Positions 1-64,000 of a stretch of DNA of 64,000 nucleotides are shown piece after piece (the stretch's first letter is position 1; every line of letters begins with the position of its first letter). The notes under the pieces were generated by a model that worked only from the letters and a program-made list of their open reading frames with translations, ran no database searches and was not told the DNA's origin. Location of the stretch: positions 186,001-250,000 of the forward strand of contig NZ_AUFF01000001.1 of the NCBI RefSeq assembly GCF_000426365.1, in the 5' to 3' direction. The DNA is from Arenimonas composti TR7-09 = DSM 18010. Its GTDB lineage: Bacteria > Pseudomonadota > Gammaproteobacteria > Xanthomonadales > Xanthomonadaceae. The translations under genes were made by a program, and so were the position numbers.

Positions 1-41
1 TCGAGTGCTTCGAGCGCATCGAGGTGCAGCGCACGCTGTAA
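1..41 (+). CDS. infB: Translation initiation factor IF-2, C-terminal end (partial)
   Basis: Only the last 12 codons are present, reading [12 protein letters not shown] and then TAA at 39-41. The ending matches the usual IF-2 C-terminus (FE.IEVQRT). IF-2 is the GTPase that brings initiator tRNA to the 30S subunit. The call rests mainly on context: rbfA and truB follow within 15 and 12 bases, which is the standard nusA-infB-rbfA-truB-rpsO-pnp order. Confidence 0.8.
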
Positions 42-55
42 GGCGGAGCCCGACC

Positions 56-451
56 ATGGCCACGAAGAGCTTCCACCGCACCGACCGGGTCGCCGCGCAG
101 CTGCGCCGCGACATCGGCACGATCGTCCACCAGGCGGTGCGCGAGCACGGGCTGCCCTCGGTCAGCGTGTCCGACGTCGAGGTCACCCGCGACCTGGCGC
201 ACGCGAAGGTGTTCGTCACCGCCCTGCTCGGCGAGCAGGGCCCGGCGGCGGTCAAGGCGCTGAAGGAACTGGCGCCGGAACTGCGTTTCCAGCTCGGACG
301 GGCGGTGCGCATGCGGCACGTCCCGGAGCTGCATTTCCACTACGACGATTCGGTGGACAAGGGCGAGCGCATCGAGCGCCTGTTGCGCGACAACCCGGCG
401 CCGCCGGCCGACGCCGACGACGCCGAAGGCAGCGGTCGCGGCGACGACTGA
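56..451 (+). CDS. rbfA: 30S ribosome-binding factor RbfA
   Basis: 131 residues, normal for RbfA. This small KH-fold protein binds the 30S subunit and helps mature the 5' end of 16S rRNA. The start [20 protein letters not shown] is family-typical, as is the [20 protein letters not shown] segment near residues 80-105. The tail after about residue 115 is acidic and probably disordered. ATG at 56 is preferred over an upstream in-frame ATG because homologues begin near it and infB ends at 41. It is the second gene in the infB-rbfA-truB run. Confidence 0.95.
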
Positions 452-463
452 GCCGCGCCGCGT

Positions 464-1378
464 ATGGCGCGCACGCGCACCGTCTTCCGCCGCGTCGACG
501 GCATCCTGCTGCTGGACAAGCCCGGCGGCCTGAGCTCGAACCAGGCCCTGCAGCGGGCCCGGCACCTTTTCCGCGCCGAGAAGGGCGGCCATACGGGGGC
601 CCTCGACCCGCTGGCGACCGGCCTGCTGCCGCTGTGCTTCGGCGAGGCCACCAAGATCGCCGGCCTGCTCCTCGGTGCCCGCAAGGCCTACGCGGCCGAG
701 GTCGTGCTCGGCGCCACCACCGACACCGACGACGCCGATGGCGTGGTGCTGCGCGAGCGGCCGGTGCCGGCGCTGGACGTGGCTGCGGTCGCGGCCGCCT
801 GCCGGCCCTTCCTGGGCCGCATCCGCCAGCGCCCGCCGATCTATTCGGCGCTCAAGCAGGGCGGCGAGCCGCTCTACGCCAAGGCCCGCCGCGGCGAGAC
901 CATCGAGGTCCCCGAGCGCGAGGTCGAAATCGCGGACATCGAGGTGCTGGCCGTCGACGGGCCACGGCTCCGGCTGTCCGTGACCTGCGGTTCCGGCACC
1001 TATATCCGCAGCCTCGCCCGCGACCTCGGCGAGGCCCTCGGCTGCGGCGGCCACATCGCCGCGCTGCGCCGGACCTGGGTCGAGCCCTTCACGGCGCCGC
1101 GGATGTCGACCCTGGACGGGCTCCAGGCCCTGGCCGCCGCCGGCGACGAGGCGGCGCTCGACGCGCTGCTGCTGCCGATCGAGGCCGGCCTGGCCGGCTT
1201 TCCGGCGCGGGTGCTGGACCCGGCCGACGCCCGCCGCTTCGCCCAGGGTCAGGTGATCGCCACCGGCGACGGCGAGACCGAGGTCGTGAACGTAACCGGC
1301 GAGGACGGGCTTTCGCTGGGCCTGGGACGGATCGACGCCGGCGGCCGGCTGCAGCCGAAGCGCCTGTTCGTGCGCTGA
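464..1378 (+). CDS. truB: tRNA pseudouridine(55) synthase TruB
   Basis: 304 residues. It isomerises U55 in the T-loop of tRNAs to pseudouridine. The N-terminal [17 protein letters not shown] and the catalytic motif [20 protein letters not shown] are intact, with the catalytic Asp at residue 48. The [20 protein letters not shown] and [17 protein letters not shown] segments are also classic TruB. A C-terminal PUA-like region closes the protein. It starts 12 bases after rbfA, so it is probably co-transcribed; no strong ribosome-binding site is seen. Confidence 0.96.
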
Positions 1379-1403
1379 TTCACGTCCCGGACGGGGGCTT
1401 TCC

Positions 1404-1432
1404 TTGTCCCGGGGGCGGCCCTCGGCTACAAT
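1404..1432 (+). promoter_or_regulatory. Candidate sigma-70 promoter for rpsO
   Basis: TTGTCC (1404-1409) and TACAAT (1427-1432) are separated by exactly 17 bases and lie about 100 bases before rpsO, just after truB ends. This is the best -35/-10 pair in the region and gives rpsO-pnp their own promoter, as in other proteobacteria. It implies an untranslated leader of about 95 bases. Confidence 0.65.
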
Positions 1433-1534
1433 TCGCGCGCTTTTTTCCGCTTCAATCCCCAACCGGCGGGCCCCGTGGTGCGACGTGCGATCCGGCGTCG
1501 TTCCTGCAGGCTGCGCATCACAAGAGAAAACAAC

Positions 1535-1795
1535 ATGTCCATCGATTCCGCGAAGATCATCGAAGAATTCAAGCGCGTCCCGAACGACACCGGTTCGCCG
1601 GAAGTCCAGGTCGCCCTGCTCTCGGCCCGCATCGAACAGCTGACCGAGCACTTCAAGGCGCACAAGCAGGACCACCACTCCCGCCGCGGCCTGCTGAAGA
1701 TGGTGAACCAGCGCCGCAGCCTGCTGGCTTACCTCAAGAAGAAGGACGCCGCGCGTTACCAGTCGCTGATCGAGCGCCTGGGCCTGCGCCGCTGA
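1535..1795 (+). CDS. rpsO: 30S ribosomal protein S15
   Basis: 86 residues, close to the usual 88. S15 binds the central domain of 16S rRNA and also contacts 23S rRNA in an intersubunit bridge. The conserved [20 protein letters not shown] and the [20 protein letters not shown] region are clear. ATG 1535 gives MSIDSAKI, the family-typical start; a longer in-frame extension upstream is not supported. It lies between truB and pnp and is probably co-transcribed with pnp. Confidence 0.98.
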
Positions 1796-1805
1796 CGACA
1801 GACCC

Positions 1806-1882
1806 CGACGCGGCGCCGAGTGCGCCGCGTCGCATTTCGGGGGTTCCCGAATGCACAACCGCCGCGGGAAGGCCCGCGGCGG
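1806..1882 (+). promoter_or_regulatory. pnp leader: two GC-rich hairpins between rpsO and pnp
   Basis: Hairpin 1 has an 11-bp perfect stem (1806-1816 with 1822-1832, loop CGAGT). Hairpin 2 has a 10-bp perfect stem (1859-1868 with 1873-1882, loop AAGG). In E. coli the pnp leader hairpin is cut by RNase III and PNPase then represses its own mRNA. The same control is inferred here from position and structure only. Hairpin 1 could also act as a partial rpsO terminator, although no T-run follows it. Confidence 0.55.
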
Positions 1883-1917
1883 AACCAGATCCGACAGATA
1901 CCCAGGAAGAATACGAC

Positions 1918-4017
<2,100 letters not shown>

Positions 4018-4044
4018 GCCTCGACGTATCGCGGCAAACTCTCG

Positions 4045-4072
4045 GGGGCGGGCGATGGTCCGCCCCTTTTTC
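4045..4072 (+). terminator. Rho-independent terminator after pnp
   Basis: A perfect 7-bp stem GGGGCGG (4045-4051) and CCGCCCC (4060-4066) has an 8-base loop and is followed directly by TTTTTC. It lies 28 bases after the pnp stop, so it closes the rpsO-pnp transcript and separates it from the secreted protein gene at 4101. Confidence 0.85.
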
Positions 4073-4100
4073 TTGTGCAGTCGATTTCCGGAGGCGGGTC

Positions 4101-6647
4101 ATGGGCGAGCTGATGCGGGCGGCGATCGCGCTGCTGGCGGCGGCACTGGTGGTCACACCGGCGAAGGCGCAGGATCAGGCCCCGCCGACGTTCTCGTTCA
4201 AGGAGTTCGTGCGCGTCGACGAGGGCGACAGTGGCCTGACTGAAGTCGTCGTCGAGTGGCGCCTGCTGTGGGCGCCGCCGGGCTACTCGACGGGATTCAC
4301 GATCCACACCGAGGATCTCGACCCGCCGCAGGCGCGCGCTGGCGTCGATTACGTCCCCTTGCCGCCGACCCGGATCGACGTCGCCGCAGGGCAGACCAGC
4401 GGGACCCTGACGCTGCAGCTCATCGGCGACACCGAGGTCGAGAGCAACGAGATCTTCTGGTTGCACTATCGCGACTTCGCCAACGGCGCGCGCGGCCCGG
4501 GCGGCGGCAGCCAGTACACCACCGGCATCCACATCGCCAACGACGACCAGGTGCCGCTGCCACCCCTGACCGGCAACGACGACCACGTCTGGTTCGACGT
4601 CAATTCGCCCGGCGTGTTGATCGAGGCGCACCTCAACGACATCGAGATCCCCGCCGGCGCCACCCTGCGCGACACCGTGATGACGCTGCTGTCGCAGCCC
4701 CGCCACGGCACCGTCGAGAAGACGGCGGCGCAGTACCCGCGCGGTACCGAGCGCTTCATCTACCGGCCGGGCGCCGACTTCGCCGGCAACGACGGCTTCG
4801 ACTATCGCTTGTGCAAGGCCGACGGGCAGTGCGTCGAAGCCCGTGTCCACGTGCAGGGACGGGTGACCGCGCCGCGTACCGGCGTCGGCCGGATCTCCGG
4901 TATCGACGTCGAGGTCGACAACCTGCGTGCGCTCGACGACGCCCGCTACCTCGTGAGCACGCTGGCGCCCGGCCGGATCGTCGAGTTGCCGACAACGGTG
5001 GACGCCACGCCGCACACCACCTGGGACGGCTTCGCCGGCATGGCGTGGAAGGTCTACACGATCCCGGCGCGCACCGACGGCAACGTCGCCGAGTACCGGG
5101 TCCACGTCGTCTCGGAGAACCCGCACGAGGCGCGGATCGACATGCTGGTCGGCATCGACAGCGACGGCGACGGGCGTCCGTCGGCCGCCGAACAGCGTTG
5201 CTTCGCCGGCTACGCTTACGCAACCGGGGTGTCTCCACTGACCTGCGAAATGACGATCGAGGTGGGCGGCGCGCCGGTGACCTACTGGATCGCCGGGCAC
5301 TCGCGCGAGGCGACGGCGACGACGGCGCGGATGCGGGTGCACGAGGCGCGCATGGATGCCCAGGACGGCGGCATGGTGGTGACCGGCCCGACCCTCAGCG
5401 ACGACCTGGACACGCTGCCCCTGCAGATCGCCTGGCGCGACACCACGAACATCGAGGGCAGCCGCCGGGTCGCCTTCGTCCGCGTGGTTGACGCGGCCGG
5501 TGTCGCAGGCGATTTCCGCGTCGACCTGTGGGGCGGCACGTTCTTGCATTTCCTGCTGCTGCCGCTGGACGGGAGCCCGCTCGTCGTCGATATGGCACCG
5601 ACCTTCTTCCTCGAGCGCGCGATCTTCTTCGACGTGCCGTCCGGGGCGGAACGGCTGACGATCACCGCACGCAGCGACCGCCCCGTCGACATCGCCCCGA
5701 CCTGGTACGGCGGCATCAGCCAGACCGAGCCGCGCATTCCCGAAGGGTCCGTGCCGTCCGGAGAATCGGCGTGGATCCGCATCGGCGAGCAGCCGCGCAC
5801 GATCACCGTGGAAAAACCGCGATGGCAGCGCTGGCACCTGCTGATCCGCAACGGCGGCGACACCGCCGCGCGGATCGAGCTGACGGCGACACTGGCCGCG
5901 GTTCCGCCGACGGTGCGACCGGGGAGCTACTACAACCCGCGGCAGTCCGGCAGCGGGCTCATCCTGTATCCGTCCGGCGAGCAATGGGCCGGACTCTGGT
6001 ACACCTACCTGCGCGACGGCCGGCCGACCTGGTACTACCTGCAGGCGCCGCAGCCGGGCGCGAACGGGCTGTGGCGCAGCCAGGTCTACCGTGCGGCCTG
6101 GAACGGAAGCGTGGCGCGACACGCCCCGGTCGGCGAAGCGGTGCTTACGCCGCTGGACCCGGACAGGTTCGCGCTGAGCTTCGTGATCGACGGCTTCGCT
6201 GGATCGCAGGTGATGGAGGCGCTCGGCCGCGGTTGTCCTGCGGTGGGCGGGCAGGTGGTCGACATCAGCGCACACTGGTTCGATCCGGCGCGCGCGGGTA
6301 CCGGATACAGCGTGCAGATGTGGGAGGACTACGAGTTCTTCGCCGCATTCAACTACGATCGCCAGGGTTTTCCGGTGTTCCTGGCCGCCGAGTCGCCGGA
6401 CTTCGCCGGTGCCGGCGTCGCCGATCTCGACCTCCAGATCCTCCGGGGTGCTGCGCCGTACTACGACTACTTCGCCCCGTCGCGGGCGCCGGCCGGCATC
6501 CTGCAGCGCCGGATCGACGGCGGCCGCCTCACGGAAGTGCAGATGCTGGTCGATTACGAGGAACTGCCGCCGTTCACCGGGCGCCGCACCTGGAGCATCG
6601 CCGACCGCGTACAGCCGCTCGGTGCGAGCCAGGGCTGCGAACCGTGA
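4101..6647 (+). CDS. Large secreted multidomain protein (Calx-beta, tandem-95-like, shared C-terminal module)
   Basis: 848 residues with a signal peptide (about 1-27, cut near AKA-QD). A Calx-beta-like domain spans about 30-150 (VDEGDSG, ending in IANDD). A cadherin/tandem-95-like domain spans about 155-255 (LLSQPRHGTVEK, then GNDGFDYRLC). From about residue 345 to the end it resembles the C-terminus of the protease at 43906-47571: a DSDGDGRP calcium-loop-like motif, a PPC-like strand (FDVPSGAERLTI), then GSYYNP...GLWYTYLRDGRPTWYYLQ. No catalytic motif is seen, so it may be adhesive or surface-bound. ATG 4101 has GGAGG at 4090; function unknown. Confidence 0.85.
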   Translation: MGELMRAAIALLAAALVVTPAKAQDQAPPTFSFKEFVRVDEGDSGLTEVVVEWRLLWAPPGYSTGFTIHTEDLDPPQARAGVDYVPLPPTRIDVAAGQTSGTLTLQLIGDTEVESNEIFWLHYRDFANGARGPGGGSQYTTGIHIANDDQVPLPPLTGNDDHVWFDVNSPGVLIEAHLNDIEIPAGATLRDTVMTLLSQPRHGTVEKTAAQYPRGTERFIYRPGADFAGNDGFDYRLCKADGQCVEARVHVQGRVTAPRTGVGRISGIDVEVDNLRALDDARYLVSTLAPGRIVELPTTVDATPHTTWDGFAGMAWKVYTIPARTDGNVAEYRVHVVSENPHEARIDMLVGIDSDGDGRPSAAEQRCFAGYAYATGVSPLTCEMTIEVGGAPVTYWIAGHSREATATTARMRVHEARMDAQDGGMVVTGPTLSDDLDTLPLQIAWRDTTNIEGSRRVAFVRVVDAAGVAGDFRVDLWGGTFLHFLLLPLDGSPLVVDMAPTFFLERAIFFDVPSGAERLTITARSDRPVDIAPTWYGGISQTEPRIPEGSVPSGESAWIRIGEQPRTITVEKPRWQRWHLLIRNGGDTAARIELTATLAAVPPTVRPGSYYNPRQSGSGLILYPSGEQWAGLWYTYLRDGRPTWYYLQAPQPGANGLWRSQVYRAAWNGSVARHAPVGEAVLTPLDPDRFALSFVIDGFAGSQVMEALGRGCPAVGGQVVDISAHWFDPARAGTGYSVQMWEDYEFFAAFNYDRQGFPVFLAAESPDFAGAGVADLDLQILRGAAPYYDYFAPSRAPAGILQRRIDGGRLTEVQMLVDYEELPPFTGRRTWSIADRVQPLGASQGCEP

Positions 6648-6666
6648 TCAGCATCATCGCCTGACC

Positions 6667-6704
6667 GGCAGCGGTGCGCGCGGCGATGCCCGCGCGCACT
6701 GCCC
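6667..6704 (+). terminator. Strong hairpin after the secreted protein gene
   Basis: A 10-bp perfect stem (6674-6683 with 6690-6699, 6-base loop) is extended by flanking GGCAG/TGCC. There is no T-run, so intrinsic termination is uncertain. It lies 20 bases after the stop of the upstream gene. GACAAT at 6727-6732 further on may be the -10 box of the next gene. Confidence 0.4.
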
Positions 6705-6760
6705 TCGACCGTGAACGCGGGACTGCGACAATCGGCGCGCGACCCGATGGGAGACCGGTG

Positions 6761-7405
6761 ATGGCCTCGAGTACCGACGAACTGAACCGCTTCGTGCGCG
6801 ACGCGCTCGCGCGGGGGCACTCGCGCGAGGACACCGCCGCCGCGCTGGCCGCGGCCGGCTGGTTGCCGGACCAGGTCCGCACCGCGTTGGCGGCGTACGC
6901 GAAGGTCGACTTCCCGCTGCCGGTGCCGCGACCGCGGCCCTACCTGTCGGCGCGCGAGGCCTTCCTGCACCTGCTGCTGTTCTCGACGCTGTACGTCAGC
7001 GCCTGGCACCTCGGCGACCTGCTGTTCGCGCTGGTGACGCTCGCGCTGCCGGACGCCGCCGATCCGGAGTGGCTCCTCGCCGGGCTGGCGCGATCGATGC
7101 GCGGCAATGTCGCGGCGCTGCTGGTGGCCTTTCCGGTGTTCCTGTTCGTCGCCCGCCTGATCGCCCGCGAGCTGGCGGCGAATGCGGCGAAGCGGCTGTC
7201 GCCGATCCGGCGCTGGCTGACCTGGATGACGCTGTTCCTCGCCGCCGGCGTGCTGATCGGCGACAGCATCGTCCTCGTCGACCGCCTGCTCGGCGGCGAA
7301 CTGACGCTGCGCTTCCTGTTGAAGGCGGGCATCGTCGCGGCGATCGCCGGCAGCGTGTTCGGCTGGTACCTGCACGAGCTGCGCGGCGAGGAGAGCGAAG
7401 AATGA
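6761..7405 (+). CDS. DUF5671-type membrane protein
   Basis: 214 residues. The N-terminal 40 residues (ELNRFVRDALARGHSREDTA, then AAGWLPDQVRTAL) form a helical UBA-like segment typical of DUF5671 proteins. A PRPRPYLSAREAF linker and about four membrane helices follow, near residues 65-88, 110-130, 150-170 and 185-205. The function of the family is not known. ATG 6761 follows TGGGAGACC; a longer in-frame start is less likely. Its stop overlaps the next start (ATGA), so the two are translationally coupled. Confidence 0.75.
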   Translation: MASSTDELNRFVRDALARGHSREDTAAALAAAGWLPDQVRTALAAYAKVDFPLPVPRPRPYLSAREAFLHLLLFSTLYVSAWHLGDLLFALVTLALPDAADPEWLLAGLARSMRGNVAALLVAFPVFLFVARLIARELAANAAKRLSPIRRWLTWMTLFLAAGVLIGDSIVLVDRLLGGELTLRFLLKAGIVAAIAGSVFGWYLHELRGEESEE

Positions 7406-7839
7406 GCACGATGAAGCCGGGACAGGTGTTCGCCGCGATCGCGACGCTGGTCGTCGGCGCCGCGGTCGTCGCCGGCCTGTGGTCGATCGGCTCGCCGTCG
7501 GCGCAGCGCCAGCAGCGTCTGGATGCGCGCCGGGTCGCCGATCTGATCGAGATCGACGTGCAGGTGCGGGCCTGGCAGAAACGCCACGATGCGCTGCCGC
7601 CCGACCTGGCGACGCTGGCCGCGCAGCCGGGCCTGCGCCTGACGCTGACCGATCCGGTCGACGGCAGCGCCTACGACTACGTCGCCGATGCCGGCGGGCG
7701 CTACCGCCTGTGCGCGATGTTCGCGACCGACACCGCCGAAACCGGCGGCGCCGCCAGCGGCTGGACGCATGGCCGCGGCCGCACCTGCTTCGAGCGGCGG
7801 ATCGAAGCCGCCGACGCGCAGGGGAACGCCATCGACTGA
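7402..7839 (+). CDS. Single-pass membrane protein of unknown function
   Basis: 145 residues. An N-terminal membrane anchor (about 9-29) is followed by a small periplasmic domain. It has DARRVADLIEIDVQVRAWQK, a LPPDLATLAAQPG segment and two cysteines (about 103 and 129). The order 'anchor, short helix, PPDLATL...DPVDGSAYDY' recalls pseudopilin-like or ComP-like domains, but no prepilin cleavage motif is visible. Overlap with the DUF5671 gene suggests they act together at the membrane. Product not recognised. Confidence 0.7.
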   Translation: MSTMKPGQVFAAIATLVVGAAVVAGLWSIGSPSAQRQQRLDARRVADLIEIDVQVRAWQKRHDALPPDLATLAAQPGLRLTLTDPVDGSAYDYVADAGGRYRLCAMFATDTAETGGAASGWTHGRGRTCFERRIEAADAQGNAID

Positions 7840-7905
7840 GCCGCAAGCCACGTCGACTTCACGCCCCCGGCCGGACACTCGCCGCATCCCGAATGGAGCG
7901 CGACG

Positions 7906-8850
7906 ATGCCCGGTTTCCGCACGATCTCCCTGATGTTGCTGCTGCTGCTCGCCGGCGCGCTGCTGACGCCGCTGGCGGTGGCGGAAGACAGCGAAGCCGC
8001 CGGTGCGGCCGAGACGCGCAGCGACCTGCGCGCACAGGTGTTGCTCGACCGCGCGCGCTTCTCGCCGGGCGAGATCGACGGCGTCGCCGGCTCCAACCAG
8101 GCCGGCGCGCTCGCCGCGTTCCAGCGCGCGCGCGGCCTCACGGCCAGCGGCGAACTCGACGAGGCGACCTGGGCGGAACTGGAGAAGGAACCGGCGCCGA
8201 CCCTGGTCGAACACGTGCTGACCGCGGCCGACGTCGCCGGGCCCTTCGTCGAAATCCCCGAATCGATGCAGGACAAGGCGAAGCTCGACGCGCTCGCCTA
8301 CGGCGACGTGCTCGAAGCGCTCGGCGAGCGCTTCCATGCCGCGCCGGCGCTGCTGCGCGAGCTCAATTCCGGTGTCGACTTCGCGGCCGGCGCGACGATC
8401 CGGGTGCCGAACGTGCGCGGCGACGAGCAACTGCCGAAGGCCGCGAAGGTGGTCGTCGACGAATCCGACGGCGCGCTGATGCTCTACGCCGAAGACGACA
8501 GCCTGATCGCCTGGTTCCCGGCGACCACCGGCAGCGAACACGACCCGCTGCCGATCGGCGACTGGAAGATCCGTGGCGTCGCCCACGATCCGGTCTTCCA
8601 CTACGACCCGTCGCTGTTCCACGGTGCCGGCCCCGACGAGGAGAAGGCGCGGATCGCGCCCGGGCCGAACAACCCGGTCGGCAGCGTCTGGATCGACCTG
8701 TCGAAGGAGCACTACGGCATCCACGGCACGCCGGAACCGTCGGCGATCAGCAAGAGCGAGTCCAACGGCTGCATCCGCCTGACGAACTGGGACGTGCGCC
8801 GCGTCGCCACGGCGGTCGCCGCCGGCACCGCGGTCGTGCTCCAGGACTGA
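7906..8850 (+). CDS. L,D-transpeptidase with peptidoglycan-binding domain
   Basis: 314 residues with a signal peptide (about 1-26). A PG_binding_1-like domain spans about 37-90 (DRARFSPGEIDGVAGSNQAG). A LysM-like stretch lies near 125-170 (ALGERFHAAPALLRELN). A YkuD catalytic domain spans about 180-314 with the motif HGTPEPSAISKSESNGCIRL, catalytic His273 and Cys289. Enzymes of this family form 3-3 crosslinks or attach proteins to peptidoglycan in the periplasm. An M23 peptidase follows 12 bases later, which suggests a cell-wall remodelling pair. Confidence 0.9.
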   Translation: MPGFRTISLMLLLLLAGALLTPLAVAEDSEAAGAAETRSDLRAQVLLDRARFSPGEIDGVAGSNQAGALAAFQRARGLTASGELDEATWAELEKEPAPTLVEHVLTAADVAGPFVEIPESMQDKAKLDALAYGDVLEALGERFHAAPALLRELNSGVDFAAGATIRVPNVRGDEQLPKAAKVVVDESDGALMLYAEDDSLIAWFPATTGSEHDPLPIGDWKIRGVAHDPVFHYDPSLFHGAGPDEEKARIAPGPNNPVGSVWIDLSKEHYGIHGTPEPSAISKSESNGCIRLTNWDVRRVATAVAAGTAVVLQD

Positions 8851-8862
8851 CGGCGGCCGCTG

Positions 8863-9579
8863 ATGCGCTGGCTGCTGGCCTTCATGTTCGGCTGCCTGAT
8901 CGGCGCGGCGGTGGTGATCGCGGTGCTGTGGAAGCCGGCCGACCACGGCGAAGGCGTCGCCGTGCCGCCGCCGTCGCTCCCCGAACCCGTGCCAGGCGAC
9001 GGTGCCGTCACCGGCGCCCCGCCGGCGTCCGTGCCGGCGCCGGTGGAGACGCCGGACCCGTCGCCTCCCCGCGCGGATCCGCATACGCGCGCGCCGCGTC
9101 CGGCAGGCCCGCCCCGGGGCGAACTCGACGCCACGCCGCTGATCCCGCCGCTGCGCATTCCCGTCGATGGCGTCGGTGCCGAAGACCTCGCCGACACCTG
9201 GGGCGATGCGCGCGGCGAAGGCCGCGAACACGATGCGATCGACATCATGGCGGCGCGCGGCACGCCGGTGCGCGCGGTCGCCGACGGCCACGTCGAGAAA
9301 CTGTTCGACAGCGTCCCCGGCGGCCTGACGATCTACCAGTTCGACGCTGCGGGCGCGGTCGCGTTCTACTACGCGCATCTGGACCGCTATGCCGAAGGCC
9401 TCGTCGAAGGCGCGACGCTGCGCCAGGGCGACGTGATCGGCTACGTCGGCAGCACCGGCAACGCCGCCGACGACGCGCCGCACCTGCATTTCTCGGTGTT
9501 CGTGCTGGGTCCGGAGCGCCACTGGTGGGAAGGCGAGGCGATCAATCCGTATCCGTTGTTGCGCGGGGGCAGCGAATGA
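8863..9579 (+). CDS. M23 family metallopeptidase (LytM domain), membrane-anchored
   Basis: 238 residues. An N-terminal membrane helix (about 1-22) is followed by a Pro-rich, probably disordered linker (about 25-95) and an M23 domain. The zinc ligands are complete: His123 and Asp127 in EHDAID, and His207/His209 in HLHF. Such proteins either cut peptidoglycan crosslinks or regulate amidases; intact ligands favour an active enzyme. It lies between the L,D-transpeptidase and pssA and overlaps pssA by ATGA. Confidence 0.9.
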   Translation: MRWLLAFMFGCLIGAAVVIAVLWKPADHGEGVAVPPPSLPEPVPGDGAVTGAPPASVPAPVETPDPSPPRADPHTRAPRPAGPPRGELDATPLIPPLRIPVDGVGAEDLADTWGDARGEGREHDAIDIMAARGTPVRAVADGHVEKLFDSVPGGLTIYQFDAAGAVAFYYAHLDRYAEGLVEGATLRQGDVIGYVGSTGNAADDAPHLHFSVFVLGPERHWWEGEAINPYPLLRGGSE

Positions 9580-10187
9580 AGCGGCACTTCTCGATGTTGC
9601 GCGAGTTCCACCTCGCCGACTGGTTCACCCTCGGCAACGCCTTCTGCGGCACCGGCGCGATCTTCGCGGCGATGCGCTTCCTGCAGGACGGCATCACCGG
9701 CTGGCTGCTGGCGGGCATGGCGCTGATCCCGCTCGCGTTCGTCTTCGACGCCCTCGACGGGCGCATCGCGCGGATGCGGCACAGCGCCTCGACGCTCGGC
9801 CGCGAACTCGACTCGCTGTCGGACGTGATCTCGTTCGGCGTCGCCCCCGCGGCGCTGGCCTATGCCTGCGGCATGCAGGGCGGTTGGGACTGGGTGGTGC
9901 TGTCGTACTTCGTCTGCTGCGGCGTCAGCCGGCTGGCGCGCTACAACGTCACCGCCGAGGCGATGAGCGCCGACGCCGGCAAGGTCACGTACTTCGAAGG
10001 CACGCCGATCCCGACCAGCCTGCTGCTGGTGATCGTGCTCGCGGTCGCCGCCTGGCAGGGGCGGATCGGCGACGCGCTGTGGTTCGGCGTCGTCGACCTC
10101 GGCTGGCAGCTGCATCCGCTGGTGCTGCTGTTCGCGCTGTCGGGCTCGCTGATGATCAGCAAGACGCTGCGGATACCGAAGCCCTGA
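9576..10187 (+). CDS. pssA: CDP-diacylglycerol-serine O-phosphatidyltransferase
   Basis: 203 residues, an integral membrane enzyme of the CDP-alcohol phosphotransferase family. It makes phosphatidylserine from CDP-diacylglycerol and serine, the first step to phosphatidylethanolamine. The signature DG..AR........G...D...D is intact in DALDGRIARMRHSAS and LGRELDSLSD. The start ADWFTLGNAFCGTGAIFAA fits the short bacterial type II PssA. About six membrane helices are expected. It overlaps the M23 gene by ATGA. Some related family members use other alcohols, so the serine assignment is probable rather than certain. Confidence 0.85.
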   Translation: MKRHFSMLREFHLADWFTLGNAFCGTGAIFAAMRFLQDGITGWLLAGMALIPLAFVFDALDGRIARMRHSASTLGRELDSLSDVISFGVAPAALAYACGMQGGWDWVVLSYFVCCGVSRLARYNVTAEAMSADAGKVTYFEGTPIPTSLLLVIVLAVAAWQGRIGDALWFGVVDLGWQLHPLVLLFALSGSLMISKTLRIPKP

Positions 10188-10206
10188 GGCCTGGCCCCAG
10201 GGCTTC
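10178..10206. terminator. Hairpin between convergent pssA and the minus-strand gene
   Basis: A perfect 9-bp stem GAAGCCCTG (10178-10186) and CAGGGCTTC (10198-10206) has an 11-base loop and overlaps the last pssA codons. No T-run is present on either strand. The position between convergent genes suggests a bidirectional transcript end. Confidence 0.45.
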
Positions 10207-10217
10207 GTCAGCCGGGC

Positions 10218-10667
10218 TCAGGGGAGCTGCAGGGCGCCCTGCAGGCGATCGGTGTCGACGAACTTCTCGAAGCCGGAAAAGCGCGCGCCGACCGAGGGAT
10301 TCGCCATCAGCTCGGCCATCGCCAGCTGGCCGAGGTACTCGAACGCGGTCTTGAACGATTCCGGCCCCTGGCTGGCGAGCATGCGCTTCATCTGCGCATT
10401 GCAGTCCTCGGCCACCAGGCGCATGAACAGCGCCGCCATCTCGCGGTCGGCGGCTTCATTCTCCGCGCTGCCGGCGTTCGCGAGGGCCTGGATCTCGGGA
10501 TGCGCCGCCATCGCCAGGAAGACCCAGCGCGCCAGCGCCTTGCGGTCGCGGCCGGAGGTGTTGTCGGCGAAGCAGGCCTGGGTGGCCTCGATGTCGGCAT
10601 TGGCGACGGCCGGTGCCGGCGCGAGCACCGGCAGGGCGAGCAGGGCGGCGAGGGCGAGCTTCTTCAT
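10218..10667 (-). CDS. Small exported protein of unknown function
   Basis: 149 residues with a signal peptide (about 1-22, MKKLALAALLALPVLAPAPA). The mature part is helical, with two cysteines (near 33 and 92) that could form a disulphide. It contains RDRKALARWVFLAMAAHPEI and GPESFKTAFEYLGQLAMAEL. The family is widespread in Xanthomonadales but not characterised to my knowledge. Its start overlaps the stop of the DUF1176 gene (ATGA), so the two exported proteins are probably co-expressed. Confidence 0.75.
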   Translation of the reverse strand: MKKLALAALLALPVLAPAPAVANADIEATQACFADNTSGRDRKALARWVFLAMAAHPEIQALANAGSAENEAADREMAALFMRLVAEDCNAQMKRMLASQGPESFKTAFEYLGQLAMAELMANPSVGARFSGFEKFVDTDRLQGALQLP

Positions 10668-11746
10668 CGTTGGTGTTCCTGGTTGGCGTTGATCACGTCG
10701 ACGACATGGACCGGCAGGTCCCAGGCACCGCCCGGGGAGACCAGCCGGCACATGCCGGTGTAGGTATTCGAAGTCTGCACGAAAGCGCGACCGTCCCAGC
10801 TCCAGGCCTGGCTGCTCCAGCAATCGCCGAGGCCGCGGCCCTTGTGCGCGGCGACGATGCTGCCGTCGGCGTAGTCGTTGCCGGCGGTCGTCACCAGCAC
10901 CGGATTCCACGGTGGCGCGTCGTCGACCACCCAGTAGCCGTAACCCATGTTGTAGGCGGCCATCCAGCAGCGGTTCGAGACCAGCAGCTTGTCGGCGGAC
11001 AGGCGAACGACCTCGAAGGGCTCGTGTTCGGCATCCGGATCGAACAGGTCGGCGCAGTCGTCCGCCGCGTCGAGACTGGCCAGCAGCGCGTCACCGATGC
11101 CTTCCGACCAGTTCACCGTCTGCACGTCGTCGGGCGAGGTCGCGGGCAGCTTCGGCACCCGCACCACCGGTTTCGGCCGCGGTCCAGGCACCGCCGACTC
11201 GTCACGCGTACCCGGGCGCACCAGCGCGCCGCGGGTGCCGACGCGGCCCTGCAGGTCGTCCATCTTCAGCAGGGTGGCGGTGGAGCCTCGGGTCGAGAGC
11301 TGCCAGCGGCGGCCGTCGTCGGCGATGAAGGCGACGAAGCCGTCGCCGGTCAGCACCGTCAGCAGCGCCGCGGTCTGTTCCGCCGACAGCGCGCCGCCGG
11401 CGTCGTCGATCGCGATCTCGCCGCGCGGATTGCCGTCGATCCACAGCGTGACGCGCCGGTTTTCGGCGTCCGCGAGCGGGTCGCCGTCGTAGTCACCGAG
11501 CTTCAGACGCGCGGTCACCGGCGCGCCGGCGCCGGCGGCGCGCTCGAGCAGCACCGACACCGGCATCTCACTGCCGTCCTCGCTGTAGCCGGCGACGCGG
11601 CAGGTGCCGGTGTTGTCGCAGGCCAGCTCCCAGTCGTGGTGACTGAAGGTGTCGCCGGCGCCGGGCGTGTCGGCGAATGCCGGCGCGGCCGCGAGCAGGG
11701 TCGCGACGGCGGCGGCCAGATGGCGGTGGCGGGGGACTGCGCGCAT
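10664..11746 (-). CDS. DUF1176 exported protein
   Basis: 360 residues with a signal peptide (about 1-26, ending AFA-D). Features of DUF1176 are the opening FSHHDWELACDNTGTCRVAGY with a Cys pair, the region AEHEPFEVVRLSADKLLVSN and the C-terminal GLGDCWSSQAWSWDGRAFV. The family is periplasmic and of unknown role. The start at 11746 is fixed by GGAGGAG just upstream on this strand; a longer in-frame extension would bury the signal peptide. Translationally coupled to the small exported protein downstream. Confidence 0.85.
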   Translation of the reverse strand: MRAVPRHRHLAAAVATLLAAAPAFADTPGAGDTFSHHDWELACDNTGTCRVAGYSEDGSEMPVSVLLERAAGAGAPVTARLKLGDYDGDPLADAENRRVTLWIDGNPRGEIAIDDAGGALSAEQTAALLTVLTGDGFVAFIADDGRRWQLSTRGSTATLLKMDDLQGRVGTRGALVRPGTRDESAVPGPRPKPVVRVPKLPATSPDDVQTVNWSEGIGDALLASLDAADDCADLFDPDAEHEPFEVVRLSADKLLVSNRCWMAAYNMGYGYWVVDDAPPWNPVLVTTAGNDYADGSIVAAHKGRGLGDCWSSQAWSWDGRAFVQTSNTYTGMCRLVSPGGAWDLPVHVVDVINANQEHQR

Positions 11747-11810
11747 GGAAACTCCTCCGGAAGGGCACGGCATCGTTTTCGCAACCGCCGCCGCGGTCAA
11801 GGGCCTGGAA

Positions 11811-12236
11811 TCAGGCGCTGCGACGGCGACGGTCGACAGCGCGCAACTGCGACTCGATCGCCGCGGCATTTCCAGAGTTCGCGAAGCTCGTGAAGGCTGG
11901 ATATCGGATCGCCCAGGGATCCGTGCGATCCGGATCCCACATCCCGATCTCGGTGCCTTGGCCGGTCAGAAGGCGAATGCGGCCGCTGCCGGGCACGGTC
12001 GCGTAGCGGTACTCCTTGTCGCCGGCACGCAGCACACGACGGGGCGCTTCCGGGTCCTGCGATTGAAGTGCCAGAAAATCCTGAGTCAGGAGGCTTACAG
12101 CGCTGAGCCCACGCGAAATCTCGCGCAGTGCGTCCTGGAGTTGCTGCTGGATCTCGGCAGCCCGGCCCAGGTAGTAGTCCCGCTGCGCGGGTTTCAGACT
12201 GGCGACGAACTCGGCGTCGGAATGGAATAGCGTCAT
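11811..12236 (-). CDS. Hypothetical protein, 141 residues
   Basis: Start MTLFHSDAEFVASLKPAQRD is supported by GAGGAGAGAC upstream. The first half is helical and could be coiled coil (YLGRAAEIQQQLQDALREIS). The second half is beta-like, with a stretch reading YRYATVPGSGRIRLLTGQGT. The ending is basic (AVDRRRRSA). No signal peptide, membrane helix or known motif was recognised. GC content is lower than in neighbouring genes. It lies alone between the DUF1176 and VOC genes. Confidence 0.6.
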   Translation of the reverse strand: MTLFHSDAEFVASLKPAQRDYYLGRAAEIQQQLQDALREISRGLSAVSLLTQDFLALQSQDPEAPRRVLRAGDKEYRYATVPGSGRIRLLTGQGTEIGMWDPDRTDPWAIRYPAFTSFANSGNAAAIESQLRAVDRRRRSA

Positions 12237-12417
12237 GGCGTCTCTCCTCGGTGGTTGCCCGCACCAGCACAGCCATCCGAAGGGATGCCGCTTTAGCTGC
12301 ACTTGTATCCCGCCCGCAAGCTGGTGGCTCAAATCGGCGGCTGGGCGCGTGGCCCGGGGGGACTTATAGCGCGGCGGCAGCGGCGACGCCACGGGGGCGC
12401 ATCCACTTCCTGCCGGA

Positions 12418-12819
12418 TCAACCTTCCTTGTTCTTTTCGTCCCAGGCCATCGGCTGCCAGAGCTCGACCTTGTTGCCGTCGGGATCCATGATCCAGGCGA
12501 ACCTGCCGTTCTCGTGCGATTCCGGACCCTTCAGCGTCGCGATGCCTTCGGCCGCGAGCTGGGCGAGCAGGGCGTCGAGGTCGTCGACGCGGTAGTTGAT
12601 CATGAAGGCCGAGTCGCTCGGCGCGAACCAGGTGCTGTCGGCGGCGGTGAGGCTCCACACGGTCATGCCGCCGTCGGGGCGGGCGTCGTCCTCCCAGCGC
12701 AGCACCGCGCCCCAGGGCTCCAGCGGAATGCCGAGGTGCTTCTGGTACCACGCCGCGAGCGCGTCGCGGTCGCCGCGACACCGCAGGAACACACCGCCGA
12801 TACCGGTGACCTTCGCCAT
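12418..12819 (-). CDS. VOC superfamily (glyoxalase/bleomycin resistance-like) protein
   Basis: 133 residues, one VOC domain made of two beta-alpha-beta-beta-beta units. Recognisable parts are the opening GIGGVFLRCRGDRDALAAWY, the KHLGIPLEPWG turn and the closing WIMDPDGNKVELWQP, whose Glu is the usual metal ligand. Members bind a divalent metal and act as isomerases, dioxygenases or drug-binding proteins. The substrate cannot be read from sequence. AAGGAG precedes the ATG. Confidence 0.85.
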   Translation of the reverse strand: MAKVTGIGGVFLRCRGDRDALAAWYQKHLGIPLEPWGAVLRWEDDARPDGGMTVWSLTAADSTWFAPSDSAFMINYRVDDLDALLAQLAAEGIATLKGPESHENGRFAWIMDPDGNKVELWQPMAWDEKNKEG

Positions 12820-12853
12820 GGGATTCTCCTTGTGGCCGCGGCCTGGCCGCGGA

Positions 12854-13561
12854 TCAGATGCCGAGTTTCTCGCGCAGCCGCGGCGAGTCCAGGTGCTTGA
12901 CGACGTCGAAGGGCTCGCAGTCGCCGCTGACCGAGGTGAACTCGATCGGGCCGGCCGCCTTCGCGATCTCCAGCGCCGCTGCGTTCAGCGCCTTGCTGCG
13001 CTTGCCGATGCCCATCAGCGCGGTGGCCATCGCCAGGCGCACGCCTTCGGGTTCGCCGCCGATCGCGGCGCCGATGCGGGCGACGTGGTCGAGGAACCAG
13101 GCCTCGTCCGGCGCCTTCTTCGCCGGCAGCTTGGAGATCTCGTAGAGCAGGCCGTGGCCGCACTCGCGGCGCACCGGATCGTCGCTGCGCACCCAGCGGT
13201 CGGCGAGTTCGACCACGAACGGGGTCTTCGCCAGGGTCGCGTCGCAGCTGGCGAACACGTGCGCGAGCTGGCCGCCGGCGAGTTCGTCCACCTGGCGTTC
13301 GGCCTGTTCGATCGTCACCTGCTTCGGGTCGTCGACCAGCAGCGCGATCACCCGCGCCTCGTGCAGGTCGCTCTGCCACAGCGCCTGCGCCAGTGCGCGG
13401 TCACGGCCGATCTCCTTCGCGATCGCGCGCAGCCGGGTCAGGCCGATGCCGTGGCTGCGCAGGCCGCCGGTCCGTTCGCCGAGGCGCTGCCAGTAGGCGA
13501 CGCCGCGCTCGTCGCGCTCGGCTTCGAGCCGGGCGAGCAGGGCGGCGGCGTCGCTGCTCAC
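12854..13561 (-). CDS. AlkD-like HEAT-repeat DNA alkylation repair protein
   Basis: 235 residues. The all-helical sequence with RSHGIGLTRLRAIAKEIGRD, LWQSDLHEARVIALLVDDP and WFLDHVARIGAAIGGEPEG matches the AlkD-type HEAT-repeat family (PF08713). AlkD removes bulky or cationic alkylated bases; several relatives lack glycosylase activity, so the role is inferred. The start is GTG at 13561, overlapping the upstream DUF1993 stop as GTGA. An open extension upstream only shadows that gene. Confidence 0.75.
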   Translation of the reverse strand: MSSDAAALLARLEAERDERGVAYWQRLGERTGGLRSHGIGLTRLRAIAKEIGRDRALAQALWQSDLHEARVIALLVDDPKQVTIEQAERQVDELAGGQLAHVFASCDATLAKTPFVVELADRWVRSDDPVRRECGHGLLYEISKLPAKKAPDEAWFLDHVARIGAAIGGEPEGVRLAMATALMGIGKRSKALNAAALEIAKAAGPIEFTSVSGDCEPFDVVKHLDSPRLREKLGI

Positions 13562-14076
13562 GCGCCCGGCTCGCTGCGCACGTGCGGGGCGAGGAAGCGC
13601 ATGTAGTCGGACTTGCCGACCGGCGCGCCGAGCATGCGCAGGATCGCGTAGGTCGTGGTGATGTGGAAATACAGGTTCGGCAGCAGGTAATCGCTGACGT
13701 ACTGCCGTGCCGGCAGTTCGCAGTAGCGGCCCGGGCCGAGGCCGATGCGCTTGACCTCGTCCAGCTTGTCGTCGCCGGCGCTGATCGCCTGCACCCGCGC
13801 CTTCGTGTCGGCGATGTGCGCGCGTGCCTGCGCCACCGACGTCACCTCCGGCAACAGGTTCTCGATCGGCTGGCCGGCGCACCACTGCGAGAAGCCGCGC
13901 GGCTGGTTGCAGGCGAAGGCGATCTGGGCGCCGAGCGGCAGCATGTCCGGCGCCAGCCGCGCCTGCATCGCCTGCCCGAGGTCGAGGCTGTTCGCGCCGA
14001 CATCGAGGATGTGCGACAGGGTGTCGAGGCGGCTGAGGAAGATGCGCTGGATTTCTTCGATTTCGGGGCGGGACAT
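13558..14076 (-). CDS. DUF1993 protein (DinB-like fold expected)
   Basis: 172 residues matching DUF1993, a family with a predicted DinB/YfiT-like four-helix bundle. Typical parts are RLDTLSHILDVGANSL, the middle ACNQPRGFSQWCAGQPIENL and the C-terminal YVSDYLLPNLYFHITTTYAI, which holds a histidine usable as a metal ligand. Biochemical role unknown. The ATG is preceded by GGAG. It overlaps the downstream AlkD-like gene by GTGA. Confidence 0.85.
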   Translation of the reverse strand: MSRPEIEEIQRIFLSRLDTLSHILDVGANSLDLGQAMQARLAPDMLPLGAQIAFACNQPRGFSQWCAGQPIENLLPEVTSVAQARAHIADTKARVQAISAGDDKLDEVKRIGLGPGRYCELPARQYVSDYLLPNLYFHITTTYAILRMLGAPVGKSDYMRFLAPHVRSEPGA

Positions 14077-14195
14077 CGGCGGCTCCGGTACCTGGACTGG
14101 GCGCAGCCTAAACCCGCGGCCTCCGGCCGGGAAGCGTCAGGGATCGTCCTGCAGCAGGGGTAAGGCCGCGCGCTGCCGGGCCTACCGTAGCCCGA

Positions 14196-14675
14196 TCAGC
14201 CGGGGAACGGCCGCCCGAAGCGGACGCCGTCGAGGGTATGCGTGCAGCAGGCACAGTCCGGTTCGAGATCGGCGGCGTTCAGCTCCGGGGCGACGAGCTG
14301 CAGCAGGCCGGCGTCGTCGACGAAGAGCCCGCGCCACCAGCTCGATTCGCCGATCAGCACACGCGGCTTGCCGGCGTCCCGCCCGGGCGCGATCAGCCAG
14401 GCGATCGGCGCCGGGTCGTCGAGCCGCGCCACCGCTTCCGAATGCACCTCTGCCCAGGGGCGCCCGACCCGCGACTGCAGGAAGCGGAACAGCGGCGTGT
14501 AGTCACGGCCGCGGCGCACGCGGCCGTGCATCGAAGCCCGCACCGGCGCGTCCTCGCCGCGTTCCTTCTTCGCCGCCGCGCGGCCGTCGCGGGCGTCGCT
14601 GCCGAAGCGATGGCGGACGCCGTGGGCGGTGGTGTTCACCTTGCGGTACAGCGGTTGCCTGCGGTCGCCGCGCAT
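14196..14675 (-). CDS. Conserved hypothetical protein with Cys pair
   Basis: 159 residues, soluble and basic at the N-terminus (YRKVNTTAHGVRHRFGSDAR). It contains RRGRDYTPLFRFLQSRVGRP, a motif near SEAVARLDD and a C-terminal DLEPDCACCTHTLDG that could bind a metal. I recall similar uncharacterised proteins in several proteobacteria. GGAGG lies just upstream of the ATG, and the gene starts 3 bases after the thioesterase stop, so the two are probably one transcript. Confidence 0.65.
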   Translation of the reverse strand: MRGDRRQPLYRKVNTTAHGVRHRFGSDARDGRAAAKKERGEDAPVRASMHGRVRRGRDYTPLFRFLQSRVGRPWAEVHSEAVARLDDPAPIAWLIAPGRDAGKPRVLIGESSWWRGLFVDDAGLLQLVAPELNAADLEPDCACCTHTLDGVRFGRPFPG

Positions 14676-14678
14676 CGC

Positions 14679-15101
14679 TCAGGCCTCCGTGGCCGGGCCG
14701 AACGCGACGATCGTTCCGAGGGCGACCGCGCAGGCGTGCTCGCCCGCGTCGTCCTGTACGAACAGCTCGCAGCGGCACACCGCCTGGCGACGGCCGGCGT
14801 GCACGACCGCCGCGCGGGCGACCAGCACCTCGCCTTTCACCGGGCGCAGGAAGTTGATCTTGAACTCGGCGGTCAATACCGAGGGCCCGAGCGCCGCGCC
14901 GCCGGCGAAGGTCAGTGCATTGTCGGCGGCATAGGCGATCAGGCCGCCATGGGCGAATCCGAACTGCTGCAGCAGCTCGGGCCGCAGCGGAATCCGGAGT
15001 TCCACCGCGTCGGCGGCGAAGGCCGTGAGTTCGGCGCCGAGCAGACGGCTGAAGGGCTGGGAATCGAGGATGCGGCGGGCGTCGTCGAGGGCGATCGGCA
15101 T
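14679..15101 (-). CDS. PaaI-type hotdog-fold thioesterase
   Basis: 140 residues, a single hotdog domain. The catalytic-loop pattern QQFGFAHGGLIAYAADNA corresponds to the HGG motif of PaaI/YiiD-like acyl-CoA thioesterases. The strand ending NFLRPVKGEVLVARAAVVHA is also family-typical. It probably hydrolyses an acyl-CoA in the cytoplasm; the substrate is unknown. The start at 15101 is preferred; a start 15 codons upstream has no ribosome-binding site and overlaps the -10 box of a good promoter. Confidence 0.8.
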   Translation of the reverse strand: MPIALDDARRILDSQPFSRLLGAELTAFAADAVELRIPLRPELLQQFGFAHGGLIAYAADNALTFAGGAALGPSVLTAEFKINFLRPVKGEVLVARAAVVHAGRRQAVCRCELFVQDDAGEHACAVALGTIVAFGPATEA

Positions 15102-15144
15102 GTCAGGTCCCGGGTTGTGGCCATTGGGTGCCGCGGGTCTGCTC

Positions 15145-15173
15145 ATGCTTTGCGCCGGCGTCCACCGGGTCAA
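15145..15173 (-). promoter_or_regulatory. Promoter for the thioesterase gene
   Basis: On the minus strand TTGACC (15173-15168), 17 bases, then AAGCAT (15150-15145). The same boxes, spacer length and upstream flank (CCCTTGACCCGGTG) recur at 17833-17861. The duplicated arrangement supports a real promoter. Confidence 0.6.
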
Positions 15174-15183
15174 GGGCCAGACT

Positions 15184-15210
15184 TCCGTCGTCGTTCTGAT
15201 CGACGACGGA
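15184..15210. other. Perfect 10-bp hairpin between two minus-strand genes
   Basis: TCCGTCGTCG (15184-15193) pairs perfectly with CGACGACGGA (15201-15210) around a 7-base loop. It lies just after the stop of the alpha/beta hydrolase and just upstream of the thioesterase promoter. It may be the 3' end structure of the hydrolase mRNA; no T-run follows on the minus strand. Confidence 0.5.
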
Positions 15211-15253
15211 TCAGGGCCGATCAAGGCGGATTCGCTTGGCAAGCCTGGCCGCA

Positions 15254-15952
15254 TCAGCTGGCATCGTGTAGCGGCCGAATGAATTCCGAGACAGCGGCCG
15301 CGGCCTCGATCGGCGCCGCTTGAAGCAGGAAGTGAGGGGCGTTGACGGACACCACCTGGGTCGCAGGGAGAACGCGCTCGATCTGCTTCAGCGCGCTGAC
15401 CGGAACAACGCGATCGTGCGTGGCCATCAGGTAAAGCAGAGGCACGCTGACGGCCTCGAGCTTTTCCGAAGCGTCGATGGCCAGCACAGCGCGCAATCTG
15501 GCTCGCAGCGCCTCGCCTGAAACCTGAGACAGGGCGGCGGCGAGCGCTGAGCGCAACTGCGGCGTGGCGAAACGGCCAAGAAGTGCTGCGCTGAGGACCG
15601 CGAGCGGCGCGCGCTTCGCCGGCAGCACGCCAGCAAGAAAGCGCAACGGACCAAAGAAAGGCCGTGGATTGCGGATGAATGTGGCGCAGAGGATGAGGCC
15701 GACAAGCCCCGCTGGACGAGATGCTGCGATGGATACAGCTATGGGGCCGGAGAATGACTCACCAAGGACGACGAAGCGACCACTGGTGGGAAGCGCCTTG
15801 CGAGCGTGCTCCTCCAGTGCTTCGTAGCCAAGCGCACCAGTGGCCGGATAGCGAACGACCTGAATCTCGCACTCGTGGCCAAGCGCCGAGGTGAAAGGCT
15901 CGAACAGCGTTCCGGTTCCATCCATCCCAGGAAGTAGAACGATGGTCAGCAT
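15254..15952 (-). CDS. Alpha/beta hydrolase
   Basis: 232 residues. The nucleophile elbow is VVLGESFSGPIA (Gly-Glu-Ser-Phe-Ser-Gly); a late MATHDRVVPVSAL holds the likely acid and VNAPHFLLQAAP the catalytic His. The opening LPGMDGTGTLFEPF carries the oxyanion-hole region. No signal peptide, so cytoplasmic. GC content is roughly 60 %, clearly below the 70 % or more of its neighbours, and codon use is less biased to GC3, so recent acquisition is possible. Substrate unknown. Confidence 0.8.
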   Translation of the reverse strand: MLTIVLLPGMDGTGTLFEPFTSALGHECEIQVVRYPATGALGYEALEEHARKALPTSGRFVVLGESFSGPIAVSIAASRPAGLVGLILCATFIRNPRPFFGPLRFLAGVLPAKRAPLAVLSAALLGRFATPQLRSALAAALSQVSGEALRARLRAVLAIDASEKLEAVSVPLLYLMATHDRVVPVSALKQIERVLPATQVVSVNAPHFLLQAAPIEAAAAVSEFIRPLHDAS

Positions 15953-15998
15953 CGCGCTCCGACGCCCGGGTCAAGCCCAACTGCGACGAAGCGCGGCA

Positions 15999-16523
15999 TC
16001 AGCGCGGGGCCGCCGGAAGATGCGCGCGCAGGCGCGCGACGGTTTCGGCCATGCGCGCCGCGCCCACGCGCACGCGCTGACGGCGTTCCGCGTCGCCGCT
16101 CGGGTCGTGCACGATCCCGGGCGCGCGGCCGGCGCCGTCGAACGTCGCCAGCTGCGGCGGGCCGATGCCCCAGTCGCTGCCCGGCTGCCGCGGCACCACG
16201 TGGAAATGGAAATGCGGCGTTTCCTGGCCGCTGTACACGCCGTTGTTCTGGAATGTCAGGATGCCGAGCGGCTGGTAGGCGGCGTCGAGCGCCAACGCGA
16301 TGCGACGAGCGGCGAGCATCACCGCGGTGCATTCGTCGTCGGTGAGGTCGAGCAGCGTCGCCACGTGCCGGCGCGTGATCACGCAGCACTGGCCGGTCTC
16401 GAACTGCCACGGGTTGACGACGGTCAGCGTGAGCGGCGTTTCCTCGACCGGGCCCCAAACCGGCTCGCGGCCCGCCATGCCCTCGCAGAAGTCGCACGGG
16501 TCGCGGACGGGGAGCTGGATCAT
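15999..16523 (-). CDS. HIT family nucleotide-binding protein
   Basis: 174 residues. The histidine-triad motif is intact in TPHFHFHVVPRQPGSDWG (His-x-His-x-His). The opening RDPCDFCEGMAGREP has a Cys pair that may bind zinc. HIT proteins are nucleotide hydrolases or transferases (Hint, Fhit and relatives); the 60-residue C-terminal extension after the triad is less typical, so the subfamily is unclear. The ATG overlaps the DUF1801 stop (ATGA). Confidence 0.85.
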   Translation of the reverse strand: MIQLPVRDPCDFCEGMAGREPVWGPVEETPLTLTVVNPWQFETGQCCVITRRHVATLLDLTDDECTAVMLAARRIALALDAAYQPLGILTFQNNGVYSGQETPHFHFHVVPRQPGSDWGIGPPQLATFDGAGRAPGIVHDPSGDAERRQRVRVGAARMAETVARLRAHLPAAPR

Positions 16524-16981
16524 GGTTTCGCCGTCGCGTCGTGGCGCTGGAACGCGGCCCAGCGCGCGACGAGCGTCGTGAACCACGCCTCCATCGCGCG
16601 GAACTCGGACTCGCCGCGCACGGTCAGGACCGCGCGGTCCGGCGACGGCCACGCAAGCCGGCGGTTCGGGTCGGCGATCGTGCCGGCGAGGTCGTTCTCG
16701 CCGCGCGACTTCGCGCCGCAGTGCATCACCAGGTCGATCTGCGTCGGGCGGCGGCAGTTGAGCGTCGCGAACCAGCCATTGCAGTGGAAGCTCGGCGAGT
16801 TCCACTTCACGCCTTCGGTGATTCCGGGGACGGCGGCGAGGATCGCGCGGCGCAGCGCCTGGATCGTCGATTCGAGCGGGTGCGCGAGCGTGGCGATCAG
16901 CGCATCGACGGATGCGGGGTCGTCGTGCTCCGGAGCTTTCGCGGGGCGCGGGGTCTTCGCGGGGCGCGGGATCTTCGTCAT
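16520..16981 (-). CDS. DUF1801 protein (YdhG/YjbR-like fold)
   Basis: 153 residues. An N-terminal low-complexity tail of repeated PRPAK units (residues 5-16) precedes a DUF1801 domain. That domain is marked by LRRAILAAVPGITEGVKWNS and ATLNCRRPTQIDLVMHCGAK. The fold resembles frataxin or iron-chaperone-like proteins; function is unknown. The ATG follows GACGAGG. Coupled to the downstream HIT gene by an ATGA overlap. Confidence 0.8.
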   Translation of the reverse strand: MTKIPRPAKTPRPAKAPEHDDPASVDALIATLAHPLESTIQALRRAILAAVPGITEGVKWNSPSFHCNGWFATLNCRRPTQIDLVMHCGAKSRGENDLAGTIADPNRRLAWPSPDRAVLTVRGESEFRAMEAWFTTLVARWAAFQRHDATAKP

Positions 16982-17000
16982 CCTCGTCTCCAGATCGGGT

Positions 17001-17309
17001 TCAGGGGTCGTCCTGCAGCAGGCGCAGCCCGCAGGTCGGGCATTGCCCGCCCCACTTGTGCCGCCGGTAGCCGGTGCCGCATTCGGGACAGCGCACGGCG
17101 TACGCGTCTCGGCCCATCCGGACCAGCACGACCGCCAGGCCGAGAAACGCCGCGCCCAGCAGCCACGGAAAGGCCGCGCCCAGGATTTCGTGCAGCAACG
17201 ACAGCACGATGACCAGCACGATCGCCGCGCCGATCGCCGCGAAGATGCGCAGGCTGCCGCGCACCTGCGCCTTCGTGTACGCCTGCCAGTACGCCGTGTG
17301 CTTGCCCAA
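17001..17309 (-). CDS. Small membrane protein with C-terminal zinc ribbon
   Basis: 102 residues. Two membrane helices (about 22-44 and 47-66) are followed by a cytoplasmic zinc ribbon: CPECGTGYRRHKWGGQCPTC has Cys at positions of a C-x2-C...C-x2-C site. Small proteins of this layout are common and uncharacterised. It lies 19 bases before the DUF1801 start and 27 bases after the ACT-like gene stop, so it is probably in the same transcript. Confidence 0.75.
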   Translation of the reverse strand: MGKHTAYWQAYTKAQVRGSLRIFAAIGAAIVLVIVLSLLHEILGAAFPWLLGAAFLGLAVVLVRMGRDAYAVRCPECGTGYRRHKWGGQCPTCGLRLLQDDP

Positions 17310-17336
17310 GCGCGCCCCCGCGATGGCTGCCGGCGC

Positions 17337-17774
17337 CTACGATAGCGCGCCCGGCCGCGGCCCGTCCGCGACGACGGACGACGAACGCTGCAGTTCGCGC
17401 AGCGCCACGAGCGCCTCGTCGCCACGCCCGGCGGGCACGAACAGATGGTCGTGGTGGACGCCGGCGATGACGTTGCAGGCGATGCCGGCGTCTGCGAGGG
17501 CGGTCGCGAACGCGGCGGTCAGGCCGACGGCGGCGAGGTCGGAATCCACCGCGAGGGTAATCCATTCGGCGCTGAAGCTGAGCGGCCAGCCGCGGGCGCG
17601 CGCGACGTCTGCCGCGACGACGACGGTCAGGCCCTCGGCTTCGCGCATCGTCGCGACCGCGTCGGCGAGGTCGAGCGTGGCGCCGGCGGGCAGGGCGACG
17701 AAGGCGTAGCGGCCGGGGCGCAGTTCCGGCCGCAGGCTGGCCAGCAGGGTCGCGAGATCGCTGATCGGGGGCAT
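17337..17774 (-). CDS. ACT-domain-like protein
   Basis: 145 residues forming two ACT-like halves. The second half reads WITLAVDSDLAAVGLTAAFA and then ADAGIACNVIAGVHHDHLFV, the typical ACT_7/CASTOR-like pattern of small amino-acid-sensing domains. Such stand-alone proteins often bind amino acids, but the ligand is unknown. ATG 17774 is preceded by CGGAG and lies 59 bases from the promoter at 17833-17861; a longer frame upstream is rejected. Confidence 0.75.
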   Translation of the reverse strand: MPPISDLATLLASLRPELRPGRYAFVALPAGATLDLADAVATMREAEGLTVVVAADVARARGWPLSFSAEWITLAVDSDLAAVGLTAAFATALADAGIACNVIAGVHHDHLFVPAGRGDEALVALRELQRSSSVVADGPRPGALS

Positions 17775-17832
17775 CCACGGCTCCGGTGAAGGCGACCGAG
17801 CATACGGGGCGAGCGTGCGCACGGACGACACG

Positions 17833-17861
17833 ATGCTTTCCAGCTTCCGTCACCGGGTCAA
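17833..17861 (-). promoter_or_regulatory. Promoter for the ACT-like gene cluster
   Basis: On the minus strand TTGACC (17861-17856), a 17-base spacer, then AAGCAT (17838-17833). It has the same boxes, spacer length and flank as the promoter at 15145-15173. On the plus strand the overlapping TAGACT (17866-17871) may serve the divergent glutathione S-transferase gene. Confidence 0.6.
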
Positions 17862-17896
17862 GGGCTAGACTTCGCTCCCCACGCCGGAGACGCCGC

Positions 17897-18610
17897 ATGA
17901 TCGACCTCCACTACTGGCCGACCCCGAACGGCCACAAGATCACCCTGCTGCTCGAGGAACTCGCCGACGCCGGCGCGAAGCTCGACTACCGCATCGTGCC
18001 GGTGAACATCGGCAAGGGCGACCAGTTCCGGCCGGAGTTCCTGGCGATCGCGCCGAACAACCGCATGCCGGCGATCGTCGACCACGCCCCCGCCGACGGC
18101 GGCGCGCCGCTGAGCGTGTTCGAATCCGGCGCGATCCTGCTCTACCTGGCCGAGAAAACCGGCCAATTCCTGCCGACCGACCTGCGCGCCCGCAACACCG
18201 TGCTCGAGTGGCTGTTCTGGCAGATGGGCGGGCTCGGGCCGATGACCGGGCAGTACGGCCACTTCCACGTCTACGCGCCGGAGGCGATCCCGTACGCGCG
18301 CGAGCGCTACGCGAAGGAAGTGCATCGCCTGCTCGGCGTGCTCGACCGCCGCCTCGCCGGCCGCGCCTTCATTGCGGGGGATCACTACACGATCGCCGAC
18401 ATGGCCTGCTACCCGTGGATCGATGTCTACACGAAGGCGCCGGTCGACCTGAGCGCGTTCCCCGAAGTGCGCCGCTGGCGCGCGGCGATCGCCGGACGGC
18501 CGGCGACCGCGCGCGCCTATGCGTGGGCGAAGCAGGTCAACCCGGACGCGGGCCGGCCGATGAGCGACGAGGAGAAGAAGCTGCTGTTCGGGATCGAGCG
18601 GAAAGCCTGA
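17897..18610 (+). CDS. Glutathione S-transferase, YghU/YfcG (nu-class) type
   Basis: 237 residues. An N-terminal thioredoxin-like domain (MIDLHYWPTPNGHKITLLLE) has the TPNGHK motif characteristic of YfcG/YghU disulphide-bond reductases. NNRMPAIVDH and the FESGAILLYLAEKTG glutathione-binding motif follow, then a helical domain containing GDHYTIADMACYPW. These cytosolic enzymes use two glutathiones to reduce disulphides or organic peroxides. Single plus-strand gene, divergent from the ACT-like cluster. Confidence 0.9.
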   Translation: MIDLHYWPTPNGHKITLLLEELADAGAKLDYRIVPVNIGKGDQFRPEFLAIAPNNRMPAIVDHAPADGGAPLSVFESGAILLYLAEKTGQFLPTDLRARNTVLEWLFWQMGGLGPMTGQYGHFHVYAPEAIPYARERYAKEVHRLLGVLDRRLAGRAFIAGDHYTIADMACYPWIDVYTKAPVDLSAFPEVRRWRAAIAGRPATARAYAWAKQVNPDAGRPMSDEEKKLLFGIERKA

Positions 18611-18623
18611 TCGACAGCGGATC

Positions 18624-18649
18624 GGAGCCGATTTGATCGGATCGGCTCC
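18624..18649. terminator. Hairpin between convergent genes
   Basis: GGAGCCGAT (18624-18632) pairs perfectly with ATCGGCTCC (18641-18649), loop of 8 bases. It lies between the glutathione S-transferase stop (18610) and the stop of the minus-strand gene (18657). No T-run, so a termination role is inferred from position. Confidence 0.45.
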
Positions 18650-18656
18650 AGTCCGT

Positions 18657-19217
18657 TCAGACCTGCGGAACTCCGTCCAGCGCCATCAGCGCGCGCTCCA
18701 CGGCCTCGCCGTTCTCCGTGATCCACGACTGCAGCCGCGGCGCCGCCTCGTCGCCGTACTCGCGATGCCCGCGCACGATCACCGTGCCGACGCCATCGAT
18801 GATCACGAACCGCGCGAAAGCCGCCTCGGCGAAATCCGGGCGGTAGAACGCGGCCGCGACGAAGTGCTGCGCGGGCGCCTCCGGCGTCGCCGGTACCGAA
18901 CTCGTGCGCAGGATCGCCGCGCCGGCGGCCTGGTAATTGCCGAGCACCGTGTTCGCGACCGCGGCCAGGCCTTCGCCGTCGCGTGCCTGCGGGTGGCGGA
19001 TGACGGTGACCATGTCGCGCCACGCCTCCAGGTCGTCCTGGCCGGCCGGCGTGAACTCGTGCTGGTTCTGCGCGCCCGACCAGCGGTGCGCGTAGTCGAC
19101 GCCGTCGAGGTGGAGGGTCGGCGGGGCGGTGGTCGCCGTGGAGGCCGGGGCAGCGAGGGCGGCGCCGGTGGCGGCGACGAGGATCGCGAACAGCAGCGGG
19201 ATCAGGTGACGGCGCAT
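18657..19217 (-). CDS. Exported protein of unknown function
   Basis: 186 residues with a signal peptide (about 1-22, MRRHLIPLLFAILVAATGAA). The mature part contains GVDYAHRWSGAQNQHEFTPA, EAWRDMVTVIRHPQARDGEG and AFYRPDFAEAAFARFVIIDG. It is probably periplasmic. No catalytic motif was recognised. A 7-2-7 palindrome lies in its upstream region (19324-19339). Confidence 0.7.
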   Translation of the reverse strand: MRRHLIPLLFAILVAATGAALAAPASTATTAPPTLHLDGVDYAHRWSGAQNQHEFTPAGQDDLEAWRDMVTVIRHPQARDGEGLAAVANTVLGNYQAAGAAILRTSSVPATPEAPAQHFVAAAFYRPDFAEAAFARFVIIDGVGTVIVRGHREYGDEAAPRLQSWITENGEAVERALMALDGVPQV

Positions 19218-19323
19218 GCGGAACCTCCAGTCGTGCGTGTAGGGAATCGCTGCCGTATCCGCACCAGGCCAAAGTGATGCACGCCTGATCGGCCGCCGCC
19301 CCCGAAAACCGATCGTCCCCCCA

Positions 19324-19339
19324 AGTAACTCAAGTTACT
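19324..19339. promoter_or_regulatory. Intergenic palindrome, possible operator
   Basis: AGTAACT (19324-19330), CA, AGTTACT (19333-19339) is a perfect 7-2-7 palindrome in an AT-richer stretch. It lies 107 bases upstream of the minus-strand exported protein and just after the membrane protein at 19398. No other gene explains it. Operator function is inferred only. Confidence 0.35.
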
Positions 19340-19397
19340 CACTGGGACCACCCTATAACGATTCGTCGGCCGGCGCCTGCCAGCGCACGAAGGGCAC

Positions 19398-20051
19398 CTA
19401 CTTGATCGTCGCCGAAACGTTCGCGTGGATATTCGCGGGCGGCAGACCCGAGGATGCCTCGGGGCCATCGGCGATGAAGACCTCATAGCCCCCGGTCAGC
19501 CCACTCGCCCATTCGATCGAGACGTGGTTCTCGTGGACATTCAGGTCCACCGGGAAATCGCCGATATCAAGAATCCGATGCCTGGGGCGCAGGGATCGGA
19601 GGACGCGTTCGCGGGTGCCGCCGTCGAGGTGTCCGAGGCGACCGGTGTGACTCGTCGTTGCCAGTTCTGCGCGGAGGTCGCGGGCCAGCGTCTGGAACTG
19701 TTCCTCGGAGAAGGTGCTCATCCGCCAGGTGAATGCGTCGAACGCGCTGGGCATCAGCGGCGAGGGTGCGGCGATGGCTGCGCCCACCAGGGCCAGCACG
19801 ATCGCGGACGCCTTCGCGCGTGGGGTCACCCGGAAGGGTTTGATCAGGCATATCGAAACGACCATGACCGGCCCCAGCACGAGTCCATGGAAGAGCATCG
19901 GAAGGACCACGAGGGGCTGGAGCAACCCGAACGGCCAGGTCGGATCGGCCTTCCAGCCCGACGCCAGCGTCAACAGCCGGCTGGCGAACGCGGCGACGAC
20001 CTGCGACGCCGCGACCGCTTTCAATATCGTGGGGGCTTCCAACACGCGCAC
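19398..20051 (-). CDS. Membrane protein of unknown function
   Basis: 217 residues. Three membrane segments are likely in the first half (about 8-28, 40-70, 84-105), followed by a soluble domain. That domain contains TFSEEQFQTLARDLRAELAT, HRILDIGDFPVDLNVHENHV and EWASGLTGGYEVFIADGPEA. No family was recognised. It begins 33 bases downstream of the permease stop, so it could be co-transcribed with it, but no functional link is evident. Confidence 0.6.
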   Translation of the reverse strand: MRVLEAPTILKAVAASQVVAAFASRLLTLASGWKADPTWPFGLLQPLVVLPMLFHGLVLGPVMVVSICLIKPFRVTPRAKASAIVLALVGAAIAAPSPLMPSAFDAFTWRMSTFSEEQFQTLARDLRAELATTSHTGRLGHLDGGTRERVLRSLRPRHRILDIGDFPVDLNVHENHVSIEWASGLTGGYEVFIADGPEASSGLPPANIHANVSATIK

Positions 20052-20084
20052 CTCCGGCCTGGACGCCCGGCGGCGCCGGGCCAG

Positions 20085-21488
20085 TCAGACGAGGCCGGTA
20101 GCGTAGAACACCCCGATGATCACGAACACCGCCAACGTCTTGATCACGGTGATCGCGAAGATGTCCTTGTAGGCCTGGCGGTGGGTGAGGCCGGTGACCG
20201 CGAGCAGGGTGATCACGGCGCCGTTGTGGGGCAGGGTGTCCATGCCGCCGCTGGCCATCGAGGCGACGCGGTGCAGCACTTCCATCGGGATGCCGGCGGC
20301 GTTGGCGTTGGCGATGAACACGTCGGCCATCGCCGCGAGCGCGATGCTCATGCCGCCGCTGGCGCTGCCGGTGATGCCGGCGAGGGCGGTGACGGTGACG
20401 GCTTCGTTCACCAGCGGATCGGGGATCGCGCCGAGCACGTTGGCGACCACCAGGAAGCCGGGTAGCGCCGCGATCACCGCGCCGAAGCCGTATTCGCTGG
20501 CGGTGTTCATCGCCGCGAGCAGGGCGCCGGCGATCGCCGGCTTGGTCTGTTCGGCGAAGTGCGTGGTCACCGGCTTCCAGGCCAGCAGCAGCACCGCGAC
20601 GATGCCGGTCAGCAGCGCCGCCTCGACCGCCCAGATCGCGGCGATCTTCGGGATCTCCTGCACCACCGGCGCCGGCGAACCGATCACCGCCGGCACGAAG
20701 GAATGGCTGTCGCCGTACCAGCGCGGGATCAGCAGGGTGTAGACCTTGTTCGAGACGCCGACCAGCAGCAGCGGCAGCAGGGCGATGAAGGGATTGGCCA
20801 GCTTCTCGCCGGCGATCGCCGCCGGTTCGTTCAGCAGCTCGACGCCGGAGGCATAACCCTCGCCGGCGCGGGCCGCGGCCCGCCGCCGCCATTCCAGATA
20901 GGTCATGCCGAGCGCGAGGATGAAGACGCCGCCGAGCGTACCCAGCACCGGCGCCGCCCAGGCATCGGTGCCGAAGAAGCCGGCCGGGATGATGTTCTGG
21001 ATCTGCGGCGTGCCCGGCAGCGCGTCCATCGTGAAGGTGAAGGCGCCGAGGGCGATGGTGCCGGGGATCAGCCGCTTCGGGATATCGGCCTGGCGGAACA
21101 GCTCGGCGGCGAACGGGTAGACCGCGAACACCACCACGAACAGCGACACGCCGCCGTAGGTCAGCAGGGCGCAGACGACGACGATGGCCAGCATCGCGCG
21201 GCCGGCGCCGAACAGGCGGATGGTGGCGGCGACGATCGCCTTCGAGAAACCGGAAACCTCGATCAGCTTGCCGAAGATCGCGCCCAGCAGGAACACCGGG
21301 AAATACAGCTTCAGGAAGCCGACCATCTTGTCCATGAACAGGCCGGTGAACATCGGCGCGACCAGGGACGGATCGGTCAGCAGCACCGCGCCCAACGCAG
21401 CCACGGGGGCAAAAAGGATCACGCTGTAGCCGCGGTAGGCGACCACCATCAGGAACACCAGCGCGGCGAGCACGATCAGGAAGGACAT
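20085..21488 (-). CDS. GntP family permease, probable 3-hydroxybutyrate importer
   Basis: 467 residues with about 12 membrane helices, a size and pattern typical of the GntP gluconate/citrate-type transporters. MSFLIVLAALVFLMVVAYRG opens it; GKLIEVSGFSKAIVAATIRL, TYGGVSLFVVVFAVYPFAAE and SASGGMSIALAAM match the family. GntP members move small hydroxy acids with protons. Divergent from the TonB receptor and close to 3-hydroxybutyrate genes, so 3-hydroxybutyrate is the likely substrate (inference). The start at 21488 lacks a strong ribosome-binding site. Confidence 0.8.
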   Translation of the reverse strand: MSFLIVLAALVFLMVVAYRGYSVILFAPVAALGAVLLTDPSLVAPMFTGLFMDKMVGFLKLYFPVFLLGAIFGKLIEVSGFSKAIVAATIRLFGAGRAMLAIVVVCALLTYGGVSLFVVVFAVYPFAAELFRQADIPKRLIPGTIALGAFTFTMDALPGTPQIQNIIPAGFFGTDAWAAPVLGTLGGVFILALGMTYLEWRRRAAARAGEGYASGVELLNEPAAIAGEKLANPFIALLPLLLVGVSNKVYTLLIPRWYGDSHSFVPAVIGSPAPVVQEIPKIAAIWAVEAALLTGIVAVLLLAWKPVTTHFAEQTKPAIAGALLAAMNTASEYGFGAVIAALPGFLVVANVLGAIPDPLVNEAVTVTALAGITGSASGGMSIALAAMADVFIANANAAGIPMEVLHRVASMASGGMDTLPHNGAVITLLAVTGLTHRQAYKDIFAITVIKTLAVFVIIGVFYATGLV

Positions 21489-21561
21489 TCGATGAACCCC
21501 GGTTCCGCCGGCACTTCCGACGGGTGGGGCGAGTGTCGGCGCGGCGGCGGCCGCGGCCACT

Positions 21562-21606
21562 TGTACCAAGGTACAGGTGCCCGCCCGCGCGGCCCCAGCA
21601 TAGATT
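21562..21606 (+). promoter_or_regulatory. Divergent control region: palindromic operator and TonB receptor promoter
   Basis: TGTACC-AA-GGTACA (21562-21575) is a perfect 6-2-6 palindrome, with CAC...GTG outside it after one mismatched pair. Its centre is about 32 bp upstream of TAGATT (21601-21606), a likely -10 box of the TonB receptor gene, where a class II activator would sit. It is also 74 bases upstream of the permease. The dehydrogenase promoter at 30951-30994 has the same GTAC-N4-GTAC core and nearly the same spacing. The LuxR-type regulator at 31990 is the natural candidate to bind it (inference). Confidence 0.6.
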
Positions 21607-21653
21607 GCGCCGCAACACGGCCGTCCGGCCGCGCGTCCGCATGAGGGGAAAAC

Positions 21654-23894
21654 ATGAAGCGCAACCACCTGAGCCGGGCGATCGCCCTGTCCCTTTCGCT
21701 GGCCTCGCTGGGCGTGGCCGCGCAGGAGGCGCCGCGCCCGGCCGACGAGGCGACGATGCTCGACGAGGTCGAGGTCACCGCCCGCCGCCGCACCGAGTCG
21801 CTGCAGGACGTGCCGGTGGCGGTGAGCGCCTTCGGCGAGAACGCGCTGCGCGACCTGCAGGCGACCAGCGTCGAGGGCCTGCAGGGCGCGGTGCCCAACA
21901 TGAACATCGTGCAGGGCCGCGGCAGTTCGAACTCGGTCAACGTCTTCATCCGCGGCATCGGCCAGCCGGACGCGCTGCAGACCTTCGATCCCGGCGTCGG
22001 CATGTACGTCGACGACGTCTACTACTCGCGCATCAACGGCGCCCTGTTCACCCTGTTCGACGTCGCCCAGGTCGAAGTGCTGCGCGGCCCGCAGGGCACG
22101 CTCTACGGCCGCAACTCGACCGGCGGCGCGATCAAGCTGACCACGAAGAACCCGTTCGACGACGCCGGCGGCGCCGTCGAGGCCACCGTCGGCGAATTCG
22201 GCCGCCGCGACGGCCGCGCCTACTTCGGCCAGGCCTTCAGCGACACCGTCGCCTTCAGCCTCGCCGCGGCCTCGACCCACATGGACGGCTACGTCGAGGA
22301 CCCGGTCACCGGCATCGACTACAACGGCGAGGACACCAACGCGATCCGCGCCAAGCTGATGTTCCGCCCGTCCGACGACCTCAGCGTGACCTTCAGCGTC
22401 GACTGGACCGACCAGGACAACGCGCTGACCCTCGGCCGCCCGACCGCGCCGCTGTACGCCACCGACTTCCTGTTCGGCCAGGTGCTGCTGATGCCGGCGC
22501 CGACCGGCGTCTACGACTTCCGGAGCCGCACCTCGTTCGCGCCCGACCAGGGCCAGGAGATGACCCACAAGGGCTTCTCGGCGCACGTCGACTGGACGCT
22601 GTCGGACACCTGGCGCTTCAAGTCGATCAGCGCCTGGCGCTCGCTCGAGACCGCGTCGTTCATCGACATCGACGGCTCGCAGTTCCAGCTCGGCGACGTG
22701 CTGGTGGCGATCGACCAGGACCAGTTCAGCCAGGAATTCCAGTTCCAGTACGACAACGGCGACGACCTGCAGGCGGTGTTCGGCCTGTACTACCTGCGCG
22801 AGAACGTGCCCTCGCACCAGGAAGCCTATGCCGACGACTTCCTGCGCTGGGGCGGGGTGCCGCTGACCTTCCTGCGCACGATCGACGACGATCTCGAGAA
22901 CACCTCGCTGGCGGCCTTCGCGCACATGAGCTGGGAGTTCGCCCCGAGCTGGAACCTGTCGGCCGGCCTGCGCTGGAGCCGCGACCAGAAGGACTACTGG
23001 CGCACCACCTCGACGTTCTCGAACCTGGCCCTGCTCGCGGCCGACCCGCAGCTCGAGTTCGAGATCGACGATTCCTGGAGCGCGTGGACGCCGTCGCTGA
23101 GCCTCGAGAAGCACTTCAGCGACGAGGTGATGGCCTACTTCTCGGCCAACCGCGGCTACAAGGCCGGCGGCTTCAACGGCCGCGCCAATTCCGCGACCGA
23201 GATCAGCACCTTCGACCCCGAATACGTCTGGACCTACGAGCTCGGCCTGAAGATGCAGTCGGCCGACGGCCGCCTGCGCGGCAACATCGCCGCCTTCCAC
23301 AGCGCCTACCGCGACTTCCAGGCGCGCGTGTCCGAGGTGCAGAACCCGGGTGCGCCGATCCCGACCTTCGCGTTCCCGGTGCTCAACGCCGCCGAGCTGA
23401 CGATCAACGGCATCGAGTTCGAGGGCAGCGCGCTGCTCGGCGAGTCCACCCTGCTGAGCACCCAGCTCGGCTGGATGAGCGCCGGCTACGACCGCTTCGA
23501 CGACCCGCGCGTCGCGGTCGATCCGACCCTGGCCAGCCTGCACGACCACGTGCCGTTCTCGCCGGACTTCACCGCCCGCATCGCCCTGCAGCACGGCTTC
23601 GACTTCGCCAACGGCAGCCGCCTGACCGTCGGCGGCGACGTCTCGCATCGCAGCGCGGTGTCGCTGACCGTCGACAACCGCCCGAACCTGCGCCAGTCGG
23701 CCTACACGCTGTTCGGCCTGTGGGGTGCGTGGTCGTCGCCGGAGCAGCGCTGGGAAGTGCGCGGCGGCGTGCGCAACCTCAGCGACGAGGTCTACATGAC
23801 CGAGGGCCAGGAGTTCTCGAGCATCGGCAACATCCAGACCGCGTACTACGGCATGCCGCGCAACTGGTACCTGTCGGTCCGCTACAACTTCTGA
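21654..23894 (+). CDS. TonB-dependent outer membrane receptor
   Basis: 746 residues with a signal peptide (about 1-23, ending VAAQ). The plug domain (about 35-160) starts with a TonB-box-like DEVEVTARR and contains LRGPQGTLYGRNSTGGAI. The 22-strand barrel ends in WYLSVRYNF, with the C-terminal Phe needed for BAM-dependent insertion. Such receptors import large or scarce ligands using TonB energy. Next to a PHB depolymerase and 3HB genes it may take up hydroxybutyrate oligomers (inference). AGGGG precedes the ATG. Confidence 0.9.
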   Translation: MKRNHLSRAIALSLSLASLGVAAQEAPRPADEATMLDEVEVTARRRTESLQDVPVAVSAFGENALRDLQATSVEGLQGAVPNMNIVQGRGSSNSVNVFIRGIGQPDALQTFDPGVGMYVDDVYYSRINGALFTLFDVAQVEVLRGPQGTLYGRNSTGGAIKLTTKNPFDDAGGAVEATVGEFGRRDGRAYFGQAFSDTVAFSLAAASTHMDGYVEDPVTGIDYNGEDTNAIRAKLMFRPSDDLSVTFSVDWTDQDNALTLGRPTAPLYATDFLFGQVLLMPAPTGVYDFRSRTSFAPDQGQEMTHKGFSAHVDWTLSDTWRFKSISAWRSLETASFIDIDGSQFQLGDVLVAIDQDQFSQEFQFQYDNGDDLQAVFGLYYLRENVPSHQEAYADDFLRWGGVPLTFLRTIDDDLENTSLAAFAHMSWEFAPSWNLSAGLRWSRDQKDYWRTTSTFSNLALLAADPQLEFEIDDSWSAWTPSLSLEKHFSDEVMAYFSANRGYKAGGFNGRANSATEISTFDPEYVWTYELGLKMQSADGRLRGNIAAFHSAYRDFQARVSEVQNPGAPIPTFAFPVLNAAELTINGIEFEGSALLGESTLLSTQLGWMSAGYDRFDDPRVAVDPTLASLHDHVPFSPDFTARIALQHGFDFANGSRLTVGGDVSHRSAVSLTVDNRPNLRQSAYTLFGLWGAWSSPEQRWEVRGGVRNLSDEVYMTEGQEFSSIGNIQTAYYGMPRNWYLSVRYNF

Positions 23895-23897
23895 TCC

Positions 23898-24947
23898 ATG
23901 CGATTTCCCCGGGGAATGTCCCAACGGGCCGCAGCAGCGGCCCGTCTTTTCTTCCCGCTCCTGCTGCTGGCCGGCTGCGGCCGCGAACCGGCGCCGGCGC
24001 TGCCGGCGCTGGTGATCGATCCGGACCGCGTCGCCGTCGCCGGACTGTCGTCGGGCGCGTACATGGCCACCCAGGTGCACCTGGCGTTCTCCGACCGCCT
24101 GCGCGGTGCCGCGCTGGTCGCCGGCGGGCCCTACGGCTGCGCGGTCGGCACGCTGCAGATCGCCCTCGGGTCCTGCATGCAGGGCGCGCCGGCGCCGGAT
24201 CTCGCGGCGCTGGCACAGCGCGTGCGCGAACGCGCCGACCGCGGTGCGCTCGCGCCGCTCGACGGATTGCGCGGCGACCACGTCTTCGTGCTGCACGGCC
24301 GCGACGACACCACGGTCGCGCCGGCGCTCGGCGCCGCGGCGGCCGATCTCTATGCCGAACTCGGCGGCGACGGGCTGGCCCTGCAGCGCGATTTCGAACG
24401 CGGCTTCGCCCACGTCTGGCCGACCGTCGACCGCGGCGGCGACTGCGGCGAGCCGGCGGCGCCCTGGCTCGGTGCCTGTGGCTTCGACGCGGCCGGCGCC
24501 GCGCTCGCCTGGCTGTACGGTCCGCCTTCGCGCGACGCCGCGGCGGGCACCGGCGGCGAACTGCGCGAGTTCGACCAGACCGTGTTCGCCGCCGACGGGT
24601 CCGGCTCGCCGCAGCTCGCCGACCGCGGCTTCGCCTACGTACCGAAGGCCTGCGCGGCCGGCGAAGCCTGCGGCCTGCTGGTGGTCTTCCACGGCTGCGA
24701 GCAGAGCGCGGTGCAGGTCGGCAACGTGTTCGCCCGCGACGCCGGCTTCAACCGCTGGGCCGACGTCTACGGACTGGTGGTCCTGTATCCTCAGGTGCAG
24801 CCGTCGTGGCTGCCGCTGAATCCGAAAGCATGCTGGGACTGGTGGGGCTATACGGGCGCCGACTACGACACCCGTGCCGGAGCGCAGGTGGGGTGGGTGG
24901 GGCGGGTGATCGACACGCTCGCCGCGGCGGGTGGGGGCGCGCGCTGA
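23898..24947 (+). CDS. Lipoprotein PHB depolymerase-family esterase (type 2 catalytic domain)
   Basis: 349 residues. Lipoprotein signal peptide with lipobox LAGC (Cys27), so probably tethered to a membrane. The lipase box VAGLSSGAYMATQVHLAF gives Ser51 as nucleophile; HGRDDTTVAP holds the probable Asp and FAHVWPT the probable His. GGPYGCAVGTL and FHGCEQSAVQVGN are typical of short-chain-length polyhydroxyalkanoate depolymerases. It would cut poly(3-hydroxybutyrate) outside the cell. It starts 3 bases after the TonB receptor stop. A terminator-like hairpin lies inside its signal-peptide codons. An internal ATG (codon 7) is an alternative start. Confidence 0.85.
   Translation: MRFPRGMSQRAAAAARLFFPLLLLAGCGREPAPALPALVIDPDRVAVAGLSSGAYMATQVHLAFSDRLRGAALVAGGPYGCAVGTLQIALGSCMQGAPAPDLAALAQRVRERADRGALAPLDGLRGDHVFVLHGRDDTTVAPALGAAAADLYAELGGDGLALQRDFERGFAHVWPTVDRGGDCGEPAAPWLGACGFDAAGAALAWLYGPPSRDAAAGTGGELREFDQTVFAADGSGSPQLADRGFAYVPKACAAGEACGLLVVFHGCEQSAVQVGNVFARDAGFNRWADVYGLVVLYPQVQPSWLPLNPKACWDWWGYTGADYDTRAGAQVGWVGRVIDTLAAAGGGAR
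23924..23953 (+). terminator. Terminator/attenuator inside the start of the depolymerase gene
   Basis: ACGGGCCGC (23924-23932) and GCGGCCCGT (23937-23945) form a perfect 9-bp stem with an AGCA loop, followed by CTTTTCTTC. It meets the criteria of an intrinsic terminator 30 bases after the TonB receptor stop, yet it lies within codons 9-17 of the depolymerase signal peptide. No in-frame start codon exists between the hairpin and the lipobox. Ribosomes starting the depolymerase would melt it, so it could attenuate depolymerase expression relative to the receptor. Confidence 0.6.
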
Positions 24948-24957
24948 ACCTTCGGTG

Positions 24958-25113
24958 CGAGAAACGAGAAACGAGGAACGAGGAACGGGAGAGGGCTCGC
25001 GCTGCGCGCGGATGGCGGCGGTCGCAGGGCCTCACTCTTCACTCGTGCGCAGTACGTCCGCGCCGAAGGCGCGGGCTGTCACTCGTTTCTCGTTCCTCGT
25101 TTCTCGTTTCTCG
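24958..25113. repeat. Long inverted repeat A, 32-bp simple-repeat arms
   Basis: Left arm 24958-24989 and right arm 25082-25113 pair over 30 of 32 bases. The arms are made of 7-base units CGAGAAA and CGAGGAA. The 92-base spacer is GC-rich and contains GGCTCGCGCTGCGCGC. It fills the gap between the depolymerase stop and the kinase. As RNA it would form a long hairpin. No open frame or transposase. Inverted repeats at 31836-31986 and 61128-61257 have the same plan but different arm sequences. Confidence 0.8.
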
Positions 25114-25115
25114 AA

Positions 25116-25141
25116 GCATCGCGCCTGAAGGCGCTCCTGCA
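25116..25141 (-). repeat. REP-like palindrome, diverged copy
   Basis: On the minus strand the 26-base unit differs from the copies at 28475 and 32641 at three positions. Two of these are a compensatory pair, GCGCC...GGCGC instead of GCGGC...GCCGC, so the hairpin stem is preserved. It directly abuts the right arm of inverted repeat A and lies just upstream of the kinase start. Confidence 0.7.
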
Positions 25142-25161
25142 GAGGTGAGGGGGGCGGCGGC

Positions 25162-28100
25162 GTGTTGACGGGCTCCGTCGTCGTGCTCGCCGGGCTGGCG
25201 TGGCTCGGGCTGCTGTTCGGGACCGCGTTGTGGGCGGAGCGGCGGCCGGCGCTGATGCAGCGGCACTGGCCGGTCGTGTACAGCCTGTCGCTGGCGGTCT
25301 ACTGCACGTCATGGACCTTCTTCGGCACCGTGACGCAGGCGCAGCGCTCGGGCTGGCCGATTCCACCGACCTTCGTCGGCACGATCCTGCTGTACGTGCT
25401 CGGTTTCGGTTTCCTGCGCGAGCTGCTGCGGCTGGCGCGCGAGCACCATTCGACCTCGCTCGCCGACCTCATCGCCACCCGGCTCGGGCGCAGTTCCTGG
25501 CTCGCGGCGGCGGTGACCTTCGTCGCGGTGATCGGCATCGTTCCCTACATCGCGCTGCAGCTGAAGGCGGTGGCGATGAGCTTCGGCCTGCTGACCCGCG
25601 CCAGCGACCTGACGCCGCCGCCGTGGCAGGACAGCGCGCTCTACATCGCGCTGGCGATGGCGCTGTTCGCGATGCTGTTCGGCACGCGTCGGGCCTCGGC
25701 CGCCGAGCACAACCGCGGCCTGGTGCTGGCGATGGCCGCCGAGTCGCTGCTCAAGCTCGGGGCGATGCTGGCGCTGGGGGTGTTCGTCTGGTTCGGGCTG
25801 GAACTGCCGGCTTCGCCACCGCCGTTGCCGGCGCCGGAAGGGGCGGGTGGTTTCCCGGCGCTGGTACTGCTCGGTGCGCTGGCGATGTTCACGCTGCCGC
25901 ACCAGTTCCACGTCGGCGTCGTCGAATGCCGCAGCGAACGGCAACTGCGCACGGCGCGCTGGCTGTTCCCGCTGTACATGCTGGCGATCGCGCTGCCGGT
26001 ACTGCCGCTGGCGCGCGCCGGCGACGCGCTGCTGGCGCCGCTGGGCGTGCCGTCCGACCTCTACGTGCTGGCGTTGCCGCTGTCGCAGGGCCACGACGCG
26101 CTGGCCCTGCTGGCCTTCCTCGGCGGCCTCAGCGCCGCCACCGGCATGGTGATCATCTCGACGCTGGCGCTGAGCGTGATGATCGGCAACCACTGGCTGG
26201 CGCCGCTGCTGGTGCGCGGGCGCTGGGCCGCCGCCGGGGCCGACCTGCGCCCGGCGCTGCTGATCCAGCGCCGCATCGGCATCATCGCGGTGGTGCTGCT
26301 GGCCTGGGTCTACAGCCGCGCGATCGCCGGCAACGACGCGCTCGCCGACATCGGCGCGCTGTCGTTCTCCGGACTGGCGACGCTGGCGCCGGCGGTGGCG
26401 TTCGCGGTGTGGCGGCCGGCGACGCCGGCGCGGGCGGTGCTCGCCGGCCTCGTGGTCGCGGTGGCGCTGTGGTTCTGGGTGCTGATGCTGCCGCCGTTCG
26501 CGGAAGCCGCCGGCGTTTCGTCGCCGTGGCTGCGCGAAGGCCCGTTCGGGATCGCGTGGCTGGCGCCCGACGGCATGTTCGGCCTCGAGGGCTGGAGCCG
26601 GATCGCGCGCGCGAGCGTGCTCAGCCTGGTCGCCGCGACCCTGGTGACCTCGCTGCTCGCCGCCCGCCTCGGCGATGCCCCGGGCCGGGTCGGCGATGCG
26701 CTGTCGCCGGAGGTGCTGCGCGAGGTCGCCGGGCGCTTCCTGCCGGCGGTGAAGGTGGAGTCGCTGCTCGCCGGCGCGGACGATCCGGAGCGCGCGAAAG
26801 CCGCCGGCGAACGCGTCGAACGCGAACTCGGCGCGGTGCTCGGCGCCGCCTCGGCGCGGCTGCTGCTCGACGCCGCCCGCCGCGAGCCGGGCCGCGACCT
26901 CGACACCGTCGCGACGATCGTCGGCGAAGCCTCGCAGGCGCTGCGCTTCAACCAGCGCGTGCTCGAGGCGGCGCTGGAGAACATGGACCAGGGCATCAGC
27001 GTCGTCGACGCCGAGCTGCGCCTGGTCGCCTGGAACCGACCCTACGCGGAACTGTTCGACTACCCGCCGGAACTGCTGCGGGTCGGGGTGCCGGTCGCCG
27101 ATCTGGTGGCCTGCAACGTCCGCCGCGGCCTGGCCGGCGCCGGTGACGCCGAACGCGAGGTCGGCAAGCGCATCGACCACATGCGCGCCGGCACGCCCTA
27201 CGTCGCCGAGCGGCGCTTCCCGCCGGACCGCGTCATCGAAATCCGCGGCAACCCGATGCCCGGCGGCGGCTTCGTCGCGACCTTCACCGACGTCACCGCA
27301 TTCCGTGCCAACGAGGCGGCGCTCAAGTCCGTCGCCGAGACGCTGGAGCAGCGCGTCGCCGAACGCACCGCCGAACTCGCCGGCGCCAAGGCCGAGGCCG
27401 AGCGCGCCAACCGCGCGAAGACCCGCTTCCTCGCCGCGGTCAGCCACGACCTCGCGCAACCGCTGAACGCCGCGCACCTGTTCGTGCATGCGCTGGCGCC
27501 GAAGCTGGTCGAGGAGGAGCACCGCGCCGCGCTCGCCAACATCGACGGCGCACTGGGTTCGGCGGAGACCCTGCTCGCCGGCCTGCTCGACATCTCGCGG
27601 CTCGATGCCGGCGGCCTGGAGCCGGCGCTGCAGACCTTCCGCATCGACGAACTGCTGGCCGGCCTGCTCGGCGAGTTCGGCGTGCTCGCCGACGACCGCG
27701 GCCTGCGCCTCGACGGCGTGCGCTGCACCGCCTGGGTGCGCAGCGATCCGCAGCTGCTGCGGCGGGTGCTGCAGAACTTCCTCGGCAATGCGCTGCGGCA
27801 CACGCGCCGGGGCCGCGTGCTGGTCGGCTGCCGGCGCCGCGGCGAGCGGCTGGCGATCGAGGTCTGGGATACCGGCCCCGGCATCGCCGAGGCGGACCGC
27901 GCCGCGATCTTCGAGGAGTTCCGTCGCCTCGACCGCGGCGGCCAGGGCCTCGGCCTCGGGCTGGCGATCGCCGACCGCATCGCCCGCCTGCTGCAGCACC
28001 CGCTGCGGCTGCGCTCGTGGCCCGGCGCCGGCAGCGTGTTCGCGATCGAGGTGCCGCTGGCGGCGCCGGTCGCGGCCGCGCCGGCACCGGCGCCGATCCC

Positions 28101-28479
28101 GGTACCGGCGACGCCGCGCTGCCGCGTGCTCGTCGTCGACAACGACGCCGACGTGCTGCGCGGCATGCAGGCACTGCTGCAGGGCTGGGGCAACGACGTG
28201 ATCGCCGCCGGCGATGCCGACGAGGCGCTGCGCCGCGCCGCCGAGGGCGCATCACCGGATCTGCTGCTGCTCGACTACCACCTCGGCGGCGGCGCCACCG
28301 GCCTGCAGCTGCGCGAACGGCTCGTCGCCGCCGGCGTCACCGCGCCCTGCGTGATCATCACCGCCGACCACGCCGCCGATGTCCGGGGCGCGGTCGCGGA
28401 AGCCGGCTGCGTCCTGCTGCACAAGCCGCTGCGCCCACTGGCCCTGCGCTCCGCCATGGCGCGCCTGGTCCAAATGTAG
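25162..28479 (+). CDS. Hybrid histidine kinase with sodium/solute symporter sensor domain (CrbS/MxtR type)
   Basis: 1105 residues. An SSF (SLC5-like) domain with about 13 membrane helices spans about 1-490 (TSWTFFGTVTQAQRSGWPIP). A PAS-like domain follows (about 605-720), then a coiled linker. HisKA has the H-box AVSHDLAQPLNAAHLF (His762). An HATPase domain (DTGPGI near 900) and a C-terminal receiver (LLLLDYHLGG, Asp1038) complete it. This layout is that of CrbS/MxtR, which pairs with a LuxR-type regulator to control acetate-type carbon use. The partner is probably the gene at 31990. GTG start; the TAG stop lies inside a REP palindrome. Confidence 0.88.
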   Translation: MLTGSVVVLAGLAWLGLLFGTALWAERRPALMQRHWPVVYSLSLAVYCTSWTFFGTVTQAQRSGWPIPPTFVGTILLYVLGFGFLRELLRLAREHHSTSLADLIATRLGRSSWLAAAVTFVAVIGIVPYIALQLKAVAMSFGLLTRASDLTPPPWQDSALYIALAMALFAMLFGTRRASAAEHNRGLVLAMAAESLLKLGAMLALGVFVWFGLELPASPPPLPAPEGAGGFPALVLLGALAMFTLPHQFHVGVVECRSERQLRTARWLFPLYMLAIALPVLPLARAGDALLAPLGVPSDLYVLALPLSQGHDALALLAFLGGLSAATGMVIISTLALSVMIGNHWLAPLLVRGRWAAAGADLRPALLIQRRIGIIAVVLLAWVYSRAIAGNDALADIGALSFSGLATLAPAVAFAVWRPATPARAVLAGLVVAVALWFWVLMLPPFAEAAGVSSPWLREGPFGIAWLAPDGMFGLEGWSRIARASVLSLVAATLVTSLLAARLGDAPGRVGDALSPEVLREVAGRFLPAVKVESLLAGADDPERAKAAGERVERELGAVLGAASARLLLDAARREPGRDLDTVATIVGEASQALRFNQRVLEAALENMDQGISVVDAELRLVAWNRPYAELFDYPPELLRVGVPVADLVACNVRRGLAGAGDAEREVGKRIDHMRAGTPYVAERRFPPDRVIEIRGNPMPGGGFVATFTDVTAFRANEAALKSVAETLEQRVAERTAELAGAKAEAERANRAKTRFLAAVSHDLAQPLNAAHLFVHALAPKLVEEEHRAALANIDGALGSAETLLAGLLDISRLDAGGLEPALQTFRIDELLAGLLGEFGVLADDRGLRLDGVRCTAWVRSDPQLLRRVLQNFLGNALRHTRRGRVLVGCRRRGERLAIEVWDTGPGIAEADRAAIFEEFRRLDRGGQGLGLGLAIADRIARLLQHPLRLRSWPGAGSVFAIEVPLAAPVAAAPAPAPIPVPATPRCRVLVVDNDADVLRGMQALLQGWGNDVIAAGDADEALRRAAEGASPDLLLLDYHLGGGATGLQLRERLVAAGVTAPCVIITADHAADVRGAVAEAGCVLLHKPLRPLALRSAMARLVQM

Positions 28480-28500
28480 GAGCGGCTTCAGCCGCGATGC
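28475..28500 (+). repeat. REP-like palindrome overlapping the kinase stop codon
   Basis: A 26-base unit beginning TGTAGGAGCGGC and ending CCGCGATGC. Its inner stem is GCGGCT-TC-AGCCGC. It is identical to the left copy of the pair at 32641. The TAG of TGTAGG is the stop codon of the histidine kinase, so the element supplies the end of that gene. Confidence 0.8.
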
Positions 28501-28542
28501 CTTTCTTGCAGGCCAGCGACCGCGCGGACCCCCTCCCGCCAC

Positions 28543-29007
28543 CTATTGCAGGTCGCGCGCCTCTCCGACCCAGATCGCGACCCCATGCACCCGCTCCTGC
28601 GTCGTCGGAATGCCGACCCCGACACCGACGCCGCCGTGGCGGCCGTAGTTGCCGCCGCCGACCGACAGGCCGACGGGGGAGGCGTCGCGGCCGCGACCGA
28701 GCAGCAGTACGCCGTTGGCGCCGAGTTTCGCGGCCTCGCTGCGCAGGCGGGCGAGGGCGGCCTCGCGCTGGCCGGCGGTGCCGAAGCCGGCGCCGCTGCG
28801 GGCCTCGATCTCGGCGATGTCGATCGCGCCGGGCGGGCGTTCGGTATAGATCCGCACCGTCGCCGGTTCGACCGGCGGACGCGCGGCGCCGAGCATGTGC
28901 GTCGACACCCCGGCGCAGGCGGTGAGCGCGAGCAGCACCAACGGCAGCAGCCGCCGCGCGGCGAAGGCGCGGGTGGGCGGGAACAGGGAAGCGGTAGACA
29001 TGGTCAT
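28543..29007 (-). CDS. Lipoprotein of unknown function
   Basis: 154 residues. Signal peptide with lipobox near LALTAC, Cys at about residue 29. The mature part has TVRIYTERPPGAIDIAEIEA and AALARLRSEAAKLGANGVLL, which recalls YajI/DUF4156-like outer-membrane lipoproteins that report 'genes of unknown origin'. A Gly-rich stretch (VGGGNYGRHGGVGVGVGI) follows and the protein ends GVAIWVGEARDLQ. ATG 29007 is chosen because GGAGG lies six bases upstream on this strand; an in-frame ATG two codons later is possible. It sits between the kinase and the oligomer hydrolase; a link to PHB use is not evident. Confidence 0.65.
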   Translation of the reverse strand: MTMSTASLFPPTRAFAARRLLPLVLLALTACAGVSTHMLGAARPPVEPATVRIYTERPPGAIDIAEIEARSGAGFGTAGQREAALARLRSEAAKLGANGVLLLGRGRDASPVGLSVGGGNYGRHGGVGVGVGIPTTQERVHGVAIWVGEARDLQ

Positions 29008-29070
29008 CGCGCACCTCCAGCAGGTGCCGGCAGTCTCACCCCGGCCGCGTGAACGACGAAGAACGGGAAA

Positions 29071-29139
29071 AACGGTGCCCGGCACCGTTAAGCCGACTTA
29101 ACCGTGCCCGGCACCGTCTTTACCGTGCCCGGCACCGTT
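29071..29139. repeat. Three GGTGCC-C-GGCACC palindromes, two forming the oligomer hydrolase C-terminus
   Basis: Copies lie at 29071-29089 (perfect 9-1-9 palindrome), 29100-29118 and 29121-29139. The last two are tandem 21-base units and are read as NGAGHGK and DGAGHG followed by the TAA stop of the hydrolase gene. So a mobile or amplified palindrome appears to have rewritten the 3' end of that gene. Confidence 0.75.
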
Positions 29140-30915
29140 TTGGGCGGCGGGTGGCAGCGCTTCGCCGTCGGCGATGCGCGCCCACATCGCATCGAGCGCG
29201 CGGTAGGCCACCGGCAGCAGCGGCTGGTAGCGGCCGGTCCAGAAGGGCAGCGCGACGAAGGCGTCGAAGTGCTGCGCGCCGGCGACCGGCCAGTACACGA
29301 CCTCGCGGCCGGCGCCACCGGCCCAGTTCGCATAGGCGCCGCCGCTGAAGGCCGCCGGGATCAGGCCGTCGTCGAGGCCGTGCACGACCAGCACCGGGCG
29401 ACCGGCGGCGGGCAGCGCCGCGCGGGTCCCGTCGATGCCGGCGATCAGCGCGGCATCGCCGGCGTCCCAGAGCTGGCGCAGGCAGCGCAGGCCGGGCAGC
29501 AGCGGATCCTCGCCGCCGGCGAGGCCGTCGACGATGCCGACGCCGGCGCCGGGCGGGATGCCCGAGGCGTCGCTCCACCAGGCCGCGCGCATCGCCGCGG
29601 TCGCCGCGGTCGGCTTGCCGGCGGCATCGACGGTGGTGAAGCCGTAGCCGCAGGGCATCGGCTCGTCGCCGCTGCGCGAATACGCGGCGGCGTAGGTGAC
29701 GTTCACCGAGCGCCACAGGTCGAAGGCGGTGCTGAGGTCGGCGGCGGCGATCGCGGCGTCGGTCCAGCCGCGCTCGCGCAGGTGCCGGCGCGCCGCTTCG
29801 GCCTGCGCCGCCGGCTCGCTTTCGCTGATCTCGCCGGAAGCCGCCAGCGCGGCGCAGCGCAGCGCGCCCGCCGGTGCCGGCGCGCCGCCGGGGCGCACCA
29901 GGGCCAGCCCGTCGTAGGCGCTGGCATTGAGCGCGCAGGGCAGCCAGATCGCCGCCTCGGTCGAGTAGTCGTAGAGCGCGCGGCCACCGTTGCCGGCGAG
30001 CACGTTCGGCGAGATCGCGACGACGCCGTCGAGCCAGTCGCCGTCGAGCTCCGCCGCGCGCAGCACCGCACCGCCGCCGTTGGAGACACCCACCGCGATC
30101 ACCGTGGCGTCGGCGGCCAGTGCATCGCCATAGCGCTCGCGGAGCACCCGCTGCGCGAAGGCCGCGGCCTGGCGCACATGCCGGCCCCAGTCGGCTTCCG
30201 GGTTGTCGCCGGAATGCGCGTGCTTGACGCGGATGCCGTCGCCGCCGGTCGGTGCGAACTCGACCGGCTCGCCGGTCGCGGCGCGGCGGCCGTCGAGACC
30301 GGTGCCGATCCCGTCCGCGGCATCGACGTAGCCGGTGCCGGTGCCCTTGTCGGTGTGCGCGACCGCACAGCCGCGCGGCAGGCCCCAGGCGCCGGCGAGG
30401 GCGATCGCGCCGTAGATGCCGCGCGAGCCGGAGGAGGCGGTGACGACGACGCAGGGCTTCGCCGGATCGAAGGCGTCCGGCAGCTGCACGAGCACGCGGT
30501 GCGGCTGCGCGCGGCCGGGCAGTTCGACGAAGGCCTGGAACTCCTCGCCGGGCACCGCGGCGAAGCTGCCGTAGTCGCGGCCGTAGGCGCTGCCGGGCGA
30601 CAGGTCGGCGATGCCGCGCCAGTTGCTCCAGATCGCGCGCCGGCGCAGTTCCTGCGCGGTCGGCGCTTGCGCATCCGCGAAGGCCGGCGGGGTCGCCGCG
30701 CGCAGGCCGGCTTCGCCGAGGCCGGCGCTCAACAGGTCGTCGCCGTCGCGGTGGACCGTGTGCCGGATCGTCGCCGCGGCGACGGCGGGATCGCCGGCAG
30801 GCGCCGGCGTTGCGGCGGCGACGAGGTCGGCCGGCGCGGCGGAATTCAGCGAGGCGCAGCCGGCGAGCAGGGCGGCGGCGATGGCGGCGGGCAGGAGGCG
30901 GCTGATCGGGTTCAT
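29098..30915 (-). CDS. Lipoprotein 3-hydroxybutyrate-oligomer hydrolase
   Basis: 605 residues. Lipobox LAGC with Cys20, so anchored to a membrane and exported. The mature protein matches the D-(-)-3-hydroxybutyrate oligomer hydrolase family (PF10605): RRAIWSNWRGIADLSPGSAY, VVVTASSGSRGIYGAI, AVAHTDKGTGTGY and the nucleophile elbow VGVSNGGGAV (Ser278). It would cut soluble 3HB oligomers to monomers. The last 14 residues (NGAGHGKDGAGHG and flank) are encoded by palindromic repeats. It is divergent from the dehydrogenase and 36 bases from the shared palindrome. Confidence 0.9.
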   Translation of the reverse strand: MNPISRLLPAAIAAALLAGCASLNSAAPADLVAAATPAPAGDPAVAAATIRHTVHRDGDDLLSAGLGEAGLRAATPPAFADAQAPTAQELRRRAIWSNWRGIADLSPGSAYGRDYGSFAAVPGEEFQAFVELPGRAQPHRVLVQLPDAFDPAKPCVVVTASSGSRGIYGAIALAGAWGLPRGCAVAHTDKGTGTGYVDAADGIGTGLDGRRAATGEPVEFAPTGGDGIRVKHAHSGDNPEADWGRHVRQAAAFAQRVLRERYGDALAADATVIAVGVSNGGGAVLRAAELDGDWLDGVVAISPNVLAGNGGRALYDYSTEAAIWLPCALNASAYDGLALVRPGGAPAPAGALRCAALAASGEISESEPAAQAEAARRHLRERGWTDAAIAAADLSTAFDLWRSVNVTYAAAYSRSGDEPMPCGYGFTTVDAAGKPTAATAAMRAAWWSDASGIPPGAGVGIVDGLAGGEDPLLPGLRCLRQLWDAGDAALIAGIDGTRAALPAAGRPVLVVHGLDDGLIPAAFSGGAYANWAGGAGREVVYWPVAGAQHFDAFVALPFWTGRYQPLLPVAYRALDAMWARIADGEALPPAAQNGAGHGKDGAGHG

Positions 30916-30950
30916 CGCCCGAAGATACCGCCCGCGCGCGGGGCCGGCAT

Positions 30951-30994
30951 CGTACCTTCGTACGTCGCGGGCGCCGCGCTGCCGCTGCTAGCGT
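30951..30994 (+). promoter_or_regulatory. Divergent control region: second GTAC-N4-GTAC palindrome and dehydrogenase promoter
   Basis: CGTAC-CTTC-GTACG spans 30951-30964 without an overlap of half-sites. Its centre is about 32 bp upstream of TAGCGT (30989-30994), the likely -10 box. The core and the spacing match the site at 21562-21606. It lies between the oligomer hydrolase (minus) and the dehydrogenase (plus), so it could control both. Confidence 0.55.
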
Positions 30995-31022
30995 GCCGGC
31001 ATCGAATCTTCAGGAGGCGGCG

Positions 31023-31832
31023 ATGGCCGACACCTTCCTCGCGGGCCGCAGTGCCCTGGTCACCGGCGGCACTTCGGGCATCGGCCTGGCGATCGCGCGT
31101 GCGCTCGGCGGTGCCGGCGCCGCGCTGGCGATCAACGGCCTCGGCTCGCGCGAGCAGATCGAGGCCGCGCTCGCCGCGGTGCGCGAGGCCGGGGCGCCGT
31201 CGGCCCGCCACTTCGGCGCCGACCTCACGTCGGCGACCGCGATCGAGGCGATGTGCGGCGAACTGGCGGCGACCGCCGCGCCCGACATCGTCGTCAACTG
31301 CGCCGGCGTGCAGCACACCGCGGCGCTCGCCGACATGCCGGCGGCGACCTGGGACACGATCATCGCGGTCAACCTCAGCGCCGCGTTCCACACGATGCGG
31401 CTGGCGATGCCGGCGATGGCCGCGAACGGCTACGGCCGGGTGATCAACATCGCCTCGGTGCACGGCCTGGTCGCGTCGGTGCAGAAGGCGCCGTACGTGG
31501 CGAGCAAACACGGCCTGATCGGGATGACCAAGGTCGCGGCGCTGGAATACGCCCAGGCCGGTTCGCGCGACTCCGGCGGCGTCACCGCCAACTGCATCTG
31601 CCCGGGCTGGGTCGAGACGCCGCTGATCGAGCCGCAGATCGCCGCCCGCGCCGCCGCCGTCGGTGGCGACCGCGACGCCGGCGTGCGCGAACTGCTGCGC
31701 GAGAAGCAGCCCAGCGGCCGCATGTGCCTGCCCGACGAGATCGCGGCCGTGGTGCTCTGGCTCTGCCGGCGCGAGGCGCACAACCTGACCGGCGCGGCGA
31801 TTCCGGTCGACGGGGCCTGGACCGCGCAATAG
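31023..31832 (+). CDS. 3-hydroxybutyrate dehydrogenase (SDR family)
   Basis: 269 residues, a classic short-chain dehydrogenase. The nucleotide-binding motif is TGGTSGIG (residues 14-21), NCAG is at 92-95, and the catalytic Ser145, Tyr158 and Lys162 lie in SVHGLVASVQKAPYVASKHG. The HGLVAS and CICPGWVETPLIEPQI segments are typical of D-3-hydroxybutyrate dehydrogenase, which oxidises 3-hydroxybutyrate to acetoacetate with NAD. AGGAGG precedes ATG 31023. It is the catabolic endpoint of the locus and the last gene before inverted repeat B. Confidence 0.92.
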   Translation: MADTFLAGRSALVTGGTSGIGLAIARALGGAGAALAINGLGSREQIEAALAAVREAGAPSARHFGADLTSATAIEAMCGELAATAAPDIVVNCAGVQHTAALADMPAATWDTIIAVNLSAAFHTMRLAMPAMAANGYGRVINIASVHGLVASVQKAPYVASKHGLIGMTKVAALEYAQAGSRDSGGVTANCICPGWVETPLIEPQIAARAAAVGGDRDAGVRELLREKQPSGRMCLPDEIAAVVLWLCRREAHNLTGAAIPVDGAWTAQ

Positions 31833-31835
31833 CGG

Positions 31836-31986
31836 AGTTCGTAGTTCGTACGAGGTACGAGGTAGTTAAGTCCGGCGGCTGGAAGGGGGCGTTCCTGCCT
31901 GCGATTTCGCGAGCAGGGAGTCGACGATTCCTGCAAGATCGCGCTGGAAACGACCACTACCTCGTACCTCGTACGAACTACGAACT
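31836..31986. repeat. Long inverted repeat B, perfect 31-bp arms
   Basis: Arms 31836-31866 and 31956-31986 are perfectly complementary, separated by 89 bases. The arms are built from short units GTTCGTA and CGAGGTA. It fills the gap between the dehydrogenase stop (31832) and the regulator start (31990), so the right arm reaches the ribosome-binding region of the regulator. It could end the dehydrogenase transcript or fold over the regulator start. Same plan as repeats A and D. Confidence 0.85.
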
Positions 31987-31989
31987 GGA

Positions 31990-32631
31990 ATGAAGCTAGT
32001 CATCGCCGACGACCACCCGCTTTACCGGCTCGCGCTGACGCAGGCCGTACGCGGCGTGCTGCCGGAGGCGGAGCTCACCGAGGTGGAGGACATGCCGGCG
32101 GTGTTCACCGCGCTCGCCGCGGCGCCGGACACCGACCTCGTGCTGCTCGACCTGCACATGCCCGGCAGCCACGGCCTGATGGGCCTGGCGTCGCTGCGCG
32201 CCGAACATCCCGGCGTCGCGGTGGCGATGATCTCCGCGCACGAGGAACCGGCGACGATCCGCCGCGCGCTCGCCTACGGCGCCGCCGGTTATCTCACCAA
32301 GCGCGCCGATCTCGCCGAACTGCAGGCCGGCCTGCGCGCGGTACTCGCCTGCGAGGTGTGGCTGCCGCCGTCGCTGCGCGACGCGGTGGCGGCGGCGCCG
32401 GCCGATCCCGGCGACAGCGACACCGCCGCCCGCCTCGCCAGCCTCAGCCCGCAGCAGTTCAAGGTGCTCACCCGCGTCGCCGAAGGCCGCCTCAACAAGC
32501 AGATCGCCGACGAGCTCGGCATCCAGGAACGCACCGTCAAGGCGCACATGAGCGCCATCTTCGAGAAGCTCGGCGTCCGCAATCGCACCCAGGCCGGGGT
32601 GCTGCTCGGCCAGCTCAGCCTGGACCGCTGA
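31990..32631 (+). CDS. LuxR/NarL-type response regulator (CrbR/ErdR type)
   Basis: 213 residues. Receiver domain (1-120) with acidic pair DDHPLY, phospho-acceptor Asp54 in LVLLDLHMPG and a conserved Lys near TKRA. The LuxR HTH (about 150-210) contains LSPQQFKVLTRVAEGRLNKQ and QERTVKAHMSAIFEKLGVRN. This is the usual partner of SSF-type hybrid kinases. It probably activates the PHB genes through the palindromes at 21562 and 30951 (inference). The ATG has only a weak TGGA upstream, next to the arm of inverted repeat B. Confidence 0.9.
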   Translation: MKLVIADDHPLYRLALTQAVRGVLPEAELTEVEDMPAVFTALAAAPDTDLVLLDLHMPGSHGLMGLASLRAEHPGVAVAMISAHEEPATIRRALAYGAAGYLTKRADLAELQAGLRAVLACEVWLPPSLRDAVAAAPADPGDSDTAARLASLSPQQFKVLTRVAEGRLNKQIADELGIQERTVKAHMSAIFEKLGVRNRTQAGVLLGQLSLDR

Positions 32632-32639
32632 GCACCGCA

Positions 32640-32705
32640 CTGTAGGAGCGGCTTCAGCCGCGATGCTTTTCACGAAGAGCATCGCGGCTGAAGCCGCTCC
32701 TACAG
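32640..32705. repeat. REP-like inverted pair (REPIN), also a likely bidirectional terminator
   Basis: Two REP units face each other as perfectly complementary 28-bp arms, 32640-32667 and 32678-32705, with a 10-base loop TTTCACGAAG. The unit is the same as at 28475. It lies between the convergent regulator and membrane-protein genes, 8 bases after the regulator stop, so it probably ends or protects both mRNAs. Confidence 0.85.
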
Positions 32706-32725
32706 GGAAATGGGGAAGTGAGGGG

Positions 32726-34126
32726 TTACTCGCTCTTCCAGAACAGGATCCGCCACGGATCCGGCGGGTCCTCGCCATGATTGCGCGGCAGGCGGCCGAC
32801 GGTCAGTTCGTGGCGGCCGCGCGGCAGATCGGCGATCGGCAGCATCGCGACCAGGCCGCGCTGTCCGGTGCGCGGATCCTCGCCGGCATCGAAGGGCACC
32901 GCGACCGGTTCGCCGTCGATCGCCAGCAGGTGCAGGCGCGCCAGGCAGTCCAGGCGCTCGCGCCAGTACTTCGCGCGTTCCTGCCGGCGCGCTTCGCGTT
33001 CCTGCCGACGCCGCTCGCGCCCGGCTTCGGCAGGTTCGCCGGCATCGGCCGTCGCGTCGGGTTCCGATGAGGTCGGCTCGGCAATCGCGCAGTCCCTGGC
33101 GACGAACTCGTCGTGGCGGGTCGGGATGTAGGGAATGAACAGCGGCAGCCAATCCCCCGCGATGATTCGCGACGGGATGTGTGGCGGCGGCACCAGCTGG
33201 ATGACGTCGCCACGCTGGTCGTCGTAATGGTCGGCCTTCACCAGCGACGCGACGCCGAAACCATCCGGCGGAAGCCCCGCGCCGATGCGCAGTCCCAGTC
33301 CCATCCGGCTGCCGACCGTCTGCCCCAGCACGATCGTGAAGACGACGACCGCGACCACGGTGATCAACACGGCGGTGCGCCGGCTGCCCGCGTGGCTGGA
33401 GAACAGGGTGAGCAGCGGATTGCCGGAGCCGGAGAAGCCGATCTTCGCGTAAAGGTCGAACAGCCGCTGCATGCGCCGTTCCTGCGGGCTGCCGGGAACC
33501 AGACCCGCACCCGCACGCCGGTCCCACTGCACGAGCACCGCGAACAGGATCGCCACGATGCCGAACGCTCCGAGCACCACGAACAGCAGCGTCTGGCCGC
33601 CGCCTTCGCCACCCGACAGCGCCCAGCGTGCCCAGATCGCCACCATCATCAGGCTGACGATCAGCATCGGCACGAACATCACCGTGGCCAGGCCGACACC
33701 GACGCCGAACACCAGGCTCGCGCGGTTGTCGGCGCGTTCGATCAGCGTGGACATGTCGGACAGGTCCGCGTGGACCCGCCGGAAGTACTGCGGCCCGAGC
33801 CGTTCGCGCATCCGGTCCCAGCGCACACCCTCGGGATAGACCGAATGCAGGCCGACGAGGGCCACCCAGTAGCCGCGCGTCACCAGATGCAGCAGGAAGG
33901 TCGCGATCAGCGTCAGCAGCGCGAACTTGACGTAGATCCACAGCGGCAGCGACAGCGCCGCGAGGTCGGGCAGCGTGTTGTTGTAGAAACCGAACAGCAG
34001 CCGGTCGACCTGGTCCGGCAGCTGCAGCAGGCTGAACACCGTCGCGCCGGAGATCAGCAGTTCCATCTCCCAGGTGGGCGTGGTCCGCTTCGGCAGCTGC
34101 CGCGGGTCGTCGCTCGCTTCGGTCAT
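32726..34126 (-). CDS. Multipass membrane protein of unknown function
   Basis: 466 residues. About six membrane helices: two near 50-90, two at 140-180, one near 185-205 and one near 265-285. A large soluble part follows, with IPSRIIAGDWLPLFIPYIPT and a charged coiled stretch RERRRQEREARRQERAKYWR (about 375-395). It ends in a beta-rich domain (GRHELTVGRLPRNHG). I do not recognise the family. Stand-alone gene, convergent with the regulator. Confidence 0.7.
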   Translation of the reverse strand: MTEASDDPRQLPKRTTPTWEMELLISGATVFSLLQLPDQVDRLLFGFYNNTLPDLAALSLPLWIYVKFALLTLIATFLLHLVTRGYWVALVGLHSVYPEGVRWDRMRERLGPQYFRRVHADLSDMSTLIERADNRASLVFGVGVGLATVMFVPMLIVSLMMVAIWARWALSGGEGGGQTLLFVVLGAFGIVAILFAVLVQWDRRAGAGLVPGSPQERRMQRLFDLYAKIGFSGSGNPLLTLFSSHAGSRRTAVLITVVAVVVFTIVLGQTVGSRMGLGLRIGAGLPPDGFGVASLVKADHYDDQRGDVIQLVPPPHIPSRIIAGDWLPLFIPYIPTRHDEFVARDCAIAEPTSSEPDATADAGEPAEAGRERRRQEREARRQERAKYWRERLDCLARLHLLAIDGEPVAVPFDAGEDPRTGQRGLVAMLPIADLPRGRHELTVGRLPRNHGEDPPDPWRILFWKSE

Positions 34127-34200
34127 GACGGCTCCTGGTGAGGCGGGCAGGGTCGCAGAGGGCAGGCGCCGCCGGCAAGGCGGCTGCTAGATTCGACGGC

Positions 34201-34650
34201 ATGAACAAGGCATTCGTGACCGCCGCGAAACTGCTCGGCGGCCTGTGGACCTCGCCGCTGACGCTGGCCGGCGTGCTCGCCGGGCTGGTGGGCATGGCTT
34301 TCGGCGCGCGCGTGCGGGTCTCCGACCTGGCGCTCGTGTTCCACCGCTATCCGTGGGGGCCGGGCGGGGCGCTGACGCTCGGCAACGTGATCCTGCACAG
34401 CGGCGACAGCCTCGACGAGGTGGTGACCAGCTACCGTTGCCGTGCCGACGGGACTTACAGCGACCGCCTGCGCCTCGGCGACCACGAGCGCGCGCACGTG
34501 CTGCAGTACCTGGTGCTCGGACCGCTGTTCCTGCCGCTGTATTTCCTCTGCGGCGGCATCAGCCACCGCAACCGTTTCGAGCAGGCCGCCGACCGCTACG
34601 CGCTGACCGGACGGGGCTGGTGGCCGTGGCCGGCCGCGGGCCGGGATTGA
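34201..34650 (+). CDS. Small membrane protein with HERAH motif
   Basis: 149 residues. A hydrophobic N-terminus (about 8-36) precedes VRVSDLALVFHRYPWGPGGA. Then DHERAHVLQYLVLGPLFLPLYF places a His-Glu-x-x-His motif beside a membrane segment, and RFEQAADRYALTGRGWWPWP closes the protein. The HExxH plus a distant Glu resembles a degenerate zinc protease, but activity is doubtful because the protein is short. Function unknown. Confidence 0.65.
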   Translation: MNKAFVTAAKLLGGLWTSPLTLAGVLAGLVGMAFGARVRVSDLALVFHRYPWGPGGALTLGNVILHSGDSLDEVVTSYRCRADGTYSDRLRLGDHERAHVLQYLVLGPLFLPLYFLCGGISHRNRFEQAADRYALTGRGWWPWPAAGRD

Positions 34651-34715
34651 CCTGCGGCAAACCGTGGCCCGGCGCTGTGGCTAGAATGGGCCGGGACAAA
34701 TCCGACGGTATCGCC

Positions 34716-35297
34716 ATGCTCGCGCTCGAATTCCCCGGTTGTGACCGCCTGTTCGCGATGATCGACGACGCCCTCGCCGCCGGCGACGAGCACGCGGTCA
34801 CCGCCGCCATCCGCGAAGGCATGTGCCGGGCCATGCGCGAGCAGAGCGTCGCCTTGCCCGAGTGCTGCCACGAGCCGGTCGCCGATCATTACGCCCGCCG
34901 CGAGCTCTACCGCTGCGAGAAGAACGGCTACAGCGTGGTCGCGATGACCTGGGGCCCGGGGCAGGGCACGCCGATCCACGACCACGCCGGCTGCTGGTGC
35001 GTCGAAGGCGTCTGGCGCGGCGAACTCGAGATCACCCAGTACGAACTGCGCGAGCGCGACGGCGACCGTTTCCGCTTCGAAACCGTCGCCACCGAGCGCG
35101 CCGGTGTCGGCTCCGCCGGCTGCCTGATCCCGCCGCACGAGTACCACGCGATCCGCAATCCGTCGGACACCGAGATCGCGATCTCGCTGCACATCTATCG
35201 GGCGCCGCTGCTCACCTGCGCACATTTCCAGGCCGACGGGCAGCCCGGCTGGTACCGCAAGCTCGACCGCACGCTCTCACTCGACGCCGCCGCCTGA
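34716..35297 (+). CDS. Cysteine dioxygenase
   Basis: 193 residues, a cupin. It converts cysteine to cysteine sulfinate with O2. The iron ligands lie in GTPIHDHAGCWCVEGVW (His88, His90) and IPPHEYHAIRN (His141 or His144). The start MLALEFPGCDRLFAMI at 34716 is preferred to an in-frame ATG ten codons upstream, because TAGAAT at 34682-34687 there looks like the -10 box. It is followed by nested inverted repeat E1 and the tRNA gene. Confidence 0.88.
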   Translation: MLALEFPGCDRLFAMIDDALAAGDEHAVTAAIREGMCRAMREQSVALPECCHEPVADHYARRELYRCEKNGYSVVAMTWGPGQGTPIHDHAGCWCVEGVWRGELEITQYELRERDGDRFRFETVATERAGVGSAGCLIPPHEYHAIRNPSDTEIAISLHIYRAPLLTCAHFQADGQPGWYRKLDRTLSLDAAA

Positions 35298-35339
35298 TCC
35301 TGTGGAATCCGCCGGGGTCGGATCCGCCTGCGGCCGCCA

Positions 35340-35431
35340 CGCGAGCCGCGAGCGCGGACACGCCGTGAACCCGTCCATGGGGGCTCTTCGGCGACGTCCA
35401 TGTCGCCGAAGGTCCGCGCTCGCGGCTCGCG
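35340..35431. repeat. Nested inverted repeat E1
   Basis: Outer arms 35340-35359 and 35412-35431 pair perfectly over 20 bp. Inside lie GTGAACCCGTCCATGGGGGC (35365-35384) and a perfect 10-bp hairpin, CTTCGGCGAC/GTCGCCGAAG (35386-35395 with 35402-35411). A 52-base core (35365-35416) recurs inverted at 35824-35875 with one mismatch. The outer arms of the two copies share only their ends (GCGAGCCG and GGAC); the middles differ but still pair. It follows the cysteine dioxygenase gene. Confidence 0.85.
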
Positions 35432-35500
35432 CGGCGGCCTCGTCGATTCATCGGCCGGCGGTTTCCACAGGAACAGCCGGCGGCGCTGCGGACGCAGGGC

Positions 35501-35506
35501 TATAAT
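35501..35506 (+). promoter_or_regulatory. -10 box of the tRNA-Leu promoter
   Basis: A consensus TATAAT lies 10 bases before the mature 5' end of tRNA-Leu, the expected place for a tRNA promoter. No convincing -35 box was found 16-18 bases upstream (the area is GC-rich). Confidence 0.6.
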
Positions 35507-35516
35507 CCGCGGGCGG

Positions 35517-35603
35517 GCCGGTGTGGCGGAATGGTAGACGCAGCTGACTCAAAATCAGCCGGGGCAACCCCTCGTGGAGGTTCGAGTCCTCTCACCGGTA
35601 CCA
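35517..35603 (+). tRNA. tRNA-Leu (anticodon CAA)
   Basis: 87 nucleotides including encoded CCA. The acceptor stem GCCGGTG (35517-35523) pairs with CACCGGT (35593-35599), with a G-U first pair as in some leucine tRNAs. The anticodon stem-loop GCTGA-CTCAAAA-TCAGC gives anticodon CAA, which reads UUG. A long variable arm (GGGGCAACCCC) marks a class II tRNA. T-arm GGAGG-TTCGAGT-CCTCT. It lies between nested repeats E1 and E2. Confidence 0.95.
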
Positions 35604-35608
35604 AGACT

Positions 35609-35638
35609 AGTTCGTAGTTCGTACGAGGTAGTTCGTAG
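35609..35638 (+). repeat. Single arm related to inverted repeat B, downstream of the tRNA
   Basis: The first 22 bases (35609-35630) equal the start of the left arm of repeat B (31836-31857), built of GTTCGTA and CGAGGTA units. A following GTTCGTAG restarts the unit. No pairing right arm was found nearby, so this is a one-armed or decayed copy. It begins 6 bases after the tRNA CCA end. Confidence 0.6.
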
Positions 35639-35803
35639 TCGGCGTGTTCGGGGTGGGCGTCGACTCTCGTGTCGGGTTCGCCGTAGCCGGCGGTTCAGCG
35701 CCTACTTCGCATATCGGGTGTTTGCGCTCCGTGGGTTCGAGCCCGCTGGGCTGCGCCGCGCGCTGTTCTTTCGTGCTGACGCCGGCCAATCGACTTTCTG
35801 GCT
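35639..35803. other. Non-coding gap with no recognised gene
   Basis: Together with the repeats around it this belongs to the only gene-free stretch over 300 bases (35604-35930). Short frames are open on both strands, but none has a ribosome-binding site, codon bias or a recognisable protein. GC content is lower than in the surrounding genes. The stretch reads GTGTTCGGGGTGGGCGTCGA at its start and shows no other structure. Confidence 0.5.
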
Positions 35804-35905
35804 GCGAGCCGGTGGGCGTTTTCCGGACCTTCGGCGACAGGGACGTCGCCGAAGAGCCCCCATGGACGGGTTCACGGCTTGTCCGGAAAACGCCCACCGG
35901 CTCGC
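35804..35905. repeat. Nested inverted repeat E2
   Basis: Outer arms 35804-35828 and 35881-35905 pair perfectly over 25 bp. The 52-base core (35824-35875) is the reverse complement of that of E1 with one mismatch, and contains the 10-bp hairpin at 35829-35838 with 35845-35854. Arm middles differ from E1 (13 bases against 7) yet remain complementary. It ends 25 bases beyond the metX stop, so it may terminate the ccm-metX transcript. Confidence 0.85.
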
Positions 35906-35930
35906 GGCGCCCGCGAAGCCGCGACCGGCG

Positions 35931-37064
35931 TCAGTGCGAAAGCGCGTCGAGGAAGCCGCGGATCGCCGGCCCAAAGCGGGCGATGTCGACGAGGAAGGCG
36001 TCGTGGCCCTGCGGTGAGGGCAGGGCGAGGAATTCCGCGTCGCAGCCGCCGGCGCGCAGGCCGTCGGCGACCTGCTGTTGCTGCTGCAGCGGGAACAGGA
36101 TGTCGGTCTCGACGCCGATCGCCAGCGCGCGTTCGACGCGGATCGAGGCGAGGCCGCGCATGACGTCGCCGCCGCCGTATTCGGCGAGGTCGAACCAGTC
36201 CATCGCGCGGCCGAGATAGAGGTAGCAGTTGGGGTCGAAGCTGCGCACGAAGCGCTTCGCGTGCCCTTCCAGATAGCTTTCGACCTGGAATTCCATGCCG
36301 AAGCGCTCGTCCTCGCCGGTGTCGTCGTCGAGGCGGACGCGGCCGAAGCGGCCGTCCCATTCCATCGCCGAGCGGTAGGTGACGACGCCGAGCTTGCGGG
36401 CTATGCGCATGCCGTTTTCGGGATAGCGCGCATCGTCGTAGTCGCCGCCGTTCCAGTGCGGGTCGAGACGGATGGCCTCGCGCTGCAGCGAGCGGATCGC
36501 GATCGAGAACGGCAGGGCCTGGGCGCTGCCGCTGACGTTGATGTGCGCGCGCGCCGCGCCCGGATGCAGGTGCAGGTAGGCGAGCGCGGTCATGCCGCCC
36601 ATCGAATTGCCGATCACGCAGGCCAGCTGTTCGATGCCGAGCGCGCGCACCACCGCATGCGCGGCGCGGGCGCAGTCCTCGATCGAGAGATCGGGAAAGG
36701 CGAGCCGGTAGGGGGCGCCGGTGGCGGGATCGATCGAGGCGGCGCCGGTGGAACCCTTGCAGCTGCCGAGCGTGTTCACGCAGATCACGAACCAGCGGTC
36801 GCTGTCGATCGGCTTGCCGGGGCCGAGCATCGCCTCCCACCAGCCGGGCTCGGGGTCGCCGTCGTGCGAAGCGGCATGTGCGTTCGGCGACAGGCCGGTG
36901 AGGATCAGCACCGCGTTGCCGCCGGCGGCATCGAGCTCGCCCCAGGTCTCGTAGGCGACGCGGGCACCGTGCAGGGCGCCGCCGCGCTTGAACTCGAACG
37001 GCGAGGGCAGGTCGACGAAGCGGCTGCCCGGCGGGATGCGCTCGAACGGGCCGGCGGCGTTCAT
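35931..37064 (-). CDS. metX: MetX-family homoserine/serine O-acyltransferase
   Basis: 377 residues, an alpha/beta hydrolase-fold acyltransferase. The nucleophile elbow is GNSMGGM (Ser154), late D and H are in VETDILFPLQ and PSPQGHDAFL, and NTLGSCKGSTG is family-typical. MetX enzymes acylate homoserine for methionine synthesis. In Xanthomonadales I recall that relatives were shown to succinylate homoserine or serine, so both substrate and acyl donor are open. The start overlaps the ccmI stop (ATGA), making it the last gene of the cytochrome c maturation operon. Confidence 0.85.
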   Translation of the reverse strand: MNAAGPFERIPPGSRFVDLPSPFEFKRGGALHGARVAYETWGELDAAGGNAVLILTGLSPNAHAASHDGDPEPGWWEAMLGPGKPIDSDRWFVICVNTLGSCKGSTGAASIDPATGAPYRLAFPDLSIEDCARAAHAVVRALGIEQLACVIGNSMGGMTALAYLHLHPGAARAHINVSGSAQALPFSIAIRSLQREAIRLDPHWNGGDYDDARYPENGMRIARKLGVVTYRSAMEWDGRFGRVRLDDDTGEDERFGMEFQVESYLEGHAKRFVRSFDPNCYLYLGRAMDWFDLAEYGGGDVMRGLASIRVERALAIGVETDILFPLQQQQQVADGLRAGGCDAEFLALPSPQGHDAFLVDIARFGPAIRGFLDALSH

Positions 37065-38095
37065 TCCTGCACCCCGTCGATGCGCAGCGTCGCCGCCACC
37101 GCCTCGCCGGCGACGAGCTCGACGGTCTGCGCGGCCGCGACGAGATCGCCGGCGGCGGCCGCGGCGTCGCCGGACTTCGAGATGCGTGCGGCGAGCTGCA
37201 CCGCGGTCTGCTGCGACAGCGTGCCGGTCGGCATCAATGCGTCGGCGTCGGAGAGTTCGAGCTGGACCGGAAAACCGCGCGCCGGCATGCGCCGGGCGGC
37301 GACCGGCGGGCCGGCGCCATCGGCGGCACGCGCGAAGACATAGAGCACGTCGTCGTCGCCGAGGCGGGCGGCGAGTTCCGGCGCGAGTTCGATCGTCACC
37401 GCGAGGCGGGTGCCGGTGGCGGCAGCGTCGCCGCCGCGACCGGCAGCCAGCTCGGCGGCATAGTCCCGCGCCGGCATCCCGGCCTCGGTGCGCGCGATCG
37501 CCAGCTGCGGCAGCAGGGCCTGGGCGGTCGCCTCGTCGAGCAGCGGCAGCAGGCGTTCCCACAGCGCCACCGCTTCCGCCGGCTGCCCGGCCTGGTAGCG
37601 CTGGGCACCGAGGTAGAACAGCGCGCGCTGGTGCGTCGGCACCGCGGCGACGACCTGCTCGAGCATCGCGGTCGCCTCGGCCGGGAAACGGCCGTCGGGA
37701 GCCGCGCGCATCATCAGGTCGGCATGTTCGACCATCAGGTCGCGGTCGTCGGGCAGCACGGCGCGGGCATTGGCCATCGCGTCGCGGGCCGCGACCCAGT
37801 CGCCGGTCTGGGCACGGAAACGCGCCAGCAGCACCCAGCCCTCGACGTTCGCGGGTTCGGCCTTCAGCCGCGCTTCCAGCTGGGCCACCGCCTCCGCGGC
37901 GGTGGTCGGGGCGCGCACCAGCGCCGGATCGAGCGCCATCGGCGTGCCGAGCAGGGCATACAGGCCGGCGCCGCCGCCGGCCAGCAGCAGCACCAGGGCG
38001 AGACCGGCGGTGCGGCCACCGCGCCACAGCGAAGGCAGCACGATCACCAGTACGAGGGCGAGCAGCGCGGCGGCGGCGAGCACGAAGGCGGTCAT
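37061..38095 (-). CDS. ccmI: Cytochrome c maturation protein CcmI
   Basis: 344 residues. Two N-terminal membrane helices (about 2-20 and 28-48) are followed by a periplasmic TPR region (about 70-220; EPANVEGWVLLARFRAQTGD, HQRALFYLGAQRYQAGQPAE). A C-terminal beta domain contains VTIELAPELAARLGDDDVLYVFA. CcmI chaperones apocytochrome c to the CcmF/H haem lyase. The start lies in a TGATG overlap with ccmH and follows AGGAG; two GTG codons just upstream are less likely. Confidence 0.9.
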   Translation of the reverse strand: MTAFVLAAAALLALVLVIVLPSLWRGGRTAGLALVLLLAGGGAGLYALLGTPMALDPALVRAPTTAAEAVAQLEARLKAEPANVEGWVLLARFRAQTGDWVAARDAMANARAVLPDDRDLMVEHADLMMRAAPDGRFPAEATAMLEQVVAAVPTHQRALFYLGAQRYQAGQPAEAVALWERLLPLLDEATAQALLPQLAIARTEAGMPARDYAAELAAGRGGDAAATGTRLAVTIELAPELAARLGDDDVLYVFARAADGAGPPVAARRMPARGFPVQLELSDADALMPTGTLSQQTAVQLAARISKSGDAAAAAGDLVAAAQTVELVAGEAVAATLRIDGVQE

Positions 38096-38535
38096 CACCA
38101 CTCCTGGTCGTCTTCGGGGGCGCTGGTCGCCGGCAGCGCGGCGGTACGCCGGCGCACGATCGCCACCACCACGCCGGCGCCGGCGAGCAGGATCAGCGCC
38201 GGGCCGAACCACAGCAGCCAGGTCGCCGGCTTCACCGGCGGTTCGTACAGCACGAAATCGCCATAGCGTTCGACCAGCCAGGCCTTGATCTCGGCATCGC
38301 TCATGCCGCGGCGCATCAGCTCCAGCACCTGGGCGCGCAGGTCGCGGGCGATCTGCGCGTCGGAATCGGCCAGCGACTGGTTCTGGCACATCACGCAGCG
38401 CAGCTGCACCGTCAGCGCGCGGAAGCGCGCCTCCTCGGCGGCGTCGCGGAACTCGATCGGCGCCTGCGCGGCGACGCCGGTGGCCAGCCCCAGCAGCAGT
38501 GCGAGCAGCAGTGTGCGCAGAGCCGCGGCGCTCAT
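38095..38535 (-). CDS. ccmH: Cytochrome c maturation protein CcmH
   Basis: 146 residues with a signal peptide (about 1-23), a periplasmic thiol domain and one C-terminal membrane helix (about 105-127). The redox motif LRCVMCQNQSLADSDAQIAR carries the conserved Cys pair that handles the apocytochrome CXXCH thiols. It overlaps both neighbours (ATGA with ccmG, TGATG with ccmI), as expected for the haem-lyase section of a system I operon. Confidence 0.95.
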   Translation of the reverse strand: MSAAALRTLLLALLLGLATGVAAQAPIEFRDAAEEARFRALTVQLRCVMCQNQSLADSDAQIARDLRAQVLELMRRGMSDAEIKAWLVERYGDFVLYEPPVKPATWLLWFGPALILLAGAGVVVAIVRRRTAALPATSAPEDDQEW

Positions 38536-39065
38536 TGCAGCGACTCCAGCAGCGGCATCAGTTCCTCGTGCACGATCGCCTCGTCCATCGGTCCGACGTG
38601 CTTCCAGCGGATGATGCCTTCGGCGTCGACCAGGAAGGTCTCGGGCGCGCCGTAGATGCCCCAGTCGAGCGCGGCGCGGCCGTCCTCGTCGGTGATCACC
38701 ACGTCGTAGGGATCGCCGAACTGCGCCAGCCAGCGCTGCGCGTCTTCAGGTGCGTCCTTGTAGTCGTAGCCGATCACCCGCACGGCGCCGGAACGGGCGA
38801 TCGCGGTGACCACCGGATGTTCGTCGCGGCAGGCGGGACACCAGCTGCCCCAGACATTCAGCAGGTAGGGCGCGCCACGCAGCTCGTCGCCGCTGACGAT
38901 GCGCTCCGGCGTGCCGAGCACCGGCAGCGCGAAGGCCGGCGCCGGCTTGCCGATCAGCGGCGAGACGATGGCGCTGTTGTCGCGCCCGGAATTGCGCAGC
39001 ACGCCGAGGCCGAGCAGCACCGCCAGCGCGGCGAAGGCGAGCAGCGGCAGCAGCCGGCGCATCAT
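38532..39065 (-). CDS. ccmG: Thiol:disulfide interchange protein CcmG/DsbE
   Basis: 177 residues. One N-terminal membrane anchor and a periplasmic thioredoxin fold with active site NVWGSWCPACRDEHPV (WCPAC) and the family-specific GAPETFLVD cis-Pro region. It keeps apocytochrome cysteines reduced for haem attachment. The start is the first ATG of ATGATG, which overlaps the ccmF stop; the second ATG is possible. Confidence 0.93.
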   Translation of the reverse strand: MMRRLLPLLAFAALAVLLGLGVLRNSGRDNSAIVSPLIGKPAPAFALPVLGTPERIVSGDELRGAPYLLNVWGSWCPACRDEHPVVTAIARSGAVRVIGYDYKDAPEDAQRWLAQFGDPYDVVITDEDGRAALDWGIYGAPETFLVDAEGIIRWKHVGPMDEAIVHEELMPLLESLQ

Positions 39066-40999
39066 GCCGGCGCTCCGGCGGCGTCGCGGCGGCGGAAGCG
39101 GCCGTCGAAGGCGACCACGAAGCCGCCGAGGCCCATCAGGATCGCGCCCAGCCAGATCAGGCGGATGAAGGGCTTCACGTACAGGCGCAGCGCCCAGCTG
39201 CCTTCGCGGTCGAGCGCCTCGCCGAGCGCGACATAGAGGTCGCGGCCGAGGCTGCCGTCGAAGTCGGCCTCGGTCATCACCTGGCCGCCGCTGGCATAGG
39301 CGCGCTTCTCCGGATGCAGGACCACGACTTCGGCGCCGTCGCGCAGCACGGTGACGGTGCCGCGGTCGGCGCGGTAATTCGGGCCGGTCACCTGTTCGGC
39401 GCCGTCGAAACGGAATTCGTAGCCGCGCAGCTCGAAGCTCTGGCCCGGGCGCGCGGCGACGTCGCGTTCGACGCTGGTGCTTTCGGTCAGGAACACGCCG
39501 GCGACGAATACGCCGATGCCGGCGTGCGCCAGGATCATGCCGACCATCTCCGGGGTGAAGCGGCGGCTGCCCGCCGGCGCCTGCAGCCGCGACCACACGA
39601 AGCGGCCGGTGCCCAGCAGCAGCCAGCTCGCCGCGAGCACGCCGACCGCGGTCTTGCCGGTGCCGTTCGGCCACGCGAAGAATGCGAGCACCGCGAGCAC
39701 GCCCGCCAGCGCCGCCCACGGCGCCAGCCAGCGCAGCGGCCGCGCGGCTTCCTCGCGCTGCCAGCGGGTCAGCGGCCCGAAGGGCAGCAGCAGCACCAGC
39801 GGCGCCATCAGCAGGGTGAACAGCAGCGCGAAATAGGGCGGGCCGACCGAGATCTGGCCGAGGTCCAGCGCCTCCGCCAGCAGCGGGTAGAGCGTGCCGA
39901 GCAGGACCATCGCCGCCGCCGCGGTCAGCAGCAGGTTGTTGGCCAGCAGCAGGGTCTCGCGCGAGACCGGCGCGAAGGGCTTGCCGCCCTCGTCCTTCGG
40001 CGCCCGCAGCGCGTACAGCAGCAGCGAGCCGCCGATCACCAGCCCCAGCAGCACGAGGATGAACATGCCGCGCGCCGGATCGGAGGCGAAGGCGTGCACG
40101 CTGGTGATCACCCCGGAGCGGGTCAGGAAGGTGCCGAGCAGGGACAGCGAGAACGCCGCGATCGCCAGCAGCAGGGTCCAGCCGCGGAAGCCGCCGCGTT
40201 TTTCGGTGACGGCCTGCGAATGCAGCAGCGCGGCGCCGACCAGCCACGGCATGAAGCTGGCGTTCTCGACCGGATCCCAGAACCACCAGCCGCCCCAGCC
40301 GAGCTCGTAATAGGCCCAGAAGCTGCCGAGGCAGATGCCGAGGGTCAGGAAGCCCCAGGCGACGTTCGTCCACGGCCGCGACCAGCGCATCCATTGCGCG
40401 TCGACCCGGCCGCCGATCAGCGCCGCGATCGCGAACGCGAACGCGACCGCGAAACCGACGTAGCCGGTGTACAGCAGCGGCGGGTGGAAGATCATGCCCG
40501 CGTCCTGCAGCAGCGGGTTCATGTCGCGGCCCTCACCGGCGGCCGGCAGCAGGCGCTCGAACGGGTTCGAGGTGAACAGGGTGAAGGCGATGAAGCCGAA
40601 GGCCACCATGCCCAGCACCGCCAGCACCCGCGCGATCACTTCCGCCGGCAATGCCCGCGAGAAGCGCGCCACCAGCGCCGTCCACAGACACAGGAACAGC
40701 ACCCACAGCAGCAGCGAGCCCTCGTGCGCGCTCCACACCGCGGTGAAGCGATAGGCCAGCGGTAGCAGCGAATTCGAGTTGCGGGCGACGTAGGACAGCG
40801 AGAAGTCGTGCTGCACGAAGGCCCAGGTCAGCACCGCGTAACTGGCGGCGACCAGCAGCAACAGCGCCCAGGCCAGCGGCCGCGCACTGGCGGTCAGCGC
40901 CGGGTGGCCGCGCTGGGCGCCGATCAGCGGCAGCACCGCCAGCGCCAGCGCCACCAGCAGCGCCAGCACGAGCGCGAACAGGCCGAGTTCGGGCAGCAC
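39062..40999 (-). CDS. ccmF: Haem lyase CcmF
   Basis: 645 residues with about 15 membrane helices. The haem-handling WWD-type motif WGGWWFWDPVENASFMPWLV is intact, as is the early SNSLLPLAYRFTAVWSAHEG stretch. CcmF moves haem from CcmE to apocytochrome c at the periplasmic face. The start codon is GTG, immediately next to the ccmE stop (TGAGTG). Confidence 0.96.
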   Translation of the reverse strand: MLPELGLFALVLALLVALALAVLPLIGAQRGHPALTASARPLAWALLLLVAASYAVLTWAFVQHDFSLSYVARNSNSLLPLAYRFTAVWSAHEGSLLLWVLFLCLWTALVARFSRALPAEVIARVLAVLGMVAFGFIAFTLFTSNPFERLLPAAGEGRDMNPLLQDAGMIFHPPLLYTGYVGFAVAFAFAIAALIGGRVDAQWMRWSRPWTNVAWGFLTLGICLGSFWAYYELGWGGWWFWDPVENASFMPWLVGAALLHSQAVTEKRGGFRGWTLLLAIAAFSLSLLGTFLTRSGVITSVHAFASDPARGMFILVLLGLVIGGSLLLYALRAPKDEGGKPFAPVSRETLLLANNLLLTAAAAMVLLGTLYPLLAEALDLGQISVGPPYFALLFTLLMAPLVLLLPFGPLTRWQREEAARPLRWLAPWAALAGVLAVLAFFAWPNGTGKTAVGVLAASWLLLGTGRFVWSRLQAPAGSRRFTPEMVGMILAHAGIGVFVAGVFLTESTSVERDVAARPGQSFELRGYEFRFDGAEQVTGPNYRADRGTVTVLRDGAEVVVLHPEKRAYASGGQVMTEADFDGSLGRDLYVALGEALDREGSWALRLYVKPFIRLIWLGAILMGLGGFVVAFDGRFRRRDAAGAPA

Positions 41000-41479
41000 T
41001 CAGTCCGCTCCGTCGCCGGCGGGTGCGGTGTCGGCATCCGCCGGCACGCCGTGCTTCTGGTGCTGGCGCGCCATCGCCTCGGCGACCTCGCGCGGCATGT
41101 AGGTCTCGTCGTGCTTGGCCAGCACCTGGGTGGCGACGAATACATCGCCCTCTCGGCGGCCGGTGGCGATCACCGCCTGGTTCTCGCGGAACAGGTCGGG
41201 AAGGATGCCCTCGTATTCGACCGGCATCACCGCGTCGCCGTCGTTGACCGCGAAGCGCACCTTCAGCGTGCCTTCCTCGCGCTGCAGGCTGCCTTCGGCG
41301 ACCATGCCGCCGAGGCGGAACACCGCCTGGTCGGCGGCCTCGCCGGCATACACCTGGCTCGGCGTGTACAGGTAGGTGATGTTCTCGCGCAGCGCGAGCG
41401 TCACCAGGGTGACGGCGACCGCGGCGGCGGCGGCGAAGCCGAGCACCAGCAGCAGGCGCCGGCGGCGGGTGGGGTTCAT
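41000..41479 (-). CDS. ccmE: Haem chaperone CcmE
   Basis: 159 residues. One N-terminal membrane helix (about 8-28) and a periplasmic OB-fold. The haem-binding histidine lies in [14 protein letters not shown], with the following Tyr conserved. [20 protein letters not shown] is family-typical. It carries haem from CcmC to CcmF. ATG overlaps the ccmD stop (ATGA). Confidence 0.96.
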
Positions 41480-41637
41480 CGCTTGTCTCCGTTGCCGGCG
41501 CGCGCGGCCTCGCGGCGGGCGCGCTGGCCGATCTCGCGGCGGGTGCGGGCCAGCCGCCAGCGCGGGCCGGCGTAGTCCCAGGCCAGCACCGCGGCGAACA
41601 CCGCGTAGGCGCCGATCAGGTATTCGATATAGCTCAC
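41476..41637 (-). CDS. ccmD: Haem exporter protein CcmD
   Basis: 53 residues, one membrane helix ([20 protein letters not shown]) followed by a basic tail, the normal layout of CcmD. It stabilises the CcmABC complex and helps release holo-CcmE. The GTG start at 41637 overlaps the ccmC stop (GTGA). Confidence 0.9.
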
Positions 41638-42383
41638 GGCTTCACCCCGGCGGCGGCGCGCGCCCAATCCTTGCCGGCCTCGCGGGCCAGGTTGTCGGCG
41701 CGCGCACGCTGCAGCAGCGAACCGGCGAACCAGAACTTGGTCGCGATCACCATGACCCATAGCGGCCAGGTCATCGAGGCGTCGAGGGTCGATTCGCCGA
41801 ACATTCGGATCGTCGCGCCCTGGTGCAGCGAGTTCCACCAGGTCACCGAGTAGCGGATCACCGGCAGCAGGGCGATGCCGATGATCGCCAGGTAGCCGGC
41901 GGCGCGGGCGGCATTGCGGCGGTCGTCGATCGCCGCGTACAGGCCGAGCACGCCGAGGTACATGAACAGCAGCACCAGTTCGCTGGTCAGGCGCGGATCC
42001 CAGTCCCACCAGGTGCCCCACATCGGCTTGCCCCAGATCGAGCCGGTGGCGAGGGTGATCACCGTGAACCAGGCGCCGATCGGGGCGCAGGACATCGCAA
42101 GGATCTCGCACAGCTTGATGCGCCAGATCAGCGCGATCGCCGCGTAGACCGCCATCAGCCCGTAGACGAACAGGCTCATCCAGGCGCTGGGCACGTGGAT
42201 GTAGAGGATGCGCGCGCTGTCGCCCTGCTGGTAATCGGCTGGCACCACGAAAAGGGCGCCGTAGAGGCCGATCGCCAGCGTCACCAGCGCCAGCAGGAAG
42301 CACACTGGCGCCCAGCGCGCGGCGAAGCGGTCGAAGGTGGGGGGCGAACCGAGTTGGTGGAACCAGAGCAGGACGGGGTTCAC
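41634..42383 (-). CDS. ccmC: Haem transporter CcmC
   Basis: 249 residues with six membrane helices. The WWD motif is [20 protein letters not shown], flanked by conserved histidines ([12 protein letters not shown] near the front). CcmC attaches haem to CcmE at the periplasmic face. The start is GTG at 42383, 37 bases after ccmB ends, the largest gap in the operon. Confidence 0.96.
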
Positions 42384-42420
42384 GGCGTTGTTCGGCTCGG
42401 GCGGCGCGGCGGCCGCGACG

Positions 42421-43104
42421 TCAGGTCAGCGCGATCCGGATCGCCGCGGCGGCGGCGAGCGGGGCGAGGATCAGGGCGAGGGCCAGTCCGGCCCCCAGCA
42501 TCAGCAGCGCGCCGGACCAGGGCAGGCCCTGGGCGGCGGCCATCACGGCACCGGCCCCGAACACCAGGACCGGCAGCAGCAAGGGCAGCGCCAGCAGGGC
42601 GAGAATCATACCAGAGCGGCGGATGCCGACCGTCAGTGCGGCGACCACCGCACCCAGCAGCGACAGCAGCGGCGTGCCCAGCGCCAGCGAGCCGAGCAGC
42701 AGCGGCAACAGGTGCGTGGGCAGGTGCAGCATCTCGGCCAGCAGTGGCGTCGCCAGGATCAGCGGCAGGGCGCTGGTCGCCCAGTGCACGCCGACCCGTA
42801 CCAGCAACAGCCAGGCCAGCGGCACCGGCGCCAGCAGCAGCTGTTCGAGACTGCCGTCCTCGACGTCGCTGCGATACAGGGTGTCGAGGGTCAGCAGGCT
42901 GGCCAGCAGCACCGCGACCCAGAGCACGCCGGGCGCGATCTTCGCCAGCTGTGCCGGTTCGCTGCCCAGCGACAGCGGGAACAGCGCGACCACCATCAGC
43001 GCGAACAGCAGCGGCTGCGCGGCGTCGCCGCGGCGGCGCCAGACCAGGCGCAGGTCGCGCGCGGCCATCGCCCGCGCGGCGGCGAGCAGCGAAGGCGCGC
43101 TCAC
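42421..43104 (-). CDS. ccmB: Haem exporter membrane subunit CcmB
   Basis: 227 residues with six membrane helices. [20 protein letters not shown] and [20 protein letters not shown] are typical of CcmB. With CcmA it forms the ABC module that uses ATP to release haem-loaded CcmE from CcmC. The GTG start at 43104 overlaps the ccmA stop (GTGA). Confidence 0.95.
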
Positions 43105-43745
43105 GCCGCCGCTCCGGCGCCGCGCCCCAGGGGCAGGGTGCGTACCGGTACCGGCGGCGCCGCGTAGGCGCCGTGGGTCGTCAGCAGCACGGCGCCGCCG
43201 CCGGCGAGGTGGTCGCGCACCAGCGCATCCACGAGGGCGATGCCGTCGAGGTCGAGGTTCGCGTAGGGCTCGTCGAGCAGCCACAGCTTCGCCGGCGACA
43301 GCCGCAGGCGCGCCAGGCCGAGGCGCTTGTTCTGCCCGGCCGAGAGGCGCCGCGCCTGGCTGTCCTCGTAACCGGCGAGGCCGACCGCCGCCAGGGCCGC
43401 CTCGAGATCGCCGGTGACGCCGTGCATCGCCATCGCGAAGGCCAGGTTCTCCAGCGCGCTGAGGTCGGCCTTGTGGCCGGGCAGGTGGCCGAGATAGGCG
43501 CTGCCGCGCGCGAGGTGGTCGCGGTCGACGCGGCGGCCGTCCATCTCGACGATGCCTTCCTCGGCCTCCAGCAGCCCGGCGAGCACGCGCAGCAGGGTGG
43601 TCTTGCCGGCACCGTTGCCGCCGCGCACGAGCAGGGCTTCGCCGGCATCGAGCCGGAAATCCAGCGGCCCGAACACCGGCTCGCCATTGCGGGCGAAAGC
43701 CAGGCCGCGGGCCTGCAGCAGCGGAATGGGGGCGGGCGACGGCAT
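43101..43745 (-). CDS. ccmA: Haem exporter ATP-binding protein CcmA
   Basis: 214 residues, a compact ABC ATPase. Walker A is GGNGAGKTT, the signature is [14 protein letters not shown] and Walker B is [12 protein letters not shown], with the H-loop in TTHGAY. First gene of the ccmABCDEFGHI-metX run, so the operon promoter should lie between here and the divergent protease gene (43746-43905); none is obvious there. Confidence 0.95.
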
Positions 43746-43905
43746 CGGGCCGCGATGCTACCGCACGCGGCCCACGTGGCCCACGCCGTCCCTGCGGCGG
43801 ATCCGGAAGCGATGCACACGTGATCGCGATCCGGCGTCGCGGCCATTTGTGCGGCCGGCCCGGGTGTTCCACAATCGGTGTTCATTCAGCCGCGGGACAG
43901 CAAAG

Positions 43906-46900
43906 ATGCACGTCAAACCCCTCCTGATCGCGATCGCCCTCGGCCTCGGCACCGTCGCCGGCGGCGTCGACGCCGTCGTCCCGGACCGCAGTGCGCCGAT
44001 CGTGCGCGAAGGCGAACTCCCGCTCTGGCTGATCCAGTTCGAGGAACCGGCCGCCGCCTCGTTCCGCGGCTTTCCGGCCGGCAGCGGCCGCCCGGCGCTG
44101 GCGCCGACCAGCCGCGAGGTGACCGGCGAGCGCAAGTACGACGCCAGCAGCCAGGCGGCGCGCGCCTATGTCGGCTACCTCGAGGATCTGCGCCGGGTGC
44201 GCCTGGCCGAGTTCTCCGAACGCCTCGGCCGCCAGCTGCGCCCGGTTTACACCTACGAGCACGCGATCAACGGCGTCGCCCTCCACCTGAGCGCCGAAGA
44301 GGCCGAGCGTGTGCGCCACCTGCCGGGCGTGCGCAACATCAGCCCGAACTTCGTCCGCTATCCGCAGACCGACCGCGGCCCGCAGTGGATCAACGCCGAC
44401 GACATCTGGAACGGCACCATCACCGGCGTCGGCTCGCATCGCGGCGCGGGCCAGATCATCGGCGTCATCGACACCGGCATCAATCGCACGCACGTCGCCT
44501 TCGGCGCCGGCGGCATCACCAATCCGCGCGGCGCCGGCAATTACCTCGGCTACTGCATCAATACGCCGTCGGCCTGCAACAACAAGGTGATCGGCCTGTA
44601 CGACTTCGTCGCCAACACCACGAACGGCCGCGCCGATCCGGTCGACAGCGACGGTCACGGCACCCATACCGCGGCGACCTCGGGCGGACGCTCGTTCCAG
44701 CCGTCGACGGTCACCTACAGCGGCGTCGCGCCGTTCGCCAACCTGGTCATCTACAAGGCCTGCCCGGGCCGCTCCTGCGACGGTGCCGCGCTGGTCGCGT
44801 CGATCGACCAGGCGGTCGCCGACGGCGTCGACGTCATCAACTACTCGATCGGCGGCGGCCCGATCGATCCGTGGTTCGCCGTGGGCAACCCGGCGGTCGA
44901 CGACACCGAAGCCTTCCTCGCCGCGCGCGAGGCCGGCATCGTCGTCGCCGCCGCGGCCGGCAACGACGGCCCGGATCCGGGCACGCACGGCAACCCGGCG
45001 AACTCGCCGTGGGTGCTCGGCGTCGCTGCCGCCACCCACGACCGCAACGGCGTCGCCCAGGCCGACCGCCTCGCCAGCTTCAGCGGCCGCGGTCCGGTGA
45101 TTCCGCTCGGCGTCATCAAGCCCGACGTCACCGCGCCGGGCGTGAGCATCATCTCCGCCGGTCTCGGCAGCACCAATGCGATCGCGACGATGAGCGGCAC
45201 CTCGATGGCGACCCCGCACGTCGCCGGCGCCGCCGCGCTGCTGAAGTCGGCCAAGCCCACCTGGACCGACGACCAGATCATGTCGGCGCTGGTGCTGACC
45301 GCGCGCAGTTCGATCAAGGTGATCGGGCCGATCCTCGGCACCCCGCACGAACAGGGCGCCGGCATGATCGACGTCGCCCTCGCGGCGCAGGCCGGCCTGT
45401 ACCTCGAGGTCGAGGACGGTGCCTTCCGTGCCGCCGCCGCCAACCCGTTCACCGGCGGCGCCGAGCAGCTGAACCTGCCGAGCCTGGGCCACGGCGCCTG
45501 CTTCCGCACCTGCGTGCTGACGCGCAAGTTCTACCGGATGCCCGGCGCGGCCGCGTCGAGCTACTCGATCTCGGTATCGGGCCTGCCGGCCGGCGCCAGC
45601 GTCACCCCGAACATCACCAGCTTCAACGCCTCCAACGCCGGCACGACGGTGAACTTCACCGTCAACGTGAACGATCCGCGGGTGTTCAACACCTGGGTCT
45701 ACGGCACGGTCACGCTGACCAACACCTCCGGCGACGGCCGTCCGGACCTGCACCTGCCGATCGCGGTGTTCGCGACCCCGTTCATGAATGCCGCCGCCGA
45801 GGCGGCGATGACCTCGCAGGAGCGGACGATCACCGCCGAGCGCGGTTTCTTCGACATCGACGTTCCGGGCATGACCGCGCTCGGCGACGCCCGTTTCGAC
45901 GTCACCCCGCTGTTCGAGCCGGTGATCACCACCCAGAACATCGCCGTCGACCCGACCAACGACACCCCCTACGACAGCGCGACCGGGACCTACGTGCGGC
46001 TGGTGACGGTGCCGGCGGCGCCGGGCAAGCGGATCATCCTGAGCGCCACGACCTCGGCGCCCAATCCGGACATCGACCTGTACGTCGGCCGCGACACCGA
46101 CAATGACGGCAAGCCGGACGAGAACGAGGAGCTGTGCGTTTCCGGCAACGCGTCCTCGAACGAGTCCTGCGAGATCAACCTGCTCGGCGAAGCGTCCCCG
46201 ATCACCTTCTGGGTGATGGCGCAGAACTGGTCCGGTCCCGGCACCAGCGTCCGCGTCGAGACGCTGGCGGTGGTGCTCGACGACAGCGCCGACACCACCC
46301 AGCTGACCGCCACCGGTCCGGGCAACATCCCGCATTCGACGCCGTTCAAGCTGCGCGTCGCCTGGGACGACCCGACCATCGTGCCGGGCAGCGTGCGCGT
46401 CGGTTACGTGACGACCCGGCCGAGCGCGAGCGCGGCACCGGTGTACACCCGCGTGCGCCTGGTCGCGTCCGGTGCCACCGAACCGGGCGCCTTCGGCCTG
46501 AGCCCGGGGGTGGCACGCCCGGTCACCCTGCCGGCGGGCGCCGCGCACGAGCGCCTGTACTTCGACGTGCCGCCGGGCGTGACGAAGATGACGCTGCGCA
46601 CCAGCAACGGCAGCGGCTCGGTGTCGCTGTACGCGGCGCGGATCGACCAGCCGGCGGGTCCGGCCGTCGCCGCGGCGCCGCCGCGGGGTTCGGCCTCGCA
46701 TTCGGCGACCGGCGCCGGTGCGAACCAGACGATCGTCATCAACAACCCGGCCGCCGGCCGCTGGTACGTGACGCCGGTGAACACCGGCGGCGGCGTCGCC
46801 AAGGTCGACGTCAGCGCCACGATCGACACGGTGTCCGCGGTGCCGGCGCTCAAGCGCGGCTCGTACTTCAACCCGAGCCGCGGCGGCCACGGCTTCTTCG

Positions 46901-47571
46901 TCTACCCGTCCGGCACCGACCTGGCCCTGCTCTGGTACACCTACCTGCAGGACGGCACGCCGACCTGGTACTACGCGCAGGCGGCGGCGCCGGGCAGCCA
47001 CCAGGTGTGGAGCGCGCCGGTCTACCGCGCGGCCTGGAACGGCACCTCGCGCACGCTGACGCCGATCGGCAACATCGTGCTGACCCCGCGGGCGACCGGC
47101 CAGCTGGCGGTGTCCTACAACATCGACGGCTTCACCGGCGCGGAAACGCTCGACACCTTCCTGACCGGCTGCCCGGTGGTGAACGGAACGCCGCTGAACG
47201 TCAGCGCGCACTGGTTCGACGAGGCCTCGCCGGGTTACGGCTACAGCGTGCAGGTGGCCGGCAACTACGAGTTCCTCGCGACCTTCGTCTACGACGCGCG
47301 CGGCGTGCCGCGCTTCCTGTCGGCGGAGCGGGGCGGCACCTTCAACGCGGCGGACACGAACGTGCAGCTGTTCCAGCTGCAGGGCTTCGCGCCGCTGGGG
47401 ACGCACGTGACGCCGACCTACAACCTGGTCGGCACGCTGACGCGCACCTATGGCCCGTCGACGATCCAGACCATCGGCACGAATGCGACCTTCACGGGTG
47501 GCGTGCCGGGCAGCTGGTCGCGCAGCGCCAACGTCACGATGCTCAGCTCGCAGCCGCAGGGCTGCGACTGA
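43906..47571 (+). CDS. Secreted subtilisin-like serine protease (S8) with shared C-terminal module
   Basis: 1221 residues. Signal peptide (about 1-20), an inhibitor I9-like propeptide (about 35-150), then an S8 domain (about 165-490). Its catalytic triad is complete: Asp in IIGVIDTGIN, His in DSDGHGTHTA and Ser in TMSGTSMATPHVAG. An Fn3-like region follows (about 550-640). Residues about 720-1221 match the C-terminal half of the protein at 4101-6647, including DTDNDGKP, FDVPPGVTKMTL and LWYTYLQDGTPTWYYAQ. It is probably exported and self-processed. GGGACA precedes the ATG. Confidence 0.92.
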   Translation: MHVKPLLIAIALGLGTVAGGVDAVVPDRSAPIVREGELPLWLIQFEEPAAASFRGFPAGSGRPALAPTSREVTGERKYDASSQAARAYVGYLEDLRRVRLAEFSERLGRQLRPVYTYEHAINGVALHLSAEEAERVRHLPGVRNISPNFVRYPQTDRGPQWINADDIWNGTITGVGSHRGAGQIIGVIDTGINRTHVAFGAGGITNPRGAGNYLGYCINTPSACNNKVIGLYDFVANTTNGRADPVDSDGHGTHTAATSGGRSFQPSTVTYSGVAPFANLVIYKACPGRSCDGAALVASIDQAVADGVDVINYSIGGGPIDPWFAVGNPAVDDTEAFLAAREAGIVVAAAAGNDGPDPGTHGNPANSPWVLGVAAATHDRNGVAQADRLASFSGRGPVIPLGVIKPDVTAPGVSIISAGLGSTNAIATMSGTSMATPHVAGAAALLKSAKPTWTDDQIMSALVLTARSSIKVIGPILGTPHEQGAGMIDVALAAQAGLYLEVEDGAFRAAAANPFTGGAEQLNLPSLGHGACFRTCVLTRKFYRMPGAAASSYSISVSGLPAGASVTPNITSFNASNAGTTVNFTVNVNDPRVFNTWVYGTVTLTNTSGDGRPDLHLPIAVFATPFMNAAAEAAMTSQERTITAERGFFDIDVPGMTALGDARFDVTPLFEPVITTQNIAVDPTNDTPYDSATGTYVRLVTVPAAPGKRIILSATTSAPNPDIDLYVGRDTDNDGKPDENEELCVSGNASSNESCEINLLGEASPITFWVMAQNWSGPGTSVRVETLAVVLDDSADTTQLTATGPGNIPHSTPFKLRVAWDDPTIVPGSVRVGYVTTRPSASAAPVYTRVRLVASGATEPGAFGLSPGVARPVTLPAGAAHERLYFDVPPGVTKMTLRTSNGSGSVSLYAARIDQPAGPAVAAAPPRGSASHSATGAGANQTIVINNPAAGRWYVTPVNTGGGVAKVDVSATIDTVSAVPALKRGSYFNPSRGGHGFFVYPSGTDLALLWYTYLQDGTPTWYYAQAAAPGSHQVWSAPVYRAAWNGTSRTLTPIGNIVLTPRATGQLAVSYNIDGFTGAETLDTFLTGCPVVNGTPLNVSAHWFDEASPGYGYSVQVAGNYEFLATFVYDARGVPRFLSAERGGTFNAADTNVQLFQLQGFAPLGTHVTPTYNLVGTLTRTYGPSTIQTIGTNATFTGGVPGSWSRSANVTMLSSQPQGCD

Positions 47572-47594
47572 GGAAGGGCGACAACACGATGACC

Positions 47595-47624
47595 CGACGG
47601 CCCCGTTCGCGGGGCCGTCGTTTT
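47595..47624 (+). terminator. Rho-independent terminator after the protease gene
   Basis: A perfect 11-bp GC-rich stem (47595-47605 with 47610-47620) has a TTCG tetraloop, followed by TTTT. It lies 24 bases after the protease stop and separates it from the convergent amidase gene. Confidence 0.9.
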
Positions 47625-47632
47625 CCCGTTCC

Positions 47633-48475
47633 TCAGAGTTCGAGCGCGAAGTGGTCGGCGTCGAGATGCGCAGGGAAGCGCGTGCGGTGTTCCGCCAGCG
47701 CCGATGCCGACGCGGTCGCCACGACGACGCCGGGCCGGTCGTCGAGTTCGACGAGCGGCATGCCGAGGAAGTCGGCGAGCAGGCTGTCGCCGGCATAGGC
47801 GTGGCCGTTGCCGTCGGTGCCGACGCGGTTGACGCCGGCGACGTAGCACAGGTTCTCGATCGCGCGGGCGCGCAGCAGGGTGCGCCACGCGTGCCGACGC
47901 GGGGCCGGCCAGTTGGCGACGAACAGCAGCAGGTCGTAGTCGAAGCGCGCGGCCGCGGCGTCGTGGCGGTTGCGGATGAACACCGGGAAGCGCAGGTCGT
48001 AGCAGACCAGCGGACGGATCCGCCAGCCGTGCAGCGCGACGGTGATCGGTTCGCGGCCGGCGGCGTAGCGTTCGTGCTCGCGCGCCATCCGGAACAGATG
48101 ACGCTTGTCGTAGTGGCGCAGGCCGCCGTCCGGGCTCGCCCAGAGCAGGCGGTTGAACACGCCTTCCGGCGTGCGGATCTGCACGCTGCCGCTGACCACG
48201 GCGCCGAGCTTCGCGGCCTGTTCGCGGATCCAGGCCACGGTCGGGCCGTCCATCGTCTCCGCGTCGGCCAGGGCCTCGTTGCTGAAGCCGGAGGTGAAGG
48301 TTTCCGGCAGCAGCACGAGATCGGCGTCTCCTGCCAGCGGCGCGATCATGTCCCCGTACATGCGGCGATTGCCTGCCGGGTCGTGCCAGATCGTGTCGCC
48401 CTGCACGAGGGCGATGCGCAGGTCGCGCTGCGGGCCGGTCTCGACCGGCAATGGATCGTGGGTCGGCGCGCTCAC
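47633..48475 (-). CDS. Omega-amidase (carbon-nitrogen hydrolase)
   Basis: 280 residues, nitrilase superfamily. The catalytic triad is complete: Glu in LLPETFTSGF, Lys in YDKRHLFRM and Cys in LVCYDLRFPVF. The short form without other domains and the neighbour fit YafV/Nit2-type omega-amidases, which deaminate alpha-ketoglutaramate or alpha-ketosuccinamate. The GTG start at 48475 overlaps the aminotransferase stop (GTGA), which couples a transaminase and its by-product cleaner. Confidence 0.85.
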   Translation of the reverse strand: MSAPTHDPLPVETGPQRDLRIALVQGDTIWHDPAGNRRMYGDMIAPLAGDADLVLLPETFTSGFSNEALADAETMDGPTVAWIREQAAKLGAVVSGSVQIRTPEGVFNRLLWASPDGGLRHYDKRHLFRMAREHERYAAGREPITVALHGWRIRPLVCYDLRFPVFIRNRHDAAAARFDYDLLLFVANWPAPRRHAWRTLLRARAIENLCYVAGVNRVGTDGNGHAYAGDSLLADFLGMPLVELDDRPGVVVATASASALAEHRTRFPAHLDADHFALEL

Positions 48476-49617
48476 AGCCGCTGCAGCCTGTCGATCGCGG
48501 CATCGAGCGTCGCCTCGACCTTCGCGAAGCACAGCCGCGCCAGCCGCTGCCCCGCCGGCGCCTCGGCGTAGAACGGCGACAGCGGGATCGCCGCGACGCC
48601 TTTCTCGATCGTCAGCCAGCGGCAGAAGTCGACGTCGCCGAGGTCGCTGACGCCGGAGTAGTCGACCAGCTGGAAATAGCCGCCCGGCACCGGCAGCGGC
48701 CGCAGCTTCGTCGTCAGCAGCTGCTCGCGGAAGCGGTCGCGCTTGGCCTGGTAGAAGGCGCCGAGCTGTTCGTGGTGTTCCGGCTCGGTCGTGATCATCT
48801 CGGCGAACGCGTGCTGCGCCGGAGCGAAGGTGCAGAAGGTGTTGTACTGGTGCACCTTGCGGAACTCGGCGCTCAACGCCGGCGGCGCCACGCAGTAGCC
48901 GACCTTCCAGCCGGTGCAGTGGTAGGTCTTGCCGAAGCTCGACACCACGAAGGCGCGCGCGGCCAGTTCCGGCCAGCGCAGCACGCTCTCGTGCACCCGG
49001 CCGTCGAAGACGATGTGCTCGTAGACCTCGTCCGACAGCAGCACGATGCCGGTGTCGCGCAGGATGTCGGCGAGCGCGTGCATGTCGTCGGCGGTGAGCA
49101 TCGCCCCGGACGGGTTGTGCGGGCTGTTGACCATCAGCATGCGCGTGCGCGGGGTGACCGCATCGCGCACGCGCTGCCAATCTACCGAGAAGTCGGCCGG
49201 ATCGAGCGGCACGTGCACGGCGACGCCGCCGGCCAGCTCGATCGCCGGCTCGTAGCAGTCGTAGCAGGGGTCGAGCACGATCACTTCCTCGCCCGGGCGC
49301 ACCACCGCCAGCACCGCGTCGAAGATCGCCTCGCTGGCGCCACTGGTGACGGTGATTTCGCCGTCGACGTCGAGGTCGATGCCGTAGCAGGCCTTCGACT
49401 TCGCGGCGATCGATGCGCGCAGCGCCGGCAGGCCGCTCATCGGCGCGTACTGGTTGTGGCCCTCGCGCATCGCCCGCGCCAGCGCGTCGACGAGGCGCGC
49501 CGGCACCGCGAAGTCGGGAAAGCCCTGGCCCAGGTTGACCGCCCCGTGCTGGGCGGCGAGCTGGGACATCACGGTGAAGATCGTCGTGCCGACCTTCGGC
49601 AGCTTGGTCTGGATCAT
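48472..49617 (-). CDS. PLP-dependent aminotransferase, YbdL/kynurenine-glutamine type
   Basis: 381 residues, fold type I aminotransferase. VNLGQGFPDF opens it, NSPHNPSGAML and SDEVYEHIVF are the active-site landmarks, and the PLP lysine is in SSFGKTYHCTGWKVG. It matches the methionine (YbdL) and glutamine transaminase K group. Using glutamine as donor it makes alpha-ketoglutaramate, the substrate of the coupled omega-amidase. This gives an irreversible route for methionine salvage-type transamination (inference from the pair). Confidence 0.88.
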   Translation of the reverse strand: MIQTKLPKVGTTIFTVMSQLAAQHGAVNLGQGFPDFAVPARLVDALARAMREGHNQYAPMSGLPALRASIAAKSKACYGIDLDVDGEITVTSGASEAIFDAVLAVVRPGEEVIVLDPCYDCYEPAIELAGGVAVHVPLDPADFSVDWQRVRDAVTPRTRMLMVNSPHNPSGAMLTADDMHALADILRDTGIVLLSDEVYEHIVFDGRVHESVLRWPELAARAFVVSSFGKTYHCTGWKVGYCVAPPALSAEFRKVHQYNTFCTFAPAQHAFAEMITTEPEHHEQLGAFYQAKRDRFREQLLTTKLRPLPVPGGYFQLVDYSGVSDLGDVDFCRWLTIEKGVAAIPLSPFYAEAPAGQRLARLCFAKVEATLDAAIDRLQRL

Positions 49618-49671
49618 CGGGGCACTCGCAGGAGGTCGGTCGATTATGCCGCCGCGGCGGCGGCCGGGGAC

Positions 49672-50442
49672 TCAGGCGGTCGCCGCGACCATCACCCGCT
49701 TGCCGTAGCGCAGCTGCTCGTAGGCATCGGCCGGCGGCGGCAGCACATGGGCCTCGGCGAAGCCGACCTTGCGCAGGATCCACAGCAGGGCCGCGAGGCT
49801 CGGCACCAGGCAGATGCCGGTGGTCGAGGTTTCCGGGCCGTGCGTCTCGTCGGTCTCGTCGACGATCGCGAAGCTGCCCATCATCGGCTTCACGAACGTG
49901 TGGTGGCCGTAGTCGAGCGGGCCGGCGAGGTTCGGCGCGACCTGGGTCTCGATCACGCACAGGCCGCCGGGCGCCGTCAGCGCGTGCGCGGTGCGCAGCG
50001 CGCCGACCGGATTCTCGAGGTGGTAGAGCAGGCCGAGGCAGAGCACGAGCTCGAAGCGGCCCGCGGCGTCCGCCGACAGGGCGTGCACGTCGGCCTGGCG
50101 GAACGTCAGGCCGCGCGCGCCGCAGGCTTCGGCGACCAGGCGGGCATCGTCCACATGCTCGGCGCGCGCATCGACGCCGAGCGTCGCGAAGCCCAGCGCC
50201 GCGACCTGCTGCGCGAACCAGCCTTCGTGGCAGGCGAGGTCGATCGCCCGGCGCTCGCGCCCCGGGGCGTCGCCGGCACCGAAATGGGCCAGCACCGCCT
50301 CGTGCAGCATCTGCCGCCGCGTCGCGTGGATGCCGGCGACCTCGTCGGCCAGGTAGCAGCGCGTCACCGCGCCCGACGCCAGTCGGAACGGATAGAACCA
50401 GGAACGGGCGAGGCAGCGCGCCTCGAGCGCGTCGTCGCTCAC
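49672..50442 (-). CDS. SAM-dependent methyltransferase
   Basis: 256 residues, class I methyltransferase. Motif I is AIDLACHEGWFAQQVAALG with the second acidic residue in LGVDARAEHV; FELVLCLGLLYHLENPVGAL is the post-II region. The HALTAPGGLCVIETQV segment and the tail resemble CmoB-like and DUF1698 methyltransferases. A tRNA or small-molecule substrate is possible, but none can be assigned. It starts 9 bases after the rluB stop. Confidence 0.75.
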   Translation of the reverse strand: MSDDALEARCLARSWFYPFRLASGAVTRCYLADEVAGIHATRRQMLHEAVLAHFGAGDAPGRERRAIDLACHEGWFAQQVAALGFATLGVDARAEHVDDARLVAEACGARGLTFRQADVHALSADAAGRFELVLCLGLLYHLENPVGALRTAHALTAPGGLCVIETQVAPNLAGPLDYGHHTFVKPMMGSFAIVDETDETHGPETSTTGICLVPSLAALLWILRKVGFAEAHVLPPPADAYEQLRYGKRVMVAATA

Positions 50443-50451
50443 CGTGCGGAC

Positions 50452-51993
50452 TCAGTCGTCGGCCGGCAGGCCTTCCGGCCGGCGCCGGCGGTGCGGGGTG
50501 CCGCCACCGCGCGGCCCCGGCGCATTGCCGCCCGGGCCACGCGGCTTGCCGCCGCCCCCCGGACCGCGCGCACCGGCGTTGCCACCGGCCCCGCGGGCGC
50601 CGCCGCCCGGGCCACGGCCGGCCGCCGCCGCGCCACCGCCACCGGGGCCGCGGCCACCGGCACGCGGGCCGCGCTGGCCCCAGGGGCTGTCGCCACCGGG
50701 ACGCGGACCACGATCATTGAAGGGCTTGGGCTTGCCGGCGCGCGCGCCACGCGGCGGCGCGACCTTGGAGCCGGTCTCGACGCCTTCCGGCACGTACCAG
50801 CTGCGGAAGGCCGCGGGGTTGTTCGGATCGACACCGCCGTGGTGCTGCGGCTGCGCGTCGCCACGCGGGCGTTTCGGCCGCGGGCCACCGGGCTTGCCCT
50901 GGAAGCCGCCACGCGCCGGACGCGGCGCGTCGGCGCCCATCGGACCGGCGAAAGGCTTGCCGCCGCCGCGCTTGCCCTTGCCGGCGCCGGGCTTGCCACC
51001 GGGGCGGCCACGGCCGCGGCCCGGACCCTTGTCTTCGCGGAAGTTGTCGAAGCGGCGCAGCTCGCGCGCCTCGTCGTCGATCGAACCGTTGACGTACGAG
51101 GCCTGCTTGCGGTCCTTGCCGACGCGGATCTCGGTCGGCCGGGAGCGCCGTTGGCCGATCACCGGCTGCAGGGTCAGCACCGGCGGGTTGTCCTCGAGGC
51201 GGAACTGCGCGCGCAGCTTCTCGACCTCGGCCGCCGCCAGTTCCTCGCAATGGCCGCGCTTGAGCAGGCGGGGCAGGGCGACCGAACCGTAGCGCACGCG
51301 CTTCAGGCGGCTGACCTGGTAGCCCTGCGATTCCCACAGGCGGCGCACCTCGCGGTTGCGGCCTTCGCCGATCACCACGCGGAACCAGGCATGCGAGTCC
51401 GAGCTGCCGATGCGCTCGATCTCGTCGAACTTCGCCGGGCCGTCGTCCAGCGCGACGCCGCGCGCGAGGCGGTCGACGACGGCATCCGGCACCTCGCCGT
51501 GGATGCGGCAGACGTATTCGCGCTGGATGTTGCTCGACGGGTGCATCAGCGCATTCGCGAGCTCGCCGTCGGTGGTCAGCAGCAGCAGGCCGGTGGTGTT
51601 GATGTCGAGGCGGCCGACGGCGATCCAGCGCGCGCCCTTCAGTCGCGGTAGCGCCTCGAACACGGTCGGGCGGCCCTCGGGATCCTCGCGCGTGGTCACT
51701 TCGCCTTCCGGCTTGTTGTACAGCAGCACGCTCGCCGGCTCGGTCAGCGCGGTGGCGACGAAGGTCTTGCCGTCGATGTCGATGCGGTCACCGCCCTTCA
51801 CCGACTGCCCGACCTGGGCGACCTCGCCATTGACCTTCACCAGGCCCTGGGCGATGCGCTCCTCGAGCGCACGGCGCGAGCCGAGGCCGGCCTGGGCGAG
51901 CACCTTGTGCAGGCGCTCCTCGACCTTGGTATTGCCGGCGTCGCCGGCCTTGCGGCTGCCCAGGGACAGCGTTTTCCTGCGGGTGTCGCTCAT
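50452..51993 (-). CDS. rluB: 23S rRNA pseudouridine(2605) synthase RluB with long Gly/Arg/Pro tail
   Basis: 513 residues, against about 290 for E. coli RluB. An S4 domain spans about 25-85 (HKVLAQAGLGSRRALEERIA). The synthase domain (about 90-250) has the catalytic motif GRLDINTTGLLLLTTDG and RIGEGRNREVRRLW-like RNA-binding residues. From about residue 300 to the end the protein is a low-complexity tail of GPGRGRGRPGG and GGGARGAGG type, strongly basic and likely to bind RNA. The ATG overlaps the scpB stop (ATGA). Confidence 0.92.
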   Translation of the reverse strand: MSDTRRKTLSLGSRKAGDAGNTKVEERLHKVLAQAGLGSRRALEERIAQGLVKVNGEVAQVGQSVKGGDRIDIDGKTFVATALTEPASVLLYNKPEGEVTTREDPEGRPTVFEALPRLKGARWIAVGRLDINTTGLLLLTTDGELANALMHPSSNIQREYVCRIHGEVPDAVVDRLARGVALDDGPAKFDEIERIGSSDSHAWFRVVIGEGRNREVRRLWESQGYQVSRLKRVRYGSVALPRLLKRGHCEELAAAEVEKLRAQFRLEDNPPVLTLQPVIGQRRSRPTEIRVGKDRKQASYVNGSIDDEARELRRFDNFREDKGPGRGRGRPGGKPGAGKGKRGGGKPFAGPMGADAPRPARGGFQGKPGGPRPKRPRGDAQPQHHGGVDPNNPAAFRSWYVPEGVETGSKVAPPRGARAGKPKPFNDRGPRPGGDSPWGQRGPRAGGRGPGGGGAAAAGRGPGGGARGAGGNAGARGPGGGGKPRGPGGNAPGPRGGGTPHRRRRPEGLPADD

Positions 51994-52841
51994 TCGTCTC
52001 GCTCCGGACCGGCGGCATCGCCGGTCGCATCGTCGGGGGTGGCCGTGTTGGCGGCGTGGTGATGGGGTTCGTGATCGCACTCTTCGGCGCCGTGGCCGAA
52101 GTCGTCGGCATCCGGGTCCGCGCCCGGGGGATCGAGGCGGTCGTCGTCGCCGTCGCCGCCTTCGTAGTCGTAGCCGGCGTCGGGGTCCTCGTCGTCGAGG
52201 CCGTCGGCGGTATCGTCGTACAGCGGCTCGCGGGTGGCGTCGTCGGCACCGGCATCCGCCATCGCGGCGCTGGCGACCGCCGGTGCCTCCAGCGGCAGCT
52301 GCGGCTCGAGCTCGGCGATGTCGCGCAGTTCGGCCAGCGGCGGCAGCTCGTCGAGCGACTTCAGGCCGAAGTAGTCGAGAAAGGCCTTGGTGGTGCCGAA
52401 CAGTTCCGGGCGGCCCGGCACGTCGCGGTGGCCGACCGAGCGGATCCACTCGCGCTCTTCCAGCATCTTGATCGTGTTCGCGTTGACGCTGACGCCGCGG
52501 ATCTGCTCGATCTCGCCGCGGGTGATCGGTTGCCGGTAGGCGATCAGCGCCAGCGTTTCCAGGGTCGCGCGGGTGTATTTGGTCTGCCGCTCCGACCACA
52601 GGCGGGCGACCCAGGGATGCACGTTCGCCTTCACCTGGAAGCGGTAGCCGGAGGCGACCTCGACCAGCTCGACGCCGCGGTCGGCTTCCATTTCGCGCAG
52701 CTCGGCGATCGCCTTCTCGAGGCTGCCGGGCGGCGGCGGTGCGTCTTCGGGGAACAGGGCGGCCAGCTGCGCCAGCGTCTGCGGCTGCGGCGCTGCCAGC
52801 AGCGCGGCTTCGACGATCTGTCGGATCAATACCGGGTCCAT
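51990..52841 (-). CDS. scpB: Segregation and condensation protein ScpB
   Basis: 283 residues. Two winged-helix domains: QIVEAALLAAPQPQTLAQLA at the front and RATLETLALIAYRQPITRGE in the second, then LLEEREWIRSVG-like residues and GRPELFGTTKAFLDYFGLKS. ScpB binds ScpA and SMC in chromosome condensation. The last 90 residues are acidic, low in complexity and probably disordered. It follows scpA by 18 bases and overlaps rluB. Confidence 0.93.
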   Translation of the reverse strand: MDPVLIRQIVEAALLAAPQPQTLAQLAALFPEDAPPPPGSLEKAIAELREMEADRGVELVEVASGYRFQVKANVHPWVARLWSERQTKYTRATLETLALIAYRQPITRGEIEQIRGVSVNANTIKMLEEREWIRSVGHRDVPGRPELFGTTKAFLDYFGLKSLDELPPLAELRDIAELEPQLPLEAPAVASAAMADAGADDATREPLYDDTADGLDDEDPDAGYDYEGGDGDDDRLDPPGADPDADDFGHGAEECDHEPHHHAANTATPDDATGDAAGPERDE

Positions 52842-52859
52842 GTGACTCGCTTCGGTGGA

Positions 52860-53759
52860 TCAGGCCGCCGGCGGCGCGCCGTCGGCGGTGGGTTCGGGAA
52901 GTTCGGCGGTGTCGGCGCTGCCCTTGGCCTTCAGCCAGATCGGCGCCAGCGGTGCTTCCTGCACGATCTCGACCAGCTGTTCCTTGGCCAGTTCGAGGAT
53001 CGAGAGGAAGGTGACGATCACGCCCAGCCGGCCTTCCTCGGCATTGAACAGGCTCTCGAAAGCGTGGAAGGCGCCTCCCTCCAGCTTCGTCAGCACGTCG
53101 CCCATGCGCTGGCGCACGCTCAGCGCCTCGCGGCGGATCGCGTGGTGGGCGAACATCTCGGCCCGGCGCAGCACGTCGCGCAGGGCCAGCAGCATCTCCC
53201 GCAGCTCCACCGGCGGCGGCGTGCGCACGACCTGCCGGTCCGGCACGTGTGCATGCGCGACGGCGGTGTCGCGGTCCAGGCGGTCGAGGGTGTCGATGTC
53301 CTCGGCCGCCTTCTTGAAGCGCTCGTACTCCTGCAGCCGGCGCACCAGCTCGGCACGCGGATCGGCTTCGAGGCCTTCGTCCGCCGGCGGCCGCGGCAGC
53401 AGCATCCGCGACTTGATCTCGGCCAGGATCGCGGCCATGACCAGGTACTCGGCGGCGAGCTCGAAGCGCAGCTCGCGCATCACCTCGATGTAGTCGACGT
53501 ACTGCCGGGTGATCTCGGCGACCGGGATGTCGAGGATGTCGAGGTTCTGCCGGCGGATCAGGTAGAGCAGGAGGTCGAGCGGGCCCTCGAAGGCCTCCAG
53601 GATCACTTCCAGCGCATCCGGCGGGATGTACAGGTCCTGCGGCATCTGCAGCACCGGCTGGCCCATCACGACCGCCAGCGGCATCTCCTGCTGCTGCGGC
53701 GCCGGCGGATGGCCCGGCAGGCCGGGGTGACCGGCTTCGGCGGCGGTGGCTTCGCTCAT
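52860..53759 (-). CDS. scpA: Segregation and condensation protein ScpA
   Basis: 299 residues, the kleisin of the SMC-ScpAB complex. The N-terminal ILEAFEGPLDLLLYLIRRQN is the ScpA signature, followed by EYLVMAAILAEIKSRMLLPR. A C-terminal winged helix (about 220-280) would contact the SMC head. An N-terminal Pro/Gln extension of about 45 residues is not typical. It heads scpA-scpB-rluB, an order seen in many bacteria. Confidence 0.93.
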   Translation of the reverse strand: MSEATAAEAGHPGLPGHPPAPQQQEMPLAVVMGQPVLQMPQDLYIPPDALEVILEAFEGPLDLLLYLIRRQNLDILDIPVAEITRQYVDYIEVMRELRFELAAEYLVMAAILAEIKSRMLLPRPPADEGLEADPRAELVRRLQEYERFKKAAEDIDTLDRLDRDTAVAHAHVPDRQVVRTPPPVELREMLLALRDVLRRAEMFAHHAIRREALSVRQRMGDVLTKLEGGAFHAFESLFNAEEGRLGVIVTFLSILELAKEQLVEIVQEAPLAPIWLKAKGSADTAELPEPTADGAPPAA

Positions 53760-53782
53760 CGATGATCCATGCGGGTTCCGCG

Positions 53783-54409
53783 TTACAGCGCCACGGGATG
53801 GAAACCCTGGCGAACGACCACGGGTTCGTCACCCGTGCAATCCACGACGCTGGTCGGGCCGGGCTCGCAGTCCTCGGCATCCAGCATCACGTCGACGAAA
53901 CGCAACCAGCGTTCGGCGACCATGTCGGCCTCGTGGCTGACCGGATGTTCCTCGTCCGGCAGCAACAGGCTCGTCGACAGCAGCGGCTCACCGACCGCCT
54001 CCAGAAGACCGCGCACGACGACGTGGTCGGGCAGGCGAATGCCGATCGCGCGGCGCTTGCTGCGGCCGACGTTGCGGATGCGTCTGGGCAGGTCGGGCGA
54101 AGCCGGGAGGATGAAGGTGCAGGGCCCCGGAGTCAGCGATCGCACCAGTCTGAAGGCCCGATCGTCCAGCCGGGCCAGCCGGCCGGCCTCGCTTACTGTG
54201 CGACAGAGTAAGGTGAAAGGGTGCCGGCTGTCCAGTTCGCGCAGGCGCAGCACGCGGTCCTCCGCGTCCTTGCTGTCGATGCTCCAGGCCAGCGTATAGC
54301 CCGCGTCGGTCGGCACCAGGGCCAGGCCGCCGGCGGCGATGGCCCGTACCGCGCGGTCGATCTGGCGCGCCTGCGGGTTGACGGGATGGACGGGAAGGCG
54401 GTCGGCCAT
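53783..54409 (-). CDS. YciO/Sua5/YrdC-family protein
   Basis: 208 residues, one TsaC-like domain. ALVPTDAGYTLAWSIDSKDA, RELDSRHPFTLLCR and LTPGPCTFILPAS are the conserved nucleotide-binding blocks. Relatives make threonylcarbamoyl-AMP for tRNA t6A, but the length and motifs resemble E. coli YciO more than TsaC, so a role in t6A formation is uncertain. ATG 54409 gives MADRLPVHPVNPQARQIDRA; upstream open sequence is not supported. Confidence 0.8.
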   Translation of the reverse strand: MADRLPVHPVNPQARQIDRAVRAIAAGGLALVPTDAGYTLAWSIDSKDAEDRVLRLRELDSRHPFTLLCRTVSEAGRLARLDDRAFRLVRSLTPGPCTFILPASPDLPRRIRNVGRSKRRAIGIRLPDHVVVRGLLEAVGEPLLSTSLLLPDEEHPVSHEADMVAERWLRFVDVMLDAEDCEPGPTSVVDCTGDEPVVVRQGFHPVAL

Positions 54410-54473
54410 CAGCGGATTGTGCCTGCGCCGGGGTGCACGCCGCATGCCGGTGCGGCGTGCCGGTACTGGCGGC

Positions 54474-56165
54474 TCATTCGAGGGTGAACCACTGCACTTC
54501 GACGCGGCGGTTGAGCTCGCTGTCGGGGCCGGCCGGTTCCTCCCAGCCGCGGCCGACCAGTTCGATCCGCTGCGGGTCGATGTTCGGGTGGCGCTTGAGC
54601 AGGGCATCGCGCACCGCCTGCGCACGCTTGCGCGACAGCTCCATCGCGTGCAGGGCCATGCTGCGCACCAGCGCCTGGCCGCCCTCGCGCTCGAACTCGG
54701 CGACGCGGGCGTTGTCGACGTGGCCGCGCAGCATCACCACCGAGCCCGGGCTGACCTGCAGGAAGTTGCGGATCGTGTCCAGGTACTCGTCGTTCTGCGT
54801 CGCGTTGCGGTCGAGCACCGACGAGTTCGGCTCGAAGAAGAAGCGGATGTCCTTGCTCAGCAGCGCGTCGCCCTCGAGTGCGGCGCGGTTCTCGCTGCGG
54901 ATCGGCGCGATCGCGATCGTCTGCGCGGCATAGCGGCCGCCGGCCTGCAGCTTCTGCAGCGCCGCCATGTCGACGAAGCGGGCCGGGTCGGACGGGTTGC
55001 GGATCAGGTCGCCGTAGGCCAGCACCGACGACTGGAAGATGCCGGCGAAGGAGCCGGCGGCGTCGATCTGGCCGCCGAAGAACGCGAGGTTCTCCGGCAG
55101 GTTGCTGAAGTGCACCTGCGCCAGTTCGTCGCGGGTGTCCTGCTCGCTCCAGCCGAAGGCCTTGCCGACCACGGCCAGGTGCGCCGCCGGGTTGTCGCGC
55201 AGCTGGGCATTGCCCTCGATCAGGCCGTGCACCAGACCCTCGACGATCCGCGGATTGGCCTGCGCGAAGGCCTTGTTGACCAGCAGCAGGTCGGCGATCA
55301 CCAGCAGGTTGCGGTTCGACACCAGCACCTTGGCGGCGCCGTCGGAGGCCTCGACCACCTCCTCAGTGCGCGGCGTCCAGCCGACGCAGCCATTGAGCCG
55401 GCCGCCGCCGACTTCGTGCTCGTAGGCGTCGCAGGCGGCGAAGGCGTCCTCGTAGAACACCAGGCCCAGCGCGTCCGGGCGCGGCCGCGCATCGAGGTCG
55501 CGCAGCACCTGCACCGGCACGCCCGCCTCGCCGGCCAGGTAGCGGATGAAGAACTCGCTCTCGTTGAACTGCGACGCCGCCAGCACCTTGCCCTTCAGTC
55601 CGTTGATGCTGGTGATGCCGGAATCGACGACCACCTGGTCGGCGCCGCGCGAGAAGGCGATCTGCGCCGGCACCACGACCTCGAACTGGCGGCCGAGCAC
55701 GGCCAGCACGTCGGCGGTGGTCACCGAGGCGGCGACGCGGCCGTTGTTGAGCTTGCTCCAGCCTTCCTCCTCGCTGAGGGTCAGGCGGACCTGGAAGCCG
55801 TATTCCTTCGCGAAGATCGATTCCGGGTTCGGCGCCAGGCCGCCGTTGGCGACGATCAGGCCGGCGTAACCGGCGTATTCGCTGATGTCGACGTCGACCA
55901 CGCCGTCTTTGATGGTGTACGCCGCGGCCTGGTCGAGGGTGGGCTGGCGGGTCAGCGGCTCGATCGGCGCCGGGGCGTCGCCGGACGGCACCGTCGGACC
56001 GTCGACGCCGCGGGCTTCGCGGGTGTCCGGTGCGCTGTCGCCGCCGCCGTCGCCGCGCAGGATCATCCAGGCGCCCAGGCCCAGCAGGCCGAGCACCAGC
56101 AGGATCGTGAAGACCTTGCCCAAGGCGTTGCCACGGTTCGATCGCCGACCGGTCTGCATCGTCAT
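54474..56165 (-). CDS. Membrane-anchored substrate-binding protein fused to OmpA-like domain
   Basis: 563 residues. One N-terminal membrane helix (about 18-38) and a linker, then a PstS/NrtA-like substrate-binding domain (about 85-410; LKGKVLAASQFNESEFFIRY, VLVSNRNLLVIADLLLVNKA). An OmpA C-terminal-like peptidoglycan-binding domain follows (about 430-563; FEPNSSVLDRN, RAQAVRDALLKRHPN, RIELVGRGWE). It would bridge inner membrane and cell wall. Last gene of the PspA operon, overlapping the coiled-coil gene by ATGA. Ligand unknown. Confidence 0.85.
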   Translation of the reverse strand: MTMQTGRRSNRGNALGKVFTILLVLGLLGLGAWMILRGDGGGDSAPDTREARGVDGPTVPSGDAPAPIEPLTRQPTLDQAAAYTIKDGVVDVDISEYAGYAGLIVANGGLAPNPESIFAKEYGFQVRLTLSEEEGWSKLNNGRVAASVTTADVLAVLGRQFEVVVPAQIAFSRGADQVVVDSGITSINGLKGKVLAASQFNESEFFIRYLAGEAGVPVQVLRDLDARPRPDALGLVFYEDAFAACDAYEHEVGGGRLNGCVGWTPRTEEVVEASDGAAKVLVSNRNLLVIADLLLVNKAFAQANPRIVEGLVHGLIEGNAQLRDNPAAHLAVVGKAFGWSEQDTRDELAQVHFSNLPENLAFFGGQIDAAGSFAGIFQSSVLAYGDLIRNPSDPARFVDMAALQKLQAGGRYAAQTIAIAPIRSENRAALEGDALLSKDIRFFFEPNSSVLDRNATQNDEYLDTIRNFLQVSPGSVVMLRGHVDNARVAEFEREGGQALVRSMALHAMELSRKRAQAVRDALLKRHPNIDPQRIELVGRGWEEPAGPDSELNRRVEVQWFTLE

Positions 56166-57013
56166 TCTCCTTCGCGCGCGGCTTTTCGGGGGGGCGCCTC
56201 GCCGCGCAGCACGCGCGCCGGCAGGCGTTGTTCGAGCGGACTGTCGAGGGTGCCGATCAGGTCGCGCTGGCTGTCGAGCCAGCGGCTGGCCTCGTTGAAC
56301 GAGGCGGCGAGGGCGTCGAGCGAGCCGCCGAGGTCGTTGCGGTCGCGGCTGAGCAGGGCCTGCTCGCGGATCAGCGCGACCTGCAGGTCGATGCGCTGCA
56401 GCTCGGAGTCGACGTGTTCGCCGCGCTCGGCGGCGTCGGCGTGCGCGGCCTGGCGCTGGTCGATCACCGCGACCTGCTGCTCGAGGCTGCGGCGCAGGTC
56501 CGGCGACAGGTTGGGTTCCTCGAGGCGGCGACGCAGCTGGCGTTCCTGTTCGTCGAGCGCATCGGCCTCGCGGCGGGCGGTCGCCAGCACCCGTTCGATC
56601 GCCTGGCGGGCGTTGAGCAGGCGCAGGTGCAGCCAGACGAGCTGCTGCAGGTGGTCGGAGTAGGCGGCCAGCATCGGCGAGCCGTCGAGGGTGCGCAGGA
56701 TCTCGCGGGCGCGCGCCTCGAGGCTGGACTGGCGTTCGCGCTGGCGGCCGTCGAGGCGTTCGGTCATCGCCAGGTAGCGGGCGTCGGCCGGGTCCTCGCG
56801 GCGCTCGCCGACGTCGATCGCGTTGCGGAAGCGTTTGCTGCCGGCCAGCGACGACAGATAGGTGATCTCCAGCGCCGCGCCGACGATCCAGAAGCCCGGG
56901 TTCACGAAGCCGCCGAGCATCGCGAATGCGGCGATGCCGAACCAGTTCGGCGGGATCGGCATGCCGAACGGGCGGGCGTTGAACGCCGCCCACCAGTACT
57001 TCAGCGACTTCAC
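56162..57013 (-). CDS. Membrane-associated coiled-coil protein
   Basis: 283 residues. A short N-terminal hydrophobic region (about 22-58; FGIAAFAMLGGFVNPGFWIV) could form a hairpin in the membrane. From about residue 90 to 250 it is a long charged coiled coil (RREADALDEQERQLRRRLEE, QQVAVIDQRQAAHADAAERG). It ends with a short basic tail. It resembles no family I can name. The GTG start overlaps the AAA ATPase stop (GTGA). The coiled coil may contact PspA, which is also helical (inference). Confidence 0.75.
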   Translation of the reverse strand: MKSLKYWWAAFNARPFGMPIPPNWFGIAAFAMLGGFVNPGFWIVGAALEITYLSSLAGSKRFRNAIDVGERREDPADARYLAMTERLDGRQRERQSSLEARAREILRTLDGSPMLAAYSDHLQQLVWLHLRLLNARQAIERVLATARREADALDEQERQLRRRLEEPNLSPDLRRSLEQQVAVIDQRQAAHADAAERGEHVDSELQRIDLQVALIREQALLSRDRNDLGGSLDALAASFNEASRWLDSQRDLIGTLDSPLEQRLPARVLRGEAPPRKAAREGE

Positions 57014-58668
57014 GCCGGCGGGCTCCCGGCGGCGAGGTGGCGCAGCATCGGCGGCACGAAGTCGAGGTCGGTGGCCTCGCGCACGGCGATGCGCATCTGA
57101 AACTCGAGCACGTCCGGCGGCACCGGCGGCTGGTAACCGTCGAGGCAGTCGCGCAGCGCGTCGATCGGCGACAAGCCACCGGTGCGGGTCAGGCGGTAGG
57201 CCTTCACCGCGATCGCCTCGGCGGCGCCCGGCGTCAGCAGCAGCGGCAGCGGCAGTTCCAGCATCCGTTCCGTGTCCGGGGCGATGCCGAAGCGCTTCAG
57301 CAGCGCCCGCAGCAGATCTGCGCTCTCGGCGGCGGTGGTGGTCGGCAGCAGCGGGATCTTGACGTCGACGCGGCCCGGCCGCTTCAGGTCGACCTCGATC
57401 AGGTCCGGCCGCGAGGAGGCGAGGATCCACATCAGCCGGCCGCGGTTGCCGGCGTTGCTCATCTCCTGCGCGATCATCGAATACAGGCGGCCGGACAGGC
57501 CGGAATCGCCGCTGCCGGCGTCGCGCTTGCCGAGCGCCTGGTCGGCTTCGTCGATGAAGACGATGCAGCGGCCGAGCGCGCGGATCAGGCGGAAGATCTT
57601 CTCCAGGTTGCCCTCGCTGGAACCGACCCACTTGTCGCGGAAGTTCTTCAGCTTCACCACCGGCACCGCCGCCTCGCCGGCCAGGCACTCGACCAGATAG
57701 GTTTTGCCGGTACCGACCGGGCCGCAGAAGATGTAGCCCATCGGCAACGCGCGCAGGTCCGAGGCCTGCCACAGCGCGATGTCCTGGCGCAGCCAGGCCT
57801 TCAGCGCGTCCTGGGCGTGGTAGTCGTCGAGCGAGCGCTTCGATTCGATGAACTCGACCAGGCCGGCCGCGTCTTCTTCCACCAGCTGCTTCTTCACCCG
57901 CACCCAGTCGGCCGGGCCGAGCCGCTGCTGCTGGTGGGCGCGGGTGCGCACCAGGCTGTGCAGGGCGCTGAGGCCGACGCCGGCGAGCTGCTGCGCCGCG
58001 GCCTCGTCGCTGGCGTCCGGATCGAAAGCCGCCGGGTGGTCGACCCGCAGCTGCGCCAGTGCCTGCTCCAGCACCGCCACGTCCGGCAGCGGCACCCGCA
58101 GGCGGGCGACCCGCGGATTGGCACCGACCAGCGGATGCAGATCGTTGAGGTTGTCGGCGAGCAGGAAGCTGGCGAAGGCCAGATCGGTGAACGGCGGTTC
58201 CGAAGCCCAGTCGCGCACCAGGCTGGCGAGGCTGGCGGTCTCGAAATCGCCCTGGCGGCTGGCCGGCAGCACCTGGTCGGCGCCACGGATCACGCAGGCG
58301 ACGTGCTCCGGCGCGGTCTCGCGCCCGAGCGCGCGCAGGTTGGCGCGGTAGCGCAGGTAGCGGCTGACGAATTCGACGGCCTGGCGCGGATCGCGCGGCA
58401 GCGCCGGCATCTTCTCCATCGCCGGCCACTGCGCGACGCGCTCGCTGCCGCGCAGCAGCTGCAGGCCATTGCCGGGGTCGTAGACGAACACGACGTCGAA
58501 GCCGGCGAGCAGCTGCGCGTCGAGATAGCGCACGAGGTTGACCAGCCGCCCCTGCAGCGGGAAGCGGTCGGCGATGTTGCCGTAGAGCACGAACTGCCCG
58601 TGCGCGCCGCTCTCGTAGGCGAGCGCCAGCTCACGCGCCCAGGCGGGGGCGTCGGCGTCGAGGGGCAT
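57010..58668 (-). CDS. AAA ATPase linked to PspA
   Basis: 552 residues. The N-terminal part (about 1-250) contains YGNIADRFPLQGRLVNLVRY and VVFVYDPGNG and resembles the degenerate first module of Ycf46-like AAA proteins. The C-terminal AAA domain (about 290-500) has Walker A GPVGTGKT, Walker B CIVFIDEAD and the arginine-finger region RPGRVDVKIP. No protease domain, so a remodelling role is likely. It starts 6 bases after pspA and overlaps the coiled-coil gene. Confidence 0.85.
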   Translation of the reverse strand: MPLDADAPAWARELALAYESGAHGQFVLYGNIADRFPLQGRLVNLVRYLDAQLLAGFDVVFVYDPGNGLQLLRGSERVAQWPAMEKMPALPRDPRQAVEFVSRYLRYRANLRALGRETAPEHVACVIRGADQVLPASRQGDFETASLASLVRDWASEPPFTDLAFASFLLADNLNDLHPLVGANPRVARLRVPLPDVAVLEQALAQLRVDHPAAFDPDASDEAAAQQLAGVGLSALHSLVRTRAHQQQRLGPADWVRVKKQLVEEDAAGLVEFIESKRSLDDYHAQDALKAWLRQDIALWQASDLRALPMGYIFCGPVGTGKTYLVECLAGEAAVPVVKLKNFRDKWVGSSEGNLEKIFRLIRALGRCIVFIDEADQALGKRDAGSGDSGLSGRLYSMIAQEMSNAGNRGRLMWILASSRPDLIEVDLKRPGRVDVKIPLLPTTTAAESADLLRALLKRFGIAPDTERMLELPLPLLLTPGAAEAIAVKAYRLTRTGGLSPIDALRDCLDGYQPPVPPDVLEFQMRIAVREATDLDFVPPMLRHLAAGSPPA

Positions 58669-58674
58669 CGGCGG

Positions 58675-59430
58675 TCACTGACCCTGCGGGCTTTCCGGGG
58701 TCGCGGTGCCGCCCATGCTGCGCGGCGCCGCCGGCGCGGCTTCCTGGCCGGGCAGGGCGAGGCCTTCGGCGGCGGCGAAGTCGGCCAGCGCCTGGTCGGC
58801 CAGCGCCTGCTGCTCGGCTTCCTTGACCTGGATGCCGGTCATGTCCAGCGAATCCTTCGCGACGCGGGCGCGGCCGGCGGCCTTGTCGCGCTCTTCCTCG
58901 ACCATCTCGTGCAGGCGGTTGAGGGTGTCGCCGGAACCGCCGATCTGGCCGATCATGCCGGCGGCCATCTCGTTCATCTCGGCCATCGCGGTCTTCATCT
59001 TCATGTCGTTGATCGCGCCCTTCAGCGACTGGATCTTCGCGCGGGCGGCATTGACGGCGACGTCGCGGGCCTTGATCAGGTTCTTGTAGGTTTCCTCGGC
59101 GTCGGCGAGCTGGCGGCGGTTCTCCGCCAGTTCGCGGCTCACCGTCTGCAGGCGCAGCGCGTGCTGGCCTGCGGCGTCCTTGTTGCCGGCGCGCAGGTGG
59201 GCAGTGGTGCGGGCGCGCAGCTCGGATTCCTCGTTCTCGAGGCGGCGCACCTGGCCCATCAGCCGCTCGGCGAGGCCGGCGTGCGCGGCCAGGCCCTGGT
59301 TGTACTGGCTGATCTGCTTGCGCAGGTTCTCCTGCTCGAGTTCGAGCAGCGCCTCCGGGTTCTTCTTCTCGAGGTCCTTGACGAACAGCGCCAGGAAACC
59401 GCGGAACACATTCGCCAGCCGTCGGAACAT
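58675..59430 (-). CDS. pspA: Phage-shock-protein A family (PspA/IM30)
   Basis: 251 residues, nearly all alpha-helical. The opening MFRRLANVFRGFLALFVKDL holds the membrane-binding amphipathic helix, followed by long helices with LRKQISQYNQGLAAHAGLAE and EETYKNLIKARDVAVNAARA. A C-terminal tail rich in Ala and Pro is extra to E. coli PspA. PspA polymerises on damaged inner membrane and protects proton-motive force. First gene of the four-gene operon; no PspF or PspBC genes are adjacent. Confidence 0.85.
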   Translation of the reverse strand: MFRRLANVFRGFLALFVKDLEKKNPEALLELEQENLRKQISQYNQGLAAHAGLAERLMGQVRRLENEESELRARTTAHLRAGNKDAAGQHALRLQTVSRELAENRRQLADAEETYKNLIKARDVAVNAARAKIQSLKGAINDMKMKTAMAEMNEMAAGMIGQIGGSGDTLNRLHEMVEEERDKAAGRARVAKDSLDMTGIQVKEAEQQALADQALADFAAAEGLALPGQEAAPAAPRSMGGTATPESPQGQ

Positions 59431-59579
59431 CGTCTTCTCCCCGAAACGTCGCGATGCGCCGCCGGCACCGCCTTCGCCGCGACTTTACGCAGCGGGCGGG
59501 GTTTCTCCAAGCGCCGCGCCGGTGCATACCCGGGCGCATGGGCGCTGGCCGGCGCCGGTCGCGCAGGGGACAATGCGGC

Positions 59580-60299
59580 ATGGACTTCATCTTCGATCCG
59601 CAGCGGCTGATGGCGCTCGCGCACACGGCGGCGCCGGCCTATGCCGGTGCGGAACCGTTTCCGCACGCCGTGTTCGACGACTTCCTGCGCCCGGAGGCGG
59701 CCGCAATACTGGCGCACGCCTTCCCGACGCCGCCGCAGTACACCGGCTGGGACCGCTACGCCGCCGCCGGTTTCGAGATGAAGCTGGCCAGCGCCGACGA
59801 GACGCGACTGCCGGCGGCGATCGTGCGTGCGCTGCATGAGTTCAACAGCGGCCCGTTCGTGCGCTTCCTGGAAGCCCTGACGGGCATTCCGGGCCTGCTG
59901 CCGGATCCGCATCTGCTCGGCGGCGGCGCGCATCTGGTCGGGCGCGGCGGCCATCTCGGCGTGCATGCCGACTTCAACTGGCATCCGGGCCTGCAGGCGC
60001 ACCGGCGCATCAACGTGCTGCTCTACCTCAACCGCGACTGGCCGGCGGACTGGGGTGGGGAACTCGAGCTGTGGTCCACCGATGCCGGCCGCCGCGTGCG
60101 CAGCATCGCGCCGATCTTCAACCGCGCGGTGATCTTCAACACCCGCAGCGACACCTTCCACGGCCACCCGGCGCCGCTGGCCTGCCCGGAAGGCGAATAC
60201 CGGCGCTCGCTGGCGCTGTACTACTACAGCGCCGACCGCCCGGAAGAAGAGAAGCGCGCGCCGCACAGCACCCGCTACAAGGGCCTGCACCTGCCGTGA
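59580..60299 (+). CDS. 2-oxoglutarate/Fe(II)-dependent oxygenase
   Basis: 239 residues, a prolyl-4-hydroxylase-like fold. The iron ligands are His and Asp in LGVHADFNWH and a distal His in SDTFHGHPAP; Arg in YRRSLALYYY binds 2-oxoglutarate. Opening with a PFPHAVFDDFL motif, typical of P4Hc proteins near polysaccharide genes. ATG 59580 follows AGGGGACAATG, where GACAAT may be the -10 box. The next gene overlaps it (GTGA). Confidence 0.82.
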   Translation: MDFIFDPQRLMALAHTAAPAYAGAEPFPHAVFDDFLRPEAAAILAHAFPTPPQYTGWDRYAAAGFEMKLASADETRLPAAIVRALHEFNSGPFVRFLEALTGIPGLLPDPHLLGGGAHLVGRGGHLGVHADFNWHPGLQAHRRINVLLYLNRDWPADWGGELELWSTDAGRRVRSIAPIFNRAVIFNTRSDTFHGHPAPLACPEGEYRRSLALYYYSADRPEEEKRAPHSTRYKGLHLP

Positions 60300-61114
60300 G
60301 CGGCTGGCGGCTGCCGGTGCTGACCTACCACGCGGCGAACGTCGCCGGTGGCGATTACCTCGGCAACGATCACGTGGCGCTCGCCGCAGACCTGGCGATG
60401 TTCGCGCGCGCCGGCTGGCGCATCGTGCCGGCGCGCTGGGCGGCGGAGCAGGTAGCCTGCCTCGCCGACCGCGACCTCCGGCGCTGCGTCGCACTGACCT
60501 GCGACGACGGCACCGACCTCGACCTGCGTGATCTCGACTGGCCCGGCGTCGGCCGGCAGCGCAGCTTCGCCGGCATCCTCGCCGAGGCCGCCGGGCGCTT
60601 TCCGGCACTGACGCCGCACCTGACCAGCTTCGTGATCGCCGACCCGCAGGCACGCGCGGTGATGGATCGCGACTGCCTGCACGGCCGCGACTGGATGCGC
60701 GAGTGGTGGGCGGAGGCCGGACCGCACATCGAGATCGGCTGCCACAGCTGGGACCACAACCATCCGGCCCTCGGCACGACCGGCTTAGACGGCATGCCGC
60801 GCGGTGATTTCTTCGTGGTCGACAACGAGGCGCGGGCCGACTTCCAGATCGCGCAGGCGCTCGACTACATCGGAGCGCGCATCGCGCCGGCGCGCTGCGC
60901 CCTCTTCGCCTATCCCTATGGCCACGCGAACGCCTTCCTGCGCGAGGACTGGCTGCCGCGCCGCGGCCCGGAACTCGGCCTGCTCGGCGCCTTCGGCTGC
61001 CAGGGCGAGCCGGCGCATGCGGGCAGCGATCGCTGGGAACTGCCGCGATTCGTGTGCGGCTGGCACTGGAAGTCGGCGGAGGAGCTTTGGGCCCTCCTGG
61101 CAAGTTGTGCCTGA
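60296..61114 (+). CDS. Polysaccharide deacetylase-like (NodB homology) protein
   Basis: 272 residues. The opening VLTYHAANVAGGDYLGNDHV, the catalytic-base and metal motif ALTCDDGTDLDL (Asp70, Asp71) and the second motif CHSWDHNH (HSxxH) are the NodB features. FAYPYGHANAFL is the third. No signal peptide, so it probably acts in the cytoplasm on a sugar or a lipid-linked precursor. The GTG start overlaps the oxygenase stop, so the two proteins are likely to work on one substrate. Confidence 0.8.
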   Translation: MSGWRLPVLTYHAANVAGGDYLGNDHVALAADLAMFARAGWRIVPARWAAEQVACLADRDLRRCVALTCDDGTDLDLRDLDWPGVGRQRSFAGILAEAAGRFPALTPHLTSFVIADPQARAVMDRDCLHGRDWMREWWAEAGPHIEIGCHSWDHNHPALGTTGLDGMPRGDFFVVDNEARADFQIAQALDYIGARIAPARCALFAYPYGHANAFLREDWLPRRGPELGLLGAFGCQGEPAHAGSDRWELPRFVCGWHWKSAEELWALLASCA

Positions 61115-61127
61115 CGAACAAGAAGTA

Positions 61128-61257
61128 TTGGATAAGAGAAGAAGTGATGGGTGAGAAATAAGAAGTAGGGGAGGCGCGCGCTTCGCGCGAACGGCCAGCC
61201 GCCGCGTCGCCGATTCACTACTTCTTGTTTCTTACCCACTACTTCTTATTTCTCATT
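61128..61257. repeat. Long inverted repeat D, imperfect arms of AAGAAGTA units
   Basis: Left arm about 61128-61170 and right arm about 61214-61257 pair imperfectly (roughly four bases in five, with small gaps). Units are AAGAAGTA and GGGTGAGAAAT. The 43-base spacer contains GCGCGCGCTTCGCGCGAAC, similar to part of the spacer in repeat A. It fills the gap between the deacetylase and the convergent gene at 61272. AT content is far above the surroundings. Confidence 0.7.
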
Positions 61258-61271
61258 CGTTACTTGTCTTC

Positions 61272-61766
61272 TCAGAAGGGTCCCCACCCGTTAACCCGCG
61301 CGACCAGCTCCCCGCGCCGCGCCTCGCCCAGCCGCCGATGCCAATGCGCGATCAGATACGGATGCTGCGTCGGTTCGAAGCCCGCCGCCATGTCGACTTC
61401 CCAGGCCCGCGCATCGCCGCAGTAGCCGAAGAAGGCCTCGCAGCGGTCGGCGAACTTGGCGAAGGTCCAGCGCAGGGTCTGCAGGTAGAGGCCGCCGGCG
61501 GCGCGGATGCGTTCGGCCTGGTCCGCGGCCAGGCGCGCGAAGGCGCGGCCGTCGGTGGCGGCACCGCCGATCAGGCCGACGTCGTCGCGCAGCCACAGGT
61601 GCACGTAGTTGGCGGCAACGAACACGCCTTCGGCCGGGCGCAGGAAGGCGATGACGTGGTGTTCGAAGTCGGGCGGCTCGGCGGCGAACTTGCGGCGGAA
61701 GATCGGCGCCGCGAATGCCGGGTCGTCCACTTCGGTGATAATCACGAGGTCGTCCAGGCGGTCCAT
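61272..61766 (-). CDS. Conserved hypothetical protein
   Basis: 164 residues, soluble. [60 protein letters not shown] and [20 protein letters not shown] are the recognisable blocks. No signal peptide or known catalytic motif. The start at 61766 is preferred over an in-frame ATG 25 codons upstream, which would overlap the divergent YciI gene region. Its stop touches the end of inverted repeat D. Confidence 0.65.
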
Positions 61767-61818
61767 GGGTTCCGGGTCGGTCGGCGGAGCGGCAATTGCA
61801 GCAGAAGAGGGCACGGCC

Positions 61819-62118
61819 GTGTGGTACCTGATCCTCGGCATCGACTACGACAACTCGCTGGCCGCCCGGCTGGCGGCGCGCCCGGCCCACCTGGCGCGGC
61901 TGCAGGCCCTGGCCGAAGCCGGCCGGCTGAAGCTGGCCGGCCCGCTGCCGGCGATCGACGGCGAGGACCCCGGGCCGGCCGGGTTCACCGGCAGCGTGAT
62001 CGTCGCGCAGTTCCCGTCGCTGGCCGAGGCGAAGGCCTGGGCCGAGGCCGATCCCTACGTCGCCGCCGGCGTTTACCGCCAGGTCGACGTGCGGCCGTTC
62101 CGACCCGTCCTGCCGTGA
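61819..62118 (+). CDS. YciI-like protein
   Basis: 99 residues, a single YciI domain. [56 protein letters not shown] are typical, with the conserved His/Asp pair of the family partly replaced. YciI proteins have a muconolactone isomerase-like fold and poorly known roles. GTG start at 61819 with AGAGG upstream. The stop overlaps the LacI-type regulator start (GTGA). Confidence 0.82.
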
Positions 62119-63137
62119 ACCGCCAGGGGGGCGTCACGATCAAGGACGTCGCCCGCGCGGCGCAGGTATCGGTCGCGACCGTGTCGCGGGCGCTCAACGG
62201 CCACCACAACGTCACCCCCGACGTCCGCCGCCGCGTCGAGGCGGCCGCCGCCCAGCTCCGCTACGTGCCCCATGCGGCCGCGCGCAGCCTGTCCAGCCGG
62301 CGCACGCAGACGCTCGGCGTCGTGCTGCCGGACCTGCACGGTGAATACTTCTCCGAACTCCTGCGCGGCATCGACCAGGTCGCGCGTGCGGCCGGCCTGC
62401 ACCTGCTGGTGTCGAGCTACCAGGGGCATCCGGAAGCGCAGGGCGCGGCGCTGCGCACCCTGCGCGGCCGGGTCGACGGCCTGCTGGTGATGTCGCCATT
62501 CGCCGGCCTGCTGCCCGCCCCGGAGACCGGCGACCACGCGACGCTGCCGATGGTGCTGATCAACTCGCCGGCCGCCCCCGGCAGCGATGCCCTGTGCATC
62601 GACAACGAGGCCGGCGCCCGGGCGATGGTCGGCCACCTGCTGGCCTGCGACCATCGCCGCATCGCCTTCATCGCCGGCCCGGAAGGCAATTTCGACGCCG
62701 GCGGGCGCCTCCGTGGCTACCGCGAGGCCCTCGCCGCCGCGGGGCCGGGTCTCGACGAATGGGTGCTGCCCGGCGACTTCACCCTGGCGGCCGGGCACCG
62801 CGCCGCCGGCGAGTTGCTGGCGGCGACGCCGCGCCCGGACGCGGTGTTCGCGGCCCATGACCTGATGGCCCTGGGCTGCCTGTTCGGCCTGGCCCAGGCC
62901 GGTGTCCGGGTGCCGGAGGACATCGCCCTGGCCGGGTTCGACGACATCCCGCTCGCGAGCTACATGCATCCGGCGCTGACGACGATCCGCGTGAACATCG
63001 CCGAGCTCGGCGAACGCGCCGCCCGCCTGCTGATCGCCCGCATCGCCGGCACCGATGCCGCGGCCGTGCCCGCGCCCTTCATCCCCGAACTGATCGTCCG
63101 CGACTCCAGCGGCAAGCGCGCTCTCGCCGGAGATTGA
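62115..63137 (+). CDS. LacI family transcriptional regulator
   Basis: 340 residues. N-terminal HTH ([24 protein letters not shown]) with hinge helix residues near [13 protein letters not shown], then a periplasmic-binding-like effector domain ([60 protein letters not shown]). These regulators bind sugars. GTG start in an overlap with YciI. It is convergent with edd, so control of the Entner-Doudoroff or related sugar genes is plausible but not shown. Confidence 0.92.
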
Positions 63138-63191
63138 CCCCGATCCCCGTGACTCCGTGTCCGATTGCCTTGCCCGTGTCGGGCAGCGACA

Positions 63192-64000
63192 TCACGCGCC
63201 GACCGAGATCGACAGGGCGCCCTGGTCGGCCGGCGTCACGTTCAGGCGGTTCAGCGCGAACAGCGAGCGGCCGAGGTCGGCATGCGCCGCCGGATGCGGC
63301 CGCGCCGGTTCGCGGCCGGCGAAGGTGGCTTCGTCGACTTCGGCGACGAGCACGTCGGCGTCCAGGTCGAGCAGCAGCAGATCCCCATCGCGGACCTTCG
63401 CCAGCGGGCCGCCGTCGACGGCTTCCGGGGTCACGTGGATCGCCGCCGCGACCTTGCCCGAAGCGCCGGACAGCCGGCCATCGGTGACCAGGGCGACGCG
63501 GCGGCCCTGGTTCTGCAGCAGGCCGAGCAGGGGCAGCAGCGAATGCTGCTCGGGCATGCCGTTCGCGCGCGGACCCTGGAAGCGCACGACCGCGACGAAG
63601 TCCGGCGGCAGCGCGCCCTGCTGGTGCAGCAGGTTCAGCGTGCGCGGGTCGTCGACGACCACCGCCGGCGCGTGGATGCGGCGGTGTTCCGGCTTCACCG
63701 CCGAGCGCTTGCCGAGCGCGCGCCCGAGGTTGCCGCGCAGCAGCGACAGGCCGCCGTGCGGATCGAAAGGATCGGCGACGCCGCGAACCACCTCGCGGTC
63801 GAGCGATTCGTGGGCGCCGTCGACCCAGACCAGGCGCCCGTCCACCAGGCGCGGCTCGCGCGTCCACGCGCGCAGCCCTTCGCCCGGAAGGATCGTCTCG
63901 ATGTCCTCGTGCATCAGACCGGCATCGAGCAGTTCGCGGAACACGAACGGCGTGCCACCGGCGGCGTCGAACCGGTTCACGTCGGCGTCGCCGTTCGGGT
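63192..64000 (-). CDS. edd: Phosphogluconate dehydratase, C-terminal part (partial)
   Basis: The last 269 residues are inside the window; the 5' part continues beyond 64000. The frame runs on through the window edge as PNGDADVNRFDAAGGTPFVF, the Edd signature, so the apparent GTG at 63980 is not a start. GKRSAVKPEHRRI, GPRANGMPEQHSLLPLLGLL and VTDGRLSGASGKVAAAIHVT are the conserved ILVD/EDD blocks. Edd makes KDPG from 6-phosphogluconate in the Entner-Doudoroff pathway. Confidence 0.93.
   Translation of the reverse strand, partial: PNGDADVNRFDAAGGTPFVFRELLDAGLMHEDIETILPGEGLRAWTREPRLVDGRLVWVDGAHESLDREVVRGVADPFDPHGGLSLLRGNLGRALGKRSAVKPEHRRIHAPAVVVDDPRTLNLLHQQGALPPDFVAVVRFQGPRANGMPEQHSLLPLLGLLQNQGRRVALVTDGRLSGASGKVAAAIHVTPEAVDGGPLAKVRDGDLLLLDLDADVLVAEVDEATFAGREPARPHPAAHADLGRSLFALNRLNVTPADQGALSISVGA

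Follow-up and report, generated by a model that had tools for sequence, protein, structure and literature searches.

To our knowledge, little is known about how bacteria sense insoluble extracellular polyesters and decide to eat them. A locus in the 3.16-Mb genome of Arenimonas composti raises this question, as it combines PHB genes with a histidine kinase and a response regulator that resemble the acetate-control pair CrbS/CrbR, and we asked whether this pair serves the polymer or acetate. The locus lies in a stretch of 64,000 nucleotides (the window), whose numbering is used throughout. A first-pass annotation made from the sequence had placed seven genes for PHB and 3-hydroxybutyrate (3HB) use within positions 20085–32631, and all seven are present there on the strands it had given (Table 1). 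The gene set recurs in relatives across an order and is therefore not a product of chance. We consider it likely that the locus is an extracellular PHB/oligomer scavenging regulon under a dedicated SLC5-type kinase and LuxR-type regulator, a sister line of CrbS/CrbR.

Table 1 Features of the locus (window coordinates)
Feature	Position	Strand	Basis or context
GntP-family permease, probable 3-hydroxybutyrate importer	20085–21488	-	~73% identity to Azospirillum 'GntP family permease'
Candidate operator 1, CACTTGTACCAAGGTACAGGTG palindrome	21558–21579	.	between divergent permease and TonB receptor genes; conserved in relatives
TonB-dependent outer membrane receptor	21654–23894	+	PF00593 2.5e-41; Plug PF07715 9e-17
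Lipoprotein type-2 PHB/scl-PHA depolymerase	23898–24947	+	3 bp 3' of receptor; NF050059
SLC5-type hybrid histidine kinase, PHB-locus branch of CrbS-like kinases	25162–28479	+	domains, structure matches
Lipoprotein 3HB-oligomer hydrolase	29098–30915	-	PF10605, E 2.2e-117
Candidate operator 2, GCATCGTACCTTCGTACGTCGC	30947–30968	.	between divergent oligomer hydrolase and dehydrogenase genes; conserved in relatives
3-hydroxybutyrate dehydrogenase	31023–31832	+	NF009093
LuxR-type response regulator, CrbR/ErdR-like, recognition helix QERTVKAH	31990–32631	+	receiver + GerE

Hydrolases, transporters and dehydrogenase of the locus

The depolymerase scores 312.5 bits against NF050059, the model of PHA depolymerases with 'extracellular catalytic domain type 2' (cut-off 280), and its residues 34–337 align with PDB 2d80. 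It has the type 2 catalytic domain, GxSxG motif, Asp and His of a type 2 extracellular scl-PHA depolymerase; the 2d80-like part is all that was found, with no separate substrate-binding domain. Ser51, Asp137 and His172 align with the catalytic triad of 2d80. The oligomer hydrolase matches PF10605 with 393.6 bits, above the gathering cut-off of 27. Both enzymes had been called lipoproteins, and inspection of their sequences bears this out, with a lipobox, LLAGC, in each; among relatives, 57 of the 76 oligomer hydrolases and 16 of the 20 depolymerases contain a lipobox-like string by a simple pattern search.

The permease gave no Pfam or NCBIfam match; in the two plasmids inspected, one of Azospirillum and one of Cupriavidus, a homologue adjoins a 3HB dehydrogenase. 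The substrate of the TonB receptor is probably 3HB oligomers. The dehydrogenase, whose start we placed at the ATG at 31023 behind AGGAGG in an open reading frame that opens at 30993, scores 266 bits against NF009093 (cut-off 258) and 273.6 against TIGR01963, below the latter's cut-off of 307. No PHB synthase (PF07167) was found in the Arenimonas genome.

The hybrid kinase has a transporter-like N-terminal domain

By Pfam, the kinase contains PAS_7, HisKA, HATPase and receiver domains, while its N-terminal half gives no Pfam match, and the Pfam SSF model matches one of 19 homologues. The label 'SSF' that this half had received earlier proved right on other evidence: the N-terminus matches the CbrA SLC5-STAC structure 10ED (2e-49 with the single sequence, 1e-91 with a profile), and the model of the kinase matches the SLC5 transporters SGLT2, CHT1, NIS, SMCT1, SiaT and vSGLT in Foldseek. 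The SLC5/LeuT-fold transporter domain of SLC5-STAC histidine kinases is thus found at the N-terminus; the phmmer alignment with CbrA SLC5-STAC reaches residue 555 and is poor in its last part, and no STAC model match was obtained. Against NF041832, which describes the C-terminus of NahK/ErcS-type kinases, the kinase scores 399.9 bits, just below the cut-off of 400. It has no whole-length homologue in its own genome besides itself.

Kinase relationships were derived from an unrooted FastTree tree of 45 sequences. The 11 acs-linked kinases of the order and seven others, among them those of Pseudomonas, form one group with a support of 0.784, and the locus kinase falls outside it; this support value for the acetate side and the lack of a root were counted against our explanation. 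The description 'CrbS/CrbR-like' in the first-pass annotation is right as to kind, but given this position the kinase is no member of the acetate branch, and of the 54 genomes examined 24 encode both kinds. The idea that the two kinds arose by a recent duplication within the order is unsupported, as in this unrooted tree the order's own acs-linked kinases cluster with those of Pseudomonas. The Na2-site lysine of CbrA is conserved in the locus kinase. Pocket residues differ between PHB-locus and acetate-type kinases, in a kinase set that includes a few duplicates (copies of one genome); in view of these substitutions it is plausible that the ligand is not acetate.

The kinase/regulator pair is tied to PHB genes in relatives

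We examined 76 oligomer-hydrolase loci from 75 relatives, with three further genomes that have a hydrolase match (G011, G017 and G033) left unfetched. The regulator is present in 65 of these loci, the kinase (pieces included) in 50 and a depolymerase homologue in 16. The depolymerase is optional in this locus type, which we counted against our explanation; with this count, and with the CoA-transferase pair scoAB encoded elsewhere in the A. composti genome, the 'complete route' once proposed for the locus finds no support. The proposed tie between the pair and the PHB genes does: the regulator accompanies the oligomer hydrolase, the TonB receptor and permease adjoin the kinase in all 11 fetched loci where the kinase lies outside the hydrolase stretch, and a palindrome is common to both divergent promoters. 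The result named at the outset as speaking against the reading, separation of the pair from the PHB genes in close relatives, was not found. In the 11 loci with a detached kinase, kinase and regulator stand apart from each other. The protein at the place of the receptor is 58–71% identical in some loci and 26–39% in most. The gaps between kinase and regulator of some relatives, read by eye for additional genes, held nothing constant.

A shared palindrome marks the two divergent promoters

Both divergent promoters contain a palindrome of the consensus GTACC(A/T)(A/T)(G/C)GTAC. The search pattern TACYWWNGTA, whose first derivation from the locus's own two sites counts against our explanation, occurs in the genome at two places (2 + 1 strand matches), both at the locus and none elsewhere; the reversed control pattern gave 4 + 5 strand matches. 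In 89 loci of relatives the pattern occurs at 66 places versus 23 for the control, and 64 of the 66 lie inside these promoters, five of them (L040, L062, L126, L127 and L140) counted as such from their context; the L140 place precedes the permease, which in that locus runs together with the receptor. The core of the palindrome in both promoters is that of the CrbR 'ACTU' motif, ACYWWNGT (PMC5715377), and the outer base differs.

A matrix trained on Arenimonas alone, with a 99% background threshold, was then applied to other genera (the first matrix lacked two motif places, L123 and L124). A site was found in 26 of 28 receptor/permease gaps. Upstream of the hydrolase it was found in 36 of 49 regions when the regulator lies in the stretch and in 2 of 11 when it does not, with L055 scored as regulator-less, its regulator being cut by the contig end. 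The 13 of 49 regions without a site above threshold were counted against our explanation. Where loci are split, all 11 kinase halves and nine of the 11 hydrolase halves retain the palindrome. Two pair-bearing loci, L297 from another order and L259 from a MAG of unknown order, have sites in both promoters, and none of five hydrolase loci without the pair shows a site upstream of the hydrolase; the hydrolase-side site of L259 is weak (8.2), which also counts against us.

Regulator and palindrome covary. The recognition helix reads RT in 64 of 64 PHB-locus regulators versus EAT in seven of seven acs-linked regulators, and EAT was seen in three more regulators from other loci. On the opposing side, the L259 helix is ETT, not ERT, and the best NCBIfam match of the regulator, ErdR NF041830, reaches 213.5 bits, below the cut-off of 390.

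A paralogous acetate-type pair accompanies acs

Six of 11 fetched acetate-type kinase loci have a regulator and acs nearby, and the acs motif of this system is GACC..GGTC. Kinase classes were set by hand from match counts in the 54 genomes, which comprise 53 of 108 genomes with an acs match and, in addition, G003, where acs is fragmented. Among genomes with both kinases, 23 of 24 have the GACC-type motif at acs; the figure is three of three for the acetate type alone, three of 21 for the PHB type alone and one of six for neither. In A. composti itself acs has a PHB-type site with one mismatch, GTTCCTTGGTAC, 63–74 bp before the start; in this genome acetate use may therefore be under the control of the system as well, a point against our explanation. 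That the PHB pair generally replaces acetate control after loss of the acetate kinase was rejected, as the PHB-like acs site is confined to this genome (one of 21 with the PHB kinase only). G118 scores 13.0 at acs, where the site is however of the GACC type. In L237, a Dyella locus, both pairs seemed to stand together; it was set aside, its second regulator being a different one.

Alternative explanations

The pair might be the acetate CrbS/CrbR of the species, placed among PHB genes by accident and with acs as its main target. The genome encodes no other CrbS-like kinase, and only four places in it, the acs site among them, match with no more than one mismatch; the only two exact sites, however, are the PHB promoters, and the PHB-type palindrome stands at acs in none of 20 other genomes with the PHB kinase only. 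With a second, acetate-type kinase in the 24 relatives noted above, and regulator and acs in its loci under a different motif and helix, we regard this explanation as improbable. Still less probable is that the palindrome is the target of another regulator, such as a TetR/GntR-type repressor. Symmetric operators are common, and that the locus regulator binds the palindrome is itself a prediction, but the core coincides with the ACTU core of CrbR, the palindrome tracks regulator and kinase across split loci and into the genome of another order, and palindrome base and helix residue change together between the two paralogous systems.

The more serious competitor, which we nonetheless judge unlikely, is that the locus is there for some different short ester or hydroxy acid, such as acetoacetate, further PHA monomers or the oligo-3HB of other cells, and that PHB is a minor substrate. 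Most fetched loci have the oligomer hydrolase and regulator without a depolymerase, only the 2d80-like part was found in the depolymerase, and receptor identity is low in most loci; the PF10605 match, the 3HB dehydrogenase and the link of the permease to such dehydrogenases, by contrast, point to 3HB units.

Discussion

For the dedicated PHB regulon that we favour, the gene set, its conservation, and the position of the palindrome and its covariation with the regulator are observations; DNA binding, ligand, direction of control and transport substrates we infer as follows. The lipid-anchored hydrolases would cut PHB and its oligomers, the TonB receptor would take in oligomers, and 3HB would enter the cell via the permease, to be converted to acetyl-CoA by dehydrogenase and CoA-transferase. 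The transporter-like domain of the kinase would sense a short hydroxy acid, most likely 3HB; the kinase would phosphorylate the regulator, which would bind the GTACCWWGGTAC palindromes of both divergent promoters, so that import and hydrolysis are switched on together. Separation from acetate control would lie in the operator, GTACC versus GACC at acs, and in the recognition helix, Arg versus Ala.

The closest known system is CrbS/CrbR, the same as MxtR/ErdR, which controls acetate use (acs, actP) in Vibrio and Pseudomonas with the same SLC5-PAS-HisKA-HATPase-REC kinase and LuxR-type regulator, and whose operator core is common to both systems (PMC5715377). The locus kinase is 40–45% identical and sits on a separate branch. 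The locus further differs in its linkage to PHB genes, its GTACC rather than GACC operator, the helix Arg for Ala and other pocket residues, and 24 of the 54 relatives examined encode both kinases. CbrA of the Pseudomonas CbrA/CbrB system for histidine (PDB 10ED) is an SLC5-STAC transceptor kinase that the locus kinase resembles in its SLC5 domain and its Na2-site lysine. The predicted ligand of the locus kinase differs, and several pocket residues are replaced. CbrB is a different type of regulator from that of the locus. In RpuS/R of Sinorhizobium an SLC5/STAC kinase controls use of a small carboxylate, as the SLC5-type kinase of the locus is predicted to do, but by its title and abstract the system acts on the gene of a symporter, the pyruvate transporter MctP, and on no polymer degradation (PMC9100948). 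On the Cupriavidus plasmid, too, this permease and dehydrogenase are accompanied by a regulator encoded nearby, but this is a sigma54 activator, and no surface hydrolase or TonB receptor lies within the 9.4 kb inspected. HbcR of Pseudomonas is a comparable case of a sigma54 activator. SusCD and polysaccharide utilization loci likewise bring together a TonB receptor, hydrolases that are lipoproteins and a hybrid sensor; the locus differs in its predicted polyester rather than glycan substrate and in a kinase with a transporter domain. The 'SusCD-type' analogy drawn earlier was discarded, no SusD family member being found among the scanned locus proteins. In those parts of the open-licence literature that were accessible we found no description of an SLC5-kinase system controlling PHB use, which is not proof of its absence in print.

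We tentatively propose, as a history that is about as open to doubt as to belief, that an old CrbS/CrbR paralogue became a polyester-scavenging transceptor. Its transporter domain would have been reshaped for 3-hydroxybutyrate, while one changed base in each half-site and an Ala/Arg difference would have given operators and regulator a new code, allowing the same cell to operate acetate and PHB regulons in parallel; in the A. composti lineage, which lacks the acetate pair, acs would have been captured by the PHB system. The system is a candidate 3HB/PHB biosensor. Together with the acetate system it forms a naturally occurring pair of paralogous two-component systems, apparently distinguished in their DNA codes by a single base in each half-site, and it allows sensor, regulator, operators, hydrolases and importers of polyester use to be predicted together across a bacterial order, with the exact DNA site and residues.

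Gene content and genome setting

All seven genes that the first-pass annotation had assigned to the locus were found there. The PHB-synthase family PF07167 gave no match in the 3.16-Mb genome (the Caulobacter control was positive, and the search covers the PF07167 class alone), so the substrate of the locus probably comes from an external source. The genome also contains acs and, away from the locus, encodes a 3-oxoacid CoA-transferase pair.

Features of the PHB locus and its surroundings (window coordinates)
Feature	Position	Strand	Remarks
GntP-type permease	20085-21488	minus	divergent from TonB receptor; no Pfam or NCBIfam match; a 3HB dehydrogenase-linked "GntP family permease"
Operator 1	21558-21579		CACTTGTACCAAGGTACAGGTG; divergent promoter region (read from sequence)
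TonB receptor			
Type-2 depolymerase			lipoprotein; 3 bp behind receptor gene
Long inverted repeat	24958-25113		precedes kinase
Hybrid kinase			1105 aa
Small predicted lipoprotein	28543-29085	minus	between kinase and hydrolase; no family above threshold
3HB-oligomer hydrolase		minus	lipoprotein; divergent from 3HB dehydrogenase
Operator 2	30947-30968		GCATCGTACCTTCGTACGTCGC; divergent promoter region (read from sequence)
3HB dehydrogenase			
Long inverted repeat	31836-31986		precedes regulator
LuxR-type regulator			after 3HB dehydrogenase; both divergent from hydrolase
Near-perfect hairpin	32640-32705		GTAGGAGCGGCTTCAGCCGCGATGC...; behind regulator
Membrane protein	32726-34126	minus	no Pfam or NCBIfam match
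Weaker inverted repeat	61135-61272		

Several further elements accompany these genes. Of the 17 same-genus loci fetched, 11 have a homologue of the membrane protein (30-57% identical) after the regulator; in a few other loci such a homologue adjoins the hydrolase. The small lipoprotein had no tblastn match in the fetched loci of relatives. The three inverted repeats have arms of 31-45 bases spaced 64-89 bases apart; the two long ones, with degenerate 7-base arm units (CGAGAAA/CGAGGAA; GTTCGTA/CGAGGTA), resemble MITE- or REP-like elements. The hairpin recurs before the organism's own acs (L087) and belongs to a REP-like family.

Conservation of the locus

Conserved co-occurrence in related genomes, the check proposed in the first-pass annotation, was found. 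Among 120 genomes of the genus, family and order, own genome included, the hydrolase is present in 79 and the kinase N-terminus in 92, an acetate-type paralogue being counted in. The 76 hydrolase loci compared here come from 75 of the 78 hydrolase-bearing relatives; gene counts in the fetched stretches, which often stop short of far genes, are lower bounds. The regulator occurs in at least 65 loci, the kinase (pieces included) in at least 50, a dehydrogenase-like SDR (≥35% identity) in at least 45, the TonB receptor (≥26% identity) in at least 42, the permease in at least 27 and the depolymerase in at least 16. In 11 loci the kinase lies outside the hydrolase's stretch, which for some of them means a separate contig of a draft assembly; all 11 of these kinases have receptor and permease next to them, and four have the depolymerase. 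Thus, the constant units are hydrolase-regulator and kinase-receptor-permease, and the depolymerase is optional.

The locus or its kinase half is carried by Arenimonas, Aquimonas, Lysobacter, Luteimonas, Pseudoxanthomonas, Thermomonas, Rhodanobacter, Dyella and Wenzhouxiangella, among others. The hydrolase was found in 10 of 369 genomes sampled from the class (E 1e-20), and one genome outside the order (G405) matches the entire locus apart from the depolymerase. In most loci the receptor standing at the same place (L039-L141) is 26-39% identical to that of the window, and in some it is 58-71% identical; for the permease the corresponding values are 76-94% or 33-43%. Judged from these sequences, the importers seem to have been repeatedly replaced under one operator.

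A palindrome marks both divergent promoters

The palindrome pattern was derived from the window's own two sites, and the later searches are its tests. With at most one mismatch, GTACCWWSGTAC gave four strand matches in the 64 kb, covering both operator places and no other (shuffled sequences: mean 0.12 matches; four in 0 of 100 shuffles). Genome-wide, TACYWWNGTA occurs only at the two operator places (2 + 1 strand matches; reversed control pattern, 4 + 5). Across the loci of 89 relatives (1.58 Mb) it occurs at 66 places versus 23 for the control, and 64 of the 66 sit in hydrolase or permease/receptor promoters; the remaining two are in genomes lacking a kinase match, on stretches lacking regulator and kinase.

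A matrix trained on 27 same-genus sites was tested on other genera at a 99% background threshold. Sites were present in 26/28 receptor/permease gaps with the kinase and in 36/49 hydrolase upstream regions with the regulator, versus 2/11 without it; of those two, one has its regulator cut by a contig end, and the kinase half of the other sits at a separate place. Among the 11 split loci, every kinase half carries a site, scoring 21.5 to 31.6 against the threshold of 8.8, as do nine hydrolase halves. G405 has sites in both promoters (29.4 and 15.0), while L259, a MAG of unknown order, has a strong receptor-side (22.6) and a weak hydrolase-side site (8.2). Hydrolase loci without the pair showed no site upstream of the hydrolase (5/5).

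G391, with regulator, kinase and receptor and no hydrolase, has a site before the regulator (16.9). Its locus (L303; kinase 50% identical, regulator helix QLRT) is possibly a further branch with another substrate; L127 (G055) holds a similar pair.

The pair is distinct from its acetate-type paralogue

Many relatives encode a second kinase, 41-45% identical to that of the window; six of its 11 fetched loci have both acs and a regulator close by. With kinase classes assigned by hand from match counts, the GACC-type palindrome stands at acs in 23/24 genomes with both kinases, 3/3 with the acetate type only, 3/21 with the PHB type only and 1/6 with neither. Each motif therefore tracks its own pair: the one at acs goes with the acetate type, the one at the PHB genes with the PHB type. 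The regulators diverge near the recognition-helix start, with RT(V/I)KAH in 64/64 PHB-locus regulators and EAT(V/I)KAH in 7/7 acetate-type regulators plus three more (L257, L258, L279). Named PHB-locus regulators have ERT in 30 of 31, the other being unreadable by the search pattern, and the L259 regulator has ETT. In an unrooted tree of 45 kinases, the acetate type, Pseudomonas included, forms one group (0.784) with the PHB type on the opposite side; nearest the acetate side are the L119 and L259 kinases, which both adjoin PHB genes. The core of the PHB palindrome, ACYWWNGT, coincides with the ACTU motif described for CrbR (PMC5715377). In P. putida, ErdR is reported to bind the promoter regions of scpC, pp_0354 and actP-I, with no binding seen at acsA-I (PMC8402216).

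The window's own species gave no match to the acetate-type kinase or regulator. At its acs, GTTCCTTGGTAC stands 63-74 bp ahead of the start; allowing up to one mismatch, the genome has four such places in all, and another of them falls in apparent coding sequence. Since none of the other genomes among the 21 with only the PHB-type kinase has a PHB-like site at acs, we treat this one as possible local rewiring. About 15 kb from acs lies an olefin beta-lactone synthetase (C9:5311, L090; NF045786, 1010 bits, cut-off 900).

The kinase has an SLC5-like half

The first 600 kinase residues had no Pfam match and Pfam SSF was found in 1 of 19 homologues, so the "SSF" label required testing. It proved correct: a 19-homologue profile matched PDB 10ED at 1e-91, an entry that its depositors assign to the SLC5-STAC region of CbrA from Pseudomonas (PMC13022988), and a structure model (pLDDT 85, pTM 0.88) matched SLC5 transporters, an SMCT1 entry among them.

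Histidine-pocket residues of CbrA, taken from that source, were transferred by phmmer alignment to 71 PHB-type kinases, 11 acetate-type kinases of the order and 7 others. The F71 position holds I/L/V/M in 71/71, F/Y in 11/11 and F in 6/7, respectively; Y75, F in 68/71, Y in 11/11 and Y in 7/7; F248, mostly Ala, F in 11/11 and M/A/L/V in the seven; and S53, T in 71/71, S in 11/11 and T in 6/7. The Y51 position is H in 26/71 PHB-type kinases, and the Na2-site lysine is retained in 89/89. From these alignments, the smaller side chains at two or three pocket positions would accommodate a C4 hydroxy acid more readily than they would acetate.

Proposed mechanism and standing

In the model that we propose, the kinase would sense 3HB, its most likely signal, at the inner membrane and phosphorylate the regulator, which would bind both palindromes and jointly turn on import, hydrolysis and oxidation; signal, binding and sign are predicted. 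The system, called CrbS/CrbR-like in the first-pass annotation, is indeed of the CrbS/CrbR kind, as a dedicated variant and not a new kind of system. The SusCD-type analogy fails on its defining part, as the locus proteins scanned include no SusD family. Permease homologues adjoin 3HB dehydrogenase in both plasmids examined, from other proteobacterial classes, so the transport and oxidation part is ordinary; in the Cupriavidus plasmid the two are accompanied by a sigma54 regulator. What is unusual is the regulation, together with the link to lipoprotein hydrolases and a TonB receptor. The locus is real, conserved and better supported than a sequence-only reading could establish.
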